Origin: Streptomyces sp. NBC_01429
Lineage (GTDB): Bacteria > Actinomycetota > Actinomycetes > Streptomycetales > Streptomycetaceae
Reading direction: 5' to 3'
Length of the DNA stretch: 64,000 bases
Assembly (NCBI RefSeq): GCF_036231945.1
Contig: NZ_CP109599.1
Location: forward strand, 7,095,501 to 7,159,500
Below are positions 1 to 64,000 of this stretch, piece after piece. Each line of letters opens with the position of its first letter. Position 1 is the stretch's first letter. Position numbers and translations under genes: made by a program. The notes under the pieces were generated by a model that saw only the letters and a program-made list of their open reading frames with translations, was not told where the DNA came from and made no database searches.

Positions 1-1205
1 TCCTCCGCCATCGACAGCGCCAGATCGAACCTGGCCGGCGCGAACGGGATGTCCAGCGGCTCCGCCTCGATCCCCGGCAGGTCCAGCATCCCCTTGCGCG
101 AGGGGACCCAGGCCAGCATCGTCTGGAACAGCGGGGTGTGGGCGACGCTGCGCGCCGGATTGACCAGCTCCACCACCCGCTCGAACGGCAGGTCCTGGTG
201 GTCCAGGGCGCCGCGCACCACACCGCGCACCCGCTTCAGCAGCTCCGATCCCGTCGGGGATCCCGACAGATCGGTGCGCAGCGCGAGCGAGTTGACGAAG
301 AAACCGATGAGTCCGGAGAGATCGCCGCCCCGGCGGTTCGCGGTGGGCGTGCCGACCACGACGTCCTGCCGGCCCGTGAGCCGGGACAGCACGACGGACC
401 AGCCTGTCAGCACGGCGACGAACAGTGTGCCGCCGTGCCGCCGCGCCAGGGCCCGCAGCGCGGCGGTGAGTTCCTCGTCCAGGCTGATCCGCACCCGGCC
501 GCCGCTGTAGTCCTGTTCGGGCGGGCGCGGCCGGTCGGTCGGCAGCTCCAGCAGGGGCGGCACGCCGGCCAGCCGCTCCTGCCAGTACGCGCTCTGCGCG
601 GCGTGCTCCTCGCCGTGGGCCCAACCTTCCTGCCGCCGGGCGTAGTCCGCGTACTGGAGCGGCAGCGGCGGCAACGGGTCGTCCTCGCCGCGCAGCAGGG
701 CGGCGTAGAACACGCCCAGTTCACCCATCATCACGTTCATGGACCAGCCGTCGAAGACCGTGTGATGCAGCGTCAGCAGCAGTACGTGATGATCCGCGCC
801 CAGCACGATCAGCCGGCCGCGGCCCAGCGGCCCCCGGCTCAGGTCGAACGGCGCGGCGGCCTCCTCGCGCCGCAGGGCGGCGAGCCGGGCCTCGGTGTCC
901 GGACAGCCGGTGAGGTCGTCCACGACCAGGGCGTAGCCGGTGTCCGGCGGATCGATCCGCTGGTGCACGGCTCCGCCTTCCGGCACCAGCCGGGTGCGCA
1001 GCACCTCGTGCCGGGAGACCAGCGCGTCGAGCGCGCGGGCCAGCACGGCGCGGTCCAGGGGACCGCGCAGGCGGTAGGCGACCACCTCGTTGTACGCCTC
1101 GTTCGCGCCGCGCATCTGCGCGAGGAACCACAACCGCTGTTGGGCGGAGGAGAGCGCGGGCGGCTGCTCGGACGTCGAATGACGGACGGACTGATTCGCG
1201 GGCAA
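1..1205 (-). CDS. Nonribosomal peptide synthetase, N-terminal condensation domain (partial)
   Basis: This leftward gene runs off the left edge; about 401 codons are visible. They encode a condensation domain, which joins an upstream acyl or aminoacyl group to the next amino acid on a peptidyl-carrier scaffold. The core motif HHTVFDGWS (HHxxxDG type) is intact at about residues 147-155, with later C-domain motifs such as VGTPTANR and GFFVNSLALRTD. The frame has a TAA at 1231-1229 and no ATG or GTG before the domain, so I chose the TTG at 1205, which has GGGGAAAGG about 6 nt upstream. A C domain right at the N-terminus implies an internal subunit or one loading a fatty acid. Adenylation and carrier domains should follow outside the window. 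Confidence 0.85.
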   Translation of the reverse strand, partial: MPANQSVRHSTSEQPPALSSAQQRLWFLAQMRGANEAYNEVVAYRLRGPLDRAVLARALDALVSRHEVLRTRLVPEGGAVHQRIDPPDTGYALVVDDLTGCPDTEARLAALRREEAAAPFDLSRGPLGRGRLIVLGADHHVLLLTLHHTVFDGWSMNVMMGELGVFYAALLRGEDDPLPPLPLQYADYARRQEGWAHGEEHAAQSAYWQERLAGVPPLLELPTDRPRPPEQDYSGGRVRISLDEELTAALRALARRHGGTLFVAVLTGWSVVLSRLTGRQDVVVGTPTANRRGGDLSGLIGFFVNSLALRTDLSGSPTGSELLKRVRGVVRGALDHQDLPFERVVELVNPARSVAHTPLFQTMLAWVPSRKGMLDLPGIEAEPLDIPFAPARFDLALSMAE

Positions 1206-1335
1206 AGCGGGCCTTTCCCCTCTGTGAGAGTCTTATTCACAGGGGTGACTGAGGATTTTTCAGCCCAAGCGGCCGAGCGTGAATGAACGCGAAACCCGAT
1301 CCGGGCCGCCGCGCTGTCATCTGGTCTGCACCGCG

Positions 1336-1365
1336 ATGATCGATCAGAGCCTCAAGGCATGTCAA
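1336..1365 (-). promoter_or_regulatory. Candidate promoter for the NRPS gene
   Basis: Read leftward, TTGACA (1365-1360) is followed after 18 nt by GATCAT (1341-1336). This would start transcription near 1330 and give a leader of about 125 nt before the TTG start at 1205. The -35 is perfect but the -10 is weak (4 of 6), and the assignment rests on sequence alone. Confidence 0.4.
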
Positions 1366-1432
1366 TGGTCATCGGTTCTAGCTCTGCCCAAGACTTCGCA
1401 GGTGTGCGGGACATCGCCTACCTGTATGTTCC

Positions 1433-1451
1433 GCTACGTTCCGCACGTAGC
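1433..1451. repeat. 7-bp inverted repeat upstream of the NRPS promoter
   Basis: GCTACGT (1433-1439) and ACGTAGC (1445-1451) form a perfect dyad around a 5-nt centre. It lies about 70-85 bp upstream of the candidate NRPS -35 box, where an activator could bind. The regulator is unknown. Confidence 0.4.
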
Positions 1452-1557
1452 CGTTCAAGTGAATCCGATTCCGACATTTCCGTTGCAGTGTGGTGCCGAG
1501 CGGAAACCCGGACCGAAAGGACGGCGGAACAGCAAGGAATGCGAAGGGAGAGGGAGC

Positions 1558-1593
1558 ATGCCCTTGCGAATCCCGGTCAACGCGGGCAAATAG
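1558..1593 (+). CDS. Possible 11-codon peptide (MPLRIPVNAGK)
   Basis: An ATG at 1558 follows a purine-rich stretch (AGGGAGAGGGAG) at ribosome-binding distance and opens an 11-codon frame ending TAG. There is no amino-acid run that would suggest an attenuator and no rightward gene immediately downstream. It may be chance; the good Shine-Dalgarno stretch is the only support. Confidence 0.2.
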   Translation: MPLRIPVNAGK

Positions 1594-1715
1594 CGGCCGG
1601 GGGTTTGCCGTTCGGGTTTCGGGGCACCCTTGATCGCGCTCTTTGAGCTATATACATTCGGACGGTCCCGGACGTGGTCCGCGAGTGGCCCGGGAAGCGG
1701 AGACCCGAAGGTGGC

Positions 1716-1928
1716 TCAGTGCTCGGACATGGCGTCGGCGAGGCTTTTGGGCCGCATGTCCGTCCAGTGCGCGGTGATGTGGTCGAGGCACTCCTGGCGG
1801 CTCGCTGCCGGGAGCGCGACGGTCCAGCCCGCGGGCACCTCGGCGAAGGCAGGCCAGAGGGAGTACTGCGCCTCGTCGTTGACGACGACGAGGTAGCGCG
1901 CGTCGGGGTCGTCGAAGGGATTGCTCAT
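1716..1928 (-). CDS. mbtH: MbtH-family protein
   Basis: A 70-residue MbtH-like protein, the small partner that stabilises and activates NRPS adenylation domains. The N-terminal NPFDD, the central SLWP and the W at residue 55 with the following DMRP are family hallmarks, and the length is typical. The ATG at 1928 has GGAG about 7 nt upstream. It points the same way as the NRPS gene 510 bp downstream, so it probably serves that synthetase, although the long gap suggests the NRPS also has its own promoter. Confidence 0.95.
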   Translation of the reverse strand: MSNPFDDPDARYLVVVNDEAQYSLWPAFAEVPAGWTVALPAASRQECLDHITAHWTDMRPKSLADAMSEH

Positions 1929-2198
1929 CGCTCAGCTCCGTGGTGAGAAGGAGTTACGAGGTCATGTGGCGACCGGGTCCCGCCGCTGCCGCCCGGTCAT
2001 GATACGTCCGGGCCCCGGGCCGTCGGCTGCCCCCGGCCCGTCGGCCGCCCCGGGCGGTGCCACGCGCACCGGAGCCCCGACACCGGGGGCGCCGGTGACA
2101 GTTGACCGGTGGACCGCGACCATGGGCGCGGCGGAGATCGACCTTGACGGACCGCCGTCCGGAACCGGGCGGCGAGCAGCGACAGGAGGGGACGGGAC

Positions 2199-3425
2199 AT
2201 GCGCGAGAGCATCGTCGTCGTGGGCGGTGGGGCGGCGGGGGCCGGAGCGGCGGAGTCCCTGCGGCGCGAGGGATTCACCGGGCGGCTGACCCTGGTGGGC
2301 GAGGAGCCGGGCCTGCCGTACGACCGGCCCCCGTTGTCGAAGCAGGTGCTCTCCGGCGCCTGGCCGCCGGACAGGACCGTACTGCGCGACCGGGACCACT
2401 ACGACGGCCTCGGCGTCACCCTGCGCCCGGCGCGCGCCACCGGCCTCGATGCCGCCGGCCACCGGCTGCGCCTCGAAGACGGTACGGCACTGGAATACGA
2501 CGGCCTGGTGATCGCCACCGGCGTCACCCCGCGCCGGCTGCCCTTCGGGCACGACCTGGCGGGCGTCCATGTGCTGCGCACCGTCGACGACGCCACCGCG
2601 CTCGGCGGCGCCCTGACGGACGCCCGCCGGCTGGTGGTGATCGGAGCGGGGTTCCTCGGCACCGAAGTCGCGGCGGTCGCCGCGCAGCTCGGCCTGGCCG
2701 TGACCGTCGTCGATCCGCTGCCCGTGCCGATGGCCCGTCAGCTCGGTGTGCGCGTCGCCGAGCGGCTCTGCGCCCTGCACCGGGAACGGGGCGTCACTCT
2801 GCTCACCGAGACCTCTGTCGGCGGCTTCACGGAGTCCGACGGCCGGGTCGACGGGGTACGGCTCGCGGACGGCACACTGCTGGAGACCGATCTCGTCCTC
2901 GTCGCCATCGGCTCCACGCCCGCCGTCGACTGGCTGCGCGACTCCGGCCTCGCGCTGGACAACGGGGTGAGCTGCGACGCCTACTGCCGCGCCGCGCCGG
3001 ACGTCTACGCCGCCGGGGACGTCGCGAGCTGGCCGAACGCCCGCTACGGCAGGCGGATGCGGCTGGAACACCGGACGAACGCGGGCGAACAGAGCGCGGC
3101 GGCGGCCCGGAACCTGCTGCACGGCGACGTCGAACCGTTCACCCCGCTGCCCTACTTCTGGTCCGACCAGTTCGATGTGAAGATCCAGGCCCACGGGCTG
3201 CTGTCCGAGGACGCCGACGTGGAGATCGTCGAGGGCGACAAGGGGCCGGGCTTCGTGGCGCTCTACCGGACCGGCGGCCGGACCGTGGGCGCGCTCGCCT
3301 GGAACGCCTTCCGGCAACTGCGTCCCTACCGGAAGGAGTTGGCGGATCAGCCGTTCCCGGTGGACGGCCCCGCCCCGGCCGAAGAAGGCCCCGCCCCGGC
3401 CGCCGACCCGGCGCCCGCCGTCTGA
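2199..3425 (+). CDS. FAD-dependent ferredoxin/rubredoxin reductase-type oxidoreductase
   Basis: A 408-residue flavoprotein of the rhodocoxin/ferredoxin-NAD(P)+ reductase family. These enzymes pass electrons from NAD(P)H through FAD to a ferredoxin, often for a cytochrome P450 or dioxygenase. An FAD-binding GGGAAGAGAAES lies near the N-terminus, a second Rossmann motif (VIGAGFLGTEVA) near residue 147 binds NAD(P)H, and YAAGDVA near residue 270 is the usual FAD-contact motif. AGGAGGGG precedes the ATG. No ferredoxin or P450 gene is adjacent, so the partner is unknown. The last 20 or so residues are a Pro/Ala tail whose coding region overlaps the convergent regulator gene. Confidence 0.85.
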   Translation: MRESIVVVGGGAAGAGAAESLRREGFTGRLTLVGEEPGLPYDRPPLSKQVLSGAWPPDRTVLRDRDHYDGLGVTLRPARATGLDAAGHRLRLEDGTALEYDGLVIATGVTPRRLPFGHDLAGVHVLRTVDDATALGGALTDARRLVVIGAGFLGTEVAAVAAQLGLAVTVVDPLPVPMARQLGVRVAERLCALHRERGVTLLTETSVGGFTESDGRVDGVRLADGTLLETDLVLVAIGSTPAVDWLRDSGLALDNGVSCDAYCRAAPDVYAAGDVASWPNARYGRRMRLEHRTNAGEQSAAAARNLLHGDVEPFTPLPYFWSDQFDVKIQAHGLLSEDADVEIVEGDKGPGFVALYRTGGRTVGALAWNAFRQLRPYRKELADQPFPVDGPAPAEEGPAPAADPAPAV

Positions 3426-3925
3426 GCACCCGGCCGGGCCGGCGCCGGAGCCACCGGCGCCGCCCGGCCCACCGACTCGACCAGCGGCAGCAACCGGTGC
3501 GCCACGCGCTCGCGCAGCGCCATCTCCGTACGCGTACGGACGACGCCGGGCAGCCGGATCAGCCGCTGGACCACATCCTCAAGATGTCCGTTGTCGCGTG
3601 CCACGACCCGGGTGAGCAGATCCCCGGCGCCGGTGATCGAGAAGGCTTCGATGATCTCGGGGACCTCGGCGAGCGCGTCCCCCACCTCGTCCAGATGCCC
3701 CTGCGTGACCTCGATGTGGACGAAGGCGAGCACCGGGTGCCCGAGCGCGGCGGGGGAGAGGTACGGCCCGGTGCCGGTGATCACACCCGTACGCTCCAGC
3801 CGGTCGAGCCGGGCCTGAAGCGTGCCCCTGGCGATCCCGAGAAGGCGCGCGTACTCCCGCACCGAGGTGCGCGGTCGCTCGATGAGGAGCCGCAGGATAC
3901 GGGTGTCGAGCGCGTCCACTGCCAT
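3347..3925 (-). CDS. Lrp/AsnC-family transcriptional regulator
   Basis: A 192-residue regulator. An N-terminal helix-turn-helix (residues 4-55) is followed by a RAM/AsnC ligand-binding domain with the typical GAGDLLTRVVARD segment. Lrp/AsnC proteins sense amino acids or related metabolites as octamers. I start at ATG 3925 because the HTH begins right after it; the open frame extends upstream to 4297 but reads through another gene. The Gly/Ala/Ser/Pro-rich C-terminal tail (about 35 residues) overlaps the end of the convergent FAD reductase by 79 bp. Three 13-bp direct repeats (3970-4008) lie in its promoter region and may be its own binding sites. Confidence 0.85.
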   Translation of the reverse strand: MAVDALDTRILRLLIERPRTSVREYARLLGIARGTLQARLDRLERTGVITGTGPYLSPAALGHPVLAFVHIEVTQGHLDEVGDALAEVPEIIEAFSITGAGDLLTRVVARDNGHLEDVVQRLIRLPGVVRTRTEMALRERVAHRLLPLVESVGRAAPVAPAPARPGAQTAGAGSAAGAGPSSAGAGPSTGNG

Positions 3926-3969
3926 GGGTCTGCCGGGGCCTTCCGCCGTCCGTCCGTACGCGCCCTCCA

Positions 3970-4008
3970 CTGTACCGATGGCCTCTACCGATGGCCTGTA
4001 CCGATGGC
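3970..4008. repeat. Three tandem 13-bp repeats in the AsnC promoter region
   Basis: CTGTACCGATGGC (3970-3982), CTCTACCGATGGC (3983-3995) and CTGTACCGATGGC (3996-4008) follow one another with a single base difference. On the minus strand the first copy contains TACAGT, a plausible -10 for the leftward AsnC gene. Repeated sites fit the cooperative binding of Lrp-type octamers, so autoregulation is a reasonable inference. Confidence 0.6.
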
Positions 4009-4087
4009 CCTGACCAGGCCCCTTCGACCGGGCCACCCTCCGCCGGGCCACCGCCTCGGCGGGGACGGTGGCGCTACCCTGGCGCCC

Positions 4088-4450
4088 GTGACCGATGCCG
4101 ATGATGTCCGCCGTATCGCGCTCTCCCTCCCGGAGACCCTGGAGAAGGAGGCGTGGAGCATGCCCACGTTCCGCGTCGCGGGGAAGATGTTCGTGACGGT
4201 CCCCGACGACCGGACGTCGTTCGCCGTGCGCTGTCCCAGGTACGAGCGGACCGAGCTGATCGCGGCCGAGCCGGAGAAGTTCTGGGTGCCGCCGCACGAG
4301 GCGAGTTCCGCGTGGGTACGGGTGCGGCTCGGCGCTCTGGAGGATCTGGACGAACTGCGCGACATCATCGTGGACTCCTGGAAGCAGGCCGCGCCGGAGC
4401 GCCTCGTGGACGCGTACACGAAGCCGGCGGACCGGAGTGAGCGCGACTGA
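4088..4450 (+). CDS. MmcQ/YjbR-family protein
   Basis: A 120-residue protein of the MmcQ/YjbR-like fold (CyaY-like fold with a double-wing DNA-binding character). The first residues match the family pattern, in which DDVRRIALSLPET is followed by an acidic and aromatic stretch, and the length is normal. The GTG at 4088 is preceded by TACCCT with a 7-nt gap, so the message is probably leaderless. The biochemical role of this family is not established. Confidence 0.75.
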   Translation: MTDADDVRRIALSLPETLEKEAWSMPTFRVAGKMFVTVPDDRTSFAVRCPRYERTELIAAEPEKFWVPPHEASSAWVRVRLGALEDLDELRDIIVDSWKQAAPERLVDAYTKPADRSERD

Positions 4451-4488
4451 GGCGAGCCGACGGGGGTGTGAGCGCGACCGAGGCGAGC
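4437..4488. repeat. 21-bp direct repeat at the end of the YjbR gene
   Basis: GTGAGCGCGACTGAGGCGAG plus C occurs at 4437-4457 and again, with one change, at 4468-4488; a shorter third copy follows. The first copy includes the stop codon of the upstream gene. It looks like a local duplication. Confidence 0.5.
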
Positions 4489-4513
4489 GCGACCGAGGTG
4501 ACAGGCCGGCAGG

Positions 4514-4700
4514 TCAGGCGCCCCGCCCTGCCGCGCCGAGGAGGATCCGGGCCAACTCGCGCGGCTGGGAGAACATCGGCCAGTGGCCGGTGTCCAGCCG
4601 CGCCGGCCGCCAGTGCTCGCCGCTCAGCAGCTCGGCCACGTCGTCGCTCGGCCGCTCCCCGTCCAGCAGGCATGGCGGCAACGTAGCCGAGAGGTCTGAC
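4514..4700 (-). pseudogene. Alpha/beta hydrolase, C-terminal relic
   Basis: About 60 codons at the end of a leftward open frame read like the C-terminus of an alpha/beta-hydrolase: a basic HWRPARLDTGHWPMFSQP motif, with the catalytic His in TGHWPMF, then a PRELARILL helix. Upstream of about 4700 the frame stays open but the sequence no longer resembles a hydrolase; the nucleophile elbow and oxyanion motifs are absent and a long perfect hairpin (4727-4770) sits there. I therefore read it as the surviving tail of a lost gene. Confidence 0.6.
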
Positions 4701-4726
4701 AATCCCCGCTCGCGCCGCTGTGGCGC

Positions 4727-4770
4727 CGTGCCGCCTTCGGCGGGGCTCCGGGCCCGCCGAAGGCGGCACG
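4727..4770. terminator. 18-bp perfect stem-loop
   Basis: Arms 4727-4744 and 4753-4770 are perfectly complementary around an 8-nt loop. The arms contain GCCGCCTTCGGCGGG, typical of Streptomyces terminators and of short dispersed palindromes. It lies just upstream of the hydrolase relic and there is no T-run. Confidence 0.6.
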
Positions 4771-5417
4771 ACCACAATCGGCCCCCGCACGGCTGGACTT
4801 CACCGCAACCATCCGGCGCCGCGGCGATCAGCAGGCTCCCCGCCGCCGGGACCGCCTTGCCGCGACGGACCGGAACGGGCCCCTGTCCAGCGCGTTTTTC
4901 AAGACCTTCACAACTAGTCCAGGTAAGGCCACATGGCCGCCCGTCCCCGCGACCCCGCGCCGCATCGCCATTCACACGTCTCTGACCTGCGTCGATCGCG
5001 CGGCCGGGCGCTGACTTCCGCAGAGGGTGAGCGGAGCGGGGGAAGGGTGAGCGGGCAGGCGCGAGCGGGAGCGCCGGGACCGGGGGGAGTGTGGCGGCGG
5101 TCGGCGGGATCCGGCATAGCCGGTGATGTCGGTACGGCCCGCGTTACGCGTGACACACCCTCATGCGGAGGATTTGTCCGGCCCGGCGGAACGTCATATT
5201 CCGGCCGCCGCGGCCAGTTGACACGGAGATGGTGCCCCCAGCAGCATGCGTGATGCCACCGAGGGCCCCACTGCCCGGTGTGCGACCAAACCACTTCAGC
5301 CCGGCCCTGCTCCGGCCTGCCCCGCTCCAGCGTGCGGCGGGCGGCGTCGCGTGGTGCGAATCGCGCGAAACCACGATGTCCTGGGCCGGGTCACGCGCAG
5401 CACAAGATGGGATACAC
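4771..5417. other. 647-bp region without a convincing gene
   Basis: Both strands hold open frames, but none shows a recognisable domain. The 5' part may include degraded hydrolase sequence. A TTGACA at 5218-5223 could be a -35 box for the cell-wall protein gene, but no matching -10 was found at the right distance. The rightward frame is open from 5163, yet the signal peptide begins only at 5418. Confidence 0.4.
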
Positions 5418-6431
5418 ATGGCCATATCGAGACGTGTCACGGCGTTGCGCCTGCTCGGGATCGGCGCCGCCGCCCTGGCCTTCACCACCGCGGCGGCGGG
5501 CTCCGCGTGGGCCACCGACTGCCCCGGCGGCAAGGGCTGGGACAAGGGGAACCACGGAGGCTACAAGCCCGGCAAGGGCGCCGGCACTCCGGTCACACCG
5601 GTCACCACGACCGACAAGTGCGAGTTCTCCCTGGACGGCCGTGACTGGTACTCCCAGATCAAGGTCGACGACATCAACCTCAAGGCCGCCGACGACGGCA
5701 AGGTCCACGTCAAGGTCCGCACCGCGTCCGACGCCGCGAAGTGCACGGTGTCGCTGGCCTCGTACCGTACCCACGGCCCCACCTGGAACACCTCCGGCGA
5801 GCAGGTCTTCCACGACTTCGACAGTGTCGAGATCAAGCACGGCGGTCAGGACACGCTCGACGTGGCCTTCCCCGACGTCACCTGCTTCGCGCAGGTCGAC
5901 CTCTACCGGGGCAAGGTCAAGTACGACGGCCTCAAGGACGCGAACGACGGCTTCGAACACGGGGACCTGCCGGTCGGGCCCAGCCGCCCGGTCATCAAGG
6001 ACAAGCTGATCGCGGCCTGGAACGGCGGCACGAAGGACTGCACCGCGCAGGAGATCCCCCCGGTCGAGCCCGAGCCGTCCGCGAGCGAGTCCACGCCCGA
6101 GGAGCCGCCGGCCGAGTCGACGCCTCCCACCGGCACGCCGTCCGAGCCCGCCACGTCGGACACGCCGGCCCCGTCCGCCTCGGAGACCGGCGAGACTCCC
6201 TCCACGGGCTCGCCCACCCCGAGCGCCTCCGAGCCGACCTCGGCGGCCTCCACCCCCGCCAACGAGCCGAGCCAGGCGTCCACCGGCGGTAACGGTGGCG
6301 CCGAGGGCGACCTGGCGGAGACCGGTGGCGGCAACGTCGTCCCGATCGCCGCAGGCGCTGCCGCCCTGCTGGCCGCTGGTGGCGCGGTCGTGATCATGAC
6401 CCGTCGTCGTAAGGCCGCCACGGGCAGCTGA
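5418..6431 (+). CDS. Secreted protein with C-terminal LAETG sortase signal
   Basis: A 337-residue cell-wall protein. It has an N-terminal signal peptide (MAISRRVTALRLLGIG, hydrophobic core, AWA cleavage site near residue 33), a compact domain with four or more cysteines (about residues 35-205) and a Pro/Ser/Thr/Glu-rich wall-spanning region (about 206-290). It ends in LAETG (299-303), a hydrophobic helix and RRRK. LAXTG is the signal for Streptomyces class E sortases, which attach proteins to peptidoglycan. I chose ATG 5418 because the signal peptide starts there. The folded domain is not one I recognise. Confidence 0.8.
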   Translation: MAISRRVTALRLLGIGAAALAFTTAAAGSAWATDCPGGKGWDKGNHGGYKPGKGAGTPVTPVTTTDKCEFSLDGRDWYSQIKVDDINLKAADDGKVHVKVRTASDAAKCTVSLASYRTHGPTWNTSGEQVFHDFDSVEIKHGGQDTLDVAFPDVTCFAQVDLYRGKVKYDGLKDANDGFEHGDLPVGPSRPVIKDKLIAAWNGGTKDCTAQEIPPVEPEPSASESTPEEPPAESTPPTGTPSEPATSDTPAPSASETGETPSTGSPTPSASEPTSAASTPANEPSQASTGGNGGAEGDLAETGGGNVVPIAAGAAALLAAGGAVVIMTRRRKAATGS

Positions 6432-6475
6432 TCCAGCGGCCCCGCCGGTTTCCCATCGGCCAGATCGGCCCCGTC

Positions 6476-6527
6476 GGCCCCGGGTGTCCGGTGCGTCTCA
6501 CTCCGAGCGCACCGGACACCCGGGGCC
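6476..6527. terminator. 20-bp stem-loop terminator
   Basis: Arms 6476-6495 and 6508-6527 are perfectly complementary over 20 bp with a 12-nt loop, 45 bp after the stop of the LAETG gene. This is a strong rho-independent-like terminator of the Streptomyces type with no T-run. Confidence 0.8.
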
Positions 6528-6776
6528 GCGGCTGTTTCCGCCTCCGCCTCCCTCCGGCTTCCCCGCTGGTCCATTGGTGCCTTCGTGGCCGAGCCATCCC
6601 ACCGAATGTTGTGCCAATGGTCCAGTAGATCGGGCATCACTTGAGCCATAGATCATGAAGATGCTCTGATGTCGGTATCGATGGCGCTGCGGAGTCCCGC
6701 GGCGCCTTCTGCGTGTCCTGGCGCCCCGCCGCGTACGAGTACGGCGGCGCCCCACCGAGCGACAGGGGAGAAAGCG

Positions 6777-8333
6777 GTGTTGAAGACGGCGTTCGTGGCT
6801 CCGGACCCGGGGCGGCTGCGGCTGCGCGCCTCGGCCCGTGCCGTGCTGGGCATCGGCGCGGCCGTGGCGGTCTCCGGCGCGGCCGGGTACTCGCTCACGG
6901 CGGTCATCGCCTGCGGCCTCGCCGCGCTGCTCGCGCTCTTCACCGTCACGGACCCCACCGTGCGGGGCCAGGCCCTCACCACCGCGCTGCTGCCCGTCGC
7001 CGGCTTTCCCGTACTGGCGCTGGCGGCCACCCTCCACGATCACCCGCGGCTCCGGGACGCGGCCTTCCTCGCCGTCGTGTGCGCCGGGGTGTACGCCCGT
7101 CGCTGGGGGCCGCGCGGTCACGCCCTGGGGATCTTCGCGTTCATGGCGTTCTTCATGACGCAGTTCCTGCACACCCGCCCGGACCGGCTCCCCGAGCTGT
7201 TCGGCGCCATGACGCTCTCCCTGATCGTCTCCTCGGCCGTCCGGTTCGGCCTCTGGTGCTACGAGCGCCGGCTGCCGCCGCCCGTCGTGCCCGCGCCACC
7301 GGACCCGGGCCGGGGGCTGGCACGTACCACCACCCGCCAGGCGCTCCAGGCGACCGCCGCCTGCGCCGTCGCGCTCGCGATCGGACAGGCACTCTCCGAG
7401 GACCGCTGGTACTGGGCGGTCGGCACCGCCTGGTGGATCTTCGTCAACACCGCCTCGCGCGGCGAGACGCTGGTGCGCGGCTTCCGCCGGGTCGTCGGTA
7501 CGGTCGTCGGCATCGCGGCCGGACTGCTCGTCGCGGTACCGGTGGACGGCGCGCTCGCGCCCACCGCCGCGCTGGTCGCCGCTTGCGTCTTCGGGATCTT
7601 CTACACCGCCGCCGTCTCCTACTCCTGGATGATGTTCTTCGTGACGGTCATGGCGGGCCTGCTCTACGGCCTGCTGGGCGTGCTGCACCCGGGACTCCTC
7701 CTGCTGCGGTTCGAGGAGACCGCGGCGGGCGCCCTCGGCGTCGCCCTCGCCGTCACCCTGGTCCTGCCGGTCACCACCCACGCGGCGACCAACGCGTGGA
7801 TCGGCCGCGCGCTGACCTGCGTCCACACCTGCACCACCACGGCCGCCCGCCGGCTCGCCGGGGACGAAGGGGCCGACCCGAGCCCGCCGGCGGCGGAGCT
7901 GGAGGCGCTGCTCGGGAAGGTACGGATGTCGCTCGCCCCGCTGGTCCACCCGCTCAGCCCGCTGCGCGCCCGCAAGGCCCGCGCCCGGCGTGTCCTCGCC
8001 CTGCTCGACGACTGCGCCCGCGAGGCACACGGATTCGCCGCCCTGGCCGCCGGAGCCGCCCGAGCCGCCGGGACCGCCGGTCCCGACGCCGTGCTCGACG
8101 CGGAACTGACCGCCGCCTGCCGCCGGGTCGAGGACGCTGTGGAGCACGCCGTACACGCCCTGGCGCCCCTCGGAGCCGAGCCCTCGGGCCGGACCGCCGA
8201 GGCGCCTGCCGCGCCGTCCCGCCACCCCGGCGCCGAGGGCGCGCTCGCCCATCTGCACGGCCTCGAACGGGCGTTGGCCGAACTCTCCGCGCCGCTGCGC
8301 ACCGCGCCGCGCGCTCCCCTCGCGCCCGTCTGA
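6777..8333 (+). CDS. FUSC-family membrane protein
   Basis: A 518-residue protein with two blocks of hydrophobic helices (about residues 20-165 and 200-345), a basic-acidic cytoplasmic tail after residue 350 and a long Ala-rich helical C-terminus. This matches the FUSC/aromatic-acid-exporter-like superfamily, inner-membrane proteins linked to efflux of aromatic acids or drugs. The characteristic segment RWYWAVGTAWWIFV precedes the second block. I chose the GTG at 6777, with GGGGAG 7 nt upstream, over an upstream start at 6669 that would add an uncharacteristic hydrophilic leader. The substrate is unknown. Confidence 0.75.
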   Translation: MLKTAFVAPDPGRLRLRASARAVLGIGAAVAVSGAAGYSLTAVIACGLAALLALFTVTDPTVRGQALTTALLPVAGFPVLALAATLHDHPRLRDAAFLAVVCAGVYARRWGPRGHALGIFAFMAFFMTQFLHTRPDRLPELFGAMTLSLIVSSAVRFGLWCYERRLPPPVVPAPPDPGRGLARTTTRQALQATAACAVALAIGQALSEDRWYWAVGTAWWIFVNTASRGETLVRGFRRVVGTVVGIAAGLLVAVPVDGALAPTAALVAACVFGIFYTAAVSYSWMMFFVTVMAGLLYGLLGVLHPGLLLLRFEETAAGALGVALAVTLVLPVTTHAATNAWIGRALTCVHTCTTTAARRLAGDEGADPSPPAAELEALLGKVRMSLAPLVHPLSPLRARKARARRVLALLDDCAREAHGFAALAAGAARAAGTAGPDAVLDAELTAACRRVEDAVEHAVHALAPLGAEPSGRTAEAPAAPSRHPGAEGALAHLHGLERALAELSAPLRTAPRAPLAPV

Positions 8334-8416
8334 CCCCCGGGACCCACCTGCTAACGTCGCCGGGCGGACAGGACGTCGAGGTCGGACGGTCGAGGTCGGA
8401 CGGAAGGGGACACAGG

Positions 8417-9466
8417 GTGATCGGCGGGAACGGCGGGCGTGCCTTCATCGGGTCGTTCACATCGGCGGGAGGGCGCGGCGTCATCGCCGCCGACGTGGAT
8501 CCGGGGACCGGCGCGCTGACCGAGCGCGCGGCCACCGACGCCGTCGCCGACCCCTCGTATCTCGCGCTGTCCCCGGACGGGTCCGTGCTGTACGCGGTCT
8601 CCGAGCGCGAGGACGGCGCGGCGGCGGCTCTGGACGTACGGCCTCAAGGCCCTGCGGCGCCCCGGCTGATGGGCGCGCCCGTGCCGGTAAGCGGCGCCGG
8701 TCCCACACACCTCGCGCTCGTCGGCGGCCGGCTGCTGACCGCCAACTACGGTTCGGGCAGCGTCTCGGTCCTGCCGGTCGCCGCCGATGGCGCTCTGCGC
8801 GAACCCGTCGCCGTGTTCCGGCACGAGGGCGGCGGCCCGCCCGGCGACCGCCCGCTCACGCCCCGCGCGCACCAGGTCGTGGCCGCTCCCGGCGGACGCT
8901 GGGCCCTGTGCACCGACCTCGGCACCGACTCCGTACGGATCCTCGCCCTCTCCGCCGACGGGGAGCCGACACCGCACGGGGAGACCTCGCTGCGCCCCGG
9001 CACCGGGCCGCGCCACCTCGCCTTCCACCCCGGCGGCGGACACGTCTACGTGCTGGGCGAGCTGGAACCGATCCTCACCGTCTGCCGCTGGGACGCCACG
9101 ACGGGAGTGCTCGAACCGGTCGGTGAGACGCCCGTCCTGCCCGACGGGGTCACGGGGGAGAGCTTCCCCTCGGCGGTGGTCGTGTCACGGGACGGCCGGT
9201 TCGTCTGGGCGGCTGTCCGGGGCCACGACAGCATCGCCGTCATCGCGCTGGACGCGACGTACGAGAAGCCGGAGCCGGTCACCGCGGTGGACTGCGGCGG
9301 CCGCTGGCCGCGCGACCTGGCGCTGGACCCGACGGGCCGCCGCCTCTACGCGGCGAACGAGCGGTCCGGCGACGTGACCTGGTTCGACGTCGACCGGGAG
9401 ACGGGCGTCCCGGCCCGTGCGGGCTCCCTGGAGGCCCCGGCCGTCTCCTGTGTGATCTTCGACTGA
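8417..9466 (+). CDS. Lactonase-family seven-bladed propeller protein
   Basis: A 349-residue protein of the 6-phosphogluconolactonase/lactonase family (YbhE type). Repeating blade motifs include SPDGSVLYAVSE, GGRWALCTDLGTD, GPRHLAFHPGG and DPTGRRLYAANE. Members hydrolyse sugar lactones in the cytosol. The GTG at 8417 has GGGGA upstream. It lies 83 bp after the FUSC gene on the same strand and may be co-transcribed with it, though no functional link is evident. There is no signal peptide. Confidence 0.85.
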   Translation: MIGGNGGRAFIGSFTSAGGRGVIAADVDPGTGALTERAATDAVADPSYLALSPDGSVLYAVSEREDGAAAALDVRPQGPAAPRLMGAPVPVSGAGPTHLALVGGRLLTANYGSGSVSVLPVAADGALREPVAVFRHEGGGPPGDRPLTPRAHQVVAAPGGRWALCTDLGTDSVRILALSADGEPTPHGETSLRPGTGPRHLAFHPGGGHVYVLGELEPILTVCRWDATTGVLEPVGETPVLPDGVTGESFPSAVVVSRDGRFVWAAVRGHDSIAVIALDATYEKPEPVTAVDCGGRWPRDLALDPTGRRLYAANERSGDVTWFDVDRETGVPARAGSLEAPAVSCVIFD

Positions 9467-9541
9467 CCGGGCCTGCTCCGGGCCCTGTACGGGCCTGGTA
9501 CGGGCGCACGGGCGGCGACACGCGCCGACCCGGGCAACCGG

Positions 9542-9578
9542 AAGGGCCCGCTCCGGAGTGCTTCCGGTGCGGGCCCTT
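9542..9578. terminator. Bidirectional terminator between convergent genes
   Basis: AAGGGCCCGC (9542-9551) and GCGGGCCCTT (9569-9578) form a perfect 10-bp stem, with one further G-T and one G-C pair outside and a 17-nt loop. It separates the lactonase gene from the convergent CbiX-like gene; the T-run on the plus side fits an intrinsic terminator. Confidence 0.7.
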
Positions 9579-9610
9579 TCCCACTGGTCGCCGCCTGTCC
9601 CGGCGGCCGT

Positions 9611-10531
9611 TCAGTGCGCCGGAGCCCCCTGCGGCTGTGTGCTGATGCCCAGCGCCGACGCGTACTTCGACAGCACCAGCTTGCCGATCGCCGGGTAGGC
9701 GCCCAGCGGCTCGGCGGCGGCGCAGTCCGCCTCCTTGAGCGCGGCGTCGAGCAGGCCCTCGGGCAGCTCAGGGCCGACCAGATACGGGGCGAGCGCGAGC
9801 TGTGTCGAACCGGCCTCGCGCAGCTGCTCGGCGATGGCGGCGACCGAGCCGTCCTCGTCGAGCGCGGCCGCCATCACCGGCACGGCCAGCCGCGCGGCCA
9901 GCAGCATCCCGGTGATCCCGGCGGTCTGCACGGACTCCGTGCCGCCCACCGTGGCCAGGATGATCCCGTCGGCCGCCGTGGCGACCGTGAACAGCCTGGC
10001 GCGGTCGGCGCGGGCGAGACCGGCCTCCGACAGGCGTACGTGCAGTCCTTCGGCCAGCAGCGGGTGCGGACCGAGGACATCGGTCAGTTCAACCGTCGCG
10101 CCGCTCTCCGCGACGGCCTCGCCTATCCGCGTGATCAGTGTGCTGTCGGGCCCCGCCAGCAGCGGTACGACGACGGCGGCCGGGCCCTCGGGCTCGGCGA
10201 CCTCGCGACCGGCGGCCCGCGCCAGCTCGTAACGCTCGGTGCGCAGCGCGACGGTCCCGGTCAGGACCGACAGCAGCGTCGGGTACTCCTCGTCGTCGCC
10301 CTCCAGGAAACCGATGGCGGCGTCGAGCCCCGGCAGCTCGGAGCGGGCGATGCTGACGACCTCTTCGGCCAGCCCGCGCACGGCGGCCGAAGGGGTGCCG
10401 GGGACGGCGAGAACCAGCGCGGGCGCCCCTTCGGGGGCCGCCACCGGTTCGGGACGGCGGTGGCGCCCCGACTGGCGGGGGCGCGGCATTCGTACAGGCA
10501 GGCCGGATGCGGGCCCAGTGGGGGTGCTCAT
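9611..10531 (-). CDS. CbiX/sirohydrochlorin-chelatase-like protein lacking the usual His motifs
   Basis: A 306-residue protein with the two-lobed chelatase-like layout of CbiX/SirB: an N-terminal half around ALVLAVPGTPSAAV and a second half beginning at HPLLAEGLHVRLSEAG. True chelatases carry a His in an HGSR-type motif and a second His after the VPLFL-type strand; here the matching positions read VPGTP and VVPLLAGPDSTL. It may therefore be a non-catalytic relative or have another role. ATG 10531 is preceded by TAGCAT with an 8-nt gap, pointing to a leaderless message. It is the third gene in a leftward run after ung and the kinase. Confidence 0.65.
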   Translation of the reverse strand: MSTPTGPASGLPVRMPRPRQSGRHRRPEPVAAPEGAPALVLAVPGTPSAAVRGLAEEVVSIARSELPGLDAAIGFLEGDDEEYPTLLSVLTGTVALRTERYELARAAGREVAEPEGPAAVVVPLLAGPDSTLITRIGEAVAESGATVELTDVLGPHPLLAEGLHVRLSEAGLARADRARLFTVATAADGIILATVGGTESVQTAGITGMLLAARLAVPVMAAALDEDGSVAAIAEQLREAGSTQLALAPYLVGPELPEGLLDAALKEADCAAAEPLGAYPAIGKLVLSKYASALGISTQPQGAPAH

Positions 10532-10626
10532 GGCGTCGAATGCTACTGGTTTTGTGGGTGTGGCTGTTCGGGGAGGGGCCGGTCGCGAACCATCTGTCCT
10601 TATTTATCCGTTAGGTAATTTTCCCC

Positions 10627-11667
10627 TCATCTGTCCTGTTCTGCCGGTACGTTGAGCAGTCCGGGATCGCGTGGCAGCACCAGCGAGTCCGTCGCCAGCG
10701 CCGCCGCGACGAGAAGCGCCCCGCCCAGCGGACCGGTCGTGGCGGGTACCGTCGTGGCGTGCGGCAGCCGGTCGGCCAGCTCCGCCCGCAGGGGGCCGAG
10801 GAGTGGTTCGCCGAGTTTGAACAGACCACCGGTGAGGGCGACTTCACACGGACCCGACGGCGGGCAGGCCGCGGCCGCCGACTCCGCGATCCGGCCCGCG
10901 GCCGACGCGAGGATCTCCGCCGACACCGGGTCGTCCGCCGCGACGGCGGCCACCTCCGGCGCGAACGAGGCGAGCACGGCGGGCCGGTCGGTACGCGGAT
11001 ACAGCAGCCCCGGCAGCGCGGGCGCGGGCCCGAAAACCGCTTCCATCCTGGACAGCAGTGCGGGTGAGCCACCCGCCCGCCCGTCGTACGCGCGCATCGC
11101 CGCTTCGAGTCCGGCCCGGCCGATCCAGGCGCCGCCCCCGCAGTCGCCGAGCAGATGGCCCCAGCCGTCGGCGCGACGCCAGCCGGTCAGGTCCGTACCG
11201 AGGGCGATCATTCCCGTACCGGCCGCGACCACAACTCCCGGGCGCTGCCCGATCGCTCCCGCGTACGCGGTGACGGCATCGGCGGCGAGCGCGAGACGGC
11301 GCACACCGAGGGCGCGCTCCAGCGCCCCGGGCAGCTCGGCCCGCAGTCCGTCACCGAGCGTCGCCATCCCGGCCGCGCCGATCGCGACCGCGTCGAGTGC
11401 GACCGGCCCGTCCGCGCCCCGCGCGCCGTCCGCGCCGGCCCGCGCCAGCAGGGTGTCCACGGCGGGCAGCAGCCGCGCCAGCAACTGCGCGGGGTCGAGG
11501 CCGGAGGGGCCGGTGCGCACCGGCTCCGCCGAGGTGGTGGTGGCGACGGTGGTGACACCGCCGGGGCCGGGTGCGTCCCCCGTACGGCCCGCGGCGCCGG
11601 AAGCGGTCGAGCCGAGGGCGAACCGCACCCCGGAGCCGCCCGAGTCCACGCCCAGCACCCAGCTCAT
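10627..11667 (-). CDS. BadF/BadG-type ATPase, N-acetylglucosamine-kinase-like
   Basis: A 346-residue sugar-kinase-fold protein of the BadF/BadG/BcrA/BcrD ATPase group, to which N-acetylglucosamine kinases belong. It has the first phosphate motif GVDSGGSGVRF, the second phosphate motif GTGMIALGTDL, the GDCGGGAWIGR segment and the adenosine motif LTGGLFKLG. It would phosphorylate an amino sugar in the cytosol, for example one released from chitin or peptidoglycan. It starts 13 bp after ung on the same strand, suggesting co-transcription. Substrate identity is inferred from family resemblance only. Confidence 0.8.
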   Translation of the reverse strand: MSWVLGVDSGGSGVRFALGSTASGAAGRTGDAPGPGGVTTVATTTSAEPVRTGPSGLDPAQLLARLLPAVDTLLARAGADGARGADGPVALDAVAIGAAGMATLGDGLRAELPGALERALGVRRLALAADAVTAYAGAIGQRPGVVVAAGTGMIALGTDLTGWRRADGWGHLLGDCGGGAWIGRAGLEAAMRAYDGRAGGSPALLSRMEAVFGPAPALPGLLYPRTDRPAVLASFAPEVAAVAADDPVSAEILASAAGRIAESAAAACPPSGPCEVALTGGLFKLGEPLLGPLRAELADRLPHATTVPATTGPLGGALLVAAALATDSLVLPRDPGLLNVPAEQDR

Positions 11668-11680
11668 GCCGGGGATCCGC

Positions 11681-12358
11681 TCACGGCAGCCGCCAGTCGA
11701 CCGGCTGGGCTCCCTGGCCGATCAGCAGGTCGTTGGCCCGGCTGAAGGGGCGTGAGCCGAAGAAGCCGCGGTCGGCGGACATGGGGGAGGGGTGCGCGGA
11801 CTCGATCGCGGGGTGGTCGCCGAGCAGCGGACGGGCGTTGCGGGCGTCGCGCCCCCACAGGATCGAGACCAGCGGCTTGCCCCGGCCGGCCAGGGCCCGG
11901 ATGGCCTGCTCGGTCACTTCCTCCCAGCCCTTGCCCCGGTGCGCGGCGGGCTTGCGGGGGGCCGTCGTCAGGGCCCTGTTCAACAGCAGCACGCCCTGCC
12001 GCGTCCACGGCGTCAGGTCGCCGTTCGAGGGGCGCGGCAGTCCCAGGTCCGAGTTCAGCTCCCGGAAGATGTTCTCCAGGCTGCCCGGCAGCGGTCGCAC
12101 CTCCGGCGCCACCGAGAAACTCAGCCCCACCGCGTGCCCGGGGGTCGGGTAGGGATCCTGACCCACGATCAAGACCCTTACCTCGTCGAAGGGTTGCTGG
12201 AAAGCGCGTAGAACGTTCGCTCCGGCGGGCAGATAGGTGCGGCCCGCCGCGACCTCCGCACGCAGGAAGTCCCCCATCTCGGCGATGCGTCCGGCGACAG
12301 GACCCAACGCCTGCGCCCAGCCGGGCTCAACAACTTCACTCAACGGTCTCGCTGTCAC
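11681..12358 (-). CDS. ung: Uracil-DNA glycosylase, family 1
   Basis: A 225-residue family-1 uracil-DNA glycosylase, which removes uracil from DNA to begin base-excision repair. The water-activating loop GQDPYP, the uracil-contact [11 protein letters not shown] and the His loop [10 protein letters not shown] are all present, and the length is normal. The GTG at 12358 is preceded by TAGAGT with an 8-nt gap, so the transcript is probably leaderless and carries the kinase gene behind it. Confidence 0.95.
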
Positions 12359-12459
12359 GGGACATCACTCTACTGACCTACGGACCGCACACCCCGCGAA
12401 GGTCCCGGAGTGCGGTGCCCGGCGCCGGAGAGGGTGCCGTCCTTGACGGGGCTCTTTAT

Positions 12460-12494
12460 TTGACAGGCTTCGTAGTACGGAATATATCGTACTA
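12460..12494 (+). promoter_or_regulatory. Promoter with overlapping operator for the OYE gene
   Basis: TTGACA (12460-12465) and TATATC (12483-12488) are 17 nt apart, a good housekeeping promoter. The inverted repeat TAGTACG (12473-12479) / CGTACTA (12488-12494) spans the spacer and -10, so a bound protein would block RNA polymerase. Transcription would start near 12495, about 50 nt before the GTG at 12546. The repressor is not encoded next door. Confidence 0.65.
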
Positions 12495-12545
12495 GCCGAG
12501 TCATTAGCAGGAGTGTCCCTTCGCAGCACAGGAAACGGAGCACCC

Positions 12546-13649
12546 GTGAGCGCCCTGTTCGAGCCGTACACACTGAGGTCGCTGACCATCCCGAACCGTC
12601 TCTGGATGGCGCCGATGTGTCAGTACACGGCCGCCCCGGAAGGCGTCGAGGAGGGCGTGCCCAACGACTGGCACTTCCAGCACCTGGCCGCCCGCGCCGC
12701 CGGTGGGGCGGGGCTGATCCTCGCCGAGGCCACCGCGGTGAGCCCCGAGGGGCGGATCAGCCCGTGGGACCTGGGGCTCTGGAACGACCGGCAGACCGAG
12801 GGGTTCCGGCGCATCACCGCCTTCCTCAAGAGCCAGGGCACCGTGCCCGGCATCCAGATCGCCCACGCGGGCCGAAAGGCGTCCACCGAGCGGACCTGGG
12901 TGGACCGCGGTGCGGCGATCCCGCCCGGCGAGCAGTACGGCTGGACGCCCGTGGCGCCCAGCGCGATCCCCTTCGGGCCCGCCTCGACCGTGCCGGAGGA
13001 GCTGTCGGTGGCACGGATCGACGAGATCGTCGAGCAGTTCGCCGCCACCGCCCGCCGGGCGCTGGAGGCCGGGTTCGAGGTGGTCGAGGTCCACGGCGCC
13101 CACGGCTATCTGATCAACCAGTTCCTCTCGCCCCACAGCAACCGGCGCACCGACGAGTACGGCGGCTCCTACGAGAACCGCACCCGGTTCGCGCTGCGCG
13201 TCGTGGACGCCGTACGCGAGGTGTGGCCGCGGGAGCTGCCGGTCTTCTTCCGCATCTCCGCCACCGACTGGCTCTCGGAGAACGAGGACGACGAGCGCGA
13301 GGGCTGGACGGCCGAGGACACCGTCCGGTTCGCGGCGGACCTGACCGCGCACGGGGTGGACCTGCTGGACACCTCCACCGGCGGCAGCGCCCCGGACGCC
13401 AGGATCGTGCCGTCCCCCGGCTTCCAGGTGGGCTTCGCCGAGCGGGTCAAGAAGGAGACCGGCATGCCCGTCGGCGCGGTCGGCCTGATCACCGAGCCCC
13501 GGCAGGCGGAGGAGATCGTCGCGGGCGGCCGGGCGGACGCCGTGCTGATCGGGCGCGAGCTGCTGCGCGACCCGTACTTCGCCCGGCGCGCGGCGCGCGA
13601 GCTGTCCGCCGACGTGGCGGGCCCGCTCCAGTACCACCGGGCGGTCTGA
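12546..13649 (+). CDS. NADH:flavin oxidoreductase, old yellow enzyme (YqjM type)
   Basis: A 367-residue OYE-family FMN enzyme of the YqjM/xenobiotic-reductase class, which reduces activated C=C bonds using NAD(P)H. Visible are MAPMCQYTA with the class-typical Cys near residue 23, IAHAGRKA, the His pair of HGAHGYLINQFLSP and the FMN-phosphate region near RADAVLIGRELLRDP. The GTG at 12546 has GGAG at the right distance; a GTG at 12513 has its AGGAG directly adjacent and looks worse. The strong promoter and dyad suggest control by a repressor that senses electrophiles or a substrate. Confidence 0.9.
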   Translation: MSALFEPYTLRSLTIPNRLWMAPMCQYTAAPEGVEEGVPNDWHFQHLAARAAGGAGLILAEATAVSPEGRISPWDLGLWNDRQTEGFRRITAFLKSQGTVPGIQIAHAGRKASTERTWVDRGAAIPPGEQYGWTPVAPSAIPFGPASTVPEELSVARIDEIVEQFAATARRALEAGFEVVEVHGAHGYLINQFLSPHSNRRTDEYGGSYENRTRFALRVVDAVREVWPRELPVFFRISATDWLSENEDDEREGWTAEDTVRFAADLTAHGVDLLDTSTGGSAPDARIVPSPGFQVGFAERVKKETGMPVGAVGLITEPRQAEEIVAGGRADAVLIGRELLRDPYFARRAARELSADVAGPLQYHRAV

Positions 13650-13667
13650 ACCGCCCGCTTCCGCGAC

Positions 13668-13709
13668 CCGGTGGCCCCGGCGAGGTGAACACCTCGCCGG
13701 GGCCACCGG
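13668..13709. terminator. 20-bp stem-loop terminator after the OYE gene
   Basis: Arms 13668-13687 and 13690-13709 are perfectly complementary over 20 bp, separated by only AA; in RNA the closing pairs would open to form the loop. It lies 18 bp after the stop codon. Confidence 0.8.
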
Positions 13710-13879
13710 TGTGTCCGGGGTGTGTGTCCGGTGTGTTTCCGGCCGGGCCGGATTCCGGCCGAACCGGGAACTCCGGTTTAACAGAGCAGCAACTGCGCGG
13801 ACATTCCTCCCGGACACAGTGACTGGCAACTGTTTACAGAACCTCCTGAACAGGGAGAACGCCAGTAGGGAGCAGTCCG

Positions 13880-14803
13880 GTGAGAGCAACAAACACGCGA
13901 ACGGCCGCAGTGTGCACCGCCGTTGTCCTGATGGCCGCGGTGTCCGCCTGCGGTGGTTCCAACACGGCGGCGCCGGCCGGCGCCGCCGACGTCTCGCCGC
14001 CGAAGAACCTCGCCTCGTCCGGCACTCTGACCTACGGCACGGCGGCGAGCTTCCCGCCCTTCGAGTCCCAGGGCACGGGCGGGCAGCCCCAGGGCTTCGA
14101 CATCGACATGATCGCGGCGCTGTCCGCGTCCATGGGGCTGAAGCCCAAGGCGCTCGACATCGACTTCGACGGGCTCATCCCGGCGCTGTCGGGAAAGCGG
14201 ACCGACGTCATCAACTCGGCCATGTACATCACGCCCGAGCGCGAGAAGCAGGTCGACTTCGTTCCGTACATGGTCATCGGGGAGACCCTGCTGACCCCCA
14301 AGGGGAACCCCAAGAAGATATCCAGGGTCCCCGAGGACCTCTCCGGGCGCACCGTCGCCGTCACCCGGGGCGCCATCGGCGAGACGTACATGACCGCGTA
14401 CAACAAGGAGCTGAAGAAGCAGGGCCGCGCGGAGATGAAGATCATGTCGCTGCCGAACAACCAGGACGCGATGCTCGCGGTCCAGTCGGGCCGCGCGGAC
14501 GCCTTCGACACCTCCACTCCCGGCGCGGCGGCCACGCTCGCCGCCACCAAGGACAAGTTCACCCTCGCGGCGACCTTCAAGAACGAGACGAAGATCGGGA
14601 TCGCGGTACGCAAGGGCGACACGTCGACCAAAACCGCCATCACCGCGGCACTGAACCGGTTCGTCAAGTCCGGTGGCTACGCGGAGCTGCTGGCCAAGTA
14701 CAAACTGCCCAAGGATTCCGACTACTTCGCCTCCTCGGGAGCGTCGTCGGCCAAGCCCTCCGCCCCGGCCTCGTCCTCCTCCACCTCGTCGAGCGGTTCG
14801 TAG
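13880..14803 (+). CDS. ABC transporter substrate-binding lipoprotein, polar amino-acid type
   Basis: A 307-residue solute-binding protein (SBP_bac_3 family). A lipoprotein signal ends in VSAC (Cys 21), then come the family motifs GTLTYGTAASFPPFE, GFDIDMIAALS and GKRTDVINSAMYITPER, and a Ser/Pro-rich C-terminal tail. It would capture an amino acid or similar zwitterion outside the membrane for the permease and ATPase encoded next. The GTG at 13880 has AGGGAG upstream. It is the first gene of a packed ten-gene rightward set. CTGTTTACAG (13830-13839) lies just upstream and could be part of an operator. Confidence 0.9.
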   Translation: MRATNTRTAAVCTAVVLMAAVSACGGSNTAAPAGAADVSPPKNLASSGTLTYGTAASFPPFESQGTGGQPQGFDIDMIAALSASMGLKPKALDIDFDGLIPALSGKRTDVINSAMYITPEREKQVDFVPYMVIGETLLTPKGNPKKISRVPEDLSGRTVAVTRGAIGETYMTAYNKELKKQGRAEMKIMSLPNNQDAMLAVQSGRADAFDTSTPGAAATLAATKDKFTLAATFKNETKIGIAVRKGDTSTKTAITAALNRFVKSGGYAELLAKYKLPKDSDYFASSGASSAKPSAPASSSSTSSSGS

Positions 14804-14804
14804 C

Positions 14805-15518
14805 ATGGAGTTCCTGCACAAGGCGGTCTCCACCGACTTCCTGACCGCGTCGCTGCTGACCTTCGTCCTCACGGTCCTGTCGATGGCGCTGGGCGTCGTG
14901 GGCGGTGTGCTGCTCGCGCTGGCCAAGGGCGTGCGGTTCGCTCCCGTGCGCTGGCTCGCCGACGCGTACATCTGGTTCTTCCGGGGCACGCCCGTCCTGC
15001 TCCAGCTCATCTTCGTCTTCAACGTGCTGCCGCTGTGGGGGCTGAGCCTGTCCCCGTTCACCTGCGCGGTCATCGCCCTGAGCCTCAACGAGGTCGCCTA
15101 CATGGCGGAGATCGTCCGGGGCGGCCTGCTCGGGGTGGACCGGGGCCAGCGCACGGCGGCCCGGATGCTCGGGCTGTCCGAGGCGGGCATCCTGCGCTGG
15201 GTGGTGCTCCCGCAGGCGACCCGGCTGATCCTGCCGCCCACCGGCAACCAGTTCATCGGAATGCTCAAGACCTCCGCACTGGCCTCCGTGGTCAGTGTCC
15301 AGGACCTGATGCTCACCGCACAGCGCCAGGCCGCCGCCGACTTCGACTACGTCGGATCGCTCGGCGCGGCAGCCGTCCACTACCTCGTCCTGACCACGGT
15401 GTTCACCCTCGCCCTGCGGCAGGTGGAGCGACGTCTCGACGTCAACCGGCGCGCCGCCGCCCGGCGTACCAAGGACCCCGTCCGCACGACGGCGGCCGTC
15501 GACCCGGCGGCCCGATGA
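14805..15518 (+). CDS. ABC transporter permease, polar amino-acid type
   Basis: A 237-residue membrane permease of the HisM/GlnP family with about five hydrophobic helices. The cytoplasmic EAA loop (EIVRGGLLGVDRGQ to RWVVLPQA, about residues 101-138) couples to the ATPase. The ATG at 14805 starts one base after the stop of the binding-protein gene, so translation is probably coupled. One permease gene is present, so the channel would be a homodimer. Confidence 0.9.
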   Translation: MEFLHKAVSTDFLTASLLTFVLTVLSMALGVVGGVLLALAKGVRFAPVRWLADAYIWFFRGTPVLLQLIFVFNVLPLWGLSLSPFTCAVIALSLNEVAYMAEIVRGGLLGVDRGQRTAARMLGLSEAGILRWVVLPQATRLILPPTGNQFIGMLKTSALASVVSVQDLMLTAQRQAAADFDYVGSLGAAAVHYLVLTTVFTLALRQVERRLDVNRRAAARRTKDPVRTTAAVDPAAR

Positions 15519-15559
15519 GTTCCGCGCGGCCCGCCACCGGAACCGGAAAGGGAGCGGCC

Positions 15560-16429
15560 ATGAGCGACGCCAGGCCAGAAGCCACGGCGGAATCCGGTGT
15601 GCACGCCGCCACGGCCGGCACGCACACCACCACCACGCACACCACGACCACCACGCACTCCACCACCCCCGCGGCGCCCGCCTCCGCCAGGGCGCGCACC
15701 GTCCTCGTCGCCGAGAACCTCGGCCGCAGCTACCACGGCACCGCCGTGGTCAGCGAGGTGAACCTGACGATCCCGGCCGGCCAGACCGTCGCCGTCCTCG
15801 GCCCCTCGGGAGCCGGCAAGTCCACCATGCTGCGCTGTCTGGCCGGGCTCGAACCGCTGGAGACCGGCAGTGTGGGTTTCCAGGGCGAGCTGCTCTCGAA
15901 GGCCGGATCCAAACCGCGCTCGGTCGGCGGCCGGATCGGCATGGTCTTCCAGCAGTTCAACCTCTTCCCGCACCTCACCGCCGCGCAGAACGTGGCGCTG
16001 GCGCCCGTCCGGGTACGGGGGATCTCCCGCGCCAAGGCGCTCCAGGAGGCCCATGAACTCCTGGAGCGGGTGGGGCTCGCCGAGCGCCGCGACCACTATC
16101 CGTACGAACTCTCCGGCGGCCAGCAGCAACGGGTGGCCATCGCCCGCGCCCTGGCCATGCACCCCGAACTGATGCTCTTCGACGAGCCCACCTCGGCGCT
16201 CGACCCGGAGTTCACCCGCGAGGTGCTCGCCGTCATGCGCGACCTCGCCGACAGCGGGATGACCATCGTCGTCGTCACGCACGAGATGGGGTTCGCCCGA
16301 AGGAGCGCGGACCGGGTGGTGTTCATGGCCGACGGCCGGATCGTGGAGGACGGCCCGTCGGAAACCCTGTTCACGGCGGCCCGGCACGAGCGGACCCGCT
16401 CCTTCTTCGAGCAGATCCTCGGAGAGTAG
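15560..16429 (+). CDS. ABC transporter ATPase, polar amino-acid type
   Basis: A 289-residue ATPase powering the importer. It has Walker A GPSGAGKST, the Q-loop VFQQFNLFP, the signature LSGGQQQRVAIARAL, Walker B LMLFDEP and the H-loop VVTHE. The first 45 residues are an unusual Thr/His-rich extension (HTTTTHTTTTTHSTT) not found in the family core. I start at ATG 15560, with GGGAG upstream; an in-frame ATG at 15515 overlaps the permease stop (ATGA) and cannot be excluded. Confidence 0.9.
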   Translation: MSDARPEATAESGVHAATAGTHTTTTHTTTTTHSTTPAAPASARARTVLVAENLGRSYHGTAVVSEVNLTIPAGQTVAVLGPSGAGKSTMLRCLAGLEPLETGSVGFQGELLSKAGSKPRSVGGRIGMVFQQFNLFPHLTAAQNVALAPVRVRGISRAKALQEAHELLERVGLAERRDHYPYELSGGQQQRVAIARALAMHPELMLFDEPTSALDPEFTREVLAVMRDLADSGMTIVVVTHEMGFARRSADRVVFMADGRIVEDGPSETLFTAARHERTRSFFEQILGE

Positions 16430-16433
16430 GACC

Positions 16434-17165
16434 ATGACGACGCCACCTCCGCCACGCCGTCTCTCCGCCGCCCGCCCGACCGCCCCCTGGAGCCTGCGCA
16501 AACAGGACTGGGCCTACCAGCAGCTCCGCGAGCGCATCCTGACCGGGGCGCTGGCCCCGGGGGAACAGCTCAGCCAGGAGGCCCTGGCCAATGAACTCGG
16601 CATCAGCCGGGGCCCGTTGCGCGACGCCCTGTCCCGGCTGGCCGCCGAGAGCCTGGTGGTGGACCGCCCGCACCAGAAGTCCATCGTCGCCGAGGTCTCG
16701 GTGGCGGACGCCCGGGACATCTACAACGGCCGGGCGGCACTGGAAGGGGTGCTCGCGGCGGCGGCCGCTCAGGCGGACGCGGACGAACGTGACTTCCAGG
16801 CAGCCGACTTCGGCTTACTGCTGGAGCGCCAGCGCATCGCCGTCTCGCTCGGCGACGCCGCCCAAGTGCGCATGCTGGACCGGCAGTTCCACGACGCCGT
16901 CTACGCGATGGCGGCCATGCCCGCCACCCTGGCCGCGCTCAATCAACTGCGGGCCAAGAGCGACCGCTATCTCGCTCTCTATCTGGCGGACTCCCAACGG
17001 GCCCAGATCTCGGTGGACGAACACACCGCCATCCTCGACGCCCTGCTGAGCGGGGACGCCGAACAGTCCGCCGCGCTGACCCGGACCCACGTACTGGGCG
17101 GGCTGACGCTGCTGACCGGCTCCATCGTCGGCCAGCCCGCGCGCCTGGCCGACCCCGCCGTCTGA
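16434..17165 (+). CDS. GntR-family regulator, FCD (FadR) subgroup
   Basis: A 243-residue regulator with an N-terminal winged helix (about residues 22-80, including LSQEALANELGISRGPLRDALSRL) and an FCD ligand-binding domain. Its metal-binding residues are probably in DRQFHDAVY, the DEH segment and a later His. FCD regulators usually sense the substrate or an intermediate of the pathway they control. It begins 4 bp after the transporter genes and precedes the catabolic genes, so it is the likely local regulator of the whole set. Confidence 0.9.
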   Translation: MTTPPPPRRLSAARPTAPWSLRKQDWAYQQLRERILTGALAPGEQLSQEALANELGISRGPLRDALSRLAAESLVVDRPHQKSIVAEVSVADARDIYNGRAALEGVLAAAAAQADADERDFQAADFGLLLERQRIAVSLGDAAQVRMLDRQFHDAVYAMAAMPATLAALNQLRAKSDRYLALYLADSQRAQISVDEHTAILDALLSGDAEQSAALTRTHVLGGLTLLTGSIVGQPARLADPAV

Positions 17166-17263
17166 CGTGCGGGCGGGTGGGGCCGGTCCGGTCCCGCCCC
17201 GCACCGCCCGTCACCCCGCCCGCCACCACACCCGACGTACCAGACACAGTGAGGAACCCGATC

Positions 17264-18490
17264 GTGATCCATCTGCCCGGGGCCATCGAGCGCCTGTCCC
17301 TGCCCGAACACACCGCCCGGCTGGGGATGTCCGTACGCGAGGCCGAACGCGAGCTGGAGAACGGCCCAGGCCCCGACCGCCTTCTCGACGCCACCTACGC
17401 CGACACCCACCGCTTCCCGGCCCCCGAGTGGGCGCTGCCCACCTTCAACGCGGCCGCCGGCGGCGACGGCATGACGTACACCCCCTACCGGGGCGACCGC
17501 GCCGTGCGCGAGGCCGTCGCCCACAACGTCTCCACCCACCTCGGCATCCCCGCCACCGGGCCCGCGGACGTCATCCTCACCCCCGGCACCCAGGGCGCGC
17601 TGTTCACCGCGCTCGCCGCGATCCTCTCGCCCGGGGACCTCGTCCTGCTGCCCGACCCCGACTACCTCTCCACCGAGCGGATGCTGCGCTACTTCGGCGC
17701 CCGGGTCCGGCGTATCCCGATGATCTGGCCGGACGAGTCCACCGGCGGCGCCCGCACCCGCCCCACCCTGGACCTCCAGGCGCTGGAGGACGCCGCCGCC
17801 GAGGGCCCCCGCCTGATGGTCTTCTCGCACCCCAACAACCCCACCGGCGCCATCTACGGCGAGGAGACGGTCGAGGCGATCGCCGACGCCGCCCGCCGCC
17901 ACGACTTCACCGTCATCGCCGACGAGCTGTACTGCCGACTCGTGTACGAGGGCGAGAAGTTCCACCACCTCGCCGCCTTCGACGGCATGGCCGAACGTAC
18001 GGTCACCCTGCTCGGCCCCTCCAAGACCGAGTCGCTGTCCGGCTACCGGCTCGGTGTCGCCGTCGCGCCCACGGCGCTGGTCGACGCGATGGAGGACGTG
18101 CAGTCCTGCACGGCGCTGCGGGCTCCCTCGTACGCCCAGCACCTGCTGGCGCGCTGGATCGCCGACGACGTCGACTTCCTCGACCGGCGGCTCGTGGAGT
18201 ACCAGGCCCTGCGCGACACCACCGTGAAGAAGATCAACGCGTCCTCGGTCATGCGCGTCAACGCCGCCTACGGCACCGCCTACCTCTTCCCCGAGGTGCT
18301 GACCGGAGCCAGCGACCAGGCCGTGGCACTCGCCCTCAAGGAACACGCCGGTGTGATCGTCAACCCCGGCTACCAGTTCGGACTCGCGGGCACCGGCCGG
18401 ATGCGGCTGTGCTTCGCGCAGGACGAGACCGCCTGGGACACCGCCCTCGACCGGATCATCGAGGTCGTGGGCTCGCTGGACCCGGCATGA
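17264..18490 (+). CDS. PLP-dependent aminotransferase, class I/II
   Basis: A 408-residue fold-type I aminotransferase. Visible are the cofactor region TPGTQGALFTAL, HPNNPTGAIY, the Asp of DELYCRLVYEG and the PLP-binding Lys in GPSKTESLSGYRLG, with the substrate Arg near RMRLCF. It would transfer the amino group of an intermediate to an alpha-keto acid. I use the GTG at 17264, which follows GAGGA by 8 nt; an earlier in-frame GTG at 17177 gives a leader without homology. Its stop overlaps the next start (ATGA). Confidence 0.85.
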   Translation: MIHLPGAIERLSLPEHTARLGMSVREAERELENGPGPDRLLDATYADTHRFPAPEWALPTFNAAAGGDGMTYTPYRGDRAVREAVAHNVSTHLGIPATGPADVILTPGTQGALFTALAAILSPGDLVLLPDPDYLSTERMLRYFGARVRRIPMIWPDESTGGARTRPTLDLQALEDAAAEGPRLMVFSHPNNPTGAIYGEETVEAIADAARRHDFTVIADELYCRLVYEGEKFHHLAAFDGMAERTVTLLGPSKTESLSGYRLGVAVAPTALVDAMEDVQSCTALRAPSYAQHLLARWIADDVDFLDRRLVEYQALRDTTVKKINASSVMRVNAAYGTAYLFPEVLTGASDQAVALALKEHAGVIVNPGYQFGLAGTGRMRLCFAQDETAWDTALDRIIEVVGSLDPA

Positions 18491-19710
18491 CGGCCGGCCG
18501 GGGCCCGCGCGCGGTGTCACCCGCCGCCCCCGTGACACCGTCGGTCGTGGTCGAGGCGCGGTACGGGGTGATCGGTCTGCCCTTGCGACTGAGACTCCGT
18601 CACACCACCGTCGACACAGCGGAGTTGACGGAGGTCTTCCTCCGGGTCCGGCTCGCCGACGGACACACCGGCTGGGCCGAGACCCGGGGCAACGGCGCGT
18701 ACGCCACCCATCACACCGCCGGTGACATCGCCGCCGCCCTGGCCGCACTGCCCCCCGCCAGCGATCCGGCGTGGGCCGTTCCCGACGCCCTCGCGGACGC
18801 CCTGGCCGCCCACTGCCCACCGGCCGCCGCGCTGCTGGACATCGCCTGGCGCGACGCCTCGGCCCGCTCCCTGGGCCTGCCACTGTGGGCGACGCTCGAC
18901 CCGTCGGCCGCGGCGCCCCCCGGGCCGCTGCCCACCCACGCGCCGATCGGCTTCGGCACTCCGCCAGAGGCGGCCGAGCTGGCCACCGCCGCCGCACGGG
19001 CCGGATTCCGCCGGGTCAAGGTGCGCGTCGGCGGCGACCCCGGCCTGGACCGGGCCCGGATCGCCGCCGTACGCACGGCCGTCGACCGGATCGCGGGCGG
19101 CGGTACGGTCGCACTCGCCGCCGACGCCAACGGCGGCTGGACCCCCGACACCGCGATCGCCGCCACGCGGTGGCTCGCGGACAGCGGCGTCGCCTGGCTC
19201 GAACAGCCCGTCGCGCCGGGCGATCTGGCGGCGCTGGCCGCCGTGCGCGCGGCCTCGCGCGTGCCGGTGTGGGCCGACGAGTCGGTCCGCGACGCGGCCT
19301 CGGTGCACGCCGTCGCCGACGCGGGCGCCGCCGACGGAGTCCATCTGAAGCTGGAGAAGGCGGGCACCGTCGCCGCCCTGGCCGCCGCGATCGACGCCGC
19401 TCGCTCCCGAGGGCTCGACGTCGGGCTCGGCCAGATGGACTGCGGACGCCTCGGCTGCGCGACCACCGCCCAGCTGGCGGCCGGGCTCGGGGTCGCGGTG
19501 GCCGAACTGTGGGGCTGCGCCAACCTCGCGCACGACGTCACCGAGGGAATCGACCTGCGTGACGGTGCCGTCCGCCTGCCCGACGCCCCCGGACTCGGCG
19601 TCCGGGTCTCGGTGGACCCCGCGCGGCTGACCCCGGTGGGCACGCGCACGCCCCTGCCGACGGCGGCGCCCGTACAACCCCCCGACCGAGCAAGGACGTT
19701 CTCACCATGA
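18487..19710 (+). CDS. Enolase-superfamily enzyme, muconate-lactonizing/dipeptide-epimerase-like, KxR variant
   Basis: A 407-residue member of the mandelate racemase/muconate lactonizing enzyme group, which pulls a proton from the alpha-carbon of a carboxylate. Metal ligands are visible as D213 (ADAN), E239 (WLEQP) and D264 (ADES), and the distal catalytic Lys as K288 (HLKLEK). The first catalytic motif, normally KxK, reads K178-V-R180, so one of the usual acid/base lysines is an Arg. This may restrict the enzyme to one-sided proton chemistry or a different reaction. It overlaps both neighbours by 4 bp. Possible roles are a dipeptide or N-acyl-amino-acid epimerase, or a dehydratase/cycloisomerase. 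Confidence 0.8.
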
Positions 19711-21002
19711 CCACTGCCCCCGAAACGACCGGACCGACCGGCACGACCGCCCGGACCTCGGCCCCGACTCCGACCCCCCTCGGGTCCGCGTCCGGCCGGA
19801 CCACCGGCACCCCCGACGTACTGGCCCTGCTCACCGCCATGGTCGCGTGCGACTCCACCACCCCGACCGGCGAGGAGGAGACCACCGCCGCGCTGCTCGC
19901 CGAGCCGCTCGCCGCCGCCGGCTTCGAGGTGGAGACCGAGCGGCTGGCACCCGGACGCGTCAACCTCACCGCGCGCCGCGGGTTCGGCGCGGGCGGCCCC
20001 GTGATCATGCTCAACTCGCATCTGGACGTCGTCCCGGCGGGCGGCGGCTGGACCAGCCCGCCGTTCCTGCCCACCCTGCGCGACGGACGGCTGTACGGCC
20101 GGGGCACCGCCGACGCCAAGGGACCGCTGGCCGCCATGGCGTGCGCCGCGATCGAGCTGGCCCGCGCGGCGGACGCCGGCGACGCCACGGCCCCGGCCCG
20201 CGGCGAGATCGTCTTCTCCGCCGTGTCGCAGGAGGAGGGCGACTCGATGGGCGCCCGTCATCTCGTACCGCTGCTGGCCCGCGAGGGCAGGCTGCCCGAC
20301 GCGGTCGTCGTCGGCGAACCCACCGGAATGCGGCTGCTGACCGCCCACAAGGGCTCGGTCCGTCCGGTGATCGAGGTCGTCGGCGTCGCGGCACACGCCG
20401 CCACCCCGGGACAGGGCGTGAACGCGGTGACGGCCGCCGCGCGCGTCATCGCCCTGCTGGAGGAGTACAGCGCCTCGCTCACTGACCACGGCCACCCGCT
20501 GCTCGGCGCGCCCACCTGCACCCCCGTACTCATCGAGGGAGGCGAGGCGCCCAACGCCGTCCCCGAGCGCTGCCGGATCACCCTGGACCGGCGGCTGCTG
20601 CCGGGGGAGACCCAGGAGTCAGTGGTGGCGGCCGTCGGGGAGGTCCTCGACCGGTTCAACGCGGCGGGGGAAGGCGCGAGCGCCTCCGTGGTCGCCTGCG
20701 CGCCCAGCACCGGCGGCCCCTCGGAGACCCCCGGGGACCATCCGTTCGTGGGGCTGTGCCGCCGGGCGCTCGCTGCGGCCGGCGCCGACGACTCGCTCGG
20801 CGGACTCACCGTCAACTGCGACATGACGCACTTCAGGGCGGCCGGCGTCCCGGCGCTGGTCTGCGGTCCCGGGCGCCTGGAGGTGATGCACGCGGTCGAC
20901 GAGCACATCGTCGTCGACGAACTGCGCGACTCCGTCGGCCTCTACCGGGCGATCCTCACCGAGGCGCTCTCGGCGGACCCGGAGAGCCCCGCATGGAGCT
21001 GA
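19707..21002 (+). CDS. M20-family metallo-amidohydrolase (ArgE/DapE type)
   Basis: A 431-residue di-zinc hydrolase. Metal and catalytic motifs are in order: [22 protein letters not shown], the general-base pair SQEEGD, VVGEPTG and the C-terminal [11 protein letters not shown]20 enzymes cleave N-acyl groups or dipeptides. The start ATG 19707 overlaps the previous stop (ATGA). The first 35 residues are a low-complexity Thr/Pro leader. Beside an epimerase-like enzyme it may remove an N-acyl or carbamoyl group from the epimerised product. Confidence 0.85.
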
Positions 21003-21931
21003 CGATCGCGCTCGGCCAGGCGGAGAGCGTCCCCGGCGACCTCGCGGCCAACCTCGCCACGGCGACCCGGCTGGTGGCCGTCGCGGCCGCGCGCGGCGCG
21101 CGCGTCCTGGCCCTGCCCGAGCTGTTCGCCTGCGGATACGACCCCGACTCGATCAGCGCCGACCCCGACGGCTGGTCCCTGGCCGAGCCCCCGGCCGGTA
21201 CGGAGCCACCGCCCGGCTCCCCGCTGGCCCCCCTCGCGGGGGCGGCGGCCGAGCACGGCGTCTGGGTGCTCCTCGGAGCGGCGGTCGCCGCCCGGGGACG
21301 GCCGGGCAACGCCGTCCTCGTCATCGACCCGTACGGCAGGGCGCGCGGCCACTACGCCAAGGCGCACCTGTGGCAGGGCGAGCGCGACGCCTTCGACCCC
21401 GGGACCGGGCTCGTCATGATCGAGGACGGCGGGATCTCCCTCGGCCTCGGCATCTGTTACGACGCCGGCTTCCCGGAGCTGACCCGCGCCTACGCCCGCG
21501 CCGGGGCCCACGCCGTCCTGTTCTCCTCCGCCTTCGCCCACGGCCCCACCGAGTACCGCTACGGCGTCTACCACCCGGCGCGCGCCGTGGAGAACACCGT
21601 CTCCACCCTGGTCGTCAACGCGGTCGGCGACATCGCGGGAGAGCGCTACTTCGGCCGCAGCGGCGCCTGGAGCCCCGACGGCCACCCGATCACCGCCTGC
21701 GCGGACGGCCGGAGCGACCTGCGCGTCGTGACCGTGTCGGCCGCCGCGACCGCCACCGTACGGCAGGAGCTGCCGTACCTGACCGATCTCCGTACCGACC
21801 TGCTCGGGCCCGCCCCGGCGCCCCCGCTCACCCGGATCTCCCTGCCCGGGGGAGCTGTCCGTCCCGAGCGATCCGATTCCCCCGACGACACCTCAGGAGC
21901 ACCCCATGCCGCCCGTCTTTCCCGCCGCTGA
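20993..21931 (+). CDS. Carbon-nitrogen hydrolase, nitrilase superfamily
   Basis: A 312-residue amidase of the nitrilase superfamily with the catalytic triad E43 (LPELF), K123 (HYAKAHLW) and C155 ([10 protein letters not shown]). These enzymes hydrolyse amides, nitriles or N-carbamoyl compounds. The ATG at 20993 lies inside the end of the M20 gene (10-bp overlap). The last 35 residues form a Pro/Arg-rich tail overlapping the next gene by 26 bp. In this pathway it probably opens an amide or ureide bond. Confidence 0.85.
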
Positions 21932-23054
21932 GTACGCGCGGCGCCTGGCCGCGCTGCGCGCCACGCTCAAGACCCAGGAGCTGGACGCCGTCATCGTCCA
22001 CACGCCGGAGAACGTCTGTTACCTCTCCGGGCACGCCACCCCGGGCTACTACACCTACCAGTGCCTGATCGTCACGGCCGACGGCGAGGCCGCGCTGCTG
22101 ATGCGCGAGACCGAGACGGTCAACGCCGCCGAGACCACGTACTTCGAGCGGATCACCGGCTATCCGGACAGCTCCGACCCGATCCTGGCCACCGCCGAAC
22201 TCCTCGCCCGGGTGGCGCCCGGCGCCCGCGCCGTGGGGATGGAGGCCCGCTCCTGGTTCCTGCCGCCGGAGCCGTTCCTCAAGCTGACCGCCCTGCTGGA
22301 CACGGCCGGCGCGCGGGTCACCCACATCGACGGCGTGCTGGCCGCCGCCCGGCTCGTCAAGTCGCCGCTGGAGATCGAGCGGATCAGGGCGGCCGCCCGG
22401 TCCACCAACGCGGGCATGGCGGCGGCAGCGGCTGCGGCCGTTCCCGGCGCCTCGGAGCGTACGGTGGCCGCCGCCGCGTTCGGCGGGCTCATCGCCTCCG
22501 GCTCCGAGTACTTCGGCATGGAGCCGTTCGTCGCCTCGGGGCCGCGCGCCGGGACCATCCACGCGAGCTGGACGGACCGGGTCATCCGCCCGAACGAACC
22601 CGTACTCCTGGAGATGTCCGCGACCGTCGGCCGGTACAACGCGCCCCTCATGCACACCGTATGGACCGGCCCGCTCTCCGGTGAGCCCGCCGCCATGGCC
22701 ACGGCCTGCGCGGCGGCCAGGGACGCGGCCCTGGACCATGTCGTCCCGGGCGGTTCCCCGGCGGCGGCACACGCGGCCTGCAAGGCGGCCATCGCCGACG
22801 CGGGCCTGGCCCACACCTACCGCAAGCGCAGCGGCTACTCGGTCGGGATCGCCTTCGCCCCGGACTGGGGCGAGGGACACCTGCTCTCCCTGGGGGAGAA
22901 CGAGCAGCGCCTCTTCGAGCCCGGCATGGTGGTCCATGTGGTGCCCACGCTGCGGGTGCGGGACAGCGCGGGGATCGGTCTGTCGGCGACCGTCCTGATC
23001 ACCGAGAGCGGCCACGAGGTCCTCACCTCCTGCGACACGGGACCGCTGCTGTGA
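21906..23054 (+). CDS. M24-fold hydrolase, creatinase/ectoine-hydrolase-like
   Basis: A 382-residue pita-bread-fold protein with an N-terminal creatinase domain (about residues 1-150) and a C-terminal M24 domain. It lacks the metal-binding Asp residues of true Xaa-Pro peptidases: the region reads LLEMSATVGRYNAPLMHTVW instead of a D-x-G...D pattern, and GYSVGIAFAPDWGEGH replaces the peptidase His region. This is the pattern of creatinase and ectoine hydrolase (DoeA/EutD), which cleave C-N bonds in amidine or guanidine compounds without metal. It is the best clue to the pathway's substrate class. Confidence 0.8.
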   Translation: MPPVFPAAEYARRLAALRATLKTQELDAVIVHTPENVCYLSGHATPGYYTYQCLIVTADGEAALLMRETETVNAAETTYFERITGYPDSSDPILATAELLARVAPGARAVGMEARSWFLPPEPFLKLTALLDTAGARVTHIDGVLAAARLVKSPLEIERIRAAARSTNAGMAAAAAAAVPGASERTVAAAAFGGLIASGSEYFGMEPFVASGPRAGTIHASWTDRVIRPNEPVLLEMSATVGRYNAPLMHTVWTGPLSGEPAAMATACAAARDAALDHVVPGGSPAAAHAACKAAIADAGLAHTYRKRSGYSVGIAFAPDWGEGHLLSLGENEQRLFEPGMVVHVVPTLRVRDSAGIGLSATVLITESGHEVLTSCDTGPLL

Positions 23055-23581
23055 GTGGCGCGGCGAGCGGTGCGGTGGGCGGTACGGAGCGAGCCGAGCC
23101 GGCGTCCGGCGGCCCGGTGCCCGACGCGCCCGTCCCGGCGGGGGACTACGCCGCCGCGCGGATCGCGGGCGGGCTGGTCTTCACCGCGGGGATGACCCCG
23201 CGCGCGGGCGGCGGCGTCATCGCGGCGGGCGTCCTCGGGGCCGGTCTGTCCGTCGCGGACGCGGCCCCGCTGGCCGCGCTCGCGGCCGGGCGCGCGGTCG
23301 AGGCGGCACGGGAGGCGGCGCGGGAGGCCGGGCTGCGCCTGGACTCCGCCGTCTCGATGACGGTCCACCTCGCCGTCGTACCCGGCTTCACCGAGCACAG
23401 CCGGGTCGCCGACGGAGCGAGCGCGCGGGTGCGTTCCCTGCTGGACGGCCCGCCGCCCGCCCGTACGGCGGTCGGGGTGGCCGCGCTGCCGTCGGGGGCG
23501 CCGGTGGAGGTGACGCTCGTACTGTCCACGGCGGAAGTGGCGGAACCGGCGGAACCGGCGGAAGTGACGGAGGCGCCGTAA
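23051..23581 (+). CDS. RidA/YjgF-family protein
   Basis: A 176-residue RidA-fold protein that starts at GTG 23051, overlapping the previous stop. RidA proteins hydrolyse reactive enamines and imines released by PLP enzymes. The core runs from about residue 30 to 160 and keeps the substrate-binding Arg in ARTAVGVAALPSG. Both ends carry extensions: about 28 residues at the N-terminus and an EPAEPAEV-like C-terminal repeat. It is the last gene of the set and would clear imine intermediates from the aminotransferase or a deaminating step. Confidence 0.85.
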   Translation: MSGAASGAVGGTERAEPASGGPVPDAPVPAGDYAAARIAGGLVFTAGMTPRAGGGVIAAGVLGAGLSVADAAPLAALAAGRAVEAAREAAREAGLRLDSAVSMTVHLAVVPGFTEHSRVADGASARVRSLLDGPPPARTAVGVAALPSGAPVEVTLVLSTAEVAEPAEPAEVTEAP

Positions 23582-23610
23582 GCGACGGGGACGGAGGCCC
23601 CGGCCGCCTC

Positions 23611-23648
23611 ATCGTACGAAATGCTTCTCATTACGAAGGACGTCGTAC
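23611..23648. promoter_or_regulatory. Operator-like repeats upstream of the ArsR gene
   Basis: TCGTACGA (23612-23619) is an 8-bp palindrome. TCGTAC recurs at 23643-23648, 31 bp (about three helical turns) further on, and TACGAA occurs at 23615-23620 and 23632-23637. The cluster lies 31 bp before the regulator start, where autoregulation would act. Confidence 0.35.
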
Positions 23649-23678
23649 CATGGGTCACCTCGACGAAGTGGAGCCGCC

Positions 23679-24047
23679 GTGACCGTCGCGACCAGCACCC
23701 GCGAACTCGCTCACCCCTCGTGCGCGGAGATCCGCCTCGAAGGTGTGCTGAACGCGCTCTCCGACCCGCTGCGCCTGCGTATCGTCCGGGACCTCGCCCG
23801 CGCGGACAGCGAGCTGTCCTGCTCGCACTTCGCGCTGCCGGTCTCCAAGTCCACCACCACGTACCACTTCAGGGTGTTGCGCGAGAGCGGTGTGATCCGG
23901 CAGGTCTACCGGGGGACGGCCAAGATGAGCGGGCTGCGCGTCGAGGATCTGGACGCCCTCTTCCCCGGGCTGCTGGACAGCGTCCTGGGCGCGGCGGCGG
24001 CCCAGGACGCCCGGCTTCCGGATGCCACGGCCGTACCGGTGCGATGA
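23679..24047 (+). CDS. ArsR-family winged-helix regulator
   Basis: A 122-residue HTH regulator of the ArsR type. The domain occupies about residues 17-95, with the dimer/recognition region LNALSDPLRLRIVRDLA and VSKSTTTYHFRVLRESGVI. There is no Cys-rich metal motif in the usual helix, though two Cys flank the domain (Cys 15, Cys 48), so redox or small-molecule sensing is possible. It starts 97 bp after the RidA gene and may or may not belong to that set. Confidence 0.8.
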   Translation: MTVATSTRELAHPSCAEIRLEGVLNALSDPLRLRIVRDLARADSELSCSHFALPVSKSTTTYHFRVLRESGVIRQVYRGTAKMSGLRVEDLDALFPGLLDSVLGAAAAQDARLPDATAVPVR

Positions 24048-24114
24048 GCCGACAGAGTGCCGTACGGATCATGTGCGTGCGCGCCATGACAATAAGGGCG
24101 GATTGCCTGATTAA

Positions 24115-24894
24115 GTGGTGAATGTGTCGGAACATAAATTGATTTCCGCCCAGGAACCACATGAGCGTGACGCGTGCGAGTGGCCCGCATGGGAGGTGCA
24201 GGGGCACGGCACCGTCACCGGCGCCGGTGACCCCAGGGACGACGCCGCGCGGCGCGAGATCCTGCCGCCCTGGGTCGATGTCCGGCTGACCTTCGCTGAC
24301 GGCGCCCGGATCGACGTGCTCGCGGTGGTGCGCGACGGCCATATCGCCATCGAGGACGCGCAGGCCGATCCGCCGCTCGCCCTGGAGGGCTTCGCCGCGC
24401 TCGCCGAGGCGATCGAGGCGCCGCTCCAGAACGCCTGCCAGATCGTCGCCGGCCCGCACCGGCCGCCCGTACCCGAGACCGCCGTTGTCGCCGCCGCCGG
24501 TGACGAGGTGGCCACCGGTACCGAGCAGTATCCCGCCCCCGCGCCCGTACACGCCGCCGAACCCGAACCCGAACCCGAACTCGAATCCGAGGCCGAGGTC
24601 GAGGCCGAGGTCGAGTCCGGGCCCGAACCCGAGTCCGAGCCCGGGGCGGTGGAGCCGGAGCCGGAGTCGATGCCCGCCCCCGAGTCCGGCCGGCACCGGG
24701 CCGCCCCGTCCCTGCCGCGCGGCAGCGCCGCCCGGCGCGGCGTCGCCGAGGTCTACCGCGTCGCCCAGCGCGCCGGTCAGGACCCGGTGCTCGCGGTGAT
24801 GGCCGCCACCGGATTCAGCCGCCGCAAGGCGCTCAAGCTGATCGCGGGCGCCCGCGACGAAGGTCACCTGACGCCCCGTCACCATCGGCGCTGA
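24115..24894 (+). CDS. DUF6214-like protein with acidic Pro/Glu repeats
   Basis: A protein of about 259 residues found in Streptomyces (resembling DUF6214; function unknown). The N-terminal half (about residues 30-125) is a conserved globular part with PPWVDVRLTFADGARIDVLA. Then comes a low-complexity stretch rich in EPEPE and ESEAEVE (about 145-190). The C-terminal helical part (VYRVAQRAGQDPVLAVMAATGFSR) resembles a small DNA-binding or antisigma-like helix bundle. Three GTGs (24115, 24118, 24124) are possible starts and none has a clear ribosome-binding site. Confidence 0.6.
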   Translation: MVNVSEHKLISAQEPHERDACEWPAWEVQGHGTVTGAGDPRDDAARREILPPWVDVRLTFADGARIDVLAVVRDGHIAIEDAQADPPLALEGFAALAEAIEAPLQNACQIVAGPHRPPVPETAVVAAAGDEVATGTEQYPAPAPVHAAEPEPEPELESEAEVEAEVESGPEPESEPGAVEPEPESMPAPESGRHRAAPSLPRGSAARRGVAEVYRVAQRAGQDPVLAVMAATGFSRRKALKLIAGARDEGHLTPRHHRR

Positions 24895-24906
24895 CGGCTA
24901 GGAACG

Positions 24907-24938
24907 CGCTCAACCGGAACGCCGCTCAACCGGAACGC
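24907..24938. repeat. 16-bp perfect tandem repeat
   Basis: CGCTCAACCGGAACGC occurs twice head to tail (24907-24922 and 24923-24938), preceded by a partial copy (GGAACGC, 24901-24907). It lies between two convergent genes. Confidence 0.7.
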
Positions 24939-24967
24939 GCGGCCGCGACGCGTTCACGTCGCCCCGT

Positions 24968-25636
24968 TCACATCGAGCGCATCCGGTTGATCTCGATGCT
25001 CTGCTGGGAGATGACGTCCTTCGCCATGTCCGCGACCTGGATGTTCTTGCCGTCCGAGACCGCGTCCGTGGCCATGGTGACCGCGCCCTGGTGATGAGTG
25101 ATCATCAGCTTGAGGAACAGCTCGTCGAAGGCCGCGCCCCTGGCCGTCCGCAACTGCTTGAGCTGGGGCTCGGTGGCCATCCCCGGCATCGGGCCATGGT
25201 CATGTCCCTGCTGCTTCTTCGCGCCGCCGTTGTTGTCCAGCCAGCCCCGCATCGCGCCGATCTCGGGCTTCTGGGACGCGGCGATCCGGGCCGCGAGCCG
25301 CTTCACCGCGTCCGACTTCGCCCGCTCCGGGACGAGTTCGGTCATCTTCAGCGCCTGGCCATGATGAACGATCATCATCTGCGCGTACAGGAAGTCGGCC
25401 GAGTTGGGAGTGTTGTCGGGTGCGGCCTTCACCGCCTCCTCGGCCGAGAGCGTCCTCGCCGGCTCACCCGGCTTGCCCGGCGCCACCACACTGGGGCCCT
25501 GGCCCGCCCTGGCCTTCGCGGCGTCGGTGCCGTCGTCGTCCCCCGAGTCGCAGGCTCCCAGGGCGAGTACGGCGACGGCCACCGCCACGGCGGACACGGA
25601 CCGGCGGATGCGCTGACTGCGGCGACGGACCAACAC
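24968..25636 (-). CDS. DUF305 lipoprotein
   Basis: A 222-residue secreted lipoprotein with two DUF305 units, each carrying a His pair: MMIVHHGQALKM and LMITHHQGAVTM. A lipobox LGAC ends the signal peptide. A HDHGPMPGM stretch between the two units adds possible metal ligands. The DUF305 fold is ferritin-like and often associated with copper or other metals, but no activity is proven. I chose the GTG at 25636, preceded by AGGAGG with 5-nt spacing, over an ATG at 25654. The gene is divergent from the LVIVD-repeat protein, a pairing I recognise from other Streptomyces. Confidence 0.85.
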   Translation of the reverse strand: MLVRRRSQRIRRSVSAVAVAVAVLALGACDSGDDDGTDAAKARAGQGPSVVAPGKPGEPARTLSAEEAVKAAPDNTPNSADFLYAQMMIVHHGQALKMTELVPERAKSDAVKRLAARIAASQKPEIGAMRGWLDNNGGAKKQQGHDHGPMPGMATEPQLKQLRTARGAAFDELFLKLMITHHQGAVTMATDAVSDGKNIQVADMAKDVISQQSIEINRMRSM

Positions 25637-25812
25637 GGCTACCTCCTGCGGCATATGGGGTGATGGAACATGTCATGTTCCTAGCACGCTTCCGTGTATG
25701 AGTGATCGAAAACTTTCATTACGTCTCTGTTGCCATCTGTTGAGATGTACATGAGAAGGACGATACTGCCGAGTCCGTGCCGTTCATCCGAACGGATACT
25801 AGGGAGGAAGCA

Positions 25813-27309
25813 GTGACCTCGTTGCACACCACCCGCGTGCGGCGCAGACGTCTGGGCGTGGCGGCAGCCGCGGCCGGCCTCTTCGCCACTCTGCTGACCG
25901 CAGGGCCGGCGATCGCCAGCCCCGATCCCGGCGACAGCCCGGCCAAGGAGAAGATCTCCAGCAGCCAGGCCGCCGAGGTGAAGGCCGCCATAGAGCAGGG
26001 CGAGATACCCGGCGTGGACGAAATCGTCCACAGCTCCAACATCAAGCACCTCGCCAACGTCCCGAAGGACCTCATCAAGGGGACCAACTCGGACCTGGCC
26101 TTCCAGGGCAACTACGCCTTCAGCGGCAACTACGACGGCTTCCGGATCTTCGACATCAGCAACCCGAAGGCTCCGAAGACCGTCGCCCAGGTGCTCTGCC
26201 CCGGATCACAGAACGACATATCCGTCTCCGGGAACCTGCTCTTCCTGTCGACCGACTCCTCCCGCAGTGACAACTCCTGCGACAGCGTCGCGCAGTCCGC
26301 GACCATCAAGGAGTCCTGGGAGGGCATGAAGGTCTTCGACATCAGCGACAAGCGGAACCCGAAGTACGTCGCCGCCGTCGAGACCGCGTGCGGCTCGCAC
26401 ACCCACACGCTGGTGCCCAAGGCGAAGGACGTCTACATCTACGTCTCCTCGTACGCGCCCAGCGCCGCCTTCCCCGACTGCCAGCCGCCGCACGACGGCA
26501 TCTCCATCATCAAGGTGCCGCGCAAGGCCCCCCAGAAGGCCGAGCTGGTGAAGTTCGAGGTTCTCTTCCCGGACGGCGGCAACCCGGGCGCGCCCACCAA
26601 CCCGGGCGTCTCCGCCACCTCCGGCTGCCACGACATCACCGTGCTGCCCTCCAAGGACCTGGCGGCCGGCGCCTGCATGGGTGACGGCGTCCTGATGGAC
26701 ATCAAGAACCCGGAAAAGCCGAAGGTGATCGACCAGGTCCAGGACAACGTCAACTTCGCGTTCTGGCACTCGGCCACCTTCAACCAGGGTGCCAACAAGG
26801 TCGTCTTCACCGACGAGCTGGGCGGCGGCGGCGCCGCCACCTGCAACGCGGAGATCGGGCCCAACCGCGGTGCCGACGGCATCTACGACATCGTCGGCAA
26901 GGGGGACAAGCGCAAGCTCGTCTTCCGCAGCTACTACAAGATCCCCCGCCACCAGGCGGACACCGAGAACTGCGTCGCCCACAACGGCTCGCTGATCCCG
27001 GTCAAGGGCCGCGACATCATGGTCCAGTCCTGGTACCAGGGCGGCGTCTCCGTCTGGGACTTCACCAACTCCTCGAAGCCGAAGGAGATCGCGTTCTTCG
27101 AGCGCGGCCCCCTCTCGACCGAGTCGCTGGTCGGCGGCGGCACCTGGTCGGCGTACTACTACAACGGCCACATCTACTCGAACGACATGGTCAAGGGCTT
27201 CGACGTACTGAAGCTCGACGACCGCCTCACCGACCCCGCGAAGCGGGTGCGGATGCATGAGCTGAACGTGCAGACGCAGCCGGACTACTTCGCGGACTTC
27301 CGGCACTGA
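25813..27309 (+). CDS. Secreted LVIVD-repeat propeller protein
   Basis: A 498-residue secreted protein. A signal peptide with RRRR and a hydrophobic core (about residues 7-35) precedes a long beta-propeller region with LVIVD-type blades such as GFRIFDISNPKAPKTVAQV and GMKVFDISDKRNPKYVAAV. Conserved His residues appear in CGSHTHTL, GCHDITVL, FWHSATF and NCVAHNGS. The GTG at 25813 follows AGGGAGG. It is divergent from the DUF305 lipoprotein, so the two may act together outside the membrane, perhaps in metal or redox handling. Confidence 0.8.
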   Translation: MTSLHTTRVRRRRLGVAAAAAGLFATLLTAGPAIASPDPGDSPAKEKISSSQAAEVKAAIEQGEIPGVDEIVHSSNIKHLANVPKDLIKGTNSDLAFQGNYAFSGNYDGFRIFDISNPKAPKTVAQVLCPGSQNDISVSGNLLFLSTDSSRSDNSCDSVAQSATIKESWEGMKVFDISDKRNPKYVAAVETACGSHTHTLVPKAKDVYIYVSSYAPSAAFPDCQPPHDGISIIKVPRKAPQKAELVKFEVLFPDGGNPGAPTNPGVSATSGCHDITVLPSKDLAAGACMGDGVLMDIKNPEKPKVIDQVQDNVNFAFWHSATFNQGANKVVFTDELGGGGAATCNAEIGPNRGADGIYDIVGKGDKRKLVFRSYYKIPRHQADTENCVAHNGSLIPVKGRDIMVQSWYQGGVSVWDFTNSSKPKEIAFFERGPLSTESLVGGGTWSAYYYNGHIYSNDMVKGFDVLKLDDRLTDPAKRVRMHELNVQTQPDYFADFRH

Positions 27310-27938
27310 AGGAAGATGTTCTGACCCGTTCCGCCGGGCGGCTCCCCGTCCGGCGGAACACCCAGCTCCCAGTCCAGCCCGTAGCGCGTGAACAGCTCAG
27401 CGCGCAGCCGGTCCTGCGGCATCGGCGCCCCCGGCAGCAGGGCCGCGAAGACCGCGCCCATCAGCAGGGCGCGCAGCATCGGATAGTCGCTGTCCGGCGC
27501 CTTCGACCCGTACCGCTCCACCGTCTCGCGCAGCAGCGCGGCCAGACGCCGCTGCTCCGGGCACTGTACGAACCCCTCGGCCTGGAGGATGCCGGCCATG
27601 TGTGTACGCATCAGTACGGGCCAGCGCTCCGTCAGCCCCAGGATGGCGTCGATCGCCCGCGCCAGCAGCTCCCGCCCGTCCTCCGTGGCCGGCTCGCGCC
27701 GCAGCCCGGCTTCCAGCGTGCGGTGCATCAGCCGGTGCACGGCCGACTGGAGCAACTGCCGCTTCCCCGGGAAGTAGTACGACACGAGCCCCCGCGCGCA
27801 CCCCGCCCGGTCGGCGATGTGCGCGAGCGTCGTGGCCTCGTAACCGCGCTCGGCGACCAGCTCCACCGTCGCGTCGAGCAGCCGTTCCCGGGAACGCCGA
27901 CGAAGCTCTTCATTGACCGATGGGCTCCGCGGGGACAT
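27285..27938 (-). CDS. TetR-family transcriptional regulator
   Basis: A 217-residue TetR repressor. The N-terminal HTH (about residues 12-62) includes RLLDATVELVAERGYEATT and GLVSYYFPGKRQLL. The C-terminal ligand domain is not informative. ATG 27938 has AGGAG 6 nt upstream. Its last 25 bp overlap the end of the convergent LVIVD gene. A small dyad at 27958-27970, directly upstream, is a likely autoregulatory site. No obvious target gene is divergent from it. Confidence 0.9.
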   Translation of the reverse strand: MSPRSPSVNEELRRRSRERLLDATVELVAERGYEATTLAHIADRAGCARGLVSYYFPGKRQLLQSAVHRLMHRTLEAGLRREPATEDGRELLARAIDAILGLTERWPVLMRTHMAGILQAEGFVQCPEQRRLAALLRETVERYGSKAPDSDYPMLRALLMGAVFAALLPGAPMPQDRLRAELFTRYGLDWELGVPPDGEPPGGTGQNIFLQCRKSAK

Positions 27939-27957
27939 GCTTGACTCCTGCGTTGAC

Positions 27958-27970
27958 TGGCTCCAAGCCA
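27958..27970. promoter_or_regulatory. Candidate TetR operator
   Basis: TGGCT-CCA-AGCCA is a perfect 5-bp dyad just upstream of the TetR start and beside an A/T-rich stretch (AATATA on the plus strand, TATATT on the minus). Position and symmetry suit self-repression. Confidence 0.45.
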
Positions 27971-28028
27971 ATATACTCGCAGCGTGCCGCCCCGGCCCTT
28001 GCCGGACCGGTGAGCGGGCTGTCGGCTG

Positions 28029-28057
28029 CCTTGGGCGACGCGGGGGATCGCCCAAGG
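28029..28057. terminator. 10-bp stem-loop
   Basis: CCTTGGGCGA (28029-28038) pairs perfectly with TCGCCCAAGG (28048-28057) around a 9-nt loop. With the next stem-loop it probably stops leftward transcription from 28.2-29.6 kb before the TetR gene. Confidence 0.55.
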
Positions 28058-28119
28058 TCAGCGGCAGCTGAACGGTCGCGTGATGCGGCCGATTCCCTCC
28101 AGAAGCGCCGCCGTGACGG

Positions 28120-28153
28120 CCTGATGCCGGCCCGGTAGCGGGCCGGCATCAGG
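28120..28153. terminator. 15-bp stem-loop with a GTAG tetraloop
   Basis: Arms 28120-28134 and 28139-28153 are perfectly complementary around a 4-nt loop, 59 bp downstream of the leftward ChW-protein gene. Confidence 0.75.
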
Positions 28154-28211
28154 CACTGAGCCCCTATGCCATGTGGGGCGTTCGGATGGTCGGCCTTCCG
28201 GCCTTCGGCCG

Positions 28212-29609
28212 TCACACGATGAGCTTGAAGGCTTCGAGCGCCAGGTCCTTGATCAAGGTTCCGCCGAACTTGTAGCCGCCGGGCTCGGAACACGCCTTCT
28301 CCAGCCACTCCTGGCTGTGGACCCGCGCGGTGACACAGACGCTGCCCTCACTGACGCTGAGCGCCAGCCCCCGCATGAACGCTTCCTGGTCCGGGGTGCC
28401 GATGTACACGTCCTTGAGATCCGTGGCGCCCTTCCACTTCGGCTCCCAGTCCGTGTTCTCGATGTACCCGTTGGCGGCCATTCCGTTCGTGCCGGACACG
28501 GCGATGTTGATGCTCTCGATGGGCCGGTCCTGCCCCTCCGTGCCCGACGTGAGGCCGTCGCACACCGGGTCCTGCCAGCCGGTGCCCCGCACATAGGCCC
28601 GGTAGCAGATGTGCCGGCCCGGCGTCCGCTCGTTCAGCTTGGTCACGGCGACCGCCGCGGTGTTCTCCACCGGCTCGGCCGGCTCCTCCTCCTTCTCCTC
28701 GCCGCCGTCCGGCTTCCCGCTGTCCTCCTCCTCGGCCGGCGACTCCTGTACGGGGGTGCTGGGCGCGGCGGCGGGCGGTTCGGCCGTGGGCAGAGTCGGC
28801 GGCTTCGACGGCTCCGCCTCGGGTATCGCACGGGCGGCGACCGACTGCGGCTGCTCCCGGGCGAGGCTGCTCACGGAGGGCTGATAGGCGAACCAGAGCA
28901 CGGTGAAGGTGATCGCCAGCGCGAGGAGGATGCTCAGCAGGGTGGCGAGCCAGAGGGGCAGGAAGCCCCGCTGTACGTACGTCCCCTCCGTGTCGAGCCG
29001 AGCCGTTCCCGACCGCTGCAGGCCCAGTACGTACGGCCGTTCCTGTTTCTGGCCGAACCAGATGATCTGCCGGGGCTTGAGCTTCGCGCCCACGAACGCG
29101 GCGCGGCCCGGCTCGATCTGCACACTGGCGGGAAAGAGTTCGTACGAGAGGGAATCGCCGTTGTCACTGCCGGCGAGGGAGGCGGTGAGGCGGGTGTTGC
29201 CGAGGTTGTCGATGGCCAGCTTGGGCCGGCCGCGGAACCATCCCTTCACGGTCGGCGGCACCAACTCGGTCCGCACCTCCGTGAAGGGGGTGAAGCTGAC
29301 GTTGCCCTCGATGACCGTGGTGGAGTCGTATTGCTCCGTCGGGACGACCTGCACCCCGTACGGATGCGGCCCGGCGATCGCGTCCGGGGTACGGGGTGGC
29401 GAGAAGGTGAGCTGGAGGATGCCCGTGGTCCCCGGGAAAAGCCGGATGGATGAGGGTTCGATGGTGATGTACGGGGCAACATCACCGACGGGAACGAAGC
29501 GGTACTCGTCGACGACATCGCCGGTGTTGCGTATGCGCAGCCGCACGGTGGTCGTGTCGCCCGGGTCCACCGTGGTGGACGCGGGCTCAAGGGAAGTCCA
29601 GAGGCTCAC
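28212..29609 (-). CDS. Single-pass membrane protein with Ig-like N-terminus and C-terminal ChW repeats
   Basis: A 465-residue protein. Residues 1-200 form one or two beta-sandwich domains resembling the NEW3/COG1470 type (PGDTTTVRLRIRNTGDVVDEY). A transmembrane helix spans about 216-242, followed by a Pro/Glu/Ala-rich spacer (250-325). The C-terminus has a clear clostridial hydrophobic-W repeat (GTGWQDPVCDG, GTEGQDRPIESINIAV) and a diverged second one (about 427-465). ChW repeats bind cell-surface ligands. There is no signal peptide, so the N-terminal half should be cytosolic and the ChW part outside. GTG 29609 lies 6 nt after TAACGT and is probably leaderless. Confidence 0.75.
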   Translation of the reverse strand: MSLWTSLEPASTTVDPGDTTTVRLRIRNTGDVVDEYRFVPVGDVAPYITIEPSSIRLFPGTTGILQLTFSPPRTPDAIAGPHPYGVQVVPTEQYDSTTVIEGNVSFTPFTEVRTELVPPTVKGWFRGRPKLAIDNLGNTRLTASLAGSDNGDSLSYELFPASVQIEPGRAAFVGAKLKPRQIIWFGQKQERPYVLGLQRSGTARLDTEGTYVQRGFLPLWLATLLSILLALAITFTVLWFAYQPSVSSLAREQPQSVAARAIPEAEPSKPPTLPTAEPPAAAPSTPVQESPAEEEDSGKPDGGEEKEEEPAEPVENTAAVAVTKLNERTPGRHICYRAYVRGTGWQDPVCDGLTSGTEGQDRPIESINIAVSGTNGMAANGYIENTDWEPKWKGATDLKDVYIGTPDQEAFMRGLALSVSEGSVCVTARVHSQEWLEKACSEPGGYKFGGTLIKDLALEAFKLIV

Positions 29610-29933
29610 GCGCTGACGTTAGCGGGCGCGCGACTGTCCGTCAGGTAGCGCAGGGGCGAAGAACGCTGCCCCGATGGCCGAGGGCTCTGCCTTTCTTTCC
29701 CTGTCGCGCCGATGCAGACGCTCTCCGTACTCGTGGGTAGCAAGGGCGGAACTCCGGCGTGCGGGACCGCCCCGGCAGGTTCTTGTGGTGTTCCGGTAAG
29801 TCTGCGGGGTCGGTGCCGGAAGGCTATTCGCAGCTTATGTGAACACGTGCGCGCACCCGCATGATTCCATTCAACTGGTTGGCGCGTACATGCAGTACAG
29901 TGCGCCTCTGGAATCCACTCAGAAGAGGGCGTT
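29610..29933. other. Divergent intergenic region (324 bp)
   Basis: No gene is seen. It contains the -10-like TAACGT (29621-29616, minus strand) of the ChW-protein gene and, for the rightward lipoprotein gene, a TACAGT at 29896-29901 that could be a -10 with a leader of about 27 nt. The base composition is less G+C-rich near 29840-29930. Confidence 0.45.
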
Positions 29934-30257
29934 ATGAGGAAAGTTCGCGTATGTCTCGTGGTGGCATGCGCTCTCATGGCCGGCGCATGCGGCGGAAGCA
30001 ACACGTCCATTGACACATCCCGTCTGACCGACCGGGAAAAGGAATGGGTCGAGTTCTCCTACGCGCAAGAGAAGAACGAAGACACCAGACGGGCGTGGGA
30101 AGAACTGCCCGCCGAAGACGTCAAGTCCTATCTCGATCAGCAGCGTCCCCGCCTGTGCGGCGACACGGTGGCGCTGATGCAGAGCCTGAAGGACGCGGGC
30201 TACGAGGCGGGCGAAATGCGGGATTACAAGGAAAAGACCGCGGAACTCATCTGCTGA
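29934..30257 (+). CDS. Small lipoprotein of unknown function
   Basis: A 107-residue protein with a lipoprotein signal (KVRVCLVVACALMAGAC, lipid Cys 19) and a short helical, charged domain with two further cysteines, one of which is the C-terminal residue. I do not recognise the family. AGAGGG precedes the ATG. Codon use is less strongly G/C-ending than in its neighbours, a mild sign of recent origin or acquisition. Confidence 0.65.
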   Translation: MRKVRVCLVVACALMAGACGGSNTSIDTSRLTDREKEWVEFSYAQEKNEDTRRAWEELPAEDVKSYLDQQRPRLCGDTVALMQSLKDAGYEAGEMRDYKEKTAELIC

Positions 30258-30278
30258 CCCCGGTGGAGCGAAGACCGG

Positions 30279-30980
30279 CTACTTGCTCCGTGCCACCGCG
30301 CCTCCGAGAATCCTCAGCGAGTACTTGTCGTAAGCCCGGTGCAGAACCATGGTCACCGGCCCCGAGGTGAACACCCCGCTGACGACGTACTCCTTCTTGT
30401 TTCCGGTCTCGGCGACCCGCTTCTCATACAGGGAATCGGTCTCCTTCTTCGCCTTCTTGAGCCACGAGGACGCCTTGCCGCGGTCGACTCCCGCCACGTC
30501 GAGCCCGGTACAGGCGGCGAGGAAGCCGGGACCGTCGGACTGGTCGGTGCCGGTTCTGCAGAGGAGGGACGACATGTCCTCGTGATCGGCGTATCCGGCC
30601 GAAATCGTCATCCCGCCCGCGCCGCGCCCGTGGACGTACGTCCTCTTTTCCCCGTCGGGCATCTCCTGCGCGACGGGCTTGTCCAGCTTCAGCTTCCAGT
30701 CCCCCGAGAGCCCGGCGAGGAATTCCCTCCCGGTGTATCCGGTGGCCATCGTGTCCCCCGCGCCGAGAGCGGGCCGCTTGTCGCCGGATACCGCGTGCGT
30801 CGGCAACTCGGCGGCCTGCGGCGCGGTCGGCGTTCCGGACGGTTCGGGGTGAGGCGCCGCGATGGCCTTCGTCGGCTCGGACGCCGCGGGCGCGGGGCTG
30901 TCCCGGCTACAGGAGGCGGCTCCCGCCGCGCCGATGACGACAGTCATCAGCACGGCGGAAACGCGGACGGCGGCGCGCAT
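30279..30980 (-). CDS. Lipoprotein of unknown function
   Basis: A 233-residue protein with a lipoprotein signal ending in GAASC (Cys 24), a Pro/Ala/Glu linker (about 25-75) and a compact domain with two cysteines (about 85-233). No family recognised. Its ATG shares one base with the stop of the gene before it (TGATG), so the two are translationally coupled. It converges on the small lipoprotein gene at 29934-30257. Confidence 0.7.
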   Translation of the reverse strand: MRAAVRVSAVLMTVVIGAAGAASCSRDSPAPAASEPTKAIAAPHPEPSGTPTAPQAAELPTHAVSGDKRPALGAGDTMATGYTGREFLAGLSGDWKLKLDKPVAQEMPDGEKRTYVHGRGAGGMTISAGYADHEDMSSLLCRTGTDQSDGPGFLAACTGLDVAGVDRGKASSWLKKAKKETDSLYEKRVAETGNKKEYVVSGVFTSGPVTMVLHRAYDKYSLRILGGAVARSK

Positions 30981-31981
30981 CAGAGGCCACCGTCATTGAG
31001 GTTGCGCGGGCCGGGCTCGGAGTAGTTGAACGGAACGAAGGCGATCGCGTCGAACACCACGTTGTCGTCTCCGGTGGCGTCCTCGCGCATGTTGTTCGCC
31101 TCGATCCGGCCACCCTTCCGGAAGCTGAAGGTGCCCATCTCGAACCAGGTGTCCTTGCCCGCGCTGCGGGTTCCCTGGTTGACCTGCCAGCGACCGGTGA
31201 TCTTGTGGAAGGGCTCGGTGTATCCGTAGCTGTGCGTGAAGTAGACGTGGGGGTCGTACCCGGCGCCGAGCTGGTGTAGGTCGATGGGGGCGATGCAGGG
31301 CGTTGCGCGGAAGGTGCCGTCGTCCCTCAGCGTGGTGATGCTGTCACCGCTCCGGAGGGTGAACCTGCCGTCGTCTGCGGCCTCGAAGTCCCCGCAGCCA
31401 TAGGTGTTCTCGTGCTCTCCGAGGTCGTCCACGATGATGGCGTTGGAGTAGACGCTCGGGTGGTCGATGCACGGGCCGTGACCGTACTTGCTCTTGAGTT
31501 CGGGCTCTTTCGAGCCGAGTGAGTAGCTGAGCTTCTCGGCGCTGGAGTTGCCGGTGCTCTGCGGGCCCATCCAGTCCACGCTGCCGCTCCAGCGGCAGCT
31601 GTCGTTCCAGCTCGGGCACGGGTCGGCCGCGGCCGGGTCGCACGCGTTGACGGACGGGTCGCAGAACAGCGTGCGCGGCGGGGCCTTGACGATGCACGGG
31701 GATTCCATCCCCGGGACCTTGCCGTAGACGGCCGCACCGGATCCGGACAGGCACTGCGATTCCAGCATGCCCTCGCCGAGGGTGCGGGGCTCGTCGTCAT
31801 CGTCCGCGCTGGGCGTCGAGAACAGGCGGGGCGTCGTGTCGTTCGCGGCGGCGGGGGCCACCGTGGTGTCCGCGGAAGCCGGCGGGATCAGGGCGGCGGA
31901 CGCCGCCACCACGCTCATGGCCAGCAGCGGGTTCATGGCGTAGTACCTGCTGAGGCGTGTTCTGCGCATCATGTTCATCAC
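30980..31981 (-). CDS. Secreted protein with golvesin-like C-terminal domain
   Basis: A 333-residue exported protein with a signal peptide (about residues 1-38, ending ASA). The middle region is rich in Cys and Trp (CDPSVNACD, CPSWNDSCRWSG) and probably disulphide-bonded. The C-terminal 130 residues (TGRWQVNQGTRSAGKDTWFE, GTFSFRKGGRIEANN, NVVFDAIAFVP) look like the golvesin/xly C-terminal jelly-roll domain, which binds cell-surface or carbohydrate ligands. It is coupled to the lipoprotein gene downstream. The start is one of several ATGs (MMNMM) without a clear ribosome-binding site. Confidence 0.65.
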   Translation of the reverse strand: MMNMMRRTRLSRYYAMNPLLAMSVVAASAALIPPASADTTVAPAAANDTTPRLFSTPSADDDDEPRTLGEGMLESQCLSGSGAAVYGKVPGMESPCIVKAPPRTLFCDPSVNACDPAAADPCPSWNDSCRWSGSVDWMGPQSTGNSSAEKLSYSLGSKEPELKSKYGHGPCIDHPSVYSNAIIVDDLGEHENTYGCGDFEAADDGRFTLRSGDSITTLRDDGTFRATPCIAPIDLHQLGAGYDPHVYFTHSYGYTEPFHKITGRWQVNQGTRSAGKDTWFEMGTFSFRKGGRIEANNMREDATGDDNVVFDAIAFVPFNYSEPGPRNLNDGGL

Positions 31982-32090
31982 TGCCAGTCCGTGCAGCTGC
32001 CGTGCGTGGCCGGGAGGCTCGCGTCCACCGGGTTGTCCGTGGTGGAGCCGGAAGAACGCACGTAGCCTATGTGAACGTATCTACGGTGCA
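31978..32090 (-). other. Possible remnant or short coupled ORF upstream of the golvesin-like gene
   Basis: A leftward frame ends with ...VDASLPATHGSCTDWQ and a TGA (31980-31978) that overlaps the ATG of the golvesin-like gene (ATGATG/TGATGA). It has no good ATG start; a TTG or GTG would give only 30-40 residues. Another frame, ending at 32081, reads FNFGVETPGAFSFGISAGK, which looks protein-like and is also broken off. The stretch may be a frame-shifted relic of an upstream secreted gene. Confidence 0.25.
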
Positions 32091-32266
32091 AGGGAGTTGT
32101 ACCGCCCTTTACCTGCGCTGATTCCGAAGCTGAACGCGCCGGGGGTCTCCACACCGAAATTGAATGTGTGATTCCGGATTGATCGGTGGTCAGCCGCTCC
32201 CGCATTCCGGGAAGCCGTGGCAGGCACTCGCCCGCGACCCGTCTCCCGTCTCGTATGCTCCGGGCC

Positions 32267-34147
32267 ATGAGCGGCGGGGATACGGAAAGACGGGTCATCG
32301 ACGGGCGGTTCGCGCTGGAGTCGCGGCTCGGCGGTGGCGGCATGGGTACGGTCTGGCGCGCACGCGATGTGGTGCTGGACCGGGCCGTCGCGCTGAAGGA
32401 GGTACGGCCGCCCGATCCGGGCCTCGCCGAGTACGACCCGGAGGCCGCGCGCGTGCTGCGGGCCCGGGTGCTGCGGGAGGCCCGCGCGCTGGCGCGGGTC
32501 GAGCACCCCAATGTCGTCACCATCCACCATGTCGTGGACGGCGGCGAGAACACCTATCCGTGGCTCGTGATGGAGCTGGTGCCGGGCGGATCCCTCCAGG
32601 ACCGGCTGGACCGGGGGCCGATGGAGACCGTCGAGGCCGCCCGGCTCGGCCGGGAGGTACTGGCGGCCCTGCGCGCCGCGCACGACGCGGGGATCCAGCA
32701 CCGGGACGTGAAGCCGGCGAACGTCCTGCTGCGGCCCGACGGCCGCCCCGTGCTCACCGACTTCGGCATCGCCGCCATCCGTGAGTCGACCGCCCTGACC
32801 GCCACCGGCTCACTGATCGGTACGCCCGACTACATGGCGCCCGAGCGGATCACCGGGGACGACGGAGGCCCGGGGGCCGACCTGTGGTCGCTGGCGATGA
32901 TGCTGTACGTGGCCGTGGAGGGCCGCCACCCCCTGCGCAGGGCCACGACGCTGGCCACCCTCGCCGCCGTGCTGAACGAGGAGTTGCCCGCTCCGCGCCG
33001 GGCGGGAGCGCTGACCGGGGTGCTCGACGCCCTGCTGGTCAAGGATCCGGCGGCGCGTCCGGGACCGGAGGCCGTGGACCGCATGCTGGCGGCCGCGGCG
33101 CGCGGGGAGTCGGCCGGGGCGGCCGAGGCCGCCGGGGGAGGGGCCCGGGGAGCGGCCGGTGGCGAGGCCGGCGGCGAGGGTGGTGGCGAGGGCGGCGACG
33201 ACGCGGGGACCGGGGCGCCCGCCCCGACGTCGTACCCCCTGCCCCCTCCGGTGGCCGCGCCGGGACCGGAGGGAACGCCCCCGCAGGACGGGATGTCCCG
33301 GGGAGCCGACCCCCGTGTCCCGCCGCCGAACACCGTTCCCCAGCCCGGTATCGACCAGACCGGCATCCCCCAGCCCGGTATCGACCAGACGGGCATCGCG
33401 CGAAGCGACGTTCCCCGGACGGCCGACGCGGACGGTCCACGGAGCCGCGCCCTCCGCCGGATCGCGATCGGCTCCTCGCTTCTGACCACGGTCGCTGTGG
33501 GCGTGGCGGTATGGGCGCTGCTCCCCGGCACCGACGACGCCGGAGACCCGTCCGCGTCGCCCGGCTCCACCGTCACCGGGGCACGGACGCCCGGCGCCGG
33601 CGCGACCCCGCCGTCCTCGCCCTCGCCGTCCTCGCCGTCCTCGTCCTCGTCCTCGGACTCAGCGGTGGACTCGCCGCCCGGGGACGGGGAGGCGGAGCGC
33701 GACCTGCTGACGCCGGAGGGCATCCGGCGGGCCGTCGAGGCGATCGAGGCGGAGGCGGGAACCGACCGCGTGGCGAGCTTCTCCGTGTACCCGGAGCACG
33801 TCTCCGCCTGGACCATGGTCAAGGGCAGCGACAAGCGGTACGACAGCTACAGCTTCCGGGACGGGAGTGTCTCCCGCGATCCCATCAGCGGAACGCTCTT
33901 CGGAGGCCAACTCCCGGTGAGCCTGGACACGTTCGACTGGGACACGGTGCCCGCCCTGCTGCGCAGGGCGGAGCGGGAGCTGAAGGTGGAGAAGCCCACC
34001 TCGCGCTATCTGCTGATCCGTCAGCCGAACGAGCTGATCGGCTCCGCCGCGGGGATGGCGCTCTATCTGTCGAACGAGTACGGCAGTGGATATCTGGAGG
34101 CCGACAGCAAGGGCAAGGTGACCAAGCTGACGCCCGCCGTCTCCTGA
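32267..34147 (+). CDS. Receptor-type Ser/Thr protein kinase
   Basis: A 626-residue Hanks-type kinase. The cytoplasmic kinase domain (about 8-270) has GGGGMGTV, the ATP Lys in VALKEV, HRDVKPANVLL, DFGIAA and GTPDYMAPE. A Gly/Glu then Pro-rich linker (about 275-395) contains two exact copies of PQPGIDQTGI. A transmembrane helix lies near 400-420. Outside are a Ser/Pro stretch (about 445-470) and a folded domain of about 145 residues that I do not recognise. ATG 32267 follows TATGCT by 7 nt, so the message is probably leaderless. Confidence 0.9.
   Translation: MSGGDTERRVIDGRFALESRLGGGGMGTVWRARDVVLDRAVALKEVRPPDPGLAEYDPEAARVLRARVLREARALARVEHPNVVTIHHVVDGGENTYPWLVMELVPGGSLQDRLDRGPMETVEAARLGREVLAALRAAHDAGIQHRDVKPANVLLRPDGRPVLTDFGIAAIRESTALTATGSLIGTPDYMAPERITGDDGGPGADLWSLAMMLYVAVEGRHPLRRATTLATLAAVLNEELPAPRRAGALTGVLDALLVKDPAARPGPEAVDRMLAAAARGESAGAAEAAGGGARGAAGGEAGGEGGGEGGDDAGTGAPAPTSYPLPPPVAAPGPEGTPPQDGMSRGADPRVPPPNTVPQPGIDQTGIPQPGIDQTGIARSDVPRTADADGPRSRALRRIAIGSSLLTTVAVGVAVWALLPGTDDAGDPSASPGSTVTGARTPGAGATPPSSPSPSSPSSSSSSDSAVDSPPGDGEAERDLLTPEGIRRAVEAIEAEAGTDRVASFSVYPEHVSAWTMVKGSDKRYDSYSFRDGSVSRDPISGTLFGGQLPVSLDTFDWDTVPALLRRAERELKVEKPTSRYLLIRQPNELIGSAAGMALYLSNEYGSGYLEADSKGKVTKLTPAVS
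33337..33396 (+). repeat. 30-bp tandem repeat inside the kinase gene
   Basis: Two copies (33337-33366, 33367-33396) differ at one base and encode PQPGIDQTGI twice. The unit is in frame, so copy-number change would lengthen or shorten the juxtamembrane linker by ten residues. Confidence 0.8.
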
Positions 34148-34203
34148 ACGCCCCTCCGCCCTCCGCCCACCGTGCCCCGGGGGCCCCTGGAGCCCCGGCG
34201 TGA

Positions 34204-35094
34204 TTACCCCTCCGGCGAGGGCCGGCCCACCAGCGCCACCAGGCTCTCCTCCACGCGCGCCAGGGAAGCGTGCGTCTCCTCCCGCGCCCGCGCGTGCCCC
34301 TCCAGCACCCGTTCCGTCTCCCGCCCGATCTCCTCCGCCCGCGCGCCCGCCCCCGACACCAGTTCCGCGGCCCGGGCCCGCGCCGCCTCCTCCACGCGCT
34401 CGCCCTGCTTCCCCGCGTCCGCGAAGGCCCGGCGGGCCTCGGCGAGCCGGGCCTCCGCCCGTGCGGTGAGTTCGGCCCGCTCGGCCTCCAGGGCCCGGGC
34501 GCGCTCGCCGAACTCGCGCGCCAGCGCGGCCAGCCGCTCACCGCGCTTCCGTTCGGCGTCATCGATCACGCACTGCGTGCGCCGCCGTACCTCATCGAGT
34601 TCGGCGCGTCCCTCCGCGCCCTCCTCCTCGATCGCCACCGCCGCCGCGCCGAGCATCGACGCGGCGGCCTCGCCCGCGGCGGCCAGGACCCGCTGGGCTC
34701 GGGCCTCCGCCTTCTTCCGTACGGCGTCGGCCTGTTCGCCGGCCTGCTCGCTCACCTCGCGGGCCTCGGCGTCCCCCGCGTCCAGCAGCGCCCGGCGTTC
34801 GGCCCTGGCCCGGGTCCTCACCGCCTCCTCCTCCGCCACCGCGACGGCCAGTACCCGCTGCGCGCCGGGGCCGAGGGCCTCGTACGTCTGCGGTTCGAGA
34901 GCGGCGACGCGCTCCCACAGCTGGTTGGTCTCCTCCTCCAGCCGCGTGACGAAAACGGTGAGCCGCGCCGCGCGCTCCCACAGTTCGTCCCGCTGGCGGC
35001 AGAGGACGGACACCCGCAGGTCCACCTGTTCGGGGCGGTATCCACGCCCGCGGACGGAGGTGAAGCCGTGCGCCGACACCGAAACAACAGCCAT
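34204..35094 (-). CDS. Long coiled-coil protein, DivIVA/Scy-like ('cellulose-binding' family)
   Basis: A 296-residue protein that is almost entirely charged coiled coil after residue 40. The N-terminal segment GFTSVRGRGYRPEQVDLRV resembles the polar-growth coiled-coil proteins of Streptomyces (DivIVA/Scy/FilP-related), often annotated as cellulose-binding. They scaffold the cell-wall machinery at hyphal tips. I chose ATG 35094 because that motif follows it; an upstream ATG exists at 35172. It converges with the Ser/Thr kinase gene and may be a phosphorylation target, which is an inference only. A perfect dyad (35125-35139) lies upstream. Confidence 0.7.
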   Translation of the reverse strand: MAVVSVSAHGFTSVRGRGYRPEQVDLRVSVLCRQRDELWERAARLTVFVTRLEEETNQLWERVAALEPQTYEALGPGAQRVLAVAVAEEEAVRTRARAERRALLDAGDAEAREVSEQAGEQADAVRKKAEARAQRVLAAAGEAAASMLGAAAVAIEEEGAEGRAELDEVRRRTQCVIDDAERKRGERLAALAREFGERARALEAERAELTARAEARLAEARRAFADAGKQGERVEEAARARAAELVSGAGARAEEIGRETERVLEGHARAREETHASLARVEESLVALVGRPSPEG

Positions 35095-35124
35095 CGCCGA
35101 AGCCCCTCTCGGAAGCAGATTGGT

Positions 35125-35139
35125 AGGATTCGCAATCCT
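35125..35139. promoter_or_regulatory. 15-bp perfect dyad upstream of the coiled-coil gene
   Basis: AGGATT-CGC-AATCCT lies 31-45 bp upstream of the ATG at 35094, in an A/T-richer promoter region. It could bind a dimeric regulator. No regulator gene is adjacent. Confidence 0.5.
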
Positions 35140-35253
35140 TCCAGAAGGCAATAAACCGCCATAAAGCGACACTCCGCCGAAGGGGGCCGGCCTCCCCGGC
35201 CTCCGCCGTCCCCGGCCTCCTCGGTCCGTCCGCCGGAACGTCCGGAACGTGGA

Positions 35254-36072
35254 TCACGCTCCCGTGATGACCATCGCCAGGAGTACGAGCACGAGAAGGA
35301 CCAGGTACGCGACGGAGTGCACGCGGTCGGGGACGCGTCCGGTGACGCGCTTCACCAGCGCGATGGTGGGCAGCGATCCACTGAGCAGGGCGGCGCAGGC
35401 GGCCAGATCGACGTAGCCCACCTGCCCCGGGTGGGCGGGCGCGGCGGCGGCGAGCAGATAGACGACGCTCCCGGCAGCCGCCACCGGAACGCTGAGCGGG
35501 TTCGCCATGGCCGTCGCCTCGGCCATCGCGAGCCCCCTGCGGCGCAGCAGCGGAACGGTCATGACGCTGCCGCCCACGCCCAGACACGCGGCGACCGCGC
35601 CGATCCCCACCCCGCCGAACGTGGTGGTGAACCGTCCGAGGGGCGCGGGCCCCGAGCTGTCCGGCAGGGCGAGGAAGCCGCGGCGCAGCAGGCTGTCGGC
35701 GATCGTCACCACCAGGTAGGCGGCGAAGAGGACGCGCAGCAGCGGGCCGCCGGTCCAGGTGGCCGCGCACGATCCGGCGACGGCGCCGGCCGCCACGAAG
35801 GCCGACAGCGGCCACATGTACTCCCGGCGCAGCCGTCCCGCGCGCAGCTGCGCCCAGGTCGCGCTCAGGGAGTTGACGAGCATGACCGCCGTCGAGGTCG
35901 CCACCGCCACATGCATCGCGTCCGTACCGGAGTCCGCCGCGACGGTCAGGGAGCCGTAGAGCACCGGGACGGTGATGAAGCCGCCGCCGAAGCCGAAGAG
36001 CACCGTCGTGACGCCGGTCAGGCACCCGAACAGGAAGAGGACGAGAAGAAGATCGAACGAGGAGGTCAGCAC
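35254..36072 (-). CDS. TauE/SafE-family sulfite/anion exporter
   Basis: A 272-residue membrane protein with about eight hydrophobic helices in two related halves. Each half has the family's Gly-rich motif: FGFGGGFITVPVLY near residue 27 and CLGVGGSVMTVPLL near residue 165. Members move sulfite, sulfoacetate or other small organic anions. GTG 36072 follows TAGCGT by 7 nt (leaderless). It is divergent from an AraC-type regulator with 92 bp between, so that regulator is a candidate controller. Confidence 0.85.
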   Translation of the reverse strand: MLTSSFDLLLVLFLFGCLTGVTTVLFGFGGGFITVPVLYGSLTVAADSGTDAMHVAVATSTAVMLVNSLSATWAQLRAGRLRREYMWPLSAFVAAGAVAGSCAATWTGGPLLRVLFAAYLVVTIADSLLRRGFLALPDSSGPAPLGRFTTTFGGVGIGAVAACLGVGGSVMTVPLLRRRGLAMAEATAMANPLSVPVAAAGSVVYLLAAAAPAHPGQVGYVDLAACAALLSGSLPTIALVKRVTGRVPDRVHSVAYLVLLVLVLLAMVITGA

Positions 36073-36164
36073 CCGGGCGACGCTACGGAGGTCCCGTGCT
36101 GGCGGGCAATCGACTGTTCGCCACGTTCTTACGCGCAGCGGACAGCTCCGGCTACGCTCGTGGT

Positions 36165-36959
36165 GTGCGCAACGTTCCCGTCGCCGAGGTCGACGGCCTC
36201 GACCGTGCCGTCCTGGCCATCGGCACCGACTATCCGCCCGACCACCTCCTGCCGCTCCACGAGCACCGCCGCGCCCAGTTCCTCTATGCCGCCACCGGTG
36301 TCATGCGGGTCGGGACGGCCGACGGCACCTGGACCGTGCCCACGCACCGCGCCGTACTGATCCCGGCCATGACACCGCACCGGGTCGCCATGGAGGGGGT
36401 CAGCACCCGCAGCCTCTACATCGAACCCGGCGCTGTCCCGTGGTTCCCGTCGCGCTGCCGTGTCGTCGATGTCTCCGCGCTGCTGCGGGAACTCGTCCTG
36501 GCGGCCGTCGACATGGCGCCCCGCTACCCCGAGCACGGGCGTGACGCGGCCGTCGTCCGGCTGATCCTGCACGAGATCGGGAACCTCGCCCCGCTGCCGC
36601 TCGACCTGCCGCTGCCCGCCGATCCCCGGCTGCGCGCGCTGTGCGACGCGTTTCTGCGCGACCCCGGCATCCATGACCCGCCCGCCCGCTGGGCAGCGGC
36701 CCTCGCGGTGAGCGAACGTACCCTCGGCCGTCTCTTCCGCGCGGGCACCGGCCTGAGCTTCGCGCAGTGGCGACAGCGCGCCTGTGTGCTGCACTCGCTG
36801 GGCCGTCTCGCCGCCGGGGTGCCGGTCGCCCGGGTCGCGGCCGCGCTCGGATATGAGAATCCCGCCGCGTTCACGACGGCCTTCAAGAAGCTCCTCGGGC
36901 GGCCGCCGACCGCGTACGCCGGCTCGGTCGCCGCCGTACGCGGGCGGGAAGGGGGATGA
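36165..36959 (+). CDS. AraC-family transcriptional regulator
   Basis: A 264-residue regulator. The N-terminal cupin (about 15-140, including LPLHEHRRAQFLYAATGVM) binds a small molecule. The C-terminal double HTH (about 165-264) includes WAAALAVSERTLGRLFRAGTGLSFAQWRQ-type segments and ALGYENPAAFTTAFKKLLG. GTG 36165 lies 6 nt after TACGCT, so it too is probably leaderless. It faces away from the TauE exporter gene. Confidence 0.9.
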   Translation: MRNVPVAEVDGLDRAVLAIGTDYPPDHLLPLHEHRRAQFLYAATGVMRVGTADGTWTVPTHRAVLIPAMTPHRVAMEGVSTRSLYIEPGAVPWFPSRCRVVDVSALLRELVLAAVDMAPRYPEHGRDAAVVRLILHEIGNLAPLPLDLPLPADPRLRALCDAFLRDPGIHDPPARWAAALAVSERTLGRLFRAGTGLSFAQWRQRACVLHSLGRLAAGVPVARVAAALGYENPAAFTTAFKKLLGRPPTAYAGSVAAVRGREGG

Positions 36960-36993
36960 GGCCGCCGCCCGGACCGGGCGGGGTGCTACGGGG

Positions 36994-37704
36994 TCAGGCC
37001 AGCGGGCCCGCGCCCGCCAGGGCGACGACGGGGCGCAGCCCGGCCGGCCGCTCCTCCACCGGCAGGTGGTCCACGAAGTGGACCGAACAGCCCAGTTCGG
37101 CGGCGCCCGCGTCGGCCTCCCGGTCGTCGCCGACCATCAGCACGTCGTGCGGATCCTGCCCCAGTTCCTCGCAGGCCACCCGGAACAGCCGCGCGTCGGG
37201 CTTCTGCACGCCGTGCTCGTACGACAGCGCGTACGTGTCCACCAGGGCGTCGAGTCCGTAGGCGCGGAAGACGGGCCGCAGGTCCCAGCCGATGTTGCTG
37301 ACCACACCGATGCCGACACCCGCGCGCCGCAGTGTGCCGAGCACTTCGGCGGCGTCGGCGTACGGGCGCCAGGCGGCCGGTGTCATATGACGGTCGTAGA
37401 GCGCGTCGTACAGCCCGGGGGCCGGCAGCTCCACCTGGCGTGCCAGCCCCGTGTAGGCGGCGCGGTGCCGTTCCGCGCTCTCGTCCCGGGTCGCCCACAC
37501 CCCGGCCAGCTCCGGCGGGACCCGCTGCGGCGAGGAACCGCCGGGCAGCGCACCCGCCACGGCCAGCATCATCGCGTACCGCCGCACCTCGTCGGGGGGT
37601 ACGGCGATGCCCGACTCGTCGAGCACGGCCCGCAGCCAGGACCCCGCTGATTCGATACGGAACAGAGTCCCGGAGAAGTCGAAAAGTACACCCTTGAACG
37701 TCAT
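36994..37704 (-). CDS. HAD-family hydrolase with DFS catalytic motif
   Basis: A 236-residue HAD-superfamily protein. Motif I reads FDFSGTLF: the nucleophile Asp is present, but the second Asp (usual general acid) is Ser. Motif II VVSN, the Lys of QKPDARLF and motif IV GDDREAD are normal. A cap domain lies at about residues 17-95. The Ser substitution suggests altered phosphatase chemistry or another leaving group. I start at ATG 37704, because the catalytic motif begins at residue 9. It converges with the AraC gene. Confidence 0.8.
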   Translation of the reverse strand: MTFKGVLFDFSGTLFRIESAGSWLRAVLDESGIAVPPDEVRRYAMMLAVAGALPGGSSPQRVPPELAGVWATRDESAERHRAAYTGLARQVELPAPGLYDALYDRHMTPAAWRPYADAAEVLGTLRRAGVGIGVVSNIGWDLRPVFRAYGLDALVDTYALSYEHGVQKPDARLFRVACEELGQDPHDVLMVGDDREADAGAAELGCSVHFVDHLPVEERPAGLRPVVALAGAGPLA

Positions 37705-37723
37705 GGGTCCGATCCTTGCCGGG

Positions 37724-38431
37724 TCACCACCCCCGGGACAAGGCCAACCGCCCGTACCCGACGACCGAGAGCCAGACCAGACCCCCGCCGAGCAGCCAGC
37801 CACCCACGACGTCCGAACCCCAGTGCACCCCCAGCCACAATCGGGTGAACCCCACCCCGGCCACCGATACGGCCGCGACGGCCACCGCCGTACGCCACAC
37901 CCACGGGGCCGCGCCATGACGCTGTGTCAGCCAGAGCAGCAGACCGCAGGTGACGGTGACCGTCATGGCGTGTCCGGACGGGAACGCCGCGAAATGCGCC
38001 GAGTCGACCGGGTCGGGCCAGCGCGGACGGTCACGGTCCACGGCCCACTTCAGCGTCTGCTGCGCCGAGGAGCCCAGCGCGCTCGTCGCCGCCACCCACA
38101 TCGCCAGAGGCCGTTCACCGCGCCGCCACACCACGACCACCGCGAGCGCCGTCAGCGCGCGCATCGTCCACGGGTCCCAGACCCAGTCGCTGAGAATCCG
38201 GTTGGCCCGGGTGAGGCCGGGCTCGGCCACCGCTTGCCGGTGCAGCCACTGGGCCACCTCCCGGTCGAGGGCGACCAGCGGTCCCCACTCGGCCACGACC
38301 AGCGCGGTGACCAGCAGGGCGAGTGCCAGGAGTCCGGCCCCGACCGCTGTGACGGCCCCCGGCGGCGGGGTGTCGCGGGCCTCCGGGCGTGGAGCGGGCG
38401 GCGGGGGAGCGGGAAGGGAGGACGGGCGCAT
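37724..38431 (-). CDS. PAP2-family membrane phosphatase
   Basis: A 235-residue membrane protein with six hydrophobic helices and the three PAP2 signatures: KWAVDRDRPRW, FPSGHA and TRLWLGVHWGSDV. PAP2 enzymes dephosphorylate lipid phosphates such as phosphatidate or undecaprenyl diphosphate at the outer face. The catalytic Arg and both His are present. The N-terminal 25 residues are Pro-rich and cytoplasmic. The HAD gene follows 19 bp downstream on the same strand. Confidence 0.9.
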   Translation of the reverse strand: MRPSSLPAPPPPAPRPEARDTPPPGAVTAVGAGLLALALLVTALVVAEWGPLVALDREVAQWLHRQAVAEPGLTRANRILSDWVWDPWTMRALTALAVVVVWRRGERPLAMWVAATSALGSSAQQTLKWAVDRDRPRWPDPVDSAHFAAFPSGHAMTVTVTCGLLLWLTQRHGAAPWVWRTAVAVAAVSVAGVGFTRLWLGVHWGSDVVGGWLLGGGLVWLSVVGYGRLALSRGW

Positions 38432-38566
38432 GCGGGTGATCCTCGCTCATCGCGGACCCGTCGAGCCAGATTCTTCGCCCGGACCGGCCCGGCGCTACCG
38501 GGCAGGAGCCGGCGGGGGCGGCCCGGGACCGGTCGGCGGATGTCGGCCGGCAGCTGTCGGCCGGTC

Positions 38567-39502
38567 TCAGCCCAGCGCGCGCAGCGCGGGTACGAAGGCG
38601 ACCAGCACCGGCACCACCGGCACCAGCGCCGCCGCCGCCGTCAGCCGCAGCCTGCGCGCCGCGGTGAGCCGGGGGACCGGGGACAGCAGCCGGTTGACGC
38701 GCTGCGGCAGCTGCGCGTCCTGCGTGTTGCCGGGGCCGAACACGCCCCGGTCCTCGTTGAGTTCGACCAGCGCGAGCGCGATCGTCCGCCGGCCGAAGCG
38801 GCGCGAGGCGACATCGTCGGCGGCCAGTTCGACCAGCCGGTGCATCTCGTCGCGGAACGCCGCGAACACCGGGACCTGCGGAAAGCCGTTCGCGAGCGCG
38901 CCCGAGCAGTGCAGCAGCCAGTCGTGCCGGGCACGCGCGTGGCCCTGCTCGTGCGCGACCACGGCATCGAGCTGACGGCCCTTCAGGCGGCGCAGCGCGG
39001 CGGTGGTGATGACCAGTTGGGGCGCGGTGCCCGGCAGCCACCAGGCGTCGGGACGCTCACCCTCCAGCACGACGAGCCGCTCGCCGTCGGGCTCCTCGCC
39101 GGGCAGCACGGGCGAGCGTACGAGCAGTTCCCGGCGCCGCTGCCCGCGCCGGCTGCGCGCCCGGTGGATCTCCCGGGTGAGCATGGCAGCCGTCCACAGC
39201 CCGCCGCTCGCCAGTACCACCGCGAGCACCGCCGACCAGGGCCGGTGCGAGCCGAAGGCATACGCCTCGACCACGCCGCGCGGCGCGGGCGCGAAGACGT
39301 GTCCCCGTACCGCCAGCCAGGCGGCGGCCGCGCTGAACACCATGGAGAGCGCGAAGCTCAGGAGGACGGCCGCCACCACGCACTGCCACACCCACAGCGC
39401 CACCACCGGCTCGCGCTCGGGCCATTCGGCTCGCGCCAGCAGTCGCGGAGCGACGACGGCGGCCAGCGCTCCGAGCAGCAGCAGTGCCAGGGAGACCATC
39501 AT
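38567..39502 (-). CDS. M56-family membrane metallopeptidase (BlaR1-like)
   Basis: A 311-residue protein with membrane helices at both ends and a cytosolic zinc-peptidase core carrying HEQGHARARHDWLLH, a variant of the HExxH motif, and a distal ELAADD. M56 proteins of the BlaR1 group cut a BlaI-type repressor on sensing a signal. No BlaI gene is adjacent here, although M56 genes often sit beside one. ATG 39502 lies 7 nt after TATTCT (leaderless). A DUF5134 gene is 85 bp upstream on the same strand. Confidence 0.8.
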   Translation of the reverse strand: MMVSLALLLLGALAAVVAPRLLARAEWPEREPVVALWVWQCVVAAVLLSFALSMVFSAAAAWLAVRGHVFAPAPRGVVEAYAFGSHRPWSAVLAVVLASGGLWTAAMLTREIHRARSRRGQRRRELLVRSPVLPGEEPDGERLVVLEGERPDAWWLPGTAPQLVITTAALRRLKGRQLDAVVAHEQGHARARHDWLLHCSGALANGFPQVPVFAAFRDEMHRLVELAADDVASRRFGRRTIALALVELNEDRGVFGPGNTQDAQLPQRVNRLLSPVPRLTAARRLRLTAAAALVPVVPVLVAFVPALRALG

Positions 39503-39587
39503 GGGCACCAGAATATGAGCGCGGCCCCGCTCATGGGTATCGTCTTGGCTGGCAAGTGATCCAGGACACGTTTCGCCGCGGTACGGC

Positions 39588-40214
39588 TCAGATCGTCAGC
39601 AGCATCGCGAGCATCGCCACCCCCATGGACAACCGGCAGGCGAACGCCAGCTCGGGCCGGTCGCCCCAGCCCCACAAGCCCGTTGGCCCCCTCGCCCCCG
39701 CCACCCCCGCCACCCCCGCCGCCCCCGCCGCCCCTGCCGCCCCTGCGGGCAGCGGTACCAGACGGCTGCCCGCCCACAGCACATAGCCGGTGAAGTAGAC
39801 CAGCAGGGCGCCGGTGAGCAGCGGCGCCCCGCCCGCGCCGCCCGCCGCGTGCGCGGTGTGCGCGCCGCTCGGCGCGGCGGCCATCGCCCCGGCCATGTAG
39901 ACCATCGCCAGCATGCCCAGCAGGTGGTGCGACCGGTGCGGGTGCCGCCGCCCGCGCATCCGGCCGCGCGCCGGCAGGAGCGCGTGCAGCGCCGCCCCGC
40001 CGAACACCACCCCGTACACCAGCCAGATCCAGCGGGGCGGCGTCAGTACGGCGGCGGGCACCGCCATCGCCGCCATCCCGAACCCCATCAGCGCCTCGCC
40101 ACCCGCCGAACCGCGCTGCTCCGCCACGCCACTGCGCGTCCGGAGCAGACACAGCCCCCCGGACACCGCGCAGAGCGCGACGAGCAGCCAGCCGGCCGTC
40201 GCCGGTCCGTGCAC
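39588..40214 (-). CDS. DUF5134 membrane protein
   Basis: A 208-residue integral membrane protein with about six helices, matching the DUF5134 family that I recognise beside M56 peptidases in Streptomyces. His residues cluster in HPHRSHHLLGM and AHTAHA and could bind metal. A Gly-Ala-Ala run near residue 160 comes from a GCC/GGC triplet tract at about 39700-39755. Function unknown; the pairing suggests membrane signalling or copper handling. Confidence 0.65.
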   Translation of the reverse strand: MHGPATAGWLLVALCAVSGGLCLLRTRSGVAEQRGSAGGEALMGFGMAAMAVPAAVLTPPRWIWLVYGVVFGGAALHALLPARGRMRGRRHPHRSHHLLGMLAMVYMAGAMAAAPSGAHTAHAAGGAGGAPLLTGALLVYFTGYVLWAGSRLVPLPAGAAGAAGAAGVAGVAGARGPTGLWGWGDRPELAFACRLSMGVAMLAMLLTI

Positions 40215-40351
40215 CGCGCACCCCCCCCGGTCACCCCTCGTCCGATCAGCCGCTCAACGGCGTCGGCAACGGTGTCGGCAAGGTCATGCCCCGTACGCCC
40301 GGCCCGGATACGGGCGCATATGGGCGCAACGGGACACAGAGGGAGCGCACT

Positions 40352-41431
40352 TCACGGAAGCATCGGTTCCGGTCGGGCGCACGAGCTGGCCACCGGCAGG
40401 GCCCGGCCCTCCCGCGCGGCGTCCAGCAGCGTCAGCATCACATCGAGGACATGGCGCGCCAGCTCGGCGGAGGCCCGGTGCGGACGGCCCTCGGCGAGCG
40501 CCCGCGCGAGATCCGCGAGACCGAGGCCGCGCGCCGCCCCCGGACTGCCGGCCGAGACGGGGAGCGTCTTCCACCCGCCGGTGGACCGGTGCAGCTCCAC
40601 GGGTCCGTCGAAGCGGTTCGGATCGGGGACCGAGAGGGACCCTCCGGTGCCGTGCACCTCGATGCGCGGCAGCCGGGCGGCCTGGATGTCGAAGCTCATC
40701 ACCAGCGTGGTCAGCGCGCCGCCCGCGTGCCGGAGCACCCCGGTGACATGGGTGTCCACCTCCACCGCGAAGCGCTCGCCGGCGCGCGGCCCCGCGCCGA
40801 TCTCCCGCTCGGCCCGGGGCCTGGCGGCCGCGCCGGTGACCTCGACGACCGGGCCCAGCAGATGGACGAGCGCGGAGAGGTAGTAGGGCCCCATGTCGAG
40901 CAGTGGCCCGCCGCCCGGCCGGTAGTAGAACTCCGGGTCGGGGTGCCAGCGTTCGTGTCCCGCGGTGGTCATGAAGGCCGTCGCGGCGACCGGAGTGCCG
41001 ATCAGCCCGGCGTCGACGGCCGCGCGGGCGGTCTGGACGCCGGTGCCCAGTACGGTGTCGGGCGCGCAGCCGATCCGCAGACCGGAGGCCGCGGCGGCGG
41101 CCAGCAGCCGGTCCGCCTCCGCGCGGGTGGTGGCGAGCGGCTTCTCGCCGTACACGTGCTTGCCCGCGGCGAGCGCGGTCAGCGCCACCTCCGCGTGGAC
41201 CGCCGGAATCGTCAGATTGAGGACGGCGTCGACATCGGGGGCCGCCACCAGCTCGGCGACCGTACCCGTGGCGCGCACGCCCGGCACGCGCCCGGCCACG
41301 GCGGCGGCGCGGCCGGGATCGAGATCCGTGACGACCGTGAGCCGTACGTCGGCCAGCTTCTCCAGCGTGTCCAGATAGGCGCCGCTGATCGCGCCCGCCC
41401 CCACCATGCCGATCCTCAGCGGCTCGCCCAC
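40352..41431 (-). CDS. Gfo/Idh/MocA-family oxidoreductase
   Basis: A 359-residue NAD(P)-dependent sugar or inositol dehydrogenase. Rossmann motif GMVGAGAISGAY at the N-terminus, the catalytic-Lys motif GEKPLATT near residue 93 and the later LDMGPYYLSALVHLLG segment fit the family. The GTG at 41431 lies inside the end of the ThuA gene (16-bp overlap) and has GAGGGG 7 nt upstream. The ThuA/Gfo-Idh pair is a common sugar-catabolic unit, so the two probably act on the same sugar. Confidence 0.85.
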   Translation of the reverse strand: MGEPLRIGMVGAGAISGAYLDTLEKLADVRLTVVTDLDPGRAAAVAGRVPGVRATGTVAELVAAPDVDAVLNLTIPAVHAEVALTALAAGKHVYGEKPLATTRAEADRLLAAAAASGLRIGCAPDTVLGTGVQTARAAVDAGLIGTPVAATAFMTTAGHERWHPDPEFYYRPGGGPLLDMGPYYLSALVHLLGPVVEVTGAAARPRAEREIGAGPRAGERFAVEVDTHVTGVLRHAGGALTTLVMSFDIQAARLPRIEVHGTGGSLSVPDPNRFDGPVELHRSTGGWKTLPVSAGSPGAARGLGLADLARALAEGRPHRASAELARHVLDVMLTLLDAAREGRALPVASSCARPEPMLP

Positions 41432-42075
41432 AGCAGTCCCCTCTCGGTGAGCGTGCGCACCTCGGGCACGTCGAAGTCGTCCGGCTTGTGGCCGATGGCG
41501 GAGACGAAGACGCGTCCCGCGCCCCAGTTCCTGGTCCATACGGCGGGCATGGTCACCGGCCGGGAGTGGTGCTCGTCCGCCGCGAACTCCGTGGTCGCCA
41601 GGGTGTCGATCAGCGGGTCCGTGGCCAGCCAGTACTTCTCCGTGTGCACCCGGAAGTCACCGAGACCGGCGATCACGGGATGGTTGGCACGCTCCTTGAC
41701 CAGCGTCACGCCGTGCTCGGAGAAACCCTCCGGGTGCATGAGGAACTGGCCGCCGGTCAGCAGCTGATAGCCGAGATCTCCCCGGAAGGAGTCGACGATG
41801 CCGCCGTGCCAGCCCGCCAGCCCCGTGCCCGCGGCGACCGCCGAGGCGAGTCCCGCGCTCTGCTCGGGGGACAGCTCGCCCATGGTCCAGCACTGCACCA
41901 CCAGGTCGGTGGTGCCGAGCAGTTCGGCGTCGGCGTAGACGTCCAGGGTGCCGGATGTCCGGACGGTGTAGCCGTGGTCGCGCAGGAAGGGCAGGAACAG
42001 CTCCGTGATCTCCACGGGCCGATGTCCCTCCCAGCCGCCACGGACGACCAGTGCCTGCCGGGCTTGGGATGTCAA
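41416..42075 (-). CDS. ThuA-like protein
   Basis: A 219-residue glutamine-amidotransferase-fold protein of the ThuA family, associated with trehalose or disaccharide use. Matches include VVRGGWEGHRP, the strand-loop VQCWTMGELS, GTGLAGWHGG and GRVFVSAIGHKPDDF. No ATG or GTG precedes the conserved N-terminus, so the TTG at 42075 (just after GAGGA) is the likely start. It overlaps the Gfo/Idh gene, indicating one transcript. Confidence 0.8.
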   Translation of the reverse strand: MTSQARQALVVRGGWEGHRPVEITELFLPFLRDHGYTVRTSGTLDVYADAELLGTTDLVVQCWTMGELSPEQSAGLASAVAAGTGLAGWHGGIVDSFRGDLGYQLLTGGQFLMHPEGFSEHGVTLVKERANHPVIAGLGDFRVHTEKYWLATDPLIDTLATTEFAADEHHSRPVTMPAVWTRNWGAGRVFVSAIGHKPDDFDVPEVRTLTERGLLWASR

Positions 42076-42249
42076 GGTCCTCGCACACTCCTGTCGGTTC
42101 GCTCAGGTTCGCTTTGGTTCGCTTCGGATCTGCGCCGTGCCGACGCGCCGTCCCCCTCGGTGACCCTGCCCGCCCCGGCCCCCGGCTACGCCGCGCCCCC
42201 GCGCTACGCTGCGGCGTCCCAGCACCGGCCCGGAACAGGAACCCGCACC

Positions 42250-42801
42250 ATGGAAACCACCGCACCGCACCCCCTCGGCGAACTCACCTTCCGGGACGCC
42301 ACGGCCGCCGACGCGCAGGCCCTGGTCGACCTGGTGGAATCCGCCTACCGGGGTGACAGCAGCCGTACGGGATGGACGACGGAGGCACATCTCCTGGAGG
42401 GGCAGCGCACCGACACAGCGGCGGTGCTCGATGTCATACGGGCGCCCGGGAGCCGACTGCTGGCCATAGAGCAGGACGGCCGGCTGACCGCCTGCTGCCA
42501 GCTCGAACACCGGGGCGAGGCCGCCTACTTCGGCATGTTCGCGGTACGGCCCGGGGCGCAGGGCGGCGGCCTCGGCAGGCAGATCATCGCCACGGCGGAG
42601 CGCATGGCGTGCGAGAGCTGGTGCGTCCGTGAGATGCAGATGACGGTACTGACCGCCCGCGAGGATCTGATCGCCTGGTACGAGCGGCGCGGCTACCGCC
42701 GTACGGGAAAGATGCTGCCCTTCCCGTACGGCGACGAGCGCTTCGGCGTGCCGCGCCGGACCGACCTGGAGTTCGAGCTGCTGGTCAAGCCGCTGGTCTG
42801 A
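42250..42801 (+). CDS. GNAT-family N-acetyltransferase
   Basis: A 183-residue acetyltransferase. The acetyl-CoA loop is in VRPGAQGGGLGRQIIATAE, preceded by the beta strand EAAYFGMFAV and followed by WYERRGYRRTGKMLPFPY. The substrate is unknown; the overall pattern resembles enzymes for polyamines or small amines. ATG 42250 has AGGAA upstream. Confidence 0.85.
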   Translation: METTAPHPLGELTFRDATAADAQALVDLVESAYRGDSSRTGWTTEAHLLEGQRTDTAAVLDVIRAPGSRLLAIEQDGRLTACCQLEHRGEAAYFGMFAVRPGAQGGGLGRQIIATAERMACESWCVREMQMTVLTAREDLIAWYERRGYRRTGKMLPFPYGDERFGVPRRTDLEFELLVKPLV

Positions 42802-42820
42802 CGGCGCGGGCCGTTCCGGC

Positions 42821-42870
42821 CTTTCCCGCTCCTGCTCCAGCCTTTTCCGTTCCTGCTCCAGCCGTTCCCG
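42821..42870. repeat. Imperfect 21-bp tandem repeat
   Basis: CTTTCCCGCTCCTGCTCCAG plus C is followed by a near copy (CTTTTCCGTTCCTGCTCCAG plus C) and then a partial third (CGTTCCCGC). It lies between the convergent GNAT and GDPD genes. Confidence 0.5.
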
Positions 42871-42887
42871 CCGCCGCGTCCGCCGCC

Positions 42888-42944
42888 CGGTTCACGGCCG
42901 GGCGGCCCGAGCGGCCGGGCGCCGTCCGCTCAGGCCGTGAACCG
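42888..42944 (-). terminator. Stem-loop spanning the GDPD stop codon
   Basis: CGGTTCACGGCC (42888-42899) and GGCCGTGAACCG (42933-42944) form a perfect 12-bp stem with a smaller GC-rich hairpin in the loop. The right arm covers the last codons and stop of the leftward GDPD gene. Terminator function is inferred. Confidence 0.45.
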
Positions 42945-43613
42945 CCCGGTCCGCCGGATCTCCGGGAGGTCCGTGGTCACCGCGGACAGCCCGAACGCCC
43001 GCGCCAGCCGCAGCTGATCCTGGGTGTTCACCACCCAGCCGATGATCCCCAGCCCCTCGCCGTGCGCGCGCTCCACGACCTCCAGCGTCAGCCTGCGGAT
43101 GTTCAGCGCCAGGGTCGCCGCGCCCACCGCCTTGGCGCGGTCCACCACGTCGGGGCCCCAGCGGCTGGCGATCAGCACCGTGCGCACGCCCGGCACCAGC
43201 GAGGCGATCTCGGCCACCGCCTCGTCGTGGAACGACGACACCTCGACCCGCTCCACGAGTCCGCGCTCACGCATCACCTCCGCCAGCGCGCGCGCCGCCG
43301 CCACATCCTTGATCTCGGCCTGGATCGGCGAGGCGACCGCCTCCAGCACCTCCTCGAAGACCGGTACCCGCTCGCCCTGCCCCGCGTCCAGCTCCCGCAG
43401 CTCGGCGAGGGTCCGGTCCGCGATGGCGCCCGTGCCGTCGGTCGTACGGTCCACTTCGGTGTCGTGCATGACGACGAGCGCGCCGTCCTTGCTCAGATGG
43501 AGATCCAGCTCGATGGCGTCCATACCGACCCGCTCGGCGTGCCGGAAGGAGCGCAGGGTGTTCTCCGGTTCGACACCCATCACTCCGCGATGACCGATGG
43601 TGTGGAAAGTCAA
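42930..43613 (-). CDS. Glycerophosphodiester phosphodiesterase
   Basis: A 227-residue cytosolic GDPD that hydrolyses deacylated phospholipids to glycerol 3-phosphate and an alcohol. Catalytic and metal motifs are complete: IGHRG at residues 7-11, PENT, ELDLH and VMHDTEVDRTT. No ATG or GTG lies before the GHRG motif, so the TTG at 43613 is the likely start, with only a weak ribosome-binding site. Confidence 0.85.
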   Translation of the reverse strand: MTFHTIGHRGVMGVEPENTLRSFRHAERVGMDAIELDLHLSKDGALVVMHDTEVDRTTDGTGAIADRTLAELRELDAGQGERVPVFEEVLEAVASPIQAEIKDVAAARALAEVMRERGLVERVEVSSFHDEAVAEIASLVPGVRTVLIASRWGPDVVDRAKAVGAATLALNIRRLTLEVVERAHGEGLGIIGWVVNTQDQLRLARAFGLSAVTTDLPEIRRTGRFTA

Positions 43614-43780
43614 GACTGTCTCGCTTCCGTCGAAGGCGGCTCCGCGTCGAGCCTAGTAGGCGCCACTGTCACTGGACCCGGCCGCGCGCCGGCTGCGGAA
43701 AGTGCGCGCCCTCACCGCGTACCGCAGGAAAATCGGCGGTGACCACGGGGTTACGGCAGGATATTTTCCGCCCCCTCCGG

Positions 43781-43836
43781 TTGTACGGGAGAACCTGGGG
43801 CCTATACGGTGAGATCACGCCAGGTTCTACGGTGAG
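43781..43836 (+). promoter_or_regulatory. Promoter and operator region of the DUF6421 operon
   Basis: TTGTAC (43781-43786) and TATACG (43803-43808) are 16 nt apart and could be -35 and -10 boxes. AGAACCTGG (43790-43798) and CCAGGTTCT (43820-43828) form a perfect 9-bp dyad with a 21-bp centre that flanks the -10. TACGGTGAG occurs twice (43805-43813, 43828-43836). The arrangement suggests a repressor binding around the start of transcription. Confidence 0.5.
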
Positions 43837-43845
43837 GGAAGTGAC

Positions 43846-45243
43846 ATGACGGAAATTCTTGCGCAGGACGCCGCTGTATCCGGGATATCCGGCGTTGCCA
43901 GGCTGATCGACCACCCGGCCTGGCCGGAACTCAAGAATGCCGTCGAGGAGATCCGCCCCTGGCAGTCCCCGGACGGATCGATCGACTTCGCCGCCGAGGG
44001 CGCCCCGGCCCGCGCGCTCGTGGATGTCACGCTCGACCGGGTGACCGCCGCGGTCGAGCAGCTCGCCCCGCTGCTCCCGCACGACGCCGCCTACCACCGC
44101 GCGCTCCTCGCCGACCTGCGTAAGTGGTCCGACGGCGGCTTCGCCGTACCCGACTTCCTGGACTCGCTGCTCGCCTTCCGGCCCGCCGCCGACCGGGCCG
44201 ACGGCCGCCAGCATCTGGCCGTCTTCCCCATGTACACGCAGAACGGCAACCCGGACCGCAATCTCGAAGCCGTCGTCCTGCGGATGGTCTGGCCCGAGTG
44301 GCTGGCCGAGCTGGAGCGCACCCGCTACGACAACCCGCTCTTCTGCGGCATCACCTTCGAGGACTTCACCTCCGGGTACGACACCAACTCGGCGGTGTTC
44401 TTCCCCGAGACCATCGCCGTCCGCGAGGCCCCCGAGCGGTTCAGCTGGGGCGGGATCTTCTGCGACCGGGAGGCGGCCCGCTTCCGCCGGGTCATCGACG
44501 CGGCCGTGTCGACCCTCGGGGTCGAGCTGCCCGGCGACCTGCGCGCGATGGTCGGGGACCAGGAGCGCTGCCAGCAGGCGTTCGTCCTCTGGGACATGAT
44601 CCACGACCGCACCCACAGCCATGGCGACCTGCCCTTCGACCCGTTCATGATCAAGCAGCGCCAGCCGTTCTGGATGTACGGGCTGGAGGAGCTGCGCTGC
44701 GACCTCACCGCGTTCCGCGAGGCCGTGCGGCTGGAGGCCGACGGCTTCCCGCAGGGCCGTGACGTCCAGTTCGCCGTGCTCTTCGACCGGATGTTCCGCT
44801 TCCCGGTCACCGGCGCGCGCGTGAAGAACTACGACGGCCTCGGCGGCCAGCTGCTCTTCTCCTACCTCCACCAGCACGACGTGGTGCGCTGGACCGACAA
44901 CACCCTGCGTATCGACTGGGAGCGGGCGCCCGCCGTCACCAACCAGCTCTGCGCGGAGATCGAGGACCTCTACCGGGCGGGCATCGACCGCCCCAAGCTG
45001 GTCCACTGGCTCGCCGCTTACGACCTGGTCGCCACCTATCTCTCCCCGCACCCCGGCTCCCGCTGGGCCAAGGGCCCCGACGCCCTCGACCTGACCCAGC
45101 CGCCGCGCAAACTGGTCGACGACGTGCTTCCCGACGAGTTTCCGCTCAGCATGTTCTACGAGGCGCTCTCCAAGAAGCTGAAGAGTGTGATCGCCTCCAC
45201 CAAGGGGATCACCGCGACGGACACCGGACGCGTGGCCGCGTGA
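43846..45243 (+). CDS. DUF6421 protein with HDxxHxHG motif
   Basis: A 465-residue cytosolic protein matching the DUF6421 family of actinobacteria (function unknown). Its most striking feature is MIHDRTHSHGDLPFDPFMI near residue 253, where three His and two Asp look like a metal site, followed by QRQPFWMYGLEELRCDL. There is no signal peptide or membrane helix. It is the first gene of an operon with an SDR and a threonine-aldolase-like enzyme; this order is one I recognise from other Streptomyces, so the three probably serve one pathway. Confidence 0.75.
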   Translation: MTEILAQDAAVSGISGVARLIDHPAWPELKNAVEEIRPWQSPDGSIDFAAEGAPARALVDVTLDRVTAAVEQLAPLLPHDAAYHRALLADLRKWSDGGFAVPDFLDSLLAFRPAADRADGRQHLAVFPMYTQNGNPDRNLEAVVLRMVWPEWLAELERTRYDNPLFCGITFEDFTSGYDTNSAVFFPETIAVREAPERFSWGGIFCDREAARFRRVIDAAVSTLGVELPGDLRAMVGDQERCQQAFVLWDMIHDRTHSHGDLPFDPFMIKQRQPFWMYGLEELRCDLTAFREAVRLEADGFPQGRDVQFAVLFDRMFRFPVTGARVKNYDGLGGQLLFSYLHQHDVVRWTDNTLRIDWERAPAVTNQLCAEIEDLYRAGIDRPKLVHWLAAYDLVATYLSPHPGSRWAKGPDALDLTQPPRKLVDDVLPDEFPLSMFYEALSKKLKSVIASTKGITATDTGRVAA

Positions 45244-45269
45244 GCGCCCGTAGCCAGGAGGAGACCGGT

Positions 45270-46055
45270 ATGGACGCCAGTAACCGTACGAGCGGAGCGG
45301 GCGCCGCCGACCCGGACGGCGTGCTGCACGGCGCCGTCGTCGCGGTGGCCGGAGCGGCCGGACCCGCCGGACGCGCCGCGCTGCTGAGGCTCGCCGAGGC
45401 CGGCGCCACCGTCGTCGGCGCGGACGCGGACGCCGAGCGGCTGGCCGAGGCGGTCGACGCCGCCCGCTACGCGCACGGTGGAGCCACCGTCATCGGTGAC
45501 ACCGTGGACCTGCTCGACCCCGCCGCCACCCGCGCCTGGGCCGACCGCACGGAGAAGGAGTTCGGCCGGATCGACGGCCTGGTCCACCTCGTCGGCGGCT
45601 GGCGCGGCAGCGCGACCTTCGCCGAGACCGACCTCGCGGACTGGGAGCTGCTGGAGAAGCTGCTGATCCGCACCGTCCAGAGCACCTCCCTGGCCTTCCA
45701 CGACGGACTGCTGCGCAGCGACCGGGGGCGGTACGTGCTGATCAGCGCGGCGGGCGCGAGCAGGCCCACGGCGGGCAACGCCGCCTACGCCGCCGCCAAG
45801 GCCGCCGCCGAGGCGTGGACCCTCGCGCTCGGCGACGCGTTCCGCAAGGCGGGGGGCGAGGAGGGGCCCCGGACCGCGGCTGCCATCCTGGTGATCAAGG
45901 CACTGGTGCACGACGCGATGCGCGCCGAGCGACCGAACGCGAAGTTCGCGGGCTTCACGGACGTCAAGGACCTGGCCGAGGCCATCGTCGGAGTCTGGGA
46001 CCGGCCCGCCCGGGAAGTGAATGGAAACCGCCTGTGGCTGACCCCAGGACCGTGA
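45270..46055 (+). CDS. Short-chain dehydrogenase/reductase
   Basis: A 261-residue SDR. The nucleotide motif reads VAGAAGPAGRAALLRLAEAG, a variant of TGxxxGxG with Ala for Thr. The active-site Ser is in VLISAAGAS, and instead of the classical YxxxK there is AAYAAAKAA, which does contain Y-A-A-A-K. It probably oxidises or reduces a small alcohol or ketone. I prefer ATG 45270 (AGGAGG 7 nt upstream) to GTG 45240, which overlaps the previous stop. Confidence 0.8.
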   Translation: MDASNRTSGAGAADPDGVLHGAVVAVAGAAGPAGRAALLRLAEAGATVVGADADAERLAEAVDAARYAHGGATVIGDTVDLLDPAATRAWADRTEKEFGRIDGLVHLVGGWRGSATFAETDLADWELLEKLLIRTVQSTSLAFHDGLLRSDRGRYVLISAAGASRPTAGNAAYAAAKAAAEAWTLALGDAFRKAGGEEGPRTAAAILVIKALVHDAMRAERPNAKFAGFTDVKDLAEAIVGVWDRPAREVNGNRLWLTPGP

Positions 46056-47122
46056 GGTCCCGTACGACGGACGCGCGCCGCCACCACGACCCCGAGGTGC
46101 GCGGCTTCGCCAGCGACAACTACGCGGGCGCCCACCCCGAGATCCTCGCGGCGCTGGCCGTCGCCAACGGCGGCCATCAGATCGCGTACGGCGGGGACGA
46201 CTACACCGACCACCTCCAGCGCGTCATGCACAGCCACTTCGGGCAGTCGGCGCAGGCGTTCCCGGTCTTCAACGGCACCGGCGCCAACGTCGTCGCGCTC
46301 CAGGCGCTCACCGACCGCTGGGGCGCGGTCATCTGCGCCGAGTCCGCCCACATCAACGTGGACGAGGGCGGCGCGCCCGAACGCGTCGCCGGGCTCAAGC
46401 TGCTGACCGTACCGACGCCCGACGGCAAGCTCACGCCCGAGCTGATCGACCGGCAGGCGTACGGCTGGGACGACGAGCACCGCGCCATGCCCCAGGCCGT
46501 GTCGATCACCCAGAACACCGAGCTGGGCACGGTCTACACGCCCGGTGAGATCCGCGCCATCTGCGAGCACGCCCACGGCCTCGGCATGAAGGTCCATCTC
46601 GACGGCGCCCGGATAGCCAACGCCGCCGCGTCGCTGGACGTCCCGATGCGGACCTTCACCAACACCGTCGGGGTGGACGTCCTGTCCTGCGGAGGGACGA
46701 AGAACGGCATGCTCTTCGGCGAGGCCGTGGTCGTCCTGAACCCGGACGCCGTCCGCGCGATGAAGCACCTGCGCAAGCTCTCCATGCAGCTGGCGTCCAA
46801 GATGCGCTTCGTGTCGGTCCAGCTGGAGGCGCTGCTCGCGGGCGATCTGTGGCTGCGCAACGCCCGGCACGCCAACACGATGGCCCAGCGGCTCGCGGCG
46901 GGCGTGCGGGCGGTGGACGGCGTGGAGATCCTCCACGCGGTCCAGGCCAACGCGGTCTTCGCCCGGCTGCCGCACGAGGTGAGCGTGCGCCTCCAGGAAC
47001 GCTTCCGGTTCTACTTCTGGGACGAGAAGGCCGGGGACGTCCGCTGGATGTGCTCCTTCGACACGACCGAGGGCGATGTCGACGCCTTCGTGCAGGCACT
47101 GAAAGAGGAGATGGCCGGATAG
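46034..47122 (+). CDS. Low-specificity L-threonine aldolase-like PLP enzyme
   Basis: A 362-residue fold-type I PLP enzyme of the beta-eliminating lyase/threonine aldolase family, which splits beta-hydroxy amino acids into glycine and an aldehyde. Landmarks are GFASDNYAGAHPEI, NGTGANVVAL (cofactor phosphate), HLDGARIANAAA (PLP-ring Asp) and SCGGTKNGML with the Schiff-base Lys. Two GTGs are possible starts (46034 or 46052); both overlap the end of the SDR gene, and I use the first. Its aldehyde or amino-acid product may be the SDR substrate. Confidence 0.85.
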   Translation: MADPRTVRSRTTDARRHHDPEVRGFASDNYAGAHPEILAALAVANGGHQIAYGGDDYTDHLQRVMHSHFGQSAQAFPVFNGTGANVVALQALTDRWGAVICAESAHINVDEGGAPERVAGLKLLTVPTPDGKLTPELIDRQAYGWDDEHRAMPQAVSITQNTELGTVYTPGEIRAICEHAHGLGMKVHLDGARIANAAASLDVPMRTFTNTVGVDVLSCGGTKNGMLFGEAVVVLNPDAVRAMKHLRKLSMQLASKMRFVSVQLEALLAGDLWLRNARHANTMAQRLAAGVRAVDGVEILHAVQANAVFARLPHEVSVRLQERFRFYFWDEKAGDVRWMCSFDTTEGDVDAFVQALKEEMAG

Positions 47123-47132
47123 CCGGAGGTGC

Positions 47133-47190
47133 GCATAGATATACGCTCGATCGGAAAAGTATTGCATTCCGGTCGGGCGTATATCTATGC
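47133..47190. promoter_or_regulatory. Large A/T-rich palindrome between threonine aldolase and transglutaminase genes
   Basis: GCATAGATATACGC (47133-47146) and GCGTATATCTATGC (47177-47190) are perfectly complementary 14-mers. Pairing continues inward to give 24-bp arms (47133-47156 and 47167-47190) with two G-U pairs and a 10-nt loop. The right arm contains the TATGCT -10 box (47186-47191) of the leaderless downstream gene. It could be a terminator for the operon, an operator for the next gene, or both. Confidence 0.7.
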
Positions 47191-47198
47191 TGACTGTC

Positions 47199-47810
47199 AT
47201 GCGTCTGACCCGGCAGGACCCCGATCTCTCCGCCTATCTGGTCGCTGACGATGTCATCGATCATGAGCATCCGCTGGTGCGGGCCACCGCCGCGCGCCTT
47301 CGTGGCCCCGGCCTCGACGCATACTCATACGCCAAGGCGGCCTTCGAATTCGTCCGCGACCACATCCCGCACTCGCACGACGCGGACGACCCGCGGGTCA
47401 CCTGGCGCGCCTCGGACGTCCTCGCGCTGCGCACCGGCATCTGTTACGCGAAGGCCCACGCGCTGGCCGCGCTGCTGCGCGCCGAGGCCGTCCCGGCGGC
47501 CCTGTGCTACCAGCGGCTCACCGACGACGACGGCGGGGACCCGGTCGTCCACGGGCTGATCGCCGTCCGGCTCCCCGGGGGGACGCGGTGGTTCCGGCAG
47601 GATCCGCGCGGCAACAAGCCCGGAGTCGACGCCCAGTTCTCCGTGGAGGACGAGCGGCTGGCCTGGACCGTACGCCCGGAGTGCGGCGAGGTGGACTACC
47701 CGCTGCTTTACGCGGCACCGCATCCGGCCGTGCTCGGCGCGCTGAAGGCCGCCCCCGACCGGTCGCACCTGTGGCGGACGCTTCCCACCGGGCTCCCCGC
47801 CACGGACTGA
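47199..47810 (+). CDS. Transglutaminase-like cysteine protease-fold protein
   Basis: A 203-residue transglutaminase-core protein. The catalytic triad is visible as Cys in RTGICYAKAHALAALLR, His in VVHGLIAVRL and Asp in FRQDPRGN. Bacterial members act as peptidases or amidases. ATG 47199 lies 7 nt after TATGCT, pointing to a leaderless message; the ATG at 47187 falls inside the palindrome arm and is unlikely to be used. Confidence 0.85.
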   Translation: MRLTRQDPDLSAYLVADDVIDHEHPLVRATAARLRGPGLDAYSYAKAAFEFVRDHIPHSHDADDPRVTWRASDVLALRTGICYAKAHALAALLRAEAVPAALCYQRLTDDDGGDPVVHGLIAVRLPGGTRWFRQDPRGNKPGVDAQFSVEDERLAWTVRPECGEVDYPLLYAAPHPAVLGALKAAPDRSHLWRTLPTGLPATD

Positions 47811-47922
47811 CCGGACGCGGGCACGTACCTGCTCACAGGACGTACACAGGACGTACCCGCGCACCGGCACACACGTACGCGGAGAGACGTTTCAGCCGTC
47901 CCTCCGCGCACCGGTACCGCCG

Positions 47923-48651
47923 TCAGTTCCTGTCGGCCTCGCGGGCCTCGGTCGCCGTCGGCGCCGTACCCCCGAGGTGGGCCGGGACCCACCAGGTGTC
48001 GTTCGCGTCCTTGGGGCGTACGGGATAGGCGCGCTGCGCCGCCTCCAGCAGCTCCTGCACCCGGTCGCGCAGCCGCCGGGTGATCGCGCCCGCGTACTGG
48101 TCGGCCGGCGCCTCCACCTGCTCGCCGACCCGGATCGTCACCGGGATGTGGCTGCGCTTGAAGTTCCGCGGCCGGCCCTTGGTCCACACCCGCTGGGTGC
48201 CCCACAGCGCGACCGGGATCAGCGGGACGCCCGCCTCCTGCGCCATGCGGGCCGCGCCCGACTTGAAGCTCTTCAGCGTGAAGGACTGCGAGATGGTCGC
48301 CTCGGGGAAGACCCCGACGATCTCACCCGCCCGCAGCGAGGCCAGCGCGTGCGCGTACGCCGTCTCGCCCTGCTTGCGGTCCACCGGGATGTGCTTCATG
48401 CCGCGCATCAGCGGCCCCGAGATCTTGTGCCGGAAGACCTGGTCCTTCGCCATGAAGCGCACCAGGCGCTTCTGGGGCAGGGCGGCGAGTCCGGCGAAGA
48501 TGAAGTCCAGATAGCTGATGTGGTTGCTGACGAGCACGGCACCGCCGGTACGCGGGATGTGCTCGGAACCCTGCGTGTCGATCTTCAGGTCCAGCGCCTT
48601 GAACATCGTGCGAGCGGCGCCGATGACCGGCCGATAGACGAGCTCTGCCAT
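47923..48651 (-). CDS. 1-acyl-sn-glycerol-3-phosphate acyltransferase family
   Basis: A 242-residue PlsC-type acyltransferase of phospholipid synthesis. Motif I is NHISYLD (HX4D), followed by motif III FPEATISQ and the motif IV-like GVPLIPVALWG. A hydrophobic N-terminal segment may sit on the membrane. I start at ATG 48651 (GAAGGG about 10 nt upstream); the open frame extends to 48720. The C-terminal 20 or so residues are hydrophilic and variable. Confidence 0.85.
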   Translation of the reverse strand: MAELVYRPVIGAARTMFKALDLKIDTQGSEHIPRTGGAVLVSNHISYLDFIFAGLAALPQKRLVRFMAKDQVFRHKISGPLMRGMKHIPVDRKQGETAYAHALASLRAGEIVGVFPEATISQSFTLKSFKSGAARMAQEAGVPLIPVALWGTQRVWTKGRPRNFKRSHIPVTIRVGEQVEAPADQYAGAITRRLRDRVQELLEAAQRAYPVRPKDANDTWWVPAHLGGTAPTATEAREADRN

Positions 48652-48792
48652 CTGGGGAGGACCCTTCTGTTCCGGGGAGGTTCTCCCGGCGGAAGTTACG
48701 CAGCCGTAGGTTTTCGGCATTCCGCCGATCGTGCCCCAAACGAGGCCCTGTGGCCAGTCCTGGCCCGCGTGCGGGGCGAGATTCTCGTCACG

Positions 48793-49209
48793 TCACCGCA
48801 CCACCGCCACCGCGCGCCGGACCAGCGGATACAGCTCGCAGCCCAGGCAGTAGCCGAAGGCCGCGTTCAGGAACGCGGCGGCGAGTGCGCAGCCGGTGGC
48901 CAGCAGCCCCAGCCACGACGGCCCCCAGAGGTAGCCGACTAGCCCCACCAGCGAGAACACCAGGCCCACCGCCTGGGCGAAGCGCGGCGGAGCGGGCGAC
49001 TCGAACTCTGACGGCGGCCCCAGGCGAGGGCGTACCACGGTACGGAAGACGAGCCCGTACGGCGACCGCGGCACCCCCAGCGCCGCGCCCGCCGCGAAGC
49101 AGAGTGCCTGCCAGCCCAGCAGGGCTCCGCTACCGGTGATCAGCACCACGGCCAGCACGACGGTGGTGACGGTCGCGCCGAACCGTGGTCCTCGTATGTC
49201 GATGTCCAT
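48793..49209 (-). CDS. DUF4395 membrane protein
   Basis: A 138-residue protein with four hydrophobic helices and the conserved Cys motif GYCLGCELY near the C-terminus, as in DUF4395 proteins, often near thioredoxin-like genes. It is divergent from a thioredoxin-family gene, and the pair may act in thiol chemistry at the membrane. ATG 49209. Confidence 0.8.
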   Translation of the reverse strand: MDIDIRGPRFGATVTTVVLAVVLITGSGALLGWQALCFAAGAALGVPRSPYGLVFRTVVRPRLGPPSEFESPAPPRFAQAVGLVFSLVGLVGYLWGPSWLGLLATGCALAAAFLNAAFGYCLGCELYPLVRRAVAVVR

Positions 49210-49282
49210 GACACCAGCATCGCGCCTGTTCACCGCTGGGGGAGCCAGGAATTTTTGCGGTTGTATGAACGCTGCTCGTGGG

Positions 49283-49699
49283 ATGGAGACGAGTGGACTG
49301 GTGGTCTGCGCGGCCGTGCTCGTGGCGGCGGCCGTGTTCGGACTGGCGCGCGAGCGCCGTGACGGGAGGCTGAGAGTGCGGGACGACGGTGAGCGGCGGC
49401 TCGGCGCGGCGGAGTTGGGCGTCGAACTGGGGGAGCGGGCCACGCTCCTCCAGTTCTCCAGCGCGTTCTGCCAGCCCTGCCGCGCCACCAGACGCACCCT
49501 CAGCGAGGTCGCGGGAATGGTCGACGGCGTCTCCCATGTGGAGCTGGACGCCGAGGAGAAGCTCGCGCTCGTCCGGGAACTGGGCATTCTCCGGACCCCG
49601 ACCGTGCTCGTCCTGGACGCCGGGGGCCGCGTCGTCCGCAGGGCGTCCGGGCAGCCGCGCAAGGCGGATGTGATCGCCGCGCTGGGGGAAGCGGTATGA
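49283..49699 (+). CDS. Membrane-anchored thioredoxin-family protein
   Basis: A 138-residue protein with an N-terminal helix (about 5-22) that would tether it to the membrane and a thioredoxin domain with the redox motif FCQPCR in FSSAFCQPC and the cis-Pro in RTPTVLV. It would exchange disulphides with partner proteins. The start is uncertain: ATG 49283 fits related proteins beginning with MTGLVVC-like sequence, while ATG 49265 adds six residues. Confidence 0.8.
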   Translation: METSGLVVCAAVLVAAAVFGLARERRDGRLRVRDDGERRLGAAELGVELGERATLLQFSSAFCQPCRATRRTLSEVAGMVDGVSHVELDAEEKLALVRELGILRTPTVLVLDAGGRVVRRASGQPRKADVIAALGEAV

Positions 49700-49891
49700 G
49701 GGGCCGTCCGGAGCCCCGCGCGGGCGCCCACTTGACCGCGCCGACCGGCTGTCGCCACCCTGGCGAGGTGCCCCGGGAACCCCTCCGCTCCTGGCGGACC
49801 CAGCTGGATCCGGCCCGCAGCGCGCTTACGCGCTGTCCGGGCGTCCGAGTGTCCACGGACCCGTTCGCCCCCCTCGCGGAAGGACCCTTCC

Positions 49892-50413
49892 ATGACGGCC
49901 TCACCTGATCTGTCCACCGCCGGTCCCGCCACCGCCCGGCCCGGCTCTCCCGCGCTGCTCCGCTCCGTCTTCCGGCGCCACGCGGCGGGCGTCGCCGTCA
50001 TCACGGCCCGGGGCGAGCGGCCGGTCGGCTTCACCGCCACCTCGCTCAACTCCGTGGCCGCCGAACCGCCGCTGGTCTCCTTCGGCGTGGACGCGGCGTC
50101 CTCCAGCTGGCCGGTCCTGGCCGAGGCCGCGCACGTGGGCGTGCACATACTCGGCGAGCACCAGGCCGAGCTGGCCGCCACCTTCGCGCGCTCCGGCGCC
50201 GACCGGTTCGCCCCGCCCACGGCCTGGCAGGATGGGCCCGAGGGCGTGCCGGTGCTCGACGGCGTACTCGCCTGGCTGGTCTGCCGGGTGGTCGCCCGCG
50301 TCCCGGCCGCCGACCACCGTCTGGTCGTCGCCCAGGTCGTCGCCGGCGACCCCGCGGGCGCGGGCCGCCCCCTCCTGTACCACCAGGGGCGCTTCAACGC
50401 GCTGCGGGACTGA
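49892..50413 (+). CDS. Flavin reductase-like FMN-binding protein
   Basis: A 173-residue flavin reductase (HpaC-like) that gives reduced flavin to a monooxygenase or acts as an FMN enzyme. The family core is visible in LRSVFRRHAAGVAVITA, GFTATSLNSVAAEPPLVSF, HVGVHILGEHQ and the C-terminal PLLYHQGRFNAL. GGAAGGA precedes the ATG. No monooxygenase is adjacent. The 192-bp interval upstream shows no gene. Confidence 0.85.
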   Translation: MTASPDLSTAGPATARPGSPALLRSVFRRHAAGVAVITARGERPVGFTATSLNSVAAEPPLVSFGVDAASSSWPVLAEAAHVGVHILGEHQAELAATFARSGADRFAPPTAWQDGPEGVPVLDGVLAWLVCRVVARVPAADHRLVVAQVVAGDPAGAGRPLLYHQGRFNALRD

Positions 50414-50460
50414 GAGTTCCCGCGCCGCGCTCTCCCGCCGCGTTGGGTAGGTCACAGTTC

Positions 50461-50505
50461 CAAGCGCTTGCTCAGCGGGCAGGCTCTGGAATGTACTGGC
50501 GAGTA
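50461..50505. promoter_or_regulatory. Operator-like palindromes upstream of etfBA
   Basis: CAAGCGCTTG (50461-50470) is a perfect 10-bp palindrome; with its flanks it matches the KstR2-type motif AnCAAGnnCTTGnT at all but one fixed position. TACT-GGCG-AGTA (50494-50505) is a second dyad. A -10-like TATGCT (50559-50564) lies 54 bp downstream. Regulation of etfBA by a TetR-type lipid-responsive repressor is an inference. Confidence 0.4.
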
Positions 50506-50612
50506 ATATGACTCCGGTGTGCCGGTCGCCCCGACCGGAAACCGCCCGACGAGGCGCCTATGCTGCGTGCTACAAGGCAGCCCGGAAATGACGATGCAGT
50601 AGGAGAGCCGGC

Positions 50613-51398
50613 GTGAGCTTGAGGATCGTTGTCTGTGTGAAGTACGTGCCCGACGCCACCGGCGACCGGCACTTCGCCGATGACCTGACGGTCGACCGTG
50701 ACGATGTCGACGGTCTGCTGTCGGAGTTGGACGAGTACGCGGTCGAGCAGGCGCTCCAGATCGCCGACGAGGCGGACGACGCGGAGATCACCGTGCTGAC
50801 CGTCGGCCCGGAGGACGCCAAGGACGCGCTGCGCAAGGCGCTGTCGATGGGCGCGGACAAGGCCGTCCACGTCGAGGACGACGATCTGCACGGCACGGAC
50901 GTCATCGGCACCTCGCTGGTCCTCGCCAAGGCCATCGAGAAGACCGGCTACGACCTGGTCATCTGCGGTATGGCCTCCACCGACGGCGTCATGGGCGTGC
51001 TGCCCGCGATCCTCGCCGAGCGGCTCGGGGTTCCGCAGGTCACGCTCCTGTCCGAGGTCTCGGTCGACGGCACGGTCGTCAAGGGCCGCCGTGACGGCGA
51101 CACCGCGAGCGAGGAGCTGGAGGCGTCCCTGCCGGCCGTCGTCTCGGTGACGGACCAGTCGGGCGAGGCCCGTTACCCCTCCTTCAAGGGGATCATGGCC
51201 GCCAAGAAGAAGCCGGTGGAGTCGCTGGACCTGGAGGACCTGGAGATCGACGCCGACGAGGTCGGTCTCGAAGGCTCCTGGACCGCCGTCGACTCGGCCA
51301 CCGAGCGTCCGGCCCGCACGGCGGGCACGATCGTGAAGGACGAGGGCGAGGGCGGCAAGCAGCTGGCCGGGTTCCTCGCGGACCAGAAGTTCATCTGA
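50613..51398 (+). CDS. etfB: Electron transfer flavoprotein beta subunit
   Basis: A 261-residue EtfB. With EtfA it takes electrons from acyl-CoA and other dehydrogenases and passes them to the membrane quinone pool. The AMP-binding pattern, VKYVPD at the N-terminus and the VICGMASTDG region fit the family, as does the length. GTG 50613 has AGGAGAG upstream. A -10-like TATGCT at 50559-50564 would give a leader of about 45 nt. Confidence 0.95.
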   Translation: MSLRIVVCVKYVPDATGDRHFADDLTVDRDDVDGLLSELDEYAVEQALQIADEADDAEITVLTVGPEDAKDALRKALSMGADKAVHVEDDDLHGTDVIGTSLVLAKAIEKTGYDLVICGMASTDGVMGVLPAILAERLGVPQVTLLSEVSVDGTVVKGRRDGDTASEELEASLPAVVSVTDQSGEARYPSFKGIMAAKKKPVESLDLEDLEIDADEVGLEGSWTAVDSATERPARTAGTIVKDEGEGGKQLAGFLADQKFI

Positions 51399-51458
51399 GC
51401 CCCGGTCGCTCACCCCACCGCCCGCCCCGATACTTCGTACGCGCAGGAGATCCCACCC

Positions 51459-52421
51459 ATGGCTGAAGTTCTCGTCTTTGTCGACCACGTGGACGGTGCC
51501 GTCCGCAAGCCCACTCTGGAGCTGCTGACGCTCGCCCGCCGGATCGGTGAGCCCGTCGCGCTCGCCGTGGGCGCGGGCGCCGAGGCCACCGCGCCGGTGC
51601 TCGCCGAGCACGGCGCCGTGAAGGTCCTCACCGCCGACGCCGCCGAGTTCGCCGACTACCTCGTCGTGCCGAAGGTCGACGCGCTCCAGGCCGCCTACGA
51701 GGCGCTCTCGCCGGCCGCCGTCCTGCTGCCGTCCTCGGCGGAGACCAAGGAGATCGCGGCCCGGCTCGCGGTCCGCATCGGCTCCGGAATCATCACGGAC
51801 GCCACCGACCTGGAGGCCGGCGACGAGGGGCCGGTGGCCACGCAGGCGGTGTTCGCCGCCGCGTTCACCACCAAGTCCCGCGTCTCCAAGGGCACCCCGG
51901 TCATCACCGTCAAGCCCAACTCCGCCCCGGTCGAGGCCGCGCCCGCGGCGGGCGCCGTGGAGGCGCTGGCCGTCACCTTCGGCGAGAAGTCGACCGGTAC
52001 GAAGGTCGTCTCGCGCACTCCGCGTGAGTCGACGGGGCGTCCGGAGCTGACCGAGGCCGCGATCGTGGTCTCCGGTGGCCGCGGGGTCAACGGCGCGGAG
52101 AACTTCGCGGTCATCGAGGCGCTGGCCGACTCGCTCGGCGCGGCCGTCGGCGCCTCCCGCGCCGCCGTGGACGCCGGCTGGTACCCGCACTCCAGCCAGG
52201 TCGGCCAGACCGGCAAGAGCGTCTCCCCGCAGCTGTACATCGCCTCCGGCATCTCCGGCGCGATCCAGCACCGCGCGGGAATGCAGACCTCGAAGACCAT
52301 CGTGGCGATCAACAAGGACGCCGAGGCGCCGATCTTCGACCTCGTCGACTACGGCATCGTCGGCGACCTCTTCGAGGTCGTCCCGCAACTCACCGACGAG
52401 GTCAAGGCCCGCAAGGGCTGA
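51459..52421 (+). CDS. etfA: Electron transfer flavoprotein alpha subunit
   Basis: A 320-residue EtfA with the FAD-binding C-terminal signature LYIASGISGAIQHRAGM and TIVAINKDAEAPIFD. ATG 51459 is 60 bp after etfB, and the pair forms one transcript ending at a strong stem-loop (52444-52478). Confidence 0.95.
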   Translation: MAEVLVFVDHVDGAVRKPTLELLTLARRIGEPVALAVGAGAEATAPVLAEHGAVKVLTADAAEFADYLVVPKVDALQAAYEALSPAAVLLPSSAETKEIAARLAVRIGSGIITDATDLEAGDEGPVATQAVFAAAFTTKSRVSKGTPVITVKPNSAPVEAAPAAGAVEALAVTFGEKSTGTKVVSRTPRESTGRPELTEAAIVVSGGRGVNGAENFAVIEALADSLGAAVGASRAAVDAGWYPHSSQVGQTGKSVSPQLYIASGISGAIQHRAGMQTSKTIVAINKDAEAPIFDLVDYGIVGDLFEVVPQLTDEVKARKG

Positions 52422-52443
52422 ACCGACCCCTCCGGTACGTCCC

Positions 52444-52478
52444 CGGGGCCGCGTGGGGGACTCCACCACGCGGCCCCG
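52444..52478. terminator. 13-bp stem-loop terminator after etfA
   Basis: Arms 52444-52456 and 52466-52478 are perfectly complementary around a 9-nt loop, 23 bp after the etfA stop codon. Confidence 0.8.
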
Positions 52479-52508
52479 CGTCGTTCCCGGGCACGCCGCC
52501 GGTCGCCA

Positions 52509-52572
52509 TTGACGTGGCCGGGACCTGCGGCTTAACTTCCGGCAACGGACTATCGATTCCGTAAGACGGAAT
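52509..52572 (+). promoter_or_regulatory. Promoter and operator of the DUF6986 gene
   Basis: TTGACG (52509-52514) and TAACTT (52533-52538) are 18 nt apart. ATTCCG-TAAGA-CGGAAT (52556-52572) is a perfect 6-bp dyad directly downstream of the expected start of transcription and just before the ribosome-binding site, a good place for a repressor. Confidence 0.55.
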
Positions 52573-52587
52573 AAGAAGGGTGCCGGA

Positions 52588-53868
52588 ATGGGGCAGCAGG
52601 AGAAGATCGCCACCAGCCTCCCGGTGGAGGTCACCGACGCCGTCGGCGCCTCCCTCGCGGGCGTCGACGCCGAGCTGGCCCGCCGCTACCCCGGTGACCC
52701 CGGCACCCGTCAGCCCGTCCACACCGTCTACGTACCCGCCGACGCCTTCGACGCCGCCACCCTCCGCTCCTGGGGCGACCAGGCGCTGGCCGCCCTCGAC
52801 GAACACGCCCCGGACGCGGCCTCCCTGGCCCGCGTGCTCGCTCTCCCCGACGAGCTGGCGGCGCCGGTGTACGAGCGGGTACGGGCCAAGCTGACCCGCG
52901 AGCCCGTCGAGGACCTGCGCGTCGACTTCGAGGACGGCTACGGCCCGCGCCCGGACGACGAGGAGGACGAGGCCGCCGCCCGCGCCGCCCGGCTGGTCCA
53001 CGAGGCGTACGCGAACGGCACGGCGGCCCCGTACACGGGCATCCGGATGAAGTGCCTGGAGGAGGCCGTCCGCGACCGCTCCATCCGTACCCTCGACATC
53101 TTCCTCAGCGGACTGATGGCGGCCGGGGGCCTGCCGGCCGGGCTCGTGCTCACCCTGCCCAAGGTCACCTACGCCGAGCAGGTCACGGCGATGGCGCGGC
53201 TGGCCGGGGAGTTCGAGAAGGCGCACGGTCTGGAGGCCGGCCGGATCGGCTTCGAGATCCAGATCGAGACGAGCCAGGCCATCCTGGCCGCCGACGGCAC
53301 CGCCACCGTCGCCCGGATGATCGACGCGGCGGGCGGCAGGGCCACCGGGCTGCACTACGGCACGTTCGACTACAGCGCCTGCGTCGGCGTCAGCGCCGCC
53401 CACCAGTCGAGCGACCACCCCGCCGCCGACCACGCGAAGGCCGTCATGCAGGTCGCCGCCGCCGGAACGGGCGTACGCGTCAGCGACGGCTCCACCAATG
53501 TCCTCCCCGTCGGCCCGACCGCCCAGGTCCACGACGCGTGGCGGCTGCACTACGGCCTGACCCGGCGCGCCCTCGCCCGCGCCTACTACCAGGGCTGGGA
53601 CATGCACCCGGGCCATCTGCCGACCCGGTACGCCGCCGTCTACGCCTTCTACCGGGAAGGGCTCGAACCGGCGGCGGCGCGGCTGGCCGCCTATGTCGCC
53701 AGGTCCGGCGGCGCCGTCATGGACGAGCCGGCCACCGCCAAGGCGCTCAGCGGCCATCTGCTGCGGGGTCTCGACTGCGGCGCCCTCGACGACGACGAGG
53801 TCACCGGGCTGACCGGGCTGACCCGCGCGGACCTGGAGGGCTTCCGCGACCCGCGCCGCGCGAGCTGA
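52588..53868 (+). CDS. DUF6986, HpcH/HpaI aldolase-like TIM-barrel protein
   Basis: A 426-residue protein resembling DUF6986, related to HpcH/HpaI aldolases and citrate lyase beta-type enzymes. Conserved stretches include LRVDFEDGYGPRPDDEEDEAA (acidic, metal-type), VLTLPKVTYAEQV, FEIQIETSQAIL and LHYGTFDYSACVGV. It probably makes or breaks a C-C bond next to a carboxylate, but the substrate is unknown. It has its own promoter and operator-like dyad. Confidence 0.7.
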   Translation: MGQQEKIATSLPVEVTDAVGASLAGVDAELARRYPGDPGTRQPVHTVYVPADAFDAATLRSWGDQALAALDEHAPDAASLARVLALPDELAAPVYERVRAKLTREPVEDLRVDFEDGYGPRPDDEEDEAAARAARLVHEAYANGTAAPYTGIRMKCLEEAVRDRSIRTLDIFLSGLMAAGGLPAGLVLTLPKVTYAEQVTAMARLAGEFEKAHGLEAGRIGFEIQIETSQAILAADGTATVARMIDAAGGRATGLHYGTFDYSACVGVSAAHQSSDHPAADHAKAVMQVAAAGTGVRVSDGSTNVLPVGPTAQVHDAWRLHYGLTRRALARAYYQGWDMHPGHLPTRYAAVYAFYREGLEPAAARLAAYVARSGGAVMDEPATAKALSGHLLRGLDCGALDDDEVTGLTGLTRADLEGFRDPRRAS

Positions 53869-53922
53869 TCCGCCTCCCGGCCTCCCCGTTCCCCGGTCTC
53901 CCGGCCTGTCGTACGGGGTTCC

Positions 53923-54966
53923 TCAGCCATCCGCCGGCGGCGGGATCTCGCCCGAGCCCCGGGCGATCAGCCGCGTCGGCACCACGACCCGGGCCGGGGC
54001 GTCCGCCCCGCCGTCCAGCCGGTGGAAGAGGCGTTCGGCCGCCGTACGCCCCAGGGTGGCCGCGTCCTGGGCGATGACCGTGAGGCCGGGGTCCAGCAGA
54101 TCCGCCAGCTCGATGTCGTCGAAGCCGACCAGCGCGACCGGGCGGTCATGGTCCGCCAGCACCCGTACCACCGTCACCGTCACCCGGTTGTTGCCGGTGA
54201 GGATCGCCGTGACCGGCTCGGGGAGGGCGAGCATCGCGCGCACGGCCTCGTGCACCCGGCGCGGCGCGGTCGTACCGAGCGAGACCCAGTCGTCGTCGAT
54301 GGCCAGACCGGCGTCCGCCATCGCCGTACGGTAGCCGCGCAGCCGCTCGCTCGCGGTGTGGATGCCGGGCTGGTCCCCGACGAAACCGATCCTGCGGTGG
54401 CCGTGCGCGATCAGGTGCGCGGCGCCCGAGCGGGCACCGCCGAAGCTGTCGGAGAGCACCGCGTCCGCGTCGATCCGCCCGGCGGGCCGGTCCACGAAGA
54501 CCGTCGCCACCCCGGCCTTGATCTCCGGCTCCAGATAGCGGTGGTCGTGCCCGGCGGGGATCACGATGAGGCCGTCCACCCGGCGTGCGCAGAGCGCGAG
54601 CACCAACTCCTGCTCGCGGTCCGGGTCCTCGGCGCTCGACCCGTTGATGAGCAGCGCGCCGTGCGCGCGGGCCACCTCTTCCACGGCGCGGTTCAGCGGA
54701 CCGTAGAAAGGGTCCGCGAGATCCTCCAGGACCAGTCCGATGCTCGACGTACGGCCCTTGCGCAGCACCCGCGCCGAATCGTTGCGGCGGAAGCCCAGCG
54801 CGTCTATCGCCTCCTGCACCCGGCGCTCGGTGTCGGCGGTGACGCCCGCCTCTCCATTGACCACGCGGGAGACCGTTTTGAGCCCCACTCCGGCGCGCGC
54901 GGCCACGTCCTTCATGGTGGGCCGGTTGCCGTAGCGGCTCTCGGGGCGGTGAGCGGTATCGGCCAC
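53923..54966 (-). CDS. LacI-family transcriptional regulator
   Basis: A 347-residue LacI-type repressor. The HTH (about residues 18-38) reads TMKDVAARAGVGLKTVSRVVNG, followed by the hinge and a periplasmic-binding-protein-like sugar domain with GLVLEDLADPFYGPLNRAVE and the C-terminal VGFDDIELADLL. I start at GTG 54966; the frame is open to 55050. It is divergent from a ROK kinase, with a perfect 12-bp operator-like palindrome between them, so it probably controls that gene and itself. Confidence 0.9.
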   Translation of the reverse strand: MADTAHRPESRYGNRPTMKDVAARAGVGLKTVSRVVNGEAGVTADTERRVQEAIDALGFRRNDSARVLRKGRTSSIGLVLEDLADPFYGPLNRAVEEVARAHGALLINGSSAEDPDREQELVLALCARRVDGLIVIPAGHDHRYLEPEIKAGVATVFVDRPAGRIDADAVLSDSFGGARSGAAHLIAHGHRRIGFVGDQPGIHTASERLRGYRTAMADAGLAIDDDWVSLGTTAPRRVHEAVRAMLALPEPVTAILTGNNRVTVTVVRVLADHDRPVALVGFDDIELADLLDPGLTVIAQDAATLGRTAAERLFHRLDGGADAPARVVVPTRLIARGSGEIPPPADG

Positions 54967-55058
54967 AGTGCGCTGTCCTGTCGTTTCTCGGCGGTTCTTC
55001 CGTCGGGTCCGGGGCGCCGCGGGTCTCGTCCGGGCGGTGACGTCGAGCATAGGGCCTG

Positions 55059-55070
55059 GACAACGTTGTC
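55059..55070. promoter_or_regulatory. Candidate LacI operator
   Basis: GACAACGTTGTC is a perfect 12-bp palindrome with a central CG, the typical form of LacI-family operators. It lies between the LacI gene and the ROK kinase. A looser dyad, GGAAC (55088-55092) and GTTCC (55102-55106), is close by. Confidence 0.7.
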
Positions 55071-55110
55071 AAGGGAATGGAGACTGTGGAACGAAGCCAT
55101 AGTTCCGTAG

Positions 55111-55129
55111 ATCCCCCTCTCGGGGGGAT
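55111..55129 (+). repeat. 7-bp hairpin in the ROK-gene leader
   Basis: ATCCCCC (55111-55117) pairs with GGGGGAT (55123-55129) around a 5-nt loop, 28 bp before the ATG. It could slow transcription or affect translation. Confidence 0.4.
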
Positions 55130-55156
55130 ACCTCGTCGCCGGGAGATCCCAGACCG

Positions 55157-56119
55157 ATGCATACCGAATCCGTCGCCGCACTCGACATCGGCGGCACCAA
55201 GATCGCCGGTGCGTTGGTGGACGGCCGCGGCAGGATCCTCGTACGGGCCCAGCGGCCCACCCCCGCCCGGGAGGACGGCGAGACGGTGATGCGCGCCGTC
55301 GAGGAGGTCCTCGCCGAGGTGTCCGCCTCGCCGCTCTGGTCGTCCGCCACGGCCGTCGGTATCGGCAGCGCCGGTCCCGTGGACGCCTCCGCCGGCACGG
55401 TCAGCCCGGTCAACGTCCCGGGCTGGCGCGGATTCCCGCTGGTGGAGCGGGTGCGGGCGGCCGCGGGCGGGCTGCCGGTGACGCTCGTCGGCGACGGCGT
55501 CGCCATCACGGCGGCGGAGCACTGGCAGGGCGCGGCCGGCGGCTACGACGACGCGCTGTGCATGGTGGTCTCCACGGGCGTGGGCGGCGGGCTCGTCCTG
55601 AACGGCCGGCTCCACCCGGGCCCCACCGGTAACTCCGGCCACATCGGCCACATCAGTGTCGATCTGGACGGCGATCTCTGCCCGTGCGGCGGCCGTGGCT
55701 GTGTCGAGCGCATCGCGAGCGGCCCCAACATCGCCCGCCGGGCGCTGGAGGGCGGCTGGCAGCCCGGCCCCGACGGGGACCGCTCGGCGGCCGCCGTGGC
55801 CGCCGCCGCCCGCGCCGGGCATCCGGTGGCGATCGCCTCCTTCGACCGGGCGGCCCAGGCGCTGGCCGCCGCCATCGCCGCGACGGCCACGCTGGTCGAG
55901 ATCCGGATCGCGGTCATCGGCGGCGGGGTGGCGGGCGCGGGCGAGGTGCTCTTCGCGCCGCTGCGCCGCTCCCTGCGCGACTACGCGGCGCTCTCCTTCG
56001 TCCAGCGGCTGGAGGTCGTCCCGGCGCGCATGGGGACGGACGCGGGCCTGGTGGGCGCTGCGGCGGCCGCTCTGCTGGCGAGCCGGGACGGGACGAAGAC
56101 GGCGGCGGTGGGCGGCTGA
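55157..56119 (+). CDS. ROK-family sugar kinase
   Basis: A 320-residue ROK protein without a DNA-binding domain, hence a sugar kinase of the glucokinase or N-acyl-hexosamine type. The ATP motif DIGGTKIAGALVD is at the N-terminus, the zinc-binding CPCGGRGCVE near residue 175, and the catalytic Asp in VTLVGDGVAITAAEHWQG. GGGAG precedes the ATG. It is divergent from the LacI regulator, forming a likely sugar-inducible pair. Confidence 0.9.
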   Translation: MHTESVAALDIGGTKIAGALVDGRGRILVRAQRPTPAREDGETVMRAVEEVLAEVSASPLWSSATAVGIGSAGPVDASAGTVSPVNVPGWRGFPLVERVRAAAGGLPVTLVGDGVAITAAEHWQGAAGGYDDALCMVVSTGVGGGLVLNGRLHPGPTGNSGHIGHISVDLDGDLCPCGGRGCVERIASGPNIARRALEGGWQPGPDGDRSAAAVAAAARAGHPVAIASFDRAAQALAAAIAATATLVEIRIAVIGGGVAGAGEVLFAPLRRSLRDYAALSFVQRLEVVPARMGTDAGLVGAAAAALLASRDGTKTAAVGG

Positions 56120-56128
56120 CCGCACGGG

Positions 56129-56204
56129 CCGTACGAGCGGGCCGTGCGAGCAGGCCCGAGGGGACCGTACGAGCGCGCCGTGCAAGCGGTACGAGCCGTA
56201 CGGG
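56129..56204. repeat. Degenerate decamer repeats (CCGTACGAGC)
   Basis: CCGTACGAGC or close variants start at 56129, 56142, 56165, 56178 and 56195, several spaced by 13 bp. They lie between the convergent ROK kinase and the secreted-protein gene. Confidence 0.45.
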
Positions 56205-56222
56205 CGGCGCCTGTTGGGGCGG

Positions 56223-56603
56223 TCAGCGCGGGGTCTGGCAGGCCATGCGCTCACTGCCCCGGAACTTCACGCACAGCTCGGTGCCGGTGCCGGTGTCCCC
56301 GGTCGGCCAGGTGTACGTCAGCGCCTTGCCCGAGCGGGTGGCCGTCGCCGTGCCGACGACCTGACCGCCCCGGTGCAGCGAGACCTCGCGGGAGGCGAGA
56401 TCCGCTGGCGGGTTGGTCCAGATCCCGGTGACCGCGTTCCGCGCGCCCTGGCCCTCCAGCCGGATACAGATCTGCGGCCCCGAGAAGTGGTGGGTGCAGG
56501 CGCTGCTGTCGGCCACCGCGGGGGCGGCGGACAGCGAGAAGGCGAGGCCCGCGAGGGCGAGTGTCAGGGCGGACCGCCGGGGCGTGGCGGGTGTTCTGCG
56601 CAT
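56223..56603 (-). CDS. Small secreted protein of unknown function
   Basis: A 126-residue protein with a clear signal peptide ([20 protein letters not shown], cleavage near AVA at 29-31) and a small beta-rich domain with four cysteines in two likely disulphides (SSACTHHF, QICIRL, TELCVKF, RMACQT). I do not recognise the family. GGAG lies 8 nt before the ATG. Confidence 0.65.
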   Translation of the reverse strand: MRRTPATPRRSALTLALAGLAFSLSAAPAVADSSACTHHFSGPQICIRLEGQGARNAVTGIWTNPPADLASREVSLHRGGQVVGTATATRSGKALTYTWPTGDTGTGTELCVKFRGSERMACQTPR

Positions 56604-56688
56604 GTCGGGATTCTCCGGTCGTACGGAACTCTTCGGGGGCCGGTGGCGCGACGGCGCGCACCGCCGGCCGCGGCGCGGGGGGCGGCGG

Positions 56689-56865
56689 CTAGGCGGGGGA
56701 GTCGGTCGCCTGCTGCGGCACGACCACCAGGAACACGTCGGAGTCGAGGTCCATCACGACTTCCGCCGGTGTCCCCTCGTCCCGCCGCGCCCGCGCGAAC
56801 TCCTCGGCGGGCCGGCTGCCGCGCGGTCCGCCCGCGGGAAACCTCTCCAGCACCGTTCGGCGCAT
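56689..56865 (-). CDS. Small hypothetical protein (58 residues)
   Basis: A 58-residue frame starting at ATG 56865 with GAGGGG six nt upstream. The N-terminal half is basic (RRTVLERFPAGGPRGSRPAE), the C-terminal half acidic and then hydrophobic (VVMDLDSDVFLVVVPQQA). No family recognised. Good codon use and ribosome-binding site support it as a gene. Confidence 0.5.
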   Translation of the reverse strand: MRRTVLERFPAGGPRGSRPAEEFARARRDEGTPAEVVMDLDSDVFLVVVPQQATDSPA

Positions 56866-57096
56866 TGTGAACCCCCTCGCCACTTCTGCCCGTTCAACGA
56901 CGTGCCCGGGGTTTGTGTTACGGCCCGAGCCGTACATGGATCCGTACAGTTGACCGCTCTCCGGCCTCGGAACGACATCGAACCGGTCACAGCTCGCCCA
57001 CGGCCGCACGGCCGGGCCGGCTCTCCGATCCCGGCGGGTGTTTCCGTGGCAGGGTGTTGCGGGCAGTCCTCTGGGGGCTATGAAAGAGGGGGAACC

Positions 57097-58134
57097 GTGA
57101 TCGTCTGGATCAACGGTGCGTTCGGAGCGGGCAAGACGAGTACCGCACGCGAACTGGTCGACCTGCTCCCGAACTGCACTCTGTACGACCCCGAGCTGAC
57201 CGGCGCGGGACTGGAACAACTCGTGCCGCAGAAGCGGCTCGCCGAGGTGAGCGACTTCCAGGACCTGCCGATCTGGCGCCGGCTGGTGGTCGACACCGCG
57301 GCGGCGCTGCTCGCGGAGGTCGGGGGCGTGCTGGTCATCCCGACGACGCTGCTGCGCCAGGAGTACCGCGACGAGATCTTCGGCGGGCTCGCCGCGCGCC
57401 GCATCCCTGTACGGCATGTCCTGCTGGCAACAGATGAAACGATCCTGCTCAAGCGTATCGCGGGCCGCGCCGCCCACGGTGACGACCACGACGCGAACGA
57501 GCGCGTCCGGCAGTGGTGTTACGAGCACATCGAGCCCTACCGCATGGCGCTCGACTGGCTCACCGGCGATGCCCATGTGATCGACAACACCGCCCTCACG
57601 GCCCGTCAGACGGCGGTGTCCCTCGCTGCGGCCGTACAGACCGGCGCGGCCGGTGTCTGCGAGATCGTCCAGACGCCGGAGCCGACGGCCGAGACCGTCG
57701 CCGCGGGCGTGCTGCTCTTCGACGAGCGGGACCGGGTGCTGCTGGTCGACCCCACGTACAAGCCGGGCTGGGAGTTTCCCGGCGGTGTGGTGGAGCGGGG
57801 CGAGGCGCCCGCCCGCGCCGGGATACGCGAGGTCGCCGAGGAGATAGGCATCGAACTCACCGAGGTGCCCGGCCTGCTGGTGGTCGACTGGGAGGCGCCC
57901 CGGCCCCCGGGCTACGGCGGGTTGCGGCTGCTGTTCGACGGCGGTGTGCTGCCCGCCCGGGACGCGGGCCGGCTGCTGCTGCCGGGGCCCGAGCTGCGCG
58001 GCTGGCGCTTCGTGGACGAGGAGGAGGCGGCCGGGCTGCTGCCCCCGGCCCGCTACGCGCGGCTGCGCTGGGCGCTGCGGGCCAGGGAGCGCGGAGTGGT
58101 GCTCAACCTGGAGGAGGGCGTCCCGGTCGGCTGA
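57097..58134 (+). CDS. TmrB-like ATP-binding domain fused to a Nudix hydrolase
   Basis: A 345-residue two-domain protein. Residues 1-180 match TmrB-type P-loop proteins, named after tunicamycin resistance: WINGAFGAGKTST with Walker A at 7-14, LYDPELTGAGLEQLVP and later HVLLATDETILLKRI. Residues about 195-345 form a Nudix domain with an intact box from residue 230 (GVVERGE, REVAEEIGI), which hydrolyses nucleoside diphosphates linked to another group. The GTG at 57097 follows GGGGGA. A UDP-sugar-type target would suit both halves, but that is inference. Confidence 0.85.
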   Translation: MIVWINGAFGAGKTSTARELVDLLPNCTLYDPELTGAGLEQLVPQKRLAEVSDFQDLPIWRRLVVDTAAALLAEVGGVLVIPTTLLRQEYRDEIFGGLAARRIPVRHVLLATDETILLKRIAGRAAHGDDHDANERVRQWCYEHIEPYRMALDWLTGDAHVIDNTALTARQTAVSLAAAVQTGAAGVCEIVQTPEPTAETVAAGVLLFDERDRVLLVDPTYKPGWEFPGGVVERGEAPARAGIREVAEEIGIELTEVPGLLVVDWEAPRPPGYGGLRLLFDGGVLPARDAGRLLLPGPELRGWRFVDEEEAAGLLPPARYARLRWALRARERGVVLNLEEGVPVG

Positions 58135-58205
58135 CGCCGCTGCGTACGGGCGCGCTACGGGTCCGGCACGGGGCCCTGAGCGGCCCTGAGCGGCCCCGGG
58201 CCGTA

Positions 58206-58249
58206 CGGCCCCGCCCGGCACCGGGGCGTTCCCGTGCCGGGCGGGGCCG
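58206..58249. terminator. 16-bp bidirectional terminator
   Basis: Arms 58206-58221 and 58234-58249 are perfectly complementary around a 12-nt loop, between the convergent TmrB-Nudix and M20 dipeptidase genes. A 10-bp tandem repeat (GGCCCTGAGC, 58172-58191) precedes it. Confidence 0.8.
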
Positions 58250-58261
58250 CGCCGCGCGCCG

Positions 58262-59626
58262 TCAGGCCCGCTTGGACCGCGCGTAGTTGGCCAGGAAGTG
58301 GGCCTCGGCCACGGAGAGCAGCTCCAGCTCCCGAGGTGACACGCTCTCGTTCACCGCGTGGATCTGCGCCTCCGGCTCGCTCAGCCCGATCAGCAGGATC
58401 TCGGCGGCCGGGTACAGCTCGGCCAGTGTGTTGCAGAGCGGGATGGATCCGCCCATACCGGAGGACTGCATCTCCTGGCCCGGGTACGCCACCCGCATCG
58501 CGTCGGCCATCGCCGTGTACGCCGGGCTGGACGTGTCGGCGCGGAACGCCTGGCCCTGGCCCACCTGTTCCACCGCGACCCGCGCGCCCCACGGCGTGTG
58601 CTTCTCGATGTGCGTGGTCAGCAGCCGCGTCGCCTCGGTGGCGTCCTGGCCCGGCGGCACCCGCAGGCTCACCGTCGCCCGCGCGCTCGCCTGCACGGAC
58701 GGCGTGGCACCCACGACCGGCGGGCAGTCGATGCCCAGCACGGTCACGGCGGGGCGGGCCCAGACCCGGTCGGCGACCGAGCCGTGACCGATCAGCCCGA
58801 CGCCGTCGAGCACCTTCGCGTCCTTGCGGAAGTCGGCCTCCGGGTAGTCGAGTCCGTCCCAGTCGCCCTCGGCGGCCAGCCCGTCCACCGTCGTGGAGCC
58901 GTCCTCGGCGCGCAGCGAGTCGAGGATCCGGATGAGGGCGGCGAGCGCGTCGGGCGCGGCCCCGCCGAACTGGCCCGAGTGCAGGTTGCCTTCGAGCGTG
59001 TCGACGGAGACCCTGACCATGGTCATTCCGCGCAGCGTCGCCGTGACCGTGGGCAGCCCGGTCCGGAAGTTGCCGGTGTCGCCGATCACGACCGCGTCGG
59101 CGGCCAGCAGCTCCGGGTGCGCCTCGGCGTAGCGCTCCAGGCCGCCGGTGCCCTGCTCCTCGGAGCCCTCGACGATGACCTTGACGCTCACCGGCACCCC
59201 GCCGTTCGCCTTGAGGGCGCGCAGGGCCAGCAGATGCATCAGGAAGCCGCCCTTGCAGTCGGCCGCCCCGCGCCCGTACCAGCGTCCCCCGCGCTCCGTC
59301 AGCTCGAACGGCGGGCTCAGCCAGGCGTCCTCGTCCAGCGGCGGCTGTACGTCGTAGTGTGCGTACAGGAGCACCGTCGGCGCGCCCTCGGGGCCCGCCA
59401 GCAGCCCGTACACGGACTGCGTCCCGTCGGGGGTGTCGAGGACGGCGACGTCCTGGAACCCCTCGGCCCGCAGCGCGTCGGCCACCCAGCCGGCCGCGGC
59501 CTCGCACTCGCTCCGGGGGAACACCGCGACGTCCGCCACCGAACGGAAGGCCACCAGCTCCGCCAGCTCCGTGCGGGCGCGGGGCATCAGGGAGGCTACG
59601 GTCTCGGCGATCGGATTCGCGGTCAT
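58262..59626 (-). CDS. M20-family dipeptidase
   Basis: A 454-residue di-zinc peptidase of the M20 dipeptidase subgroup (carnosinase/CPG2-like). Motifs are in order: LLYAHYDVQPPLDEDAW, YGRGAADCKGG, VIVEGSEEQGTGGL, VIGDTGNF and a C-terminal GMGGSIPLCNTL. The ATG at 59626 has GGAG at the right distance; a GTG at 59632 is less likely. It is divergent from the reductase gene at 59776 and probably acts in peptide use. Confidence 0.9.
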   Translation of the reverse strand: MTANPIAETVASLMPRARTELAELVAFRSVADVAVFPRSECEAAAGWVADALRAEGFQDVAVLDTPDGTQSVYGLLAGPEGAPTVLLYAHYDVQPPLDEDAWLSPPFELTERGGRWYGRGAADCKGGFLMHLLALRALKANGGVPVSVKVIVEGSEEQGTGGLERYAEAHPELLAADAVVIGDTGNFRTGLPTVTATLRGMTMVRVSVDTLEGNLHSGQFGGAAPDALAALIRILDSLRAEDGSTTVDGLAAEGDWDGLDYPEADFRKDAKVLDGVGLIGHGSVADRVWARPAVTVLGIDCPPVVGATPSVQASARATVSLRVPPGQDATEATRLLTTHIEKHTPWGARVAVEQVGQGQAFRADTSSPAYTAMADAMRVAYPGQEMQSSGMGGSIPLCNTLAELYPAAEILLIGLSEPEAQIHAVNESVSPRELELLSVAEAHFLANYARSKRA

Positions 59627-59775
59627 GGGCACGCTCCAGGTGGGTACGACGTTGTTTCAGTCAGGTGTACGTCGAAGGCAGTGTCGATCCTCCCACAGCC
59701 GGTGTGTGGCGCCAGCGCCGTAGGATGCCGTTCGACAGCAGGGGCCACCGGTCGGATCAGGAGCAGAAGCACATC

Positions 59776-61086
59776 GTGAGCAGCGAGAACGCAGACGCCG
59801 GAAGCGTGCACGACGAGCCGGTGTGGGATGTCGTCGTGGTCGGCGCAGGGCCGGCGGGAGCCTCCGCGGCATACGCGGCGGCGGTCGCGGGCCGTCAGGT
59901 GCTGCTGCTGGAGAAAGCCGAGTTGCCCCGCTACAAGACCTGCGGGGGCGGAATCATCGGTCCTACGCGCGACTCGCTGCCCCCGGGCTTCGAGCTGCCG
60001 CTGAAGGAGCGGGTGCACGCGGTGACCTTCTCGCTGAACGGGAAGCTCGCCCGCACCCGCCGCTCCAAGCGCATGCTCTTCGGACTCGTCAACCGCCCGG
60101 AGTTCGACGCGAGTCTGGTGGAGCACGCGCAGAAGGCCGGGGCCGTGCTCCGTACCGGCGCGACCGTCTCCCGCGTGGAGCAGCACGGTCCCGCCGTGCC
60201 CGACCGCCGTACGGTCGCCGTCGTCCTCTCGGACGGCGAGACGGTGCTGGCGCGGTCCGTGGTCGGCGCGGACGGCAGCGCCAGCCGGATAGGCGGCCAT
60301 GTCGGCGTGAAGATGGAACAGGTCGATCTGGGGCTGGAGCTGGAGATCCCGGTCCCGGAGACGGTCGCTGAGGACTGGGCGGGCCGCGTGCTCATCGACT
60401 GGGGGCCGCTGCCGGGCAGTTACGGCTGGGTGTTCCCCAAGGGGGACACGCTCACGGTCGGGGTGATCTCGGCGCGGGGCGAGGGCTCGGCGACCAAGCG
60501 CTATCTGGAGGACTTCGTCGCGCGGCTCGGGCTCGCCGGGTTCGAGCCTTCGGTGTCGTCCGGGCATCTGACCCGGTGCCGCAGCGACGACTCGCCGCTG
60601 TCGCGCGGCCGGGTGTTGGTGTGCGGGGACGCGGCGGGGCTGCTGGAGCCGTGGACCAGGGAGGGGATCTCCTTCGCCCTGCGCTCCGGCCGGCTCGCGG
60701 GGGAGTGGGCGGTACGGATCTCGGAGTCGCACGACGCCGTGGACGCCCGCCGCCAGGCGCTGAACTACGCGTTCGCCGTCAAGGCGGGGCTCGGTGTGGA
60801 GATGGGCGTCGGACGGCGGATGCTCTCGATCTTCGCGCGCCGCCCGGGGGTCGTGCACGCGGCGATCACGGGCCTGCGGCCCGCCTGGAACGCCTTCGCG
60901 GACATCACCCGCGGCTCGACCACGCTGGCCGGCATCGTACGGACCCATCCGGTGGCCCGGCGCGCGCTGGACGTGCTGGACCGCAAGCAGGCGGCGGCGG
61001 AGAAGGACGGCGGCACCGGCTCGCCCGACGCGCCCGCGGGCGCGGGCCCCGACGCCGGTGTGCCGGAGACGGGCGCCCGGGGCTGA
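59776..61086 (+). CDS. Geranylgeranyl-reductase-family flavoprotein
   Basis: A 436-residue FAD enzyme of the geranylgeranyl reductase group, which saturates isoprenoid double bonds (for example in menaquinone or carotenoid-like chains). It has the FAD motif VVGAGPAGASAAYAAA, the conserved YKTCGGGI, the second FAD motif VLVCGDAAGLLEPWTREGIS and a C-terminal tail rich in Gly, Asp and Pro. GTG 59776 is chosen; an AGGAG lies about 10 nt upstream. No terpenoid cluster is visible here. Menaquinone reduction is a reasonable guess. Confidence 0.8.
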   Translation: MSSENADAGSVHDEPVWDVVVVGAGPAGASAAYAAAVAGRQVLLLEKAELPRYKTCGGGIIGPTRDSLPPGFELPLKERVHAVTFSLNGKLARTRRSKRMLFGLVNRPEFDASLVEHAQKAGAVLRTGATVSRVEQHGPAVPDRRTVAVVLSDGETVLARSVVGADGSASRIGGHVGVKMEQVDLGLELEIPVPETVAEDWAGRVLIDWGPLPGSYGWVFPKGDTLTVGVISARGEGSATKRYLEDFVARLGLAGFEPSVSSGHLTRCRSDDSPLSRGRVLVCGDAAGLLEPWTREGISFALRSGRLAGEWAVRISESHDAVDARRQALNYAFAVKAGLGVEMGVGRRMLSIFARRPGVVHAAITGLRPAWNAFADITRGSTTLAGIVRTHPVARRALDVLDRKQAAAEKDGGTGSPDAPAGAGPDAGVPETGARG

Positions 61087-61140
61087 GCGGCTTCCGGGAC
61101 CGACCCGCGGTCCCGGCTTCCCGTCCCCGGCTCTCCCGTC

Positions 61141-61443
61141 GCCCACGGGCTGTCGACGGACGACGAGGTGTTCCCGCTCGCCCGGATCACGGAGGAGCGC
61201 GACCGGGGCGTCGGCACGGCCCTTACCGTCCCGGTCGACGCCACGCTCATCCGTGTGCTGCTCCTCCCGGTCTCCGTGCGGCCGGCCGGACGCGCCAACC
61301 GGTGGGCACCGAAGCCGCCGCGCACCCCGCACGCGCGCTTCGGGCCGAGCGTGACGCCCGGCGCGCCGGGCGGTCCGTACTCCGCGGGGAGTACGAGTGA
61401 TCACCACGTCCGGCTGACGCCCGGAGCGCCACCGCCGGTCTAG
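61141..61443 (+). pseudogene. MMPL-family transporter relic
   Basis: A short frame reads AHGLSTDDEVFPLARITEER and then VPVDATLIRVLLLPVSVRP. Both are recognisable pieces of the C-terminal half of MMPL/RND exporters (normally FGLSxDYEVFLLxRIREEY and, later, VLVDATVVRxxLVPA). They are joined directly, so the membrane helices between them and everything upstream have been lost. It sits just before the broken two-component genes; MMPL exporters are often encoded beside such regulators, so the locus was probably once a regulated efflux unit. Confidence 0.65.
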
Positions 61444-61453
61444 CGTGACGGGT

Positions 61454-62061
61454 ATGGAACACCGGCACACGCGTCGGCGCCGCGGCGCTCCCCCGTGGGG
61501 AGGGGGCCGCGCGCGCCGCTTCCACCGGCCGTACTGGGCCCGCGGCGGCGACCCGGCGCCGACGGGGCCGGCCTGGCGGTCCTCCCTCTTCCTGGCCCTT
61601 TTTGTCCTGGTGGGGACCACCTTCATCGCGCGCACCCAGCCCGACCGGATGCCGCTGGACCTGTACGCACGGCTGCTCCTCCTCGCGGGCCCCGCCCTGC
61701 TGCTGTTCCGCCACCGCCACCCCGTGGTCTGCGTCTTCGCCGTCCAGGCCACCGTGCTCGCCTACTTCGCCCGGGGCTATCCGTACGGGCCGGTCCTCCT
61801 GACCGCCGCCGTCGCTGTCTTCCACGCGATCGTCGCGGGCCACCGGCGCGCCGCCCGGTGGGCCGTCGGCGCGCTCTGGGCGGGCCATCTGCTCATCTCG
61901 CACTGGCTCTTCCGCTGGCTGCCGCCCCCGCACGACCGGGCCGCGCCGTGGGGACAGGAACTGGTCGGCACGGCGTTCGTGGTGGCGCTCTGCGCCGCCT
62001 CGGAACTCGCCCGGGTGCGCCGCGAGCAGTGGGCCCGGGAAGCCGCCGAGCGCGCGGCGGC
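61454..62061 (+). pseudogene. Sensor histidine kinase, N-terminal fragment
   Basis: The start (ATG 61454, 7 nt after TAGCGT) opens a basic N-terminus and about five membrane helices (about residues 40-185), as in NarL-partner kinases with a DUF5134-like or 7TM-type sensor. It ends in the linker helix ARVRREQWAREAAERAAAR, where the dimerisation and ATP domains should begin. Instead the sequence passes directly into the receiver domain of a response regulator in another frame. The kinase therefore lacks its phosphorylated His and catalytic domain. Confidence 0.7.
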
Positions 62062-62819
62062 GAGGAAGCGGTGCGCGGGGTGCGCGAACTGAGCCCGGAC
62101 GTGGTGCTGATGGACATCCGGATGCCCCGGCTCGACGGGCTGGCGGCCACCCGCCGCATCACCGAGGGCACCGGGCTCGATCCGGTGAAGGTGGTCATGC
62201 TGACGACCTTCGCACTCGACGAGTACGTCTTCGAGGCGATCCGCTCCGGAGCCTCGGGGTTTCTGGTCAAGGACACCGAGCCCGAGGAGCTGCTGCGGGC
62301 CGTCAGGGCGGTGGTGGCGGGCGACGCGCTGTTGTCGCCCGGGGTCACGCGCCGGTTCATCGCCGAGTTCGCGTCTAGGGGCTCTCGTTTGGATCATGCC
62401 GGGCTCGCGAGCCCTGGCACCGCGCCTCGCCGCGTTGTCGTCAGTCATCCCCAAGGTCTCGGCTTCGCTCGACCAGGGGAGACCCCATCCGCTCCGCGTG
62501 GGCTCCCTCCTCCGCCTTGCGATCCACGGCACCAGACCCCGCTCCCTCATCCGGCCTGATCCAAACGAAAGGCCCTAGCTCCAAGGAGCCGACGGAGCTG
62601 CGGGAGCTGGCCGGGCTCACCGAACGGGAGCGCGAGGTGATGGCCCTCGTCGGAATCGGCCTGTCCAACGACGAGATCGACCGCCGGCTGGTGGTCAGCC
62701 CGCTCACCGCCAAGACGCACGTCAGCCGGACGATGGTGAAGCTGGGCGCCCGCGACCGCGCCCAACTGGTCGTCCTCGCCTACGAGTCCGGGCTGGTGAG
62801 ACCGGGCTGGCTGGGCTGA
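62062..62819 (+). pseudogene. NarL/FixJ-type response regulator, truncated and interrupted by a MITE
   Basis: The receiver domain begins mid-way at GEEAVRGVRELSPDVVLMDI (first 30 or so residues, including the acidic pair, missing), with the phosphoacceptor Asp in LMDIRMP and Lys in FLVKD. It runs to 62377, is broken by a 198-bp MITE, and resumes at 62578 with a LuxR-type HTH (LTEREREVMALVGIGLSNDEI, residues KTHVSRTMVKLGARDR). Removing 200 bp (MITE plus one TA) rejoins the frame: EFASSSKEPTEL. The gene was thus damaged twice. Confidence 0.85.
62378..62575. mobile_element. MITE, 198 bp, flanked by a TA target duplication
   Basis: The 25-bp ends (62378-62402 and 62551-62575) are inverted repeats matching at 22 of 25 positions; both contain TCGTTTGGATCA. 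TA flanks each side (62376-62377 and 62576-62577), as for IS630/Tc1-type elements. No transposase is encoded. The ends resemble those of Streptomyces insertion sequences, so a resident full-length element probably moved it. Confidence 0.85.
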
Positions 62820-63043
62820 CCGCCACCGCCGCGGAAGCGCCACAGCACATGCACGACCCGCGCCGGGAAGACGAGCCCCGCGACGGCGCCACCGCCGGTC
62901 AGCAGCGCGGCCGGCAGCTCGAAGACGTACGTGGGAACCGCGACGGCGGCGAACACCAGCCCCGCCGCCAGGACTCCGGTTAGCAGCGCGAAGCCGATCT
63001 CGACCGTGATGGCGTCCCGCTCGGCGTCGCTCCGTGTCCCCAT
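62780..63043 (-). CDS. DUF6332 small membrane protein
   Basis: An 87-residue protein with two hydrophobic helices and the family's N-terminal RSDAERDAITVEIGFAL, then VVHVLWRFRGG near the end. It matches DUF6332 of Streptomyces (function unknown). ATG 63043 is chosen; earlier TTG/ATG codons (63079 onward) add residues without family support. Its 3' end overlaps the end of the broken response regulator by 40 bp. Confidence 0.7.
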   Translation of the reverse strand: MGTRSDAERDAITVEIGFALLTGVLAAGLVFAAVAVPTYVFELPAALLTGGGAVAGLVFPARVVHVLWRFRGGGGQPSQPGLTSPDS

Positions 63044-63085
63044 GCGGACGAGTCTGGCCGAGGCCATGAGCCGCGGCAAGTCGCC

Positions 63086-63400
63086 TTACGACATGACGGC
63101 GGCCGAGGTGTCCCGCCAGAGCCGGGCGAGATCCGGGTCGCCTGTCAGGGCGACGGAGTCGAGCGGCAGCCGGTTCCAGAGAGTCAGCTGGAGCGTCCCG
63201 GCGGGTCCGCTCAACTCGCAGTCGGCGGTGACGGCTTCGCCGTCCCGTACGGACCGGGCGTGAGCGGTGCGCGGGGGCTCCCGGGAGATCCGCACGGTCC
63301 ACACGTTGTCCGTGTCGGTGGCCCGTACCCGCAGCACTCGCGGCACCTCGGACCTGACCCGGCTGCGGCGTCCGGCCTCATCGCGCTCTACCGCTGATAC
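63086..63400 (-). pseudogene. MDMPI-type (mycothiol-dependent isomerase) C-terminal fragment
   Basis: About 100 codons read like the C-terminal domain of maleylpyruvate-isomerase-family proteins: PRVLRVRATDTDNVWTVRIS, ADCELSGPAGTLQLTLWNRLP and VALTGDPDLARLWR. The N-terminal DinB-like catalytic half is absent: upstream the frame runs into a long hairpin (63405-63446). A GTG at 63346 could start an 86-residue product, but without a ribosome-binding site. Confidence 0.6.
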
Positions 63401-63404
63401 ACCA

Positions 63405-63446
63405 CGCCCCTCCGTCCAGCCCTTTGAGGGGCTGGACGGAGGGGCG
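63405..63446. terminator. 18-bp stem-loop terminator
   Basis: Arms 63405-63422 and 63429-63446 are perfectly complementary around TTTGAG. It lies 33 bp after the stop of the XRE-type regulator gene that enters from the right. Confidence 0.8.
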
Positions 63447-63478
63447 CACTTTCGTGTTCCGGCTGCTGCCGGCGCTGT

Positions 63479-64000
63479 TCACGCACTCATAGAGAGTTCC
63501 CGTCGCGCGTGCTTGACGAACTCGGTGACGCGAGTTTCGGCACCCCAGGGGGCGAGCGCGGTGGTGAAGTCGCGTACGTAGTCACGGGCCCGGCTGGATT
63601 CGACGTTGGCGAGGATACTCACGGCCTGGTGGCCCAGGTGAAGGCCCTGGTCGAGGTCTCGGTTCTGGAGATGCACCGTGCCGACCACGGCGTAGCGAAG
63701 TCCCACGGACCTGGTGAACGTTCCTGCGGACATGGCGGCTGCCTGGGAGTGCCATTTGAGGGCGACGTGGGGGATGCGCAGGTCGCGGTAGATCTCGGCA
63801 GCGTCGGCGCTCATGCGGGCATGGGTGAAGTAGCCGATCCACTCCGGCTCGTCCGCTCCCTTGCGGGCCCGATCGAGTAGGGCTTCGGACGTCGCGAGGG
63901 CGGAGGCCGCGCTGCGCGGGTCGCCGGCCTTGCCGTGGGCTCGTGCCTCAATGAGTTTGGTGAACGCGAGAACGCGCGGGGCCGCGACCCGCTTGCCTCG
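63479..64000 (-). CDS. Transcriptional regulator C-terminal (TPR-like) region, partial
   Basis: The C-terminal 173 residues of a leftward gene whose start lies beyond the right edge. The helical repeats (FTKLIEARAHGKAGDPRSAA, ADEPEWIGYFTHARMSADAA, ALKWHSQAAAM, RSVGLRYAVVGTVHLQNRDL) are the TPR-like tail of the large Streptomyces family of XRE/helix-turn-helix regulators. The DNA-binding part is not visible, so the assignment rests on the tail. It ends at a strong terminator (63405-63446). Confidence 0.75.
   Translation of the reverse strand, partial: RGKRVAAPRVLAFTKLIEARAHGKAGDPRSAASALATSEALLDRARKGADEPEWIGYFTHARMSADAAEIYRDLRIPHVALKWHSQAAAMSAGTFTRSVGLRYAVVGTVHLQNRDLDQGLHLGHQAVSILANVESSRARDYVRDFTTALAPWGAETRVTEFVKHARRELSMSA

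Follow-up and report, generated by a model that had tools for sequence, protein, structure and literature searches.

The window, a stretch of 64,000 nucleotides from Streptomyces sp. NBC_01429, carries on its plus strand ten genes (positions 13880–23581) whose reading frames are open and intact, and all ten products score above the Pfam gathering scores of the families named in Table 1. The coordinates reveal a tight arrangement: overlaps of 4 nt join the aminotransferase to the MR/MLE gene, the MR/MLE to the M20 gene and the M24 to the RidA gene, and the overlap is of 10 nt between the M20 and nitrilase genes and of 26 nt between those of the nitrilase and the M24 hydrolase. The remaining gaps are of 1 nt (binding protein and permease), about 41 nt (permease and ATPase, a figure that uses the chosen ATPase start at 15560), 4 nt (ATPase and regulator) and 11 nt (regulator and aminotransferase, the GTG start of the latter at 17177 being uncertain). 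An earlier note on this DNA had described a packed ten-gene cluster of these families, and this description was confirmed. It had also proposed a comparison of gene order in other actinobacteria; this was carried out, and the same ten genes were found in the same order in another Streptomyces genome (G512, locus L038), with protein identities of 75–94%, the order being largely kept in other named actinobacteria. Since the order recurs in this way, the cluster is taken to be more than a chance arrangement. Neither Rfam families nor tRNA genes were detected when the window was scanned.

Table 1. Genes and upstream features of the operon (coordinates are those of the window).
Feature	Coordinates	Strand	Family or remark
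Perfect inverted repeat, 20 bp, 2-nt loop	13668..13709	+	between upstream ORF and operon
Putative GntR/FCD operator	13823..13841	+	core CTGTTTACAG at 13830-13839, inverted repeat TGTnnACA
Family-3 solute-binding protein (SBP)	13880..14803	+	PF00497 (SBP_bac_3); lipobox by eye
ABC importer permease, HisM/GlnP type	14805..15518	+	PF00528 (BPD_transp_1); TIGR01726 above cut-off
ABC importer ATPase, GlnQ type	15560..16429 (start codon chosen)	+	PF00005 (ABC_tran)
GntR/FCD regulator	16434..17165	+	PF00392, PF07729
PLP aminotransferase, class I/II, PRK06207-like	17177..18490	+	PF00155 (Aminotran_1_2)
MR/MLE enolase-superfamily enzyme	18487..19710	+	PF13378 (MR_MLE_C)
M20 ArgE/DapE-type amidohydrolase	19707..21002	+	PF01546 (Peptidase_M20), PF07687 (M20_dimer)
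Nitrilase-superfamily amidase	20993..21931	+	PF00795 (CN_hydrolase)
M24 hydrolase, EutD type, without peptidase metal ligands	21906..23054	+	PF00557 (Peptidase_M24), PF01321 (Creatinase_N)
RidA-family protein	23051..23581	+	PF01042 (Ribonuc_L-PSP)

The region 13660–13720, which includes the inverted repeat, folds with −54.5 kcal/mol (z −6.95), a value equalled by none of 200 shuffles. The hairpin is retained in G512 with both of its arms changed (GAGGTG/CACCTC to GAGATG/CATCTC), and it is a probable transcription terminator without a T-run. Downstream of it, the core of the putative operator lies 41–50 nt 5' of the binding-protein start; CTGTTNACAG has one match in the window versus 0.09 expected. 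The exact core was found 5' of the binding-protein gene in five of the 11 loci inspected (the window, L038, L063, L065 and L067) and with a single mismatch in L062 and L072, hence in seven loci, which make up the operator alignment, its rows having been chosen after the motif was seen. In L070 a one-off match is located farther upstream, and in L068, L071 and L073 the core is absent within one mismatch; these four loci of the 11, where the operator is missing or unseen, count against the reading favoured below. As the site bound by the GntR/FCD regulator the motif is putative. A genome-wide search for the regulon gave eight matches to the loose operator versus five for the reversed pattern, and the T centre is present only at the operon's own match among the eight. 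A scan with the sigma-70 consensus detected no promoter-like site. The packing, the conservation, the hairpin and the putative operator suggest that the ten genes are transcribed together.

Related loci were gathered by alignment of the M24 protein, keeping the best 80 of 288 relatives, and the genes in them were counted by tblastn assignment, with query proteins that came partly from the same loci; this assignment was used because Louvain clustering broke up or fused real families and took in antisense ORFs. A core formed by the binding protein, the M20 enzyme, the MR/MLE enzyme and the M24 hydrolase occurs together in 54 of the 65 loci with full context, spanning Pseudomonadota, Bacillota and Actinomycetota, with carriers such as Pseudomonas, Klebsiella, Pantoea, rhizobia, acetic acid bacteria, Paenibacillus and relatives of Streptomyces. 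The M20 and MR/MLE genes, each present in 61/65 loci, are nearly as constant as the M24 gene. As controls, 13 loci (L039–L051) around other M24 proteins (M24 identity 29–37%) were used; L038, fetched alongside them, contains the cluster proper and went into the test set. An MR/MLE gene was found in three of the controls, an M20 gene in four and a binding protein in three, and none contained the nitrilase, the amidotransferase, DapA or the SDR. A serine/threonine dehydratase and a second hydroxyacid dehydrogenase were discarded as members of the set, given that they showed no enrichment (3/65 each versus 3/13 controls). The protein distances of M24, MR/MLE and M20 rise jointly (r 0.92–0.95, reached in 0 of 500 shuffles), a correlation that is confounded by ancestry. 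An amidase gene is nearby in 52 of the 65 loci, of the nitrilase type in 17 and of the glutamine-amidotransferase type in 35, never both; the former is carried by Actinomycetota, Bacillota and one alphaproteobacterium (L073), the latter by Pseudomonadota and one unclassified bin (L098), so that this split is likewise confounded by ancestry. No match to an amidase was obtained in 13 of the 65 loci, and none to the aminotransferase in 11. In Martelella (L060) the aminotransferase–RidA pair has a different ABC importer and a serine/threonine dehydratase as its companions, for which reason it is regarded as a movable sub-module. Such mobility would suit a chance packing of unrelated functions into one transcript; nevertheless, the gene order and joint inheritance across phyla, together with the single recurring motif 5' of the first gene, make this explanation very improbable.

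Among the 25 NCBIfam matches listed for the ATPase the best is GlnQ, with 301 bits, under the cut-off of 379. In family-3 amino-acid binding proteins an Arg holds the α-carboxylate and an Asp the α-ammonium group. In the binding protein of the operon (structure model with a pLDDT of 85.4) this Arg, R121, is kept in 66/66 relatives, but the canonical Asp is replaced by Ser (S212 in the window) in 65 and by Pro in one, in a column that is ungapped against AncQR and AncCDT-1. The signature of amino-acid binding is therefore lost in the Asp and retained in the Arg. Such a pair of residues suggests that the substrate keeps its carboxylate free and has its α-nitrogen blocked, although the Ser may have a different cause.

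The M24 protein is named a Xaa-Pro peptidase by annotators. Metal-dependent Xaa-Pro peptidases (M24B) hold their metals with the ligands D, D, H, E and E. These residues are found in the reference rows L020, L022 and L029 of a ten-row alignment, from which L018, L024, L025, L027 and L030 were dropped (gapped or misaligned, probably on the wrong strand) and in which L002 aligned only partly; in the window the five columns read E, P, Y, V and S, the last being S360. With all five ligands replaced, the identity of a metal-dependent Xaa-Pro dipeptidase was rejected. In the fold comparison the closest structure was the ectoine hydrolase EutD (6yo9, product bound; Z 44.8, rmsd 2.3, 377 residues aligned, 28% identity over the model), followed by creatinase 1chm (Z 42.0, rmsd 2.1, 371 aligned), which is tied with prolidase 1wy2 (Z 41.2); the creatinase match in itself is silent on the substrate. 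H219 (89/91) and E236 (91/91) are conserved and both align with DoeA, so that the protein combines the EutD fold with a metal-free site containing His and Glu, as in ectoine clusters. At position 361, 11 M24 proteins of the window's clade carry Ala, whereas DoeA, EutD and most relatives carry Glu; because of this residue in the actinobacterial proteins, substrates may differ between phyla.

The earlier note had seen a likeness to ectoine- or creatine-type breakdown, and this stands as far as the nearest solved M24 structures are concerned, not for ectoine breakdown itself. The best NCBIfam model for the M24 protein is 'ectoine_DoeA_2', but its scores with the ectoine-hydrolase models are far under the cut-offs (TIGR02993, 135.7 of 613 bits; NF038259, 249 of 575), and EutE (TIGR02994) gave no match at E 0.001 in the whole genome; a standard ectoine cluster was therefore rejected. 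In four related records no TIGR02994 match was over the cut-off, two of them having weaker matches elsewhere. The lack of EutE/DoeB and of a dehydrogenase, claimed in the same note, was borne out, the Pfam families of the ten genes including no dehydrogenase. The operon resembles the EutD/DoeA and EutE/DoeB system in its M24 fold, which lacks the metal and keeps the His and Glu, in the logic of hydrolase, deacylase and aminotransferase, and in the ABC importer, which according to PMC5924519 some ectoine clusters also use; it differs in having an M20 enzyme in place of EutE, no dehydrogenase, and an additional MR/MLE enzyme and amidase. A variant pathway for ectoine or 5-hydroxyectoine, with M20 replacing the EutE deacetylase, would agree with the nearest fold and the best model, and putative clusters with EutD homologues, lacking eutE and containing the amidohydrolase gene abgB, are described for Bacillota and Actinomycetota in PMC13188858. 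Nevertheless, those clusters carry eutB, eutC, thrA and adh, none of which was seen here, and the route as described in the available part of PMC5924519 has no place for the MR/MLE enzyme, the amidase or DapA; together with the low scores, the missing EutE and the Ala at 361, this makes the variant improbable.

The best solved relatives of the MR/MLE enzyme are 2p88 and, in second place, the dipeptide epimerase 1jpm. N-acylamino acid racemases have K-x-K on β-2 opposite a Lys on β-6, and dipeptide epimerases have DxD on β-8. The operon enzyme shares with the N-acylamino acid racemase/dipeptide epimerase subgroup (2p88, 1jpm) the fold, the metal ligands (D213, E239 and D264) and the β-6 Lys (K288), and its β-8 motif E340-L-x-G343 is as the ELTG of 2p88. 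In contrast, it has K178-x-R180 where 2p88 has KMK and 1jpm KIK, and it lacks DxD: the D-F-D of 1jpm aligns with E340-L-W342, position 342 being Y in 51, W in 21, H in two and S in one of 75 relatives. R67, K178, R180, K288 and E340 are kept in all 75. The K-x-R motif speaks against an ordinary racemase, the absence of DxD led us to reject a dipeptide epimerase, and with the model of DgcA, an N-acetyl-D-Glu racemase, the enzyme reaches 98.8 of 400 bits. These features also bear on a route that would scavenge dipeptides containing D-residues or Xaa-Pro bonds, in which the MR/MLE enzyme would be the epimerase, the M24 protein a prolidase and the M20 enzyme a dipeptidase. The rank of 1jpm, the annotation of the M24 protein and the prolidases at less than 4 Z units from EutD are in line with it; however, the five changed ligand columns, the missing DxD and the binding protein without its ammonium-binding Asp render such scavenging unlikely.

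In the M20 enzyme the columns of the two-metal site and the catalytic Glu are conserved (H105, D136, E176, E177 and E204 in 77/78; H395 in 76/78), as in deacylases of the ArgE/DapE type, and among the 25 matches listed TIGR01910 scores 217.5 bits, 0.1 under the cut-off of 217.6. The nitrilase keeps its catalytic Cys (22/22), Glu (21/22) and Lys (21/22). Nitrilases of the omega-amidase or deaminated-glutathione-amidase type occur paired with aminotransferases; the operon likewise joins an aminotransferase to a CN_hydrolase protein with intact Cys-Glu-Lys columns, but the latter reaches only 74 of 355 bits with the deaminated-glutathione-amidase model. The best solved relative of the aminotransferase is 3nra, and its match to PRK06207 (297 bits) is under the cut-off of 464 among the 25 NCBIfam matches listed. 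Weak similarities of the nitrilase to N-carbamoylputrescine amidase (70.8 of 410 bits) and of the aminotransferase to the γ-hydroxyarginine enzyme GntC (207.7 of 415 bits, among the matches listed), with creatinases as the next folds after EutD, would suit a catabolic route for a guanidino or amidine amino acid, in which an M24 amidinohydrolase would yield a carboxamide or ureido product for the nitrilase, the M20 and MR/MLE enzymes acting on a side product. Against this, the creatinase Z is tied with prolidases, the GntC score is half of the cut-off, and a side role fails to explain the constancy of M20 and MR/MLE; we consider this route rather doubtful.

The catabolic operon proposed in the earlier note is supported as a probable one: the operon probably imports and breaks down an amino-acid-like compound. 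The reading that we favour, tentatively and at somewhat less than an even chance, is that it mediates the uptake and degradation, under GntR/FCD control, of an amino-acid-derived compound whose carboxylate is free, whose α-nitrogen is blocked and in which a further C-N bond ends up as a carboxamide. The data show directly the protein families, their conserved residues, the order and joint inheritance of the genes and the recurring upstream motif; each reaction, the sequence of steps and the class of substrate are predicted. The substrate would be either an N-acyl amino acid or, as with ectoine, a cyclic compound whose opening yields one; the N-acylated substrate suggested in the earlier note fits the binding-protein residues and the MR/MLE enzyme, and the product of EutD is an N-acetyl amino acid (PMC5924519). 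After import by the ABC system, the metal-free M24 hydrolase would open a C-N bond to give an N-acyl amino acid, and the carboxamide would be hydrolysed by the nitrilase-family amidase, in whose place Pseudomonadota have a class-I glutamine-amidotransferase protein. The MR/MLE enzyme would epimerise or isomerise the N-acyl amino acid, the M20 enzyme would strip the acyl group, and the aminotransferase, helped by RidA, would form a 2-oxo acid, passed in other phyla to a DapA-type aldolase and an SDR, or to a GRHPR-type reductase and a VOC protein.

Several specific compounds were considered. ADPC, a glutamine-derived cyclic amidine (PMC5924519), would as M24 substrate explain the M24 protein and the amidase, not MR/MLE, M20 and DapA. 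For DapA, 2-oxo acids of the 4-hydroxy-glutamate type were considered; the DapA protein of L125 matches a mitochondrial 4-hydroxy-2-oxoglutarate aldolase (E 5e-23), and ordinary DapA enzymes better (up to 6e-33). Derivatives of 5-oxoproline were considered in view of PxpB-like genes located at most 9 kb from the M24 gene, though in six of 87 loci only (L057, L058, L059, L096, L097 and L129).

A literature search, made largely without subscription papers, found no known pathway for the cluster or its enzymes, nor homologous clusters already assigned to one, the finding that the earlier note had named as refuting it. The cluster may represent, with a chance approaching even, an unrecognised pathway that is widespread, in at least three phyla, and acts on a common natural compound, with new chemistry in two enzymes: a further type of metal-free M24 reaction, in addition to the hydrolysis of ectoine and creatine, and an MR/MLE reaction that relies on K-x-R opposite the Lys. 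Since current annotations give its genes as Xaa-Pro peptidase, CTP synthase and dihydrodipicolinate synthase family protein, a conserved and probable nutrient route lacks a name as far as this search shows. With the candidates narrowed by the binding-protein signature to N-blocked carboxylates, a ligand screen becomes practical; the upstream motif offers the basis for a reporter, and through the K-x-R enzyme a textbook superfamily could gain a further reaction. Judging by their names, the carrier bacteria belong to soil, plants, fermented fruit and guts.

All ten genes of the operon are intact, lie on a single strand and belong, according to their Pfam matches, to the families assigned to them in the earlier note; neighbouring genes overlap at five successive junctions. 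The observation made in the earlier note stands. None of the ten proteins reached an equivalog model among the NCBIfam matches listed, where the cut-offs passed, or undershot by 0.1 bit, were those of TIGR01726, a broad permease domain, and TIGR01910 (M20). The inverted repeat upstream of the operon is retained in G512, another Streptomyces genome, with changes in both arms; in the window this hairpin separates the operon from an ORF that by eye resembles a flavin oxidoreductase of the old-yellow-enzyme type. The putative operator core CTGTTTACAG is found exactly 5' of the binding-protein gene in 5 of 11 loci of the window's type (the window, the G512 copy L038, L063, L065 and L067), and with one base changed in L062 and L072. 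The region is alignable in these seven loci, the rows of the alignment having been chosen once the motif was known. In L070 a copy with one base changed lies farther upstream, and in L068, L071 and L073 the core was not found within one mismatch. The GntR/FCD protein would be the natural candidate to bind this putative operator.

Positions of the features discussed
Feature	Sequence	Position	Strand	Location	Remarks
Flavin-oxidoreductase-like ORF	window	12513-13649	+	just 5' of the operon	
20-bp perfect inverted repeat	window	13668-13709		between preceding ORF and operon	fold of the stretch -54.5 kcal/mol, z -6.95
Putative operator core CTGTTTACAG	window	13830-13839			one match in the whole window against 0.09 expected
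Ten-gene operon	window	13880-23581	+		
Class-I glutamine-amidotransferase gene	L056	11629-12852		near M24	
Aminotransferase and RidA cluster	L060 (Martelella)	7041-13550			

The window occupies positions 7,095,501-7,159,500 of an 8.08-Mb chromosome. A relative of its M24 protein was detected at 1e-40 in 7 of the 246 genomes of the genus searched, its own included, and at better than 1e-200 in only two of these seven, its own and G512, which carries the complete ten-gene set in unchanged order. A scan of named genomes with the M24 alignment gave 288 relatives, and the loci of the best 80 were retrieved. Gene order in the twelve loci of the window's type (L062-L073) was compared by tblastn, with the permease and the ATPase checked separately. 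By this assignment, the order binding protein, GntR, aminotransferase, MR/MLE enzyme (MR), M20, nitrilase and M24 is kept in Amycolatopsis, Wenjunlia, S. shenzhenensis, Actinopolymorpha, Auraticoccus and Nocardia (L062, L063, L065, L068, L070 and L072), and it is rearranged in Saccharopolyspora (L067) and Kineosporia (L071); at L064, L066 and L069 contig ends were reached or the order was rearranged. Comparison with other actinobacteria, which the earlier note had proposed, thus shows that the arrangement recurs. M24 is followed by RidA in 8 of the 12 loci. The alphaproteobacterium Roseovarius spongiae (L073) has the set without the aminotransferase, and its long branch joins the actinobacteria in the M24 tree (100/99), a kind of join that the program cautions may be false. 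In three control loci of the same genus (L040, L041 and L042), an M24 relative of 32-34% identity adjoins an MR/MLE gene (29-32%), and most of the operon is missing.

The core of the operon persists outside the actinobacteria. In 65 of 87 loci (the window, G512, five plasmid loci and the 80 scanned) M24 is flanked by 8 kb or more on either side, and here tblastn placed the binding protein (SBP) near M24 in 55, GntR in 58, and MR and M20 in 61 each; SBP, MR and M20 all accompany M24 in 54/65 (66/87 overall), and one of three kinds of aminotransferase is present in 54. Around 13 control M24 proteins, SBP was near in 3, MR in 3, M20 in 4 and GntR in 4. The module is real and conserved, and it is probably catabolic. 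M24, MR and M20 have pairwise distances that rise together (correlations 0.92-0.95, 0/500 shuffles); since shared ancestry alone yields such values, they indicate joint inheritance and not function. Other neighbours vary: in the 65 loci a nitrilase occurs in 17 and a class-I amidotransferase in 35, with both in none and neither in 13. Nitrilase loci are those of Actinomycetota, Bacillota and L073, and amidotransferase loci those of Pseudomonadota plus the unclassified L098, so that ancestry explains much of this split. DapA (40/65) and a GRHPR-type reductase (6/65) are nearly exclusive (DapA only 39, GRHPR only 5, both 1, neither 20); an SDR is present in 38/65, and the nine GRHPR loci among the 87 include eight with a VOC gene and none with an SDR of the types sought. 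Nitrilase, amidotransferase, DapA and SDR were found in 0 of the 13 control loci. Two further families, a serine/threonine dehydratase and another hydroxyacid dehydrogenase, fall outside the pattern, each being no commoner in test loci (3/65) than in controls (3/13).

The predicted M24 structure (pLDDT 90.0) is closest to the ectoine hydrolase EutD, its product complex (6yo9, Z 44.8, rmsd 2.3, 377 aligned) being tied with the substrate complex (6twk, Z 44.1); creatinase follows (1chm, Z 42.0, rmsd 2.1, 371 aligned), level with the top-scoring prolidases (1wy2, Z 41.2, rmsd 2.2, 347 aligned). The metal-ligand columns, D, D, H, E and E in three metal-bearing relatives, read E, P, Y, V and S in the window. 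Of 91 relatives, 89 conserve H219 and all conserve E236; at position 361, 76 have Glu, matching DoeA, and 11 have Ala, namely ten actinobacterial proteins, the window's among them, and Roseovarius. In profile searches the solved sequences nearest to MR were 1jpm and 2p88, which we take to be an N-succinyl-Arg/Lys racemase, the record itself naming only an MR/MLE family protein. K178, R180, D213, E239, D264, H286, K288, R67 and E340 are invariant (75/75), N69 is present in 74/75, and the beta-8 motif ELxG is shared with 2p88, whereas 1jpm has DxD. The K-x-R motif is the main sign of a chemically new step; it is also what speaks most strongly against MR being a simple racemase. The catalytic columns of M20 and the nitrilase are retained; the amidotransferases have the GLCLG cysteine motif in 39/41, their His-Glu pair being only partly checked.

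The folds nearest to the binding-protein model (pLDDT 85.4, best Z 26.7) include binders of glutamate, glutamine and arginine as well as of N-substituted amino acids, namely deoxyfructosyl-glutamine for SocA (Z 26.0, rmsd 2.7, 236 aligned), octopine for OccJ (Z 25.3, rmsd 2.6, 230 aligned) and pyronopaline for NocT (Z 24.7, rmsd 2.2, 225 aligned). These last score no more than about 2 Z units below the top match, so the fold alone cannot pick the ligand; judged from the aligned residues, it is the sequence that discriminates ligand type where the fold does not. Arg121 is present in 66/66, and Ser in 65/66 at a column where AncQR and AncCDT-1 have an aspartate, presumably the alpha-ammonium ligand.

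A ligand lacking this contact, an MR of N-acyl type, an M20 of ArgE/DapE type and an EutD-like M24 together suggest that the substrate would be an N-acyl amino acid or a compound opening to one; the earlier guess of an N-acylated substrate has gained support from these features. EutD, the nearest characterised relative of M24, converts ectoine to N-acetyl-diaminobutyrate, an N-acetyl amino acid, according to the excerpt of PMC5924519. An amidase recurs, in two forms unrelated to each other, which suggests that breakdown involves a carboxamide. The aminotransferase would close the nitrogen part; the carbon part may be disposed of by DapA/SDR or GRHPR/VOC in other phyla, and in actinobacteria it would need handling elsewhere in the genome.

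The likeness to ectoine breakdown drawn in the earlier note did not hold for the standard route, which is ruled out by its defining genes. As far as the excerpt of PMC13188858 goes, putative ectoine clusters without eutE (eutBCD-atf, abgB-thrA-adh) occur in Gram-positive bacteria with varying importers; they have M24, amidohydrolase, aminotransferase and ABC importer in common in kind with the operon, whereas eutB, eutC, thrA and adh are missing from it by name and MR, nitrilase and RidA are extra. The EutD/EutE pair comes with a MocR-type regulator in the portion of PMC8739950 consulted, in contrast to the FCD-type regulator here. In the available text of PMC4617892, the neighbouring M. smegmatis genes MSMEG_2491 (acetylornithine deacetylase), 2493 (aminotransferase) and 2494 (Xaa-Pro aminopeptidase) are up 2.2- to 2.4-fold under nitrogen limitation, a set whose make-up, by gene description, resembles the operon. 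In the literature searched, which left aside bioRxiv preprints and most subscription papers, neither the cluster under any name nor an assignment of homologous clusters to a known pathway was found.

The amidotransferase genes (L056 and relatives), near M24 in 40/87 loci, are annotated as 'CTP synthase' or gamma-glutamyl-GABA hydrolase. In four representatives of 365-420 aa the Pfam match to GATase is confined to the C-terminal half, and two scanned by NCBIfam scored far below the CTP synthase cut-offs. In Martelella (L060), a PRK06207-type aminotransferase and RidA occur with an ABC importer, a HAD hydrolase and a threonine/serine dehydratase; M24 had no match in the 25 kb fetched, which indicates that the aminotransferase-RidA pair moves as a unit. 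A sister M24 type is found near 5-oxoprolinase-type genes and a carbamoylase-like hydrolase (L057, L058 and L059); in the unannotated Paracoccus locus L057 it is also near both aminotransferase kinds, RidA, DapA, and D-amino-acid transaminase and RraA-like ORFs, as seen by eye and tblastn. In L085, L112, L116 and L138, M24 and M20 adjoin an ORF that by eye resembles a GMC oxidoreductase, and beside them is a further protein family, whose L085 member matches Pfam Amdase / Asp-Glu racemase.
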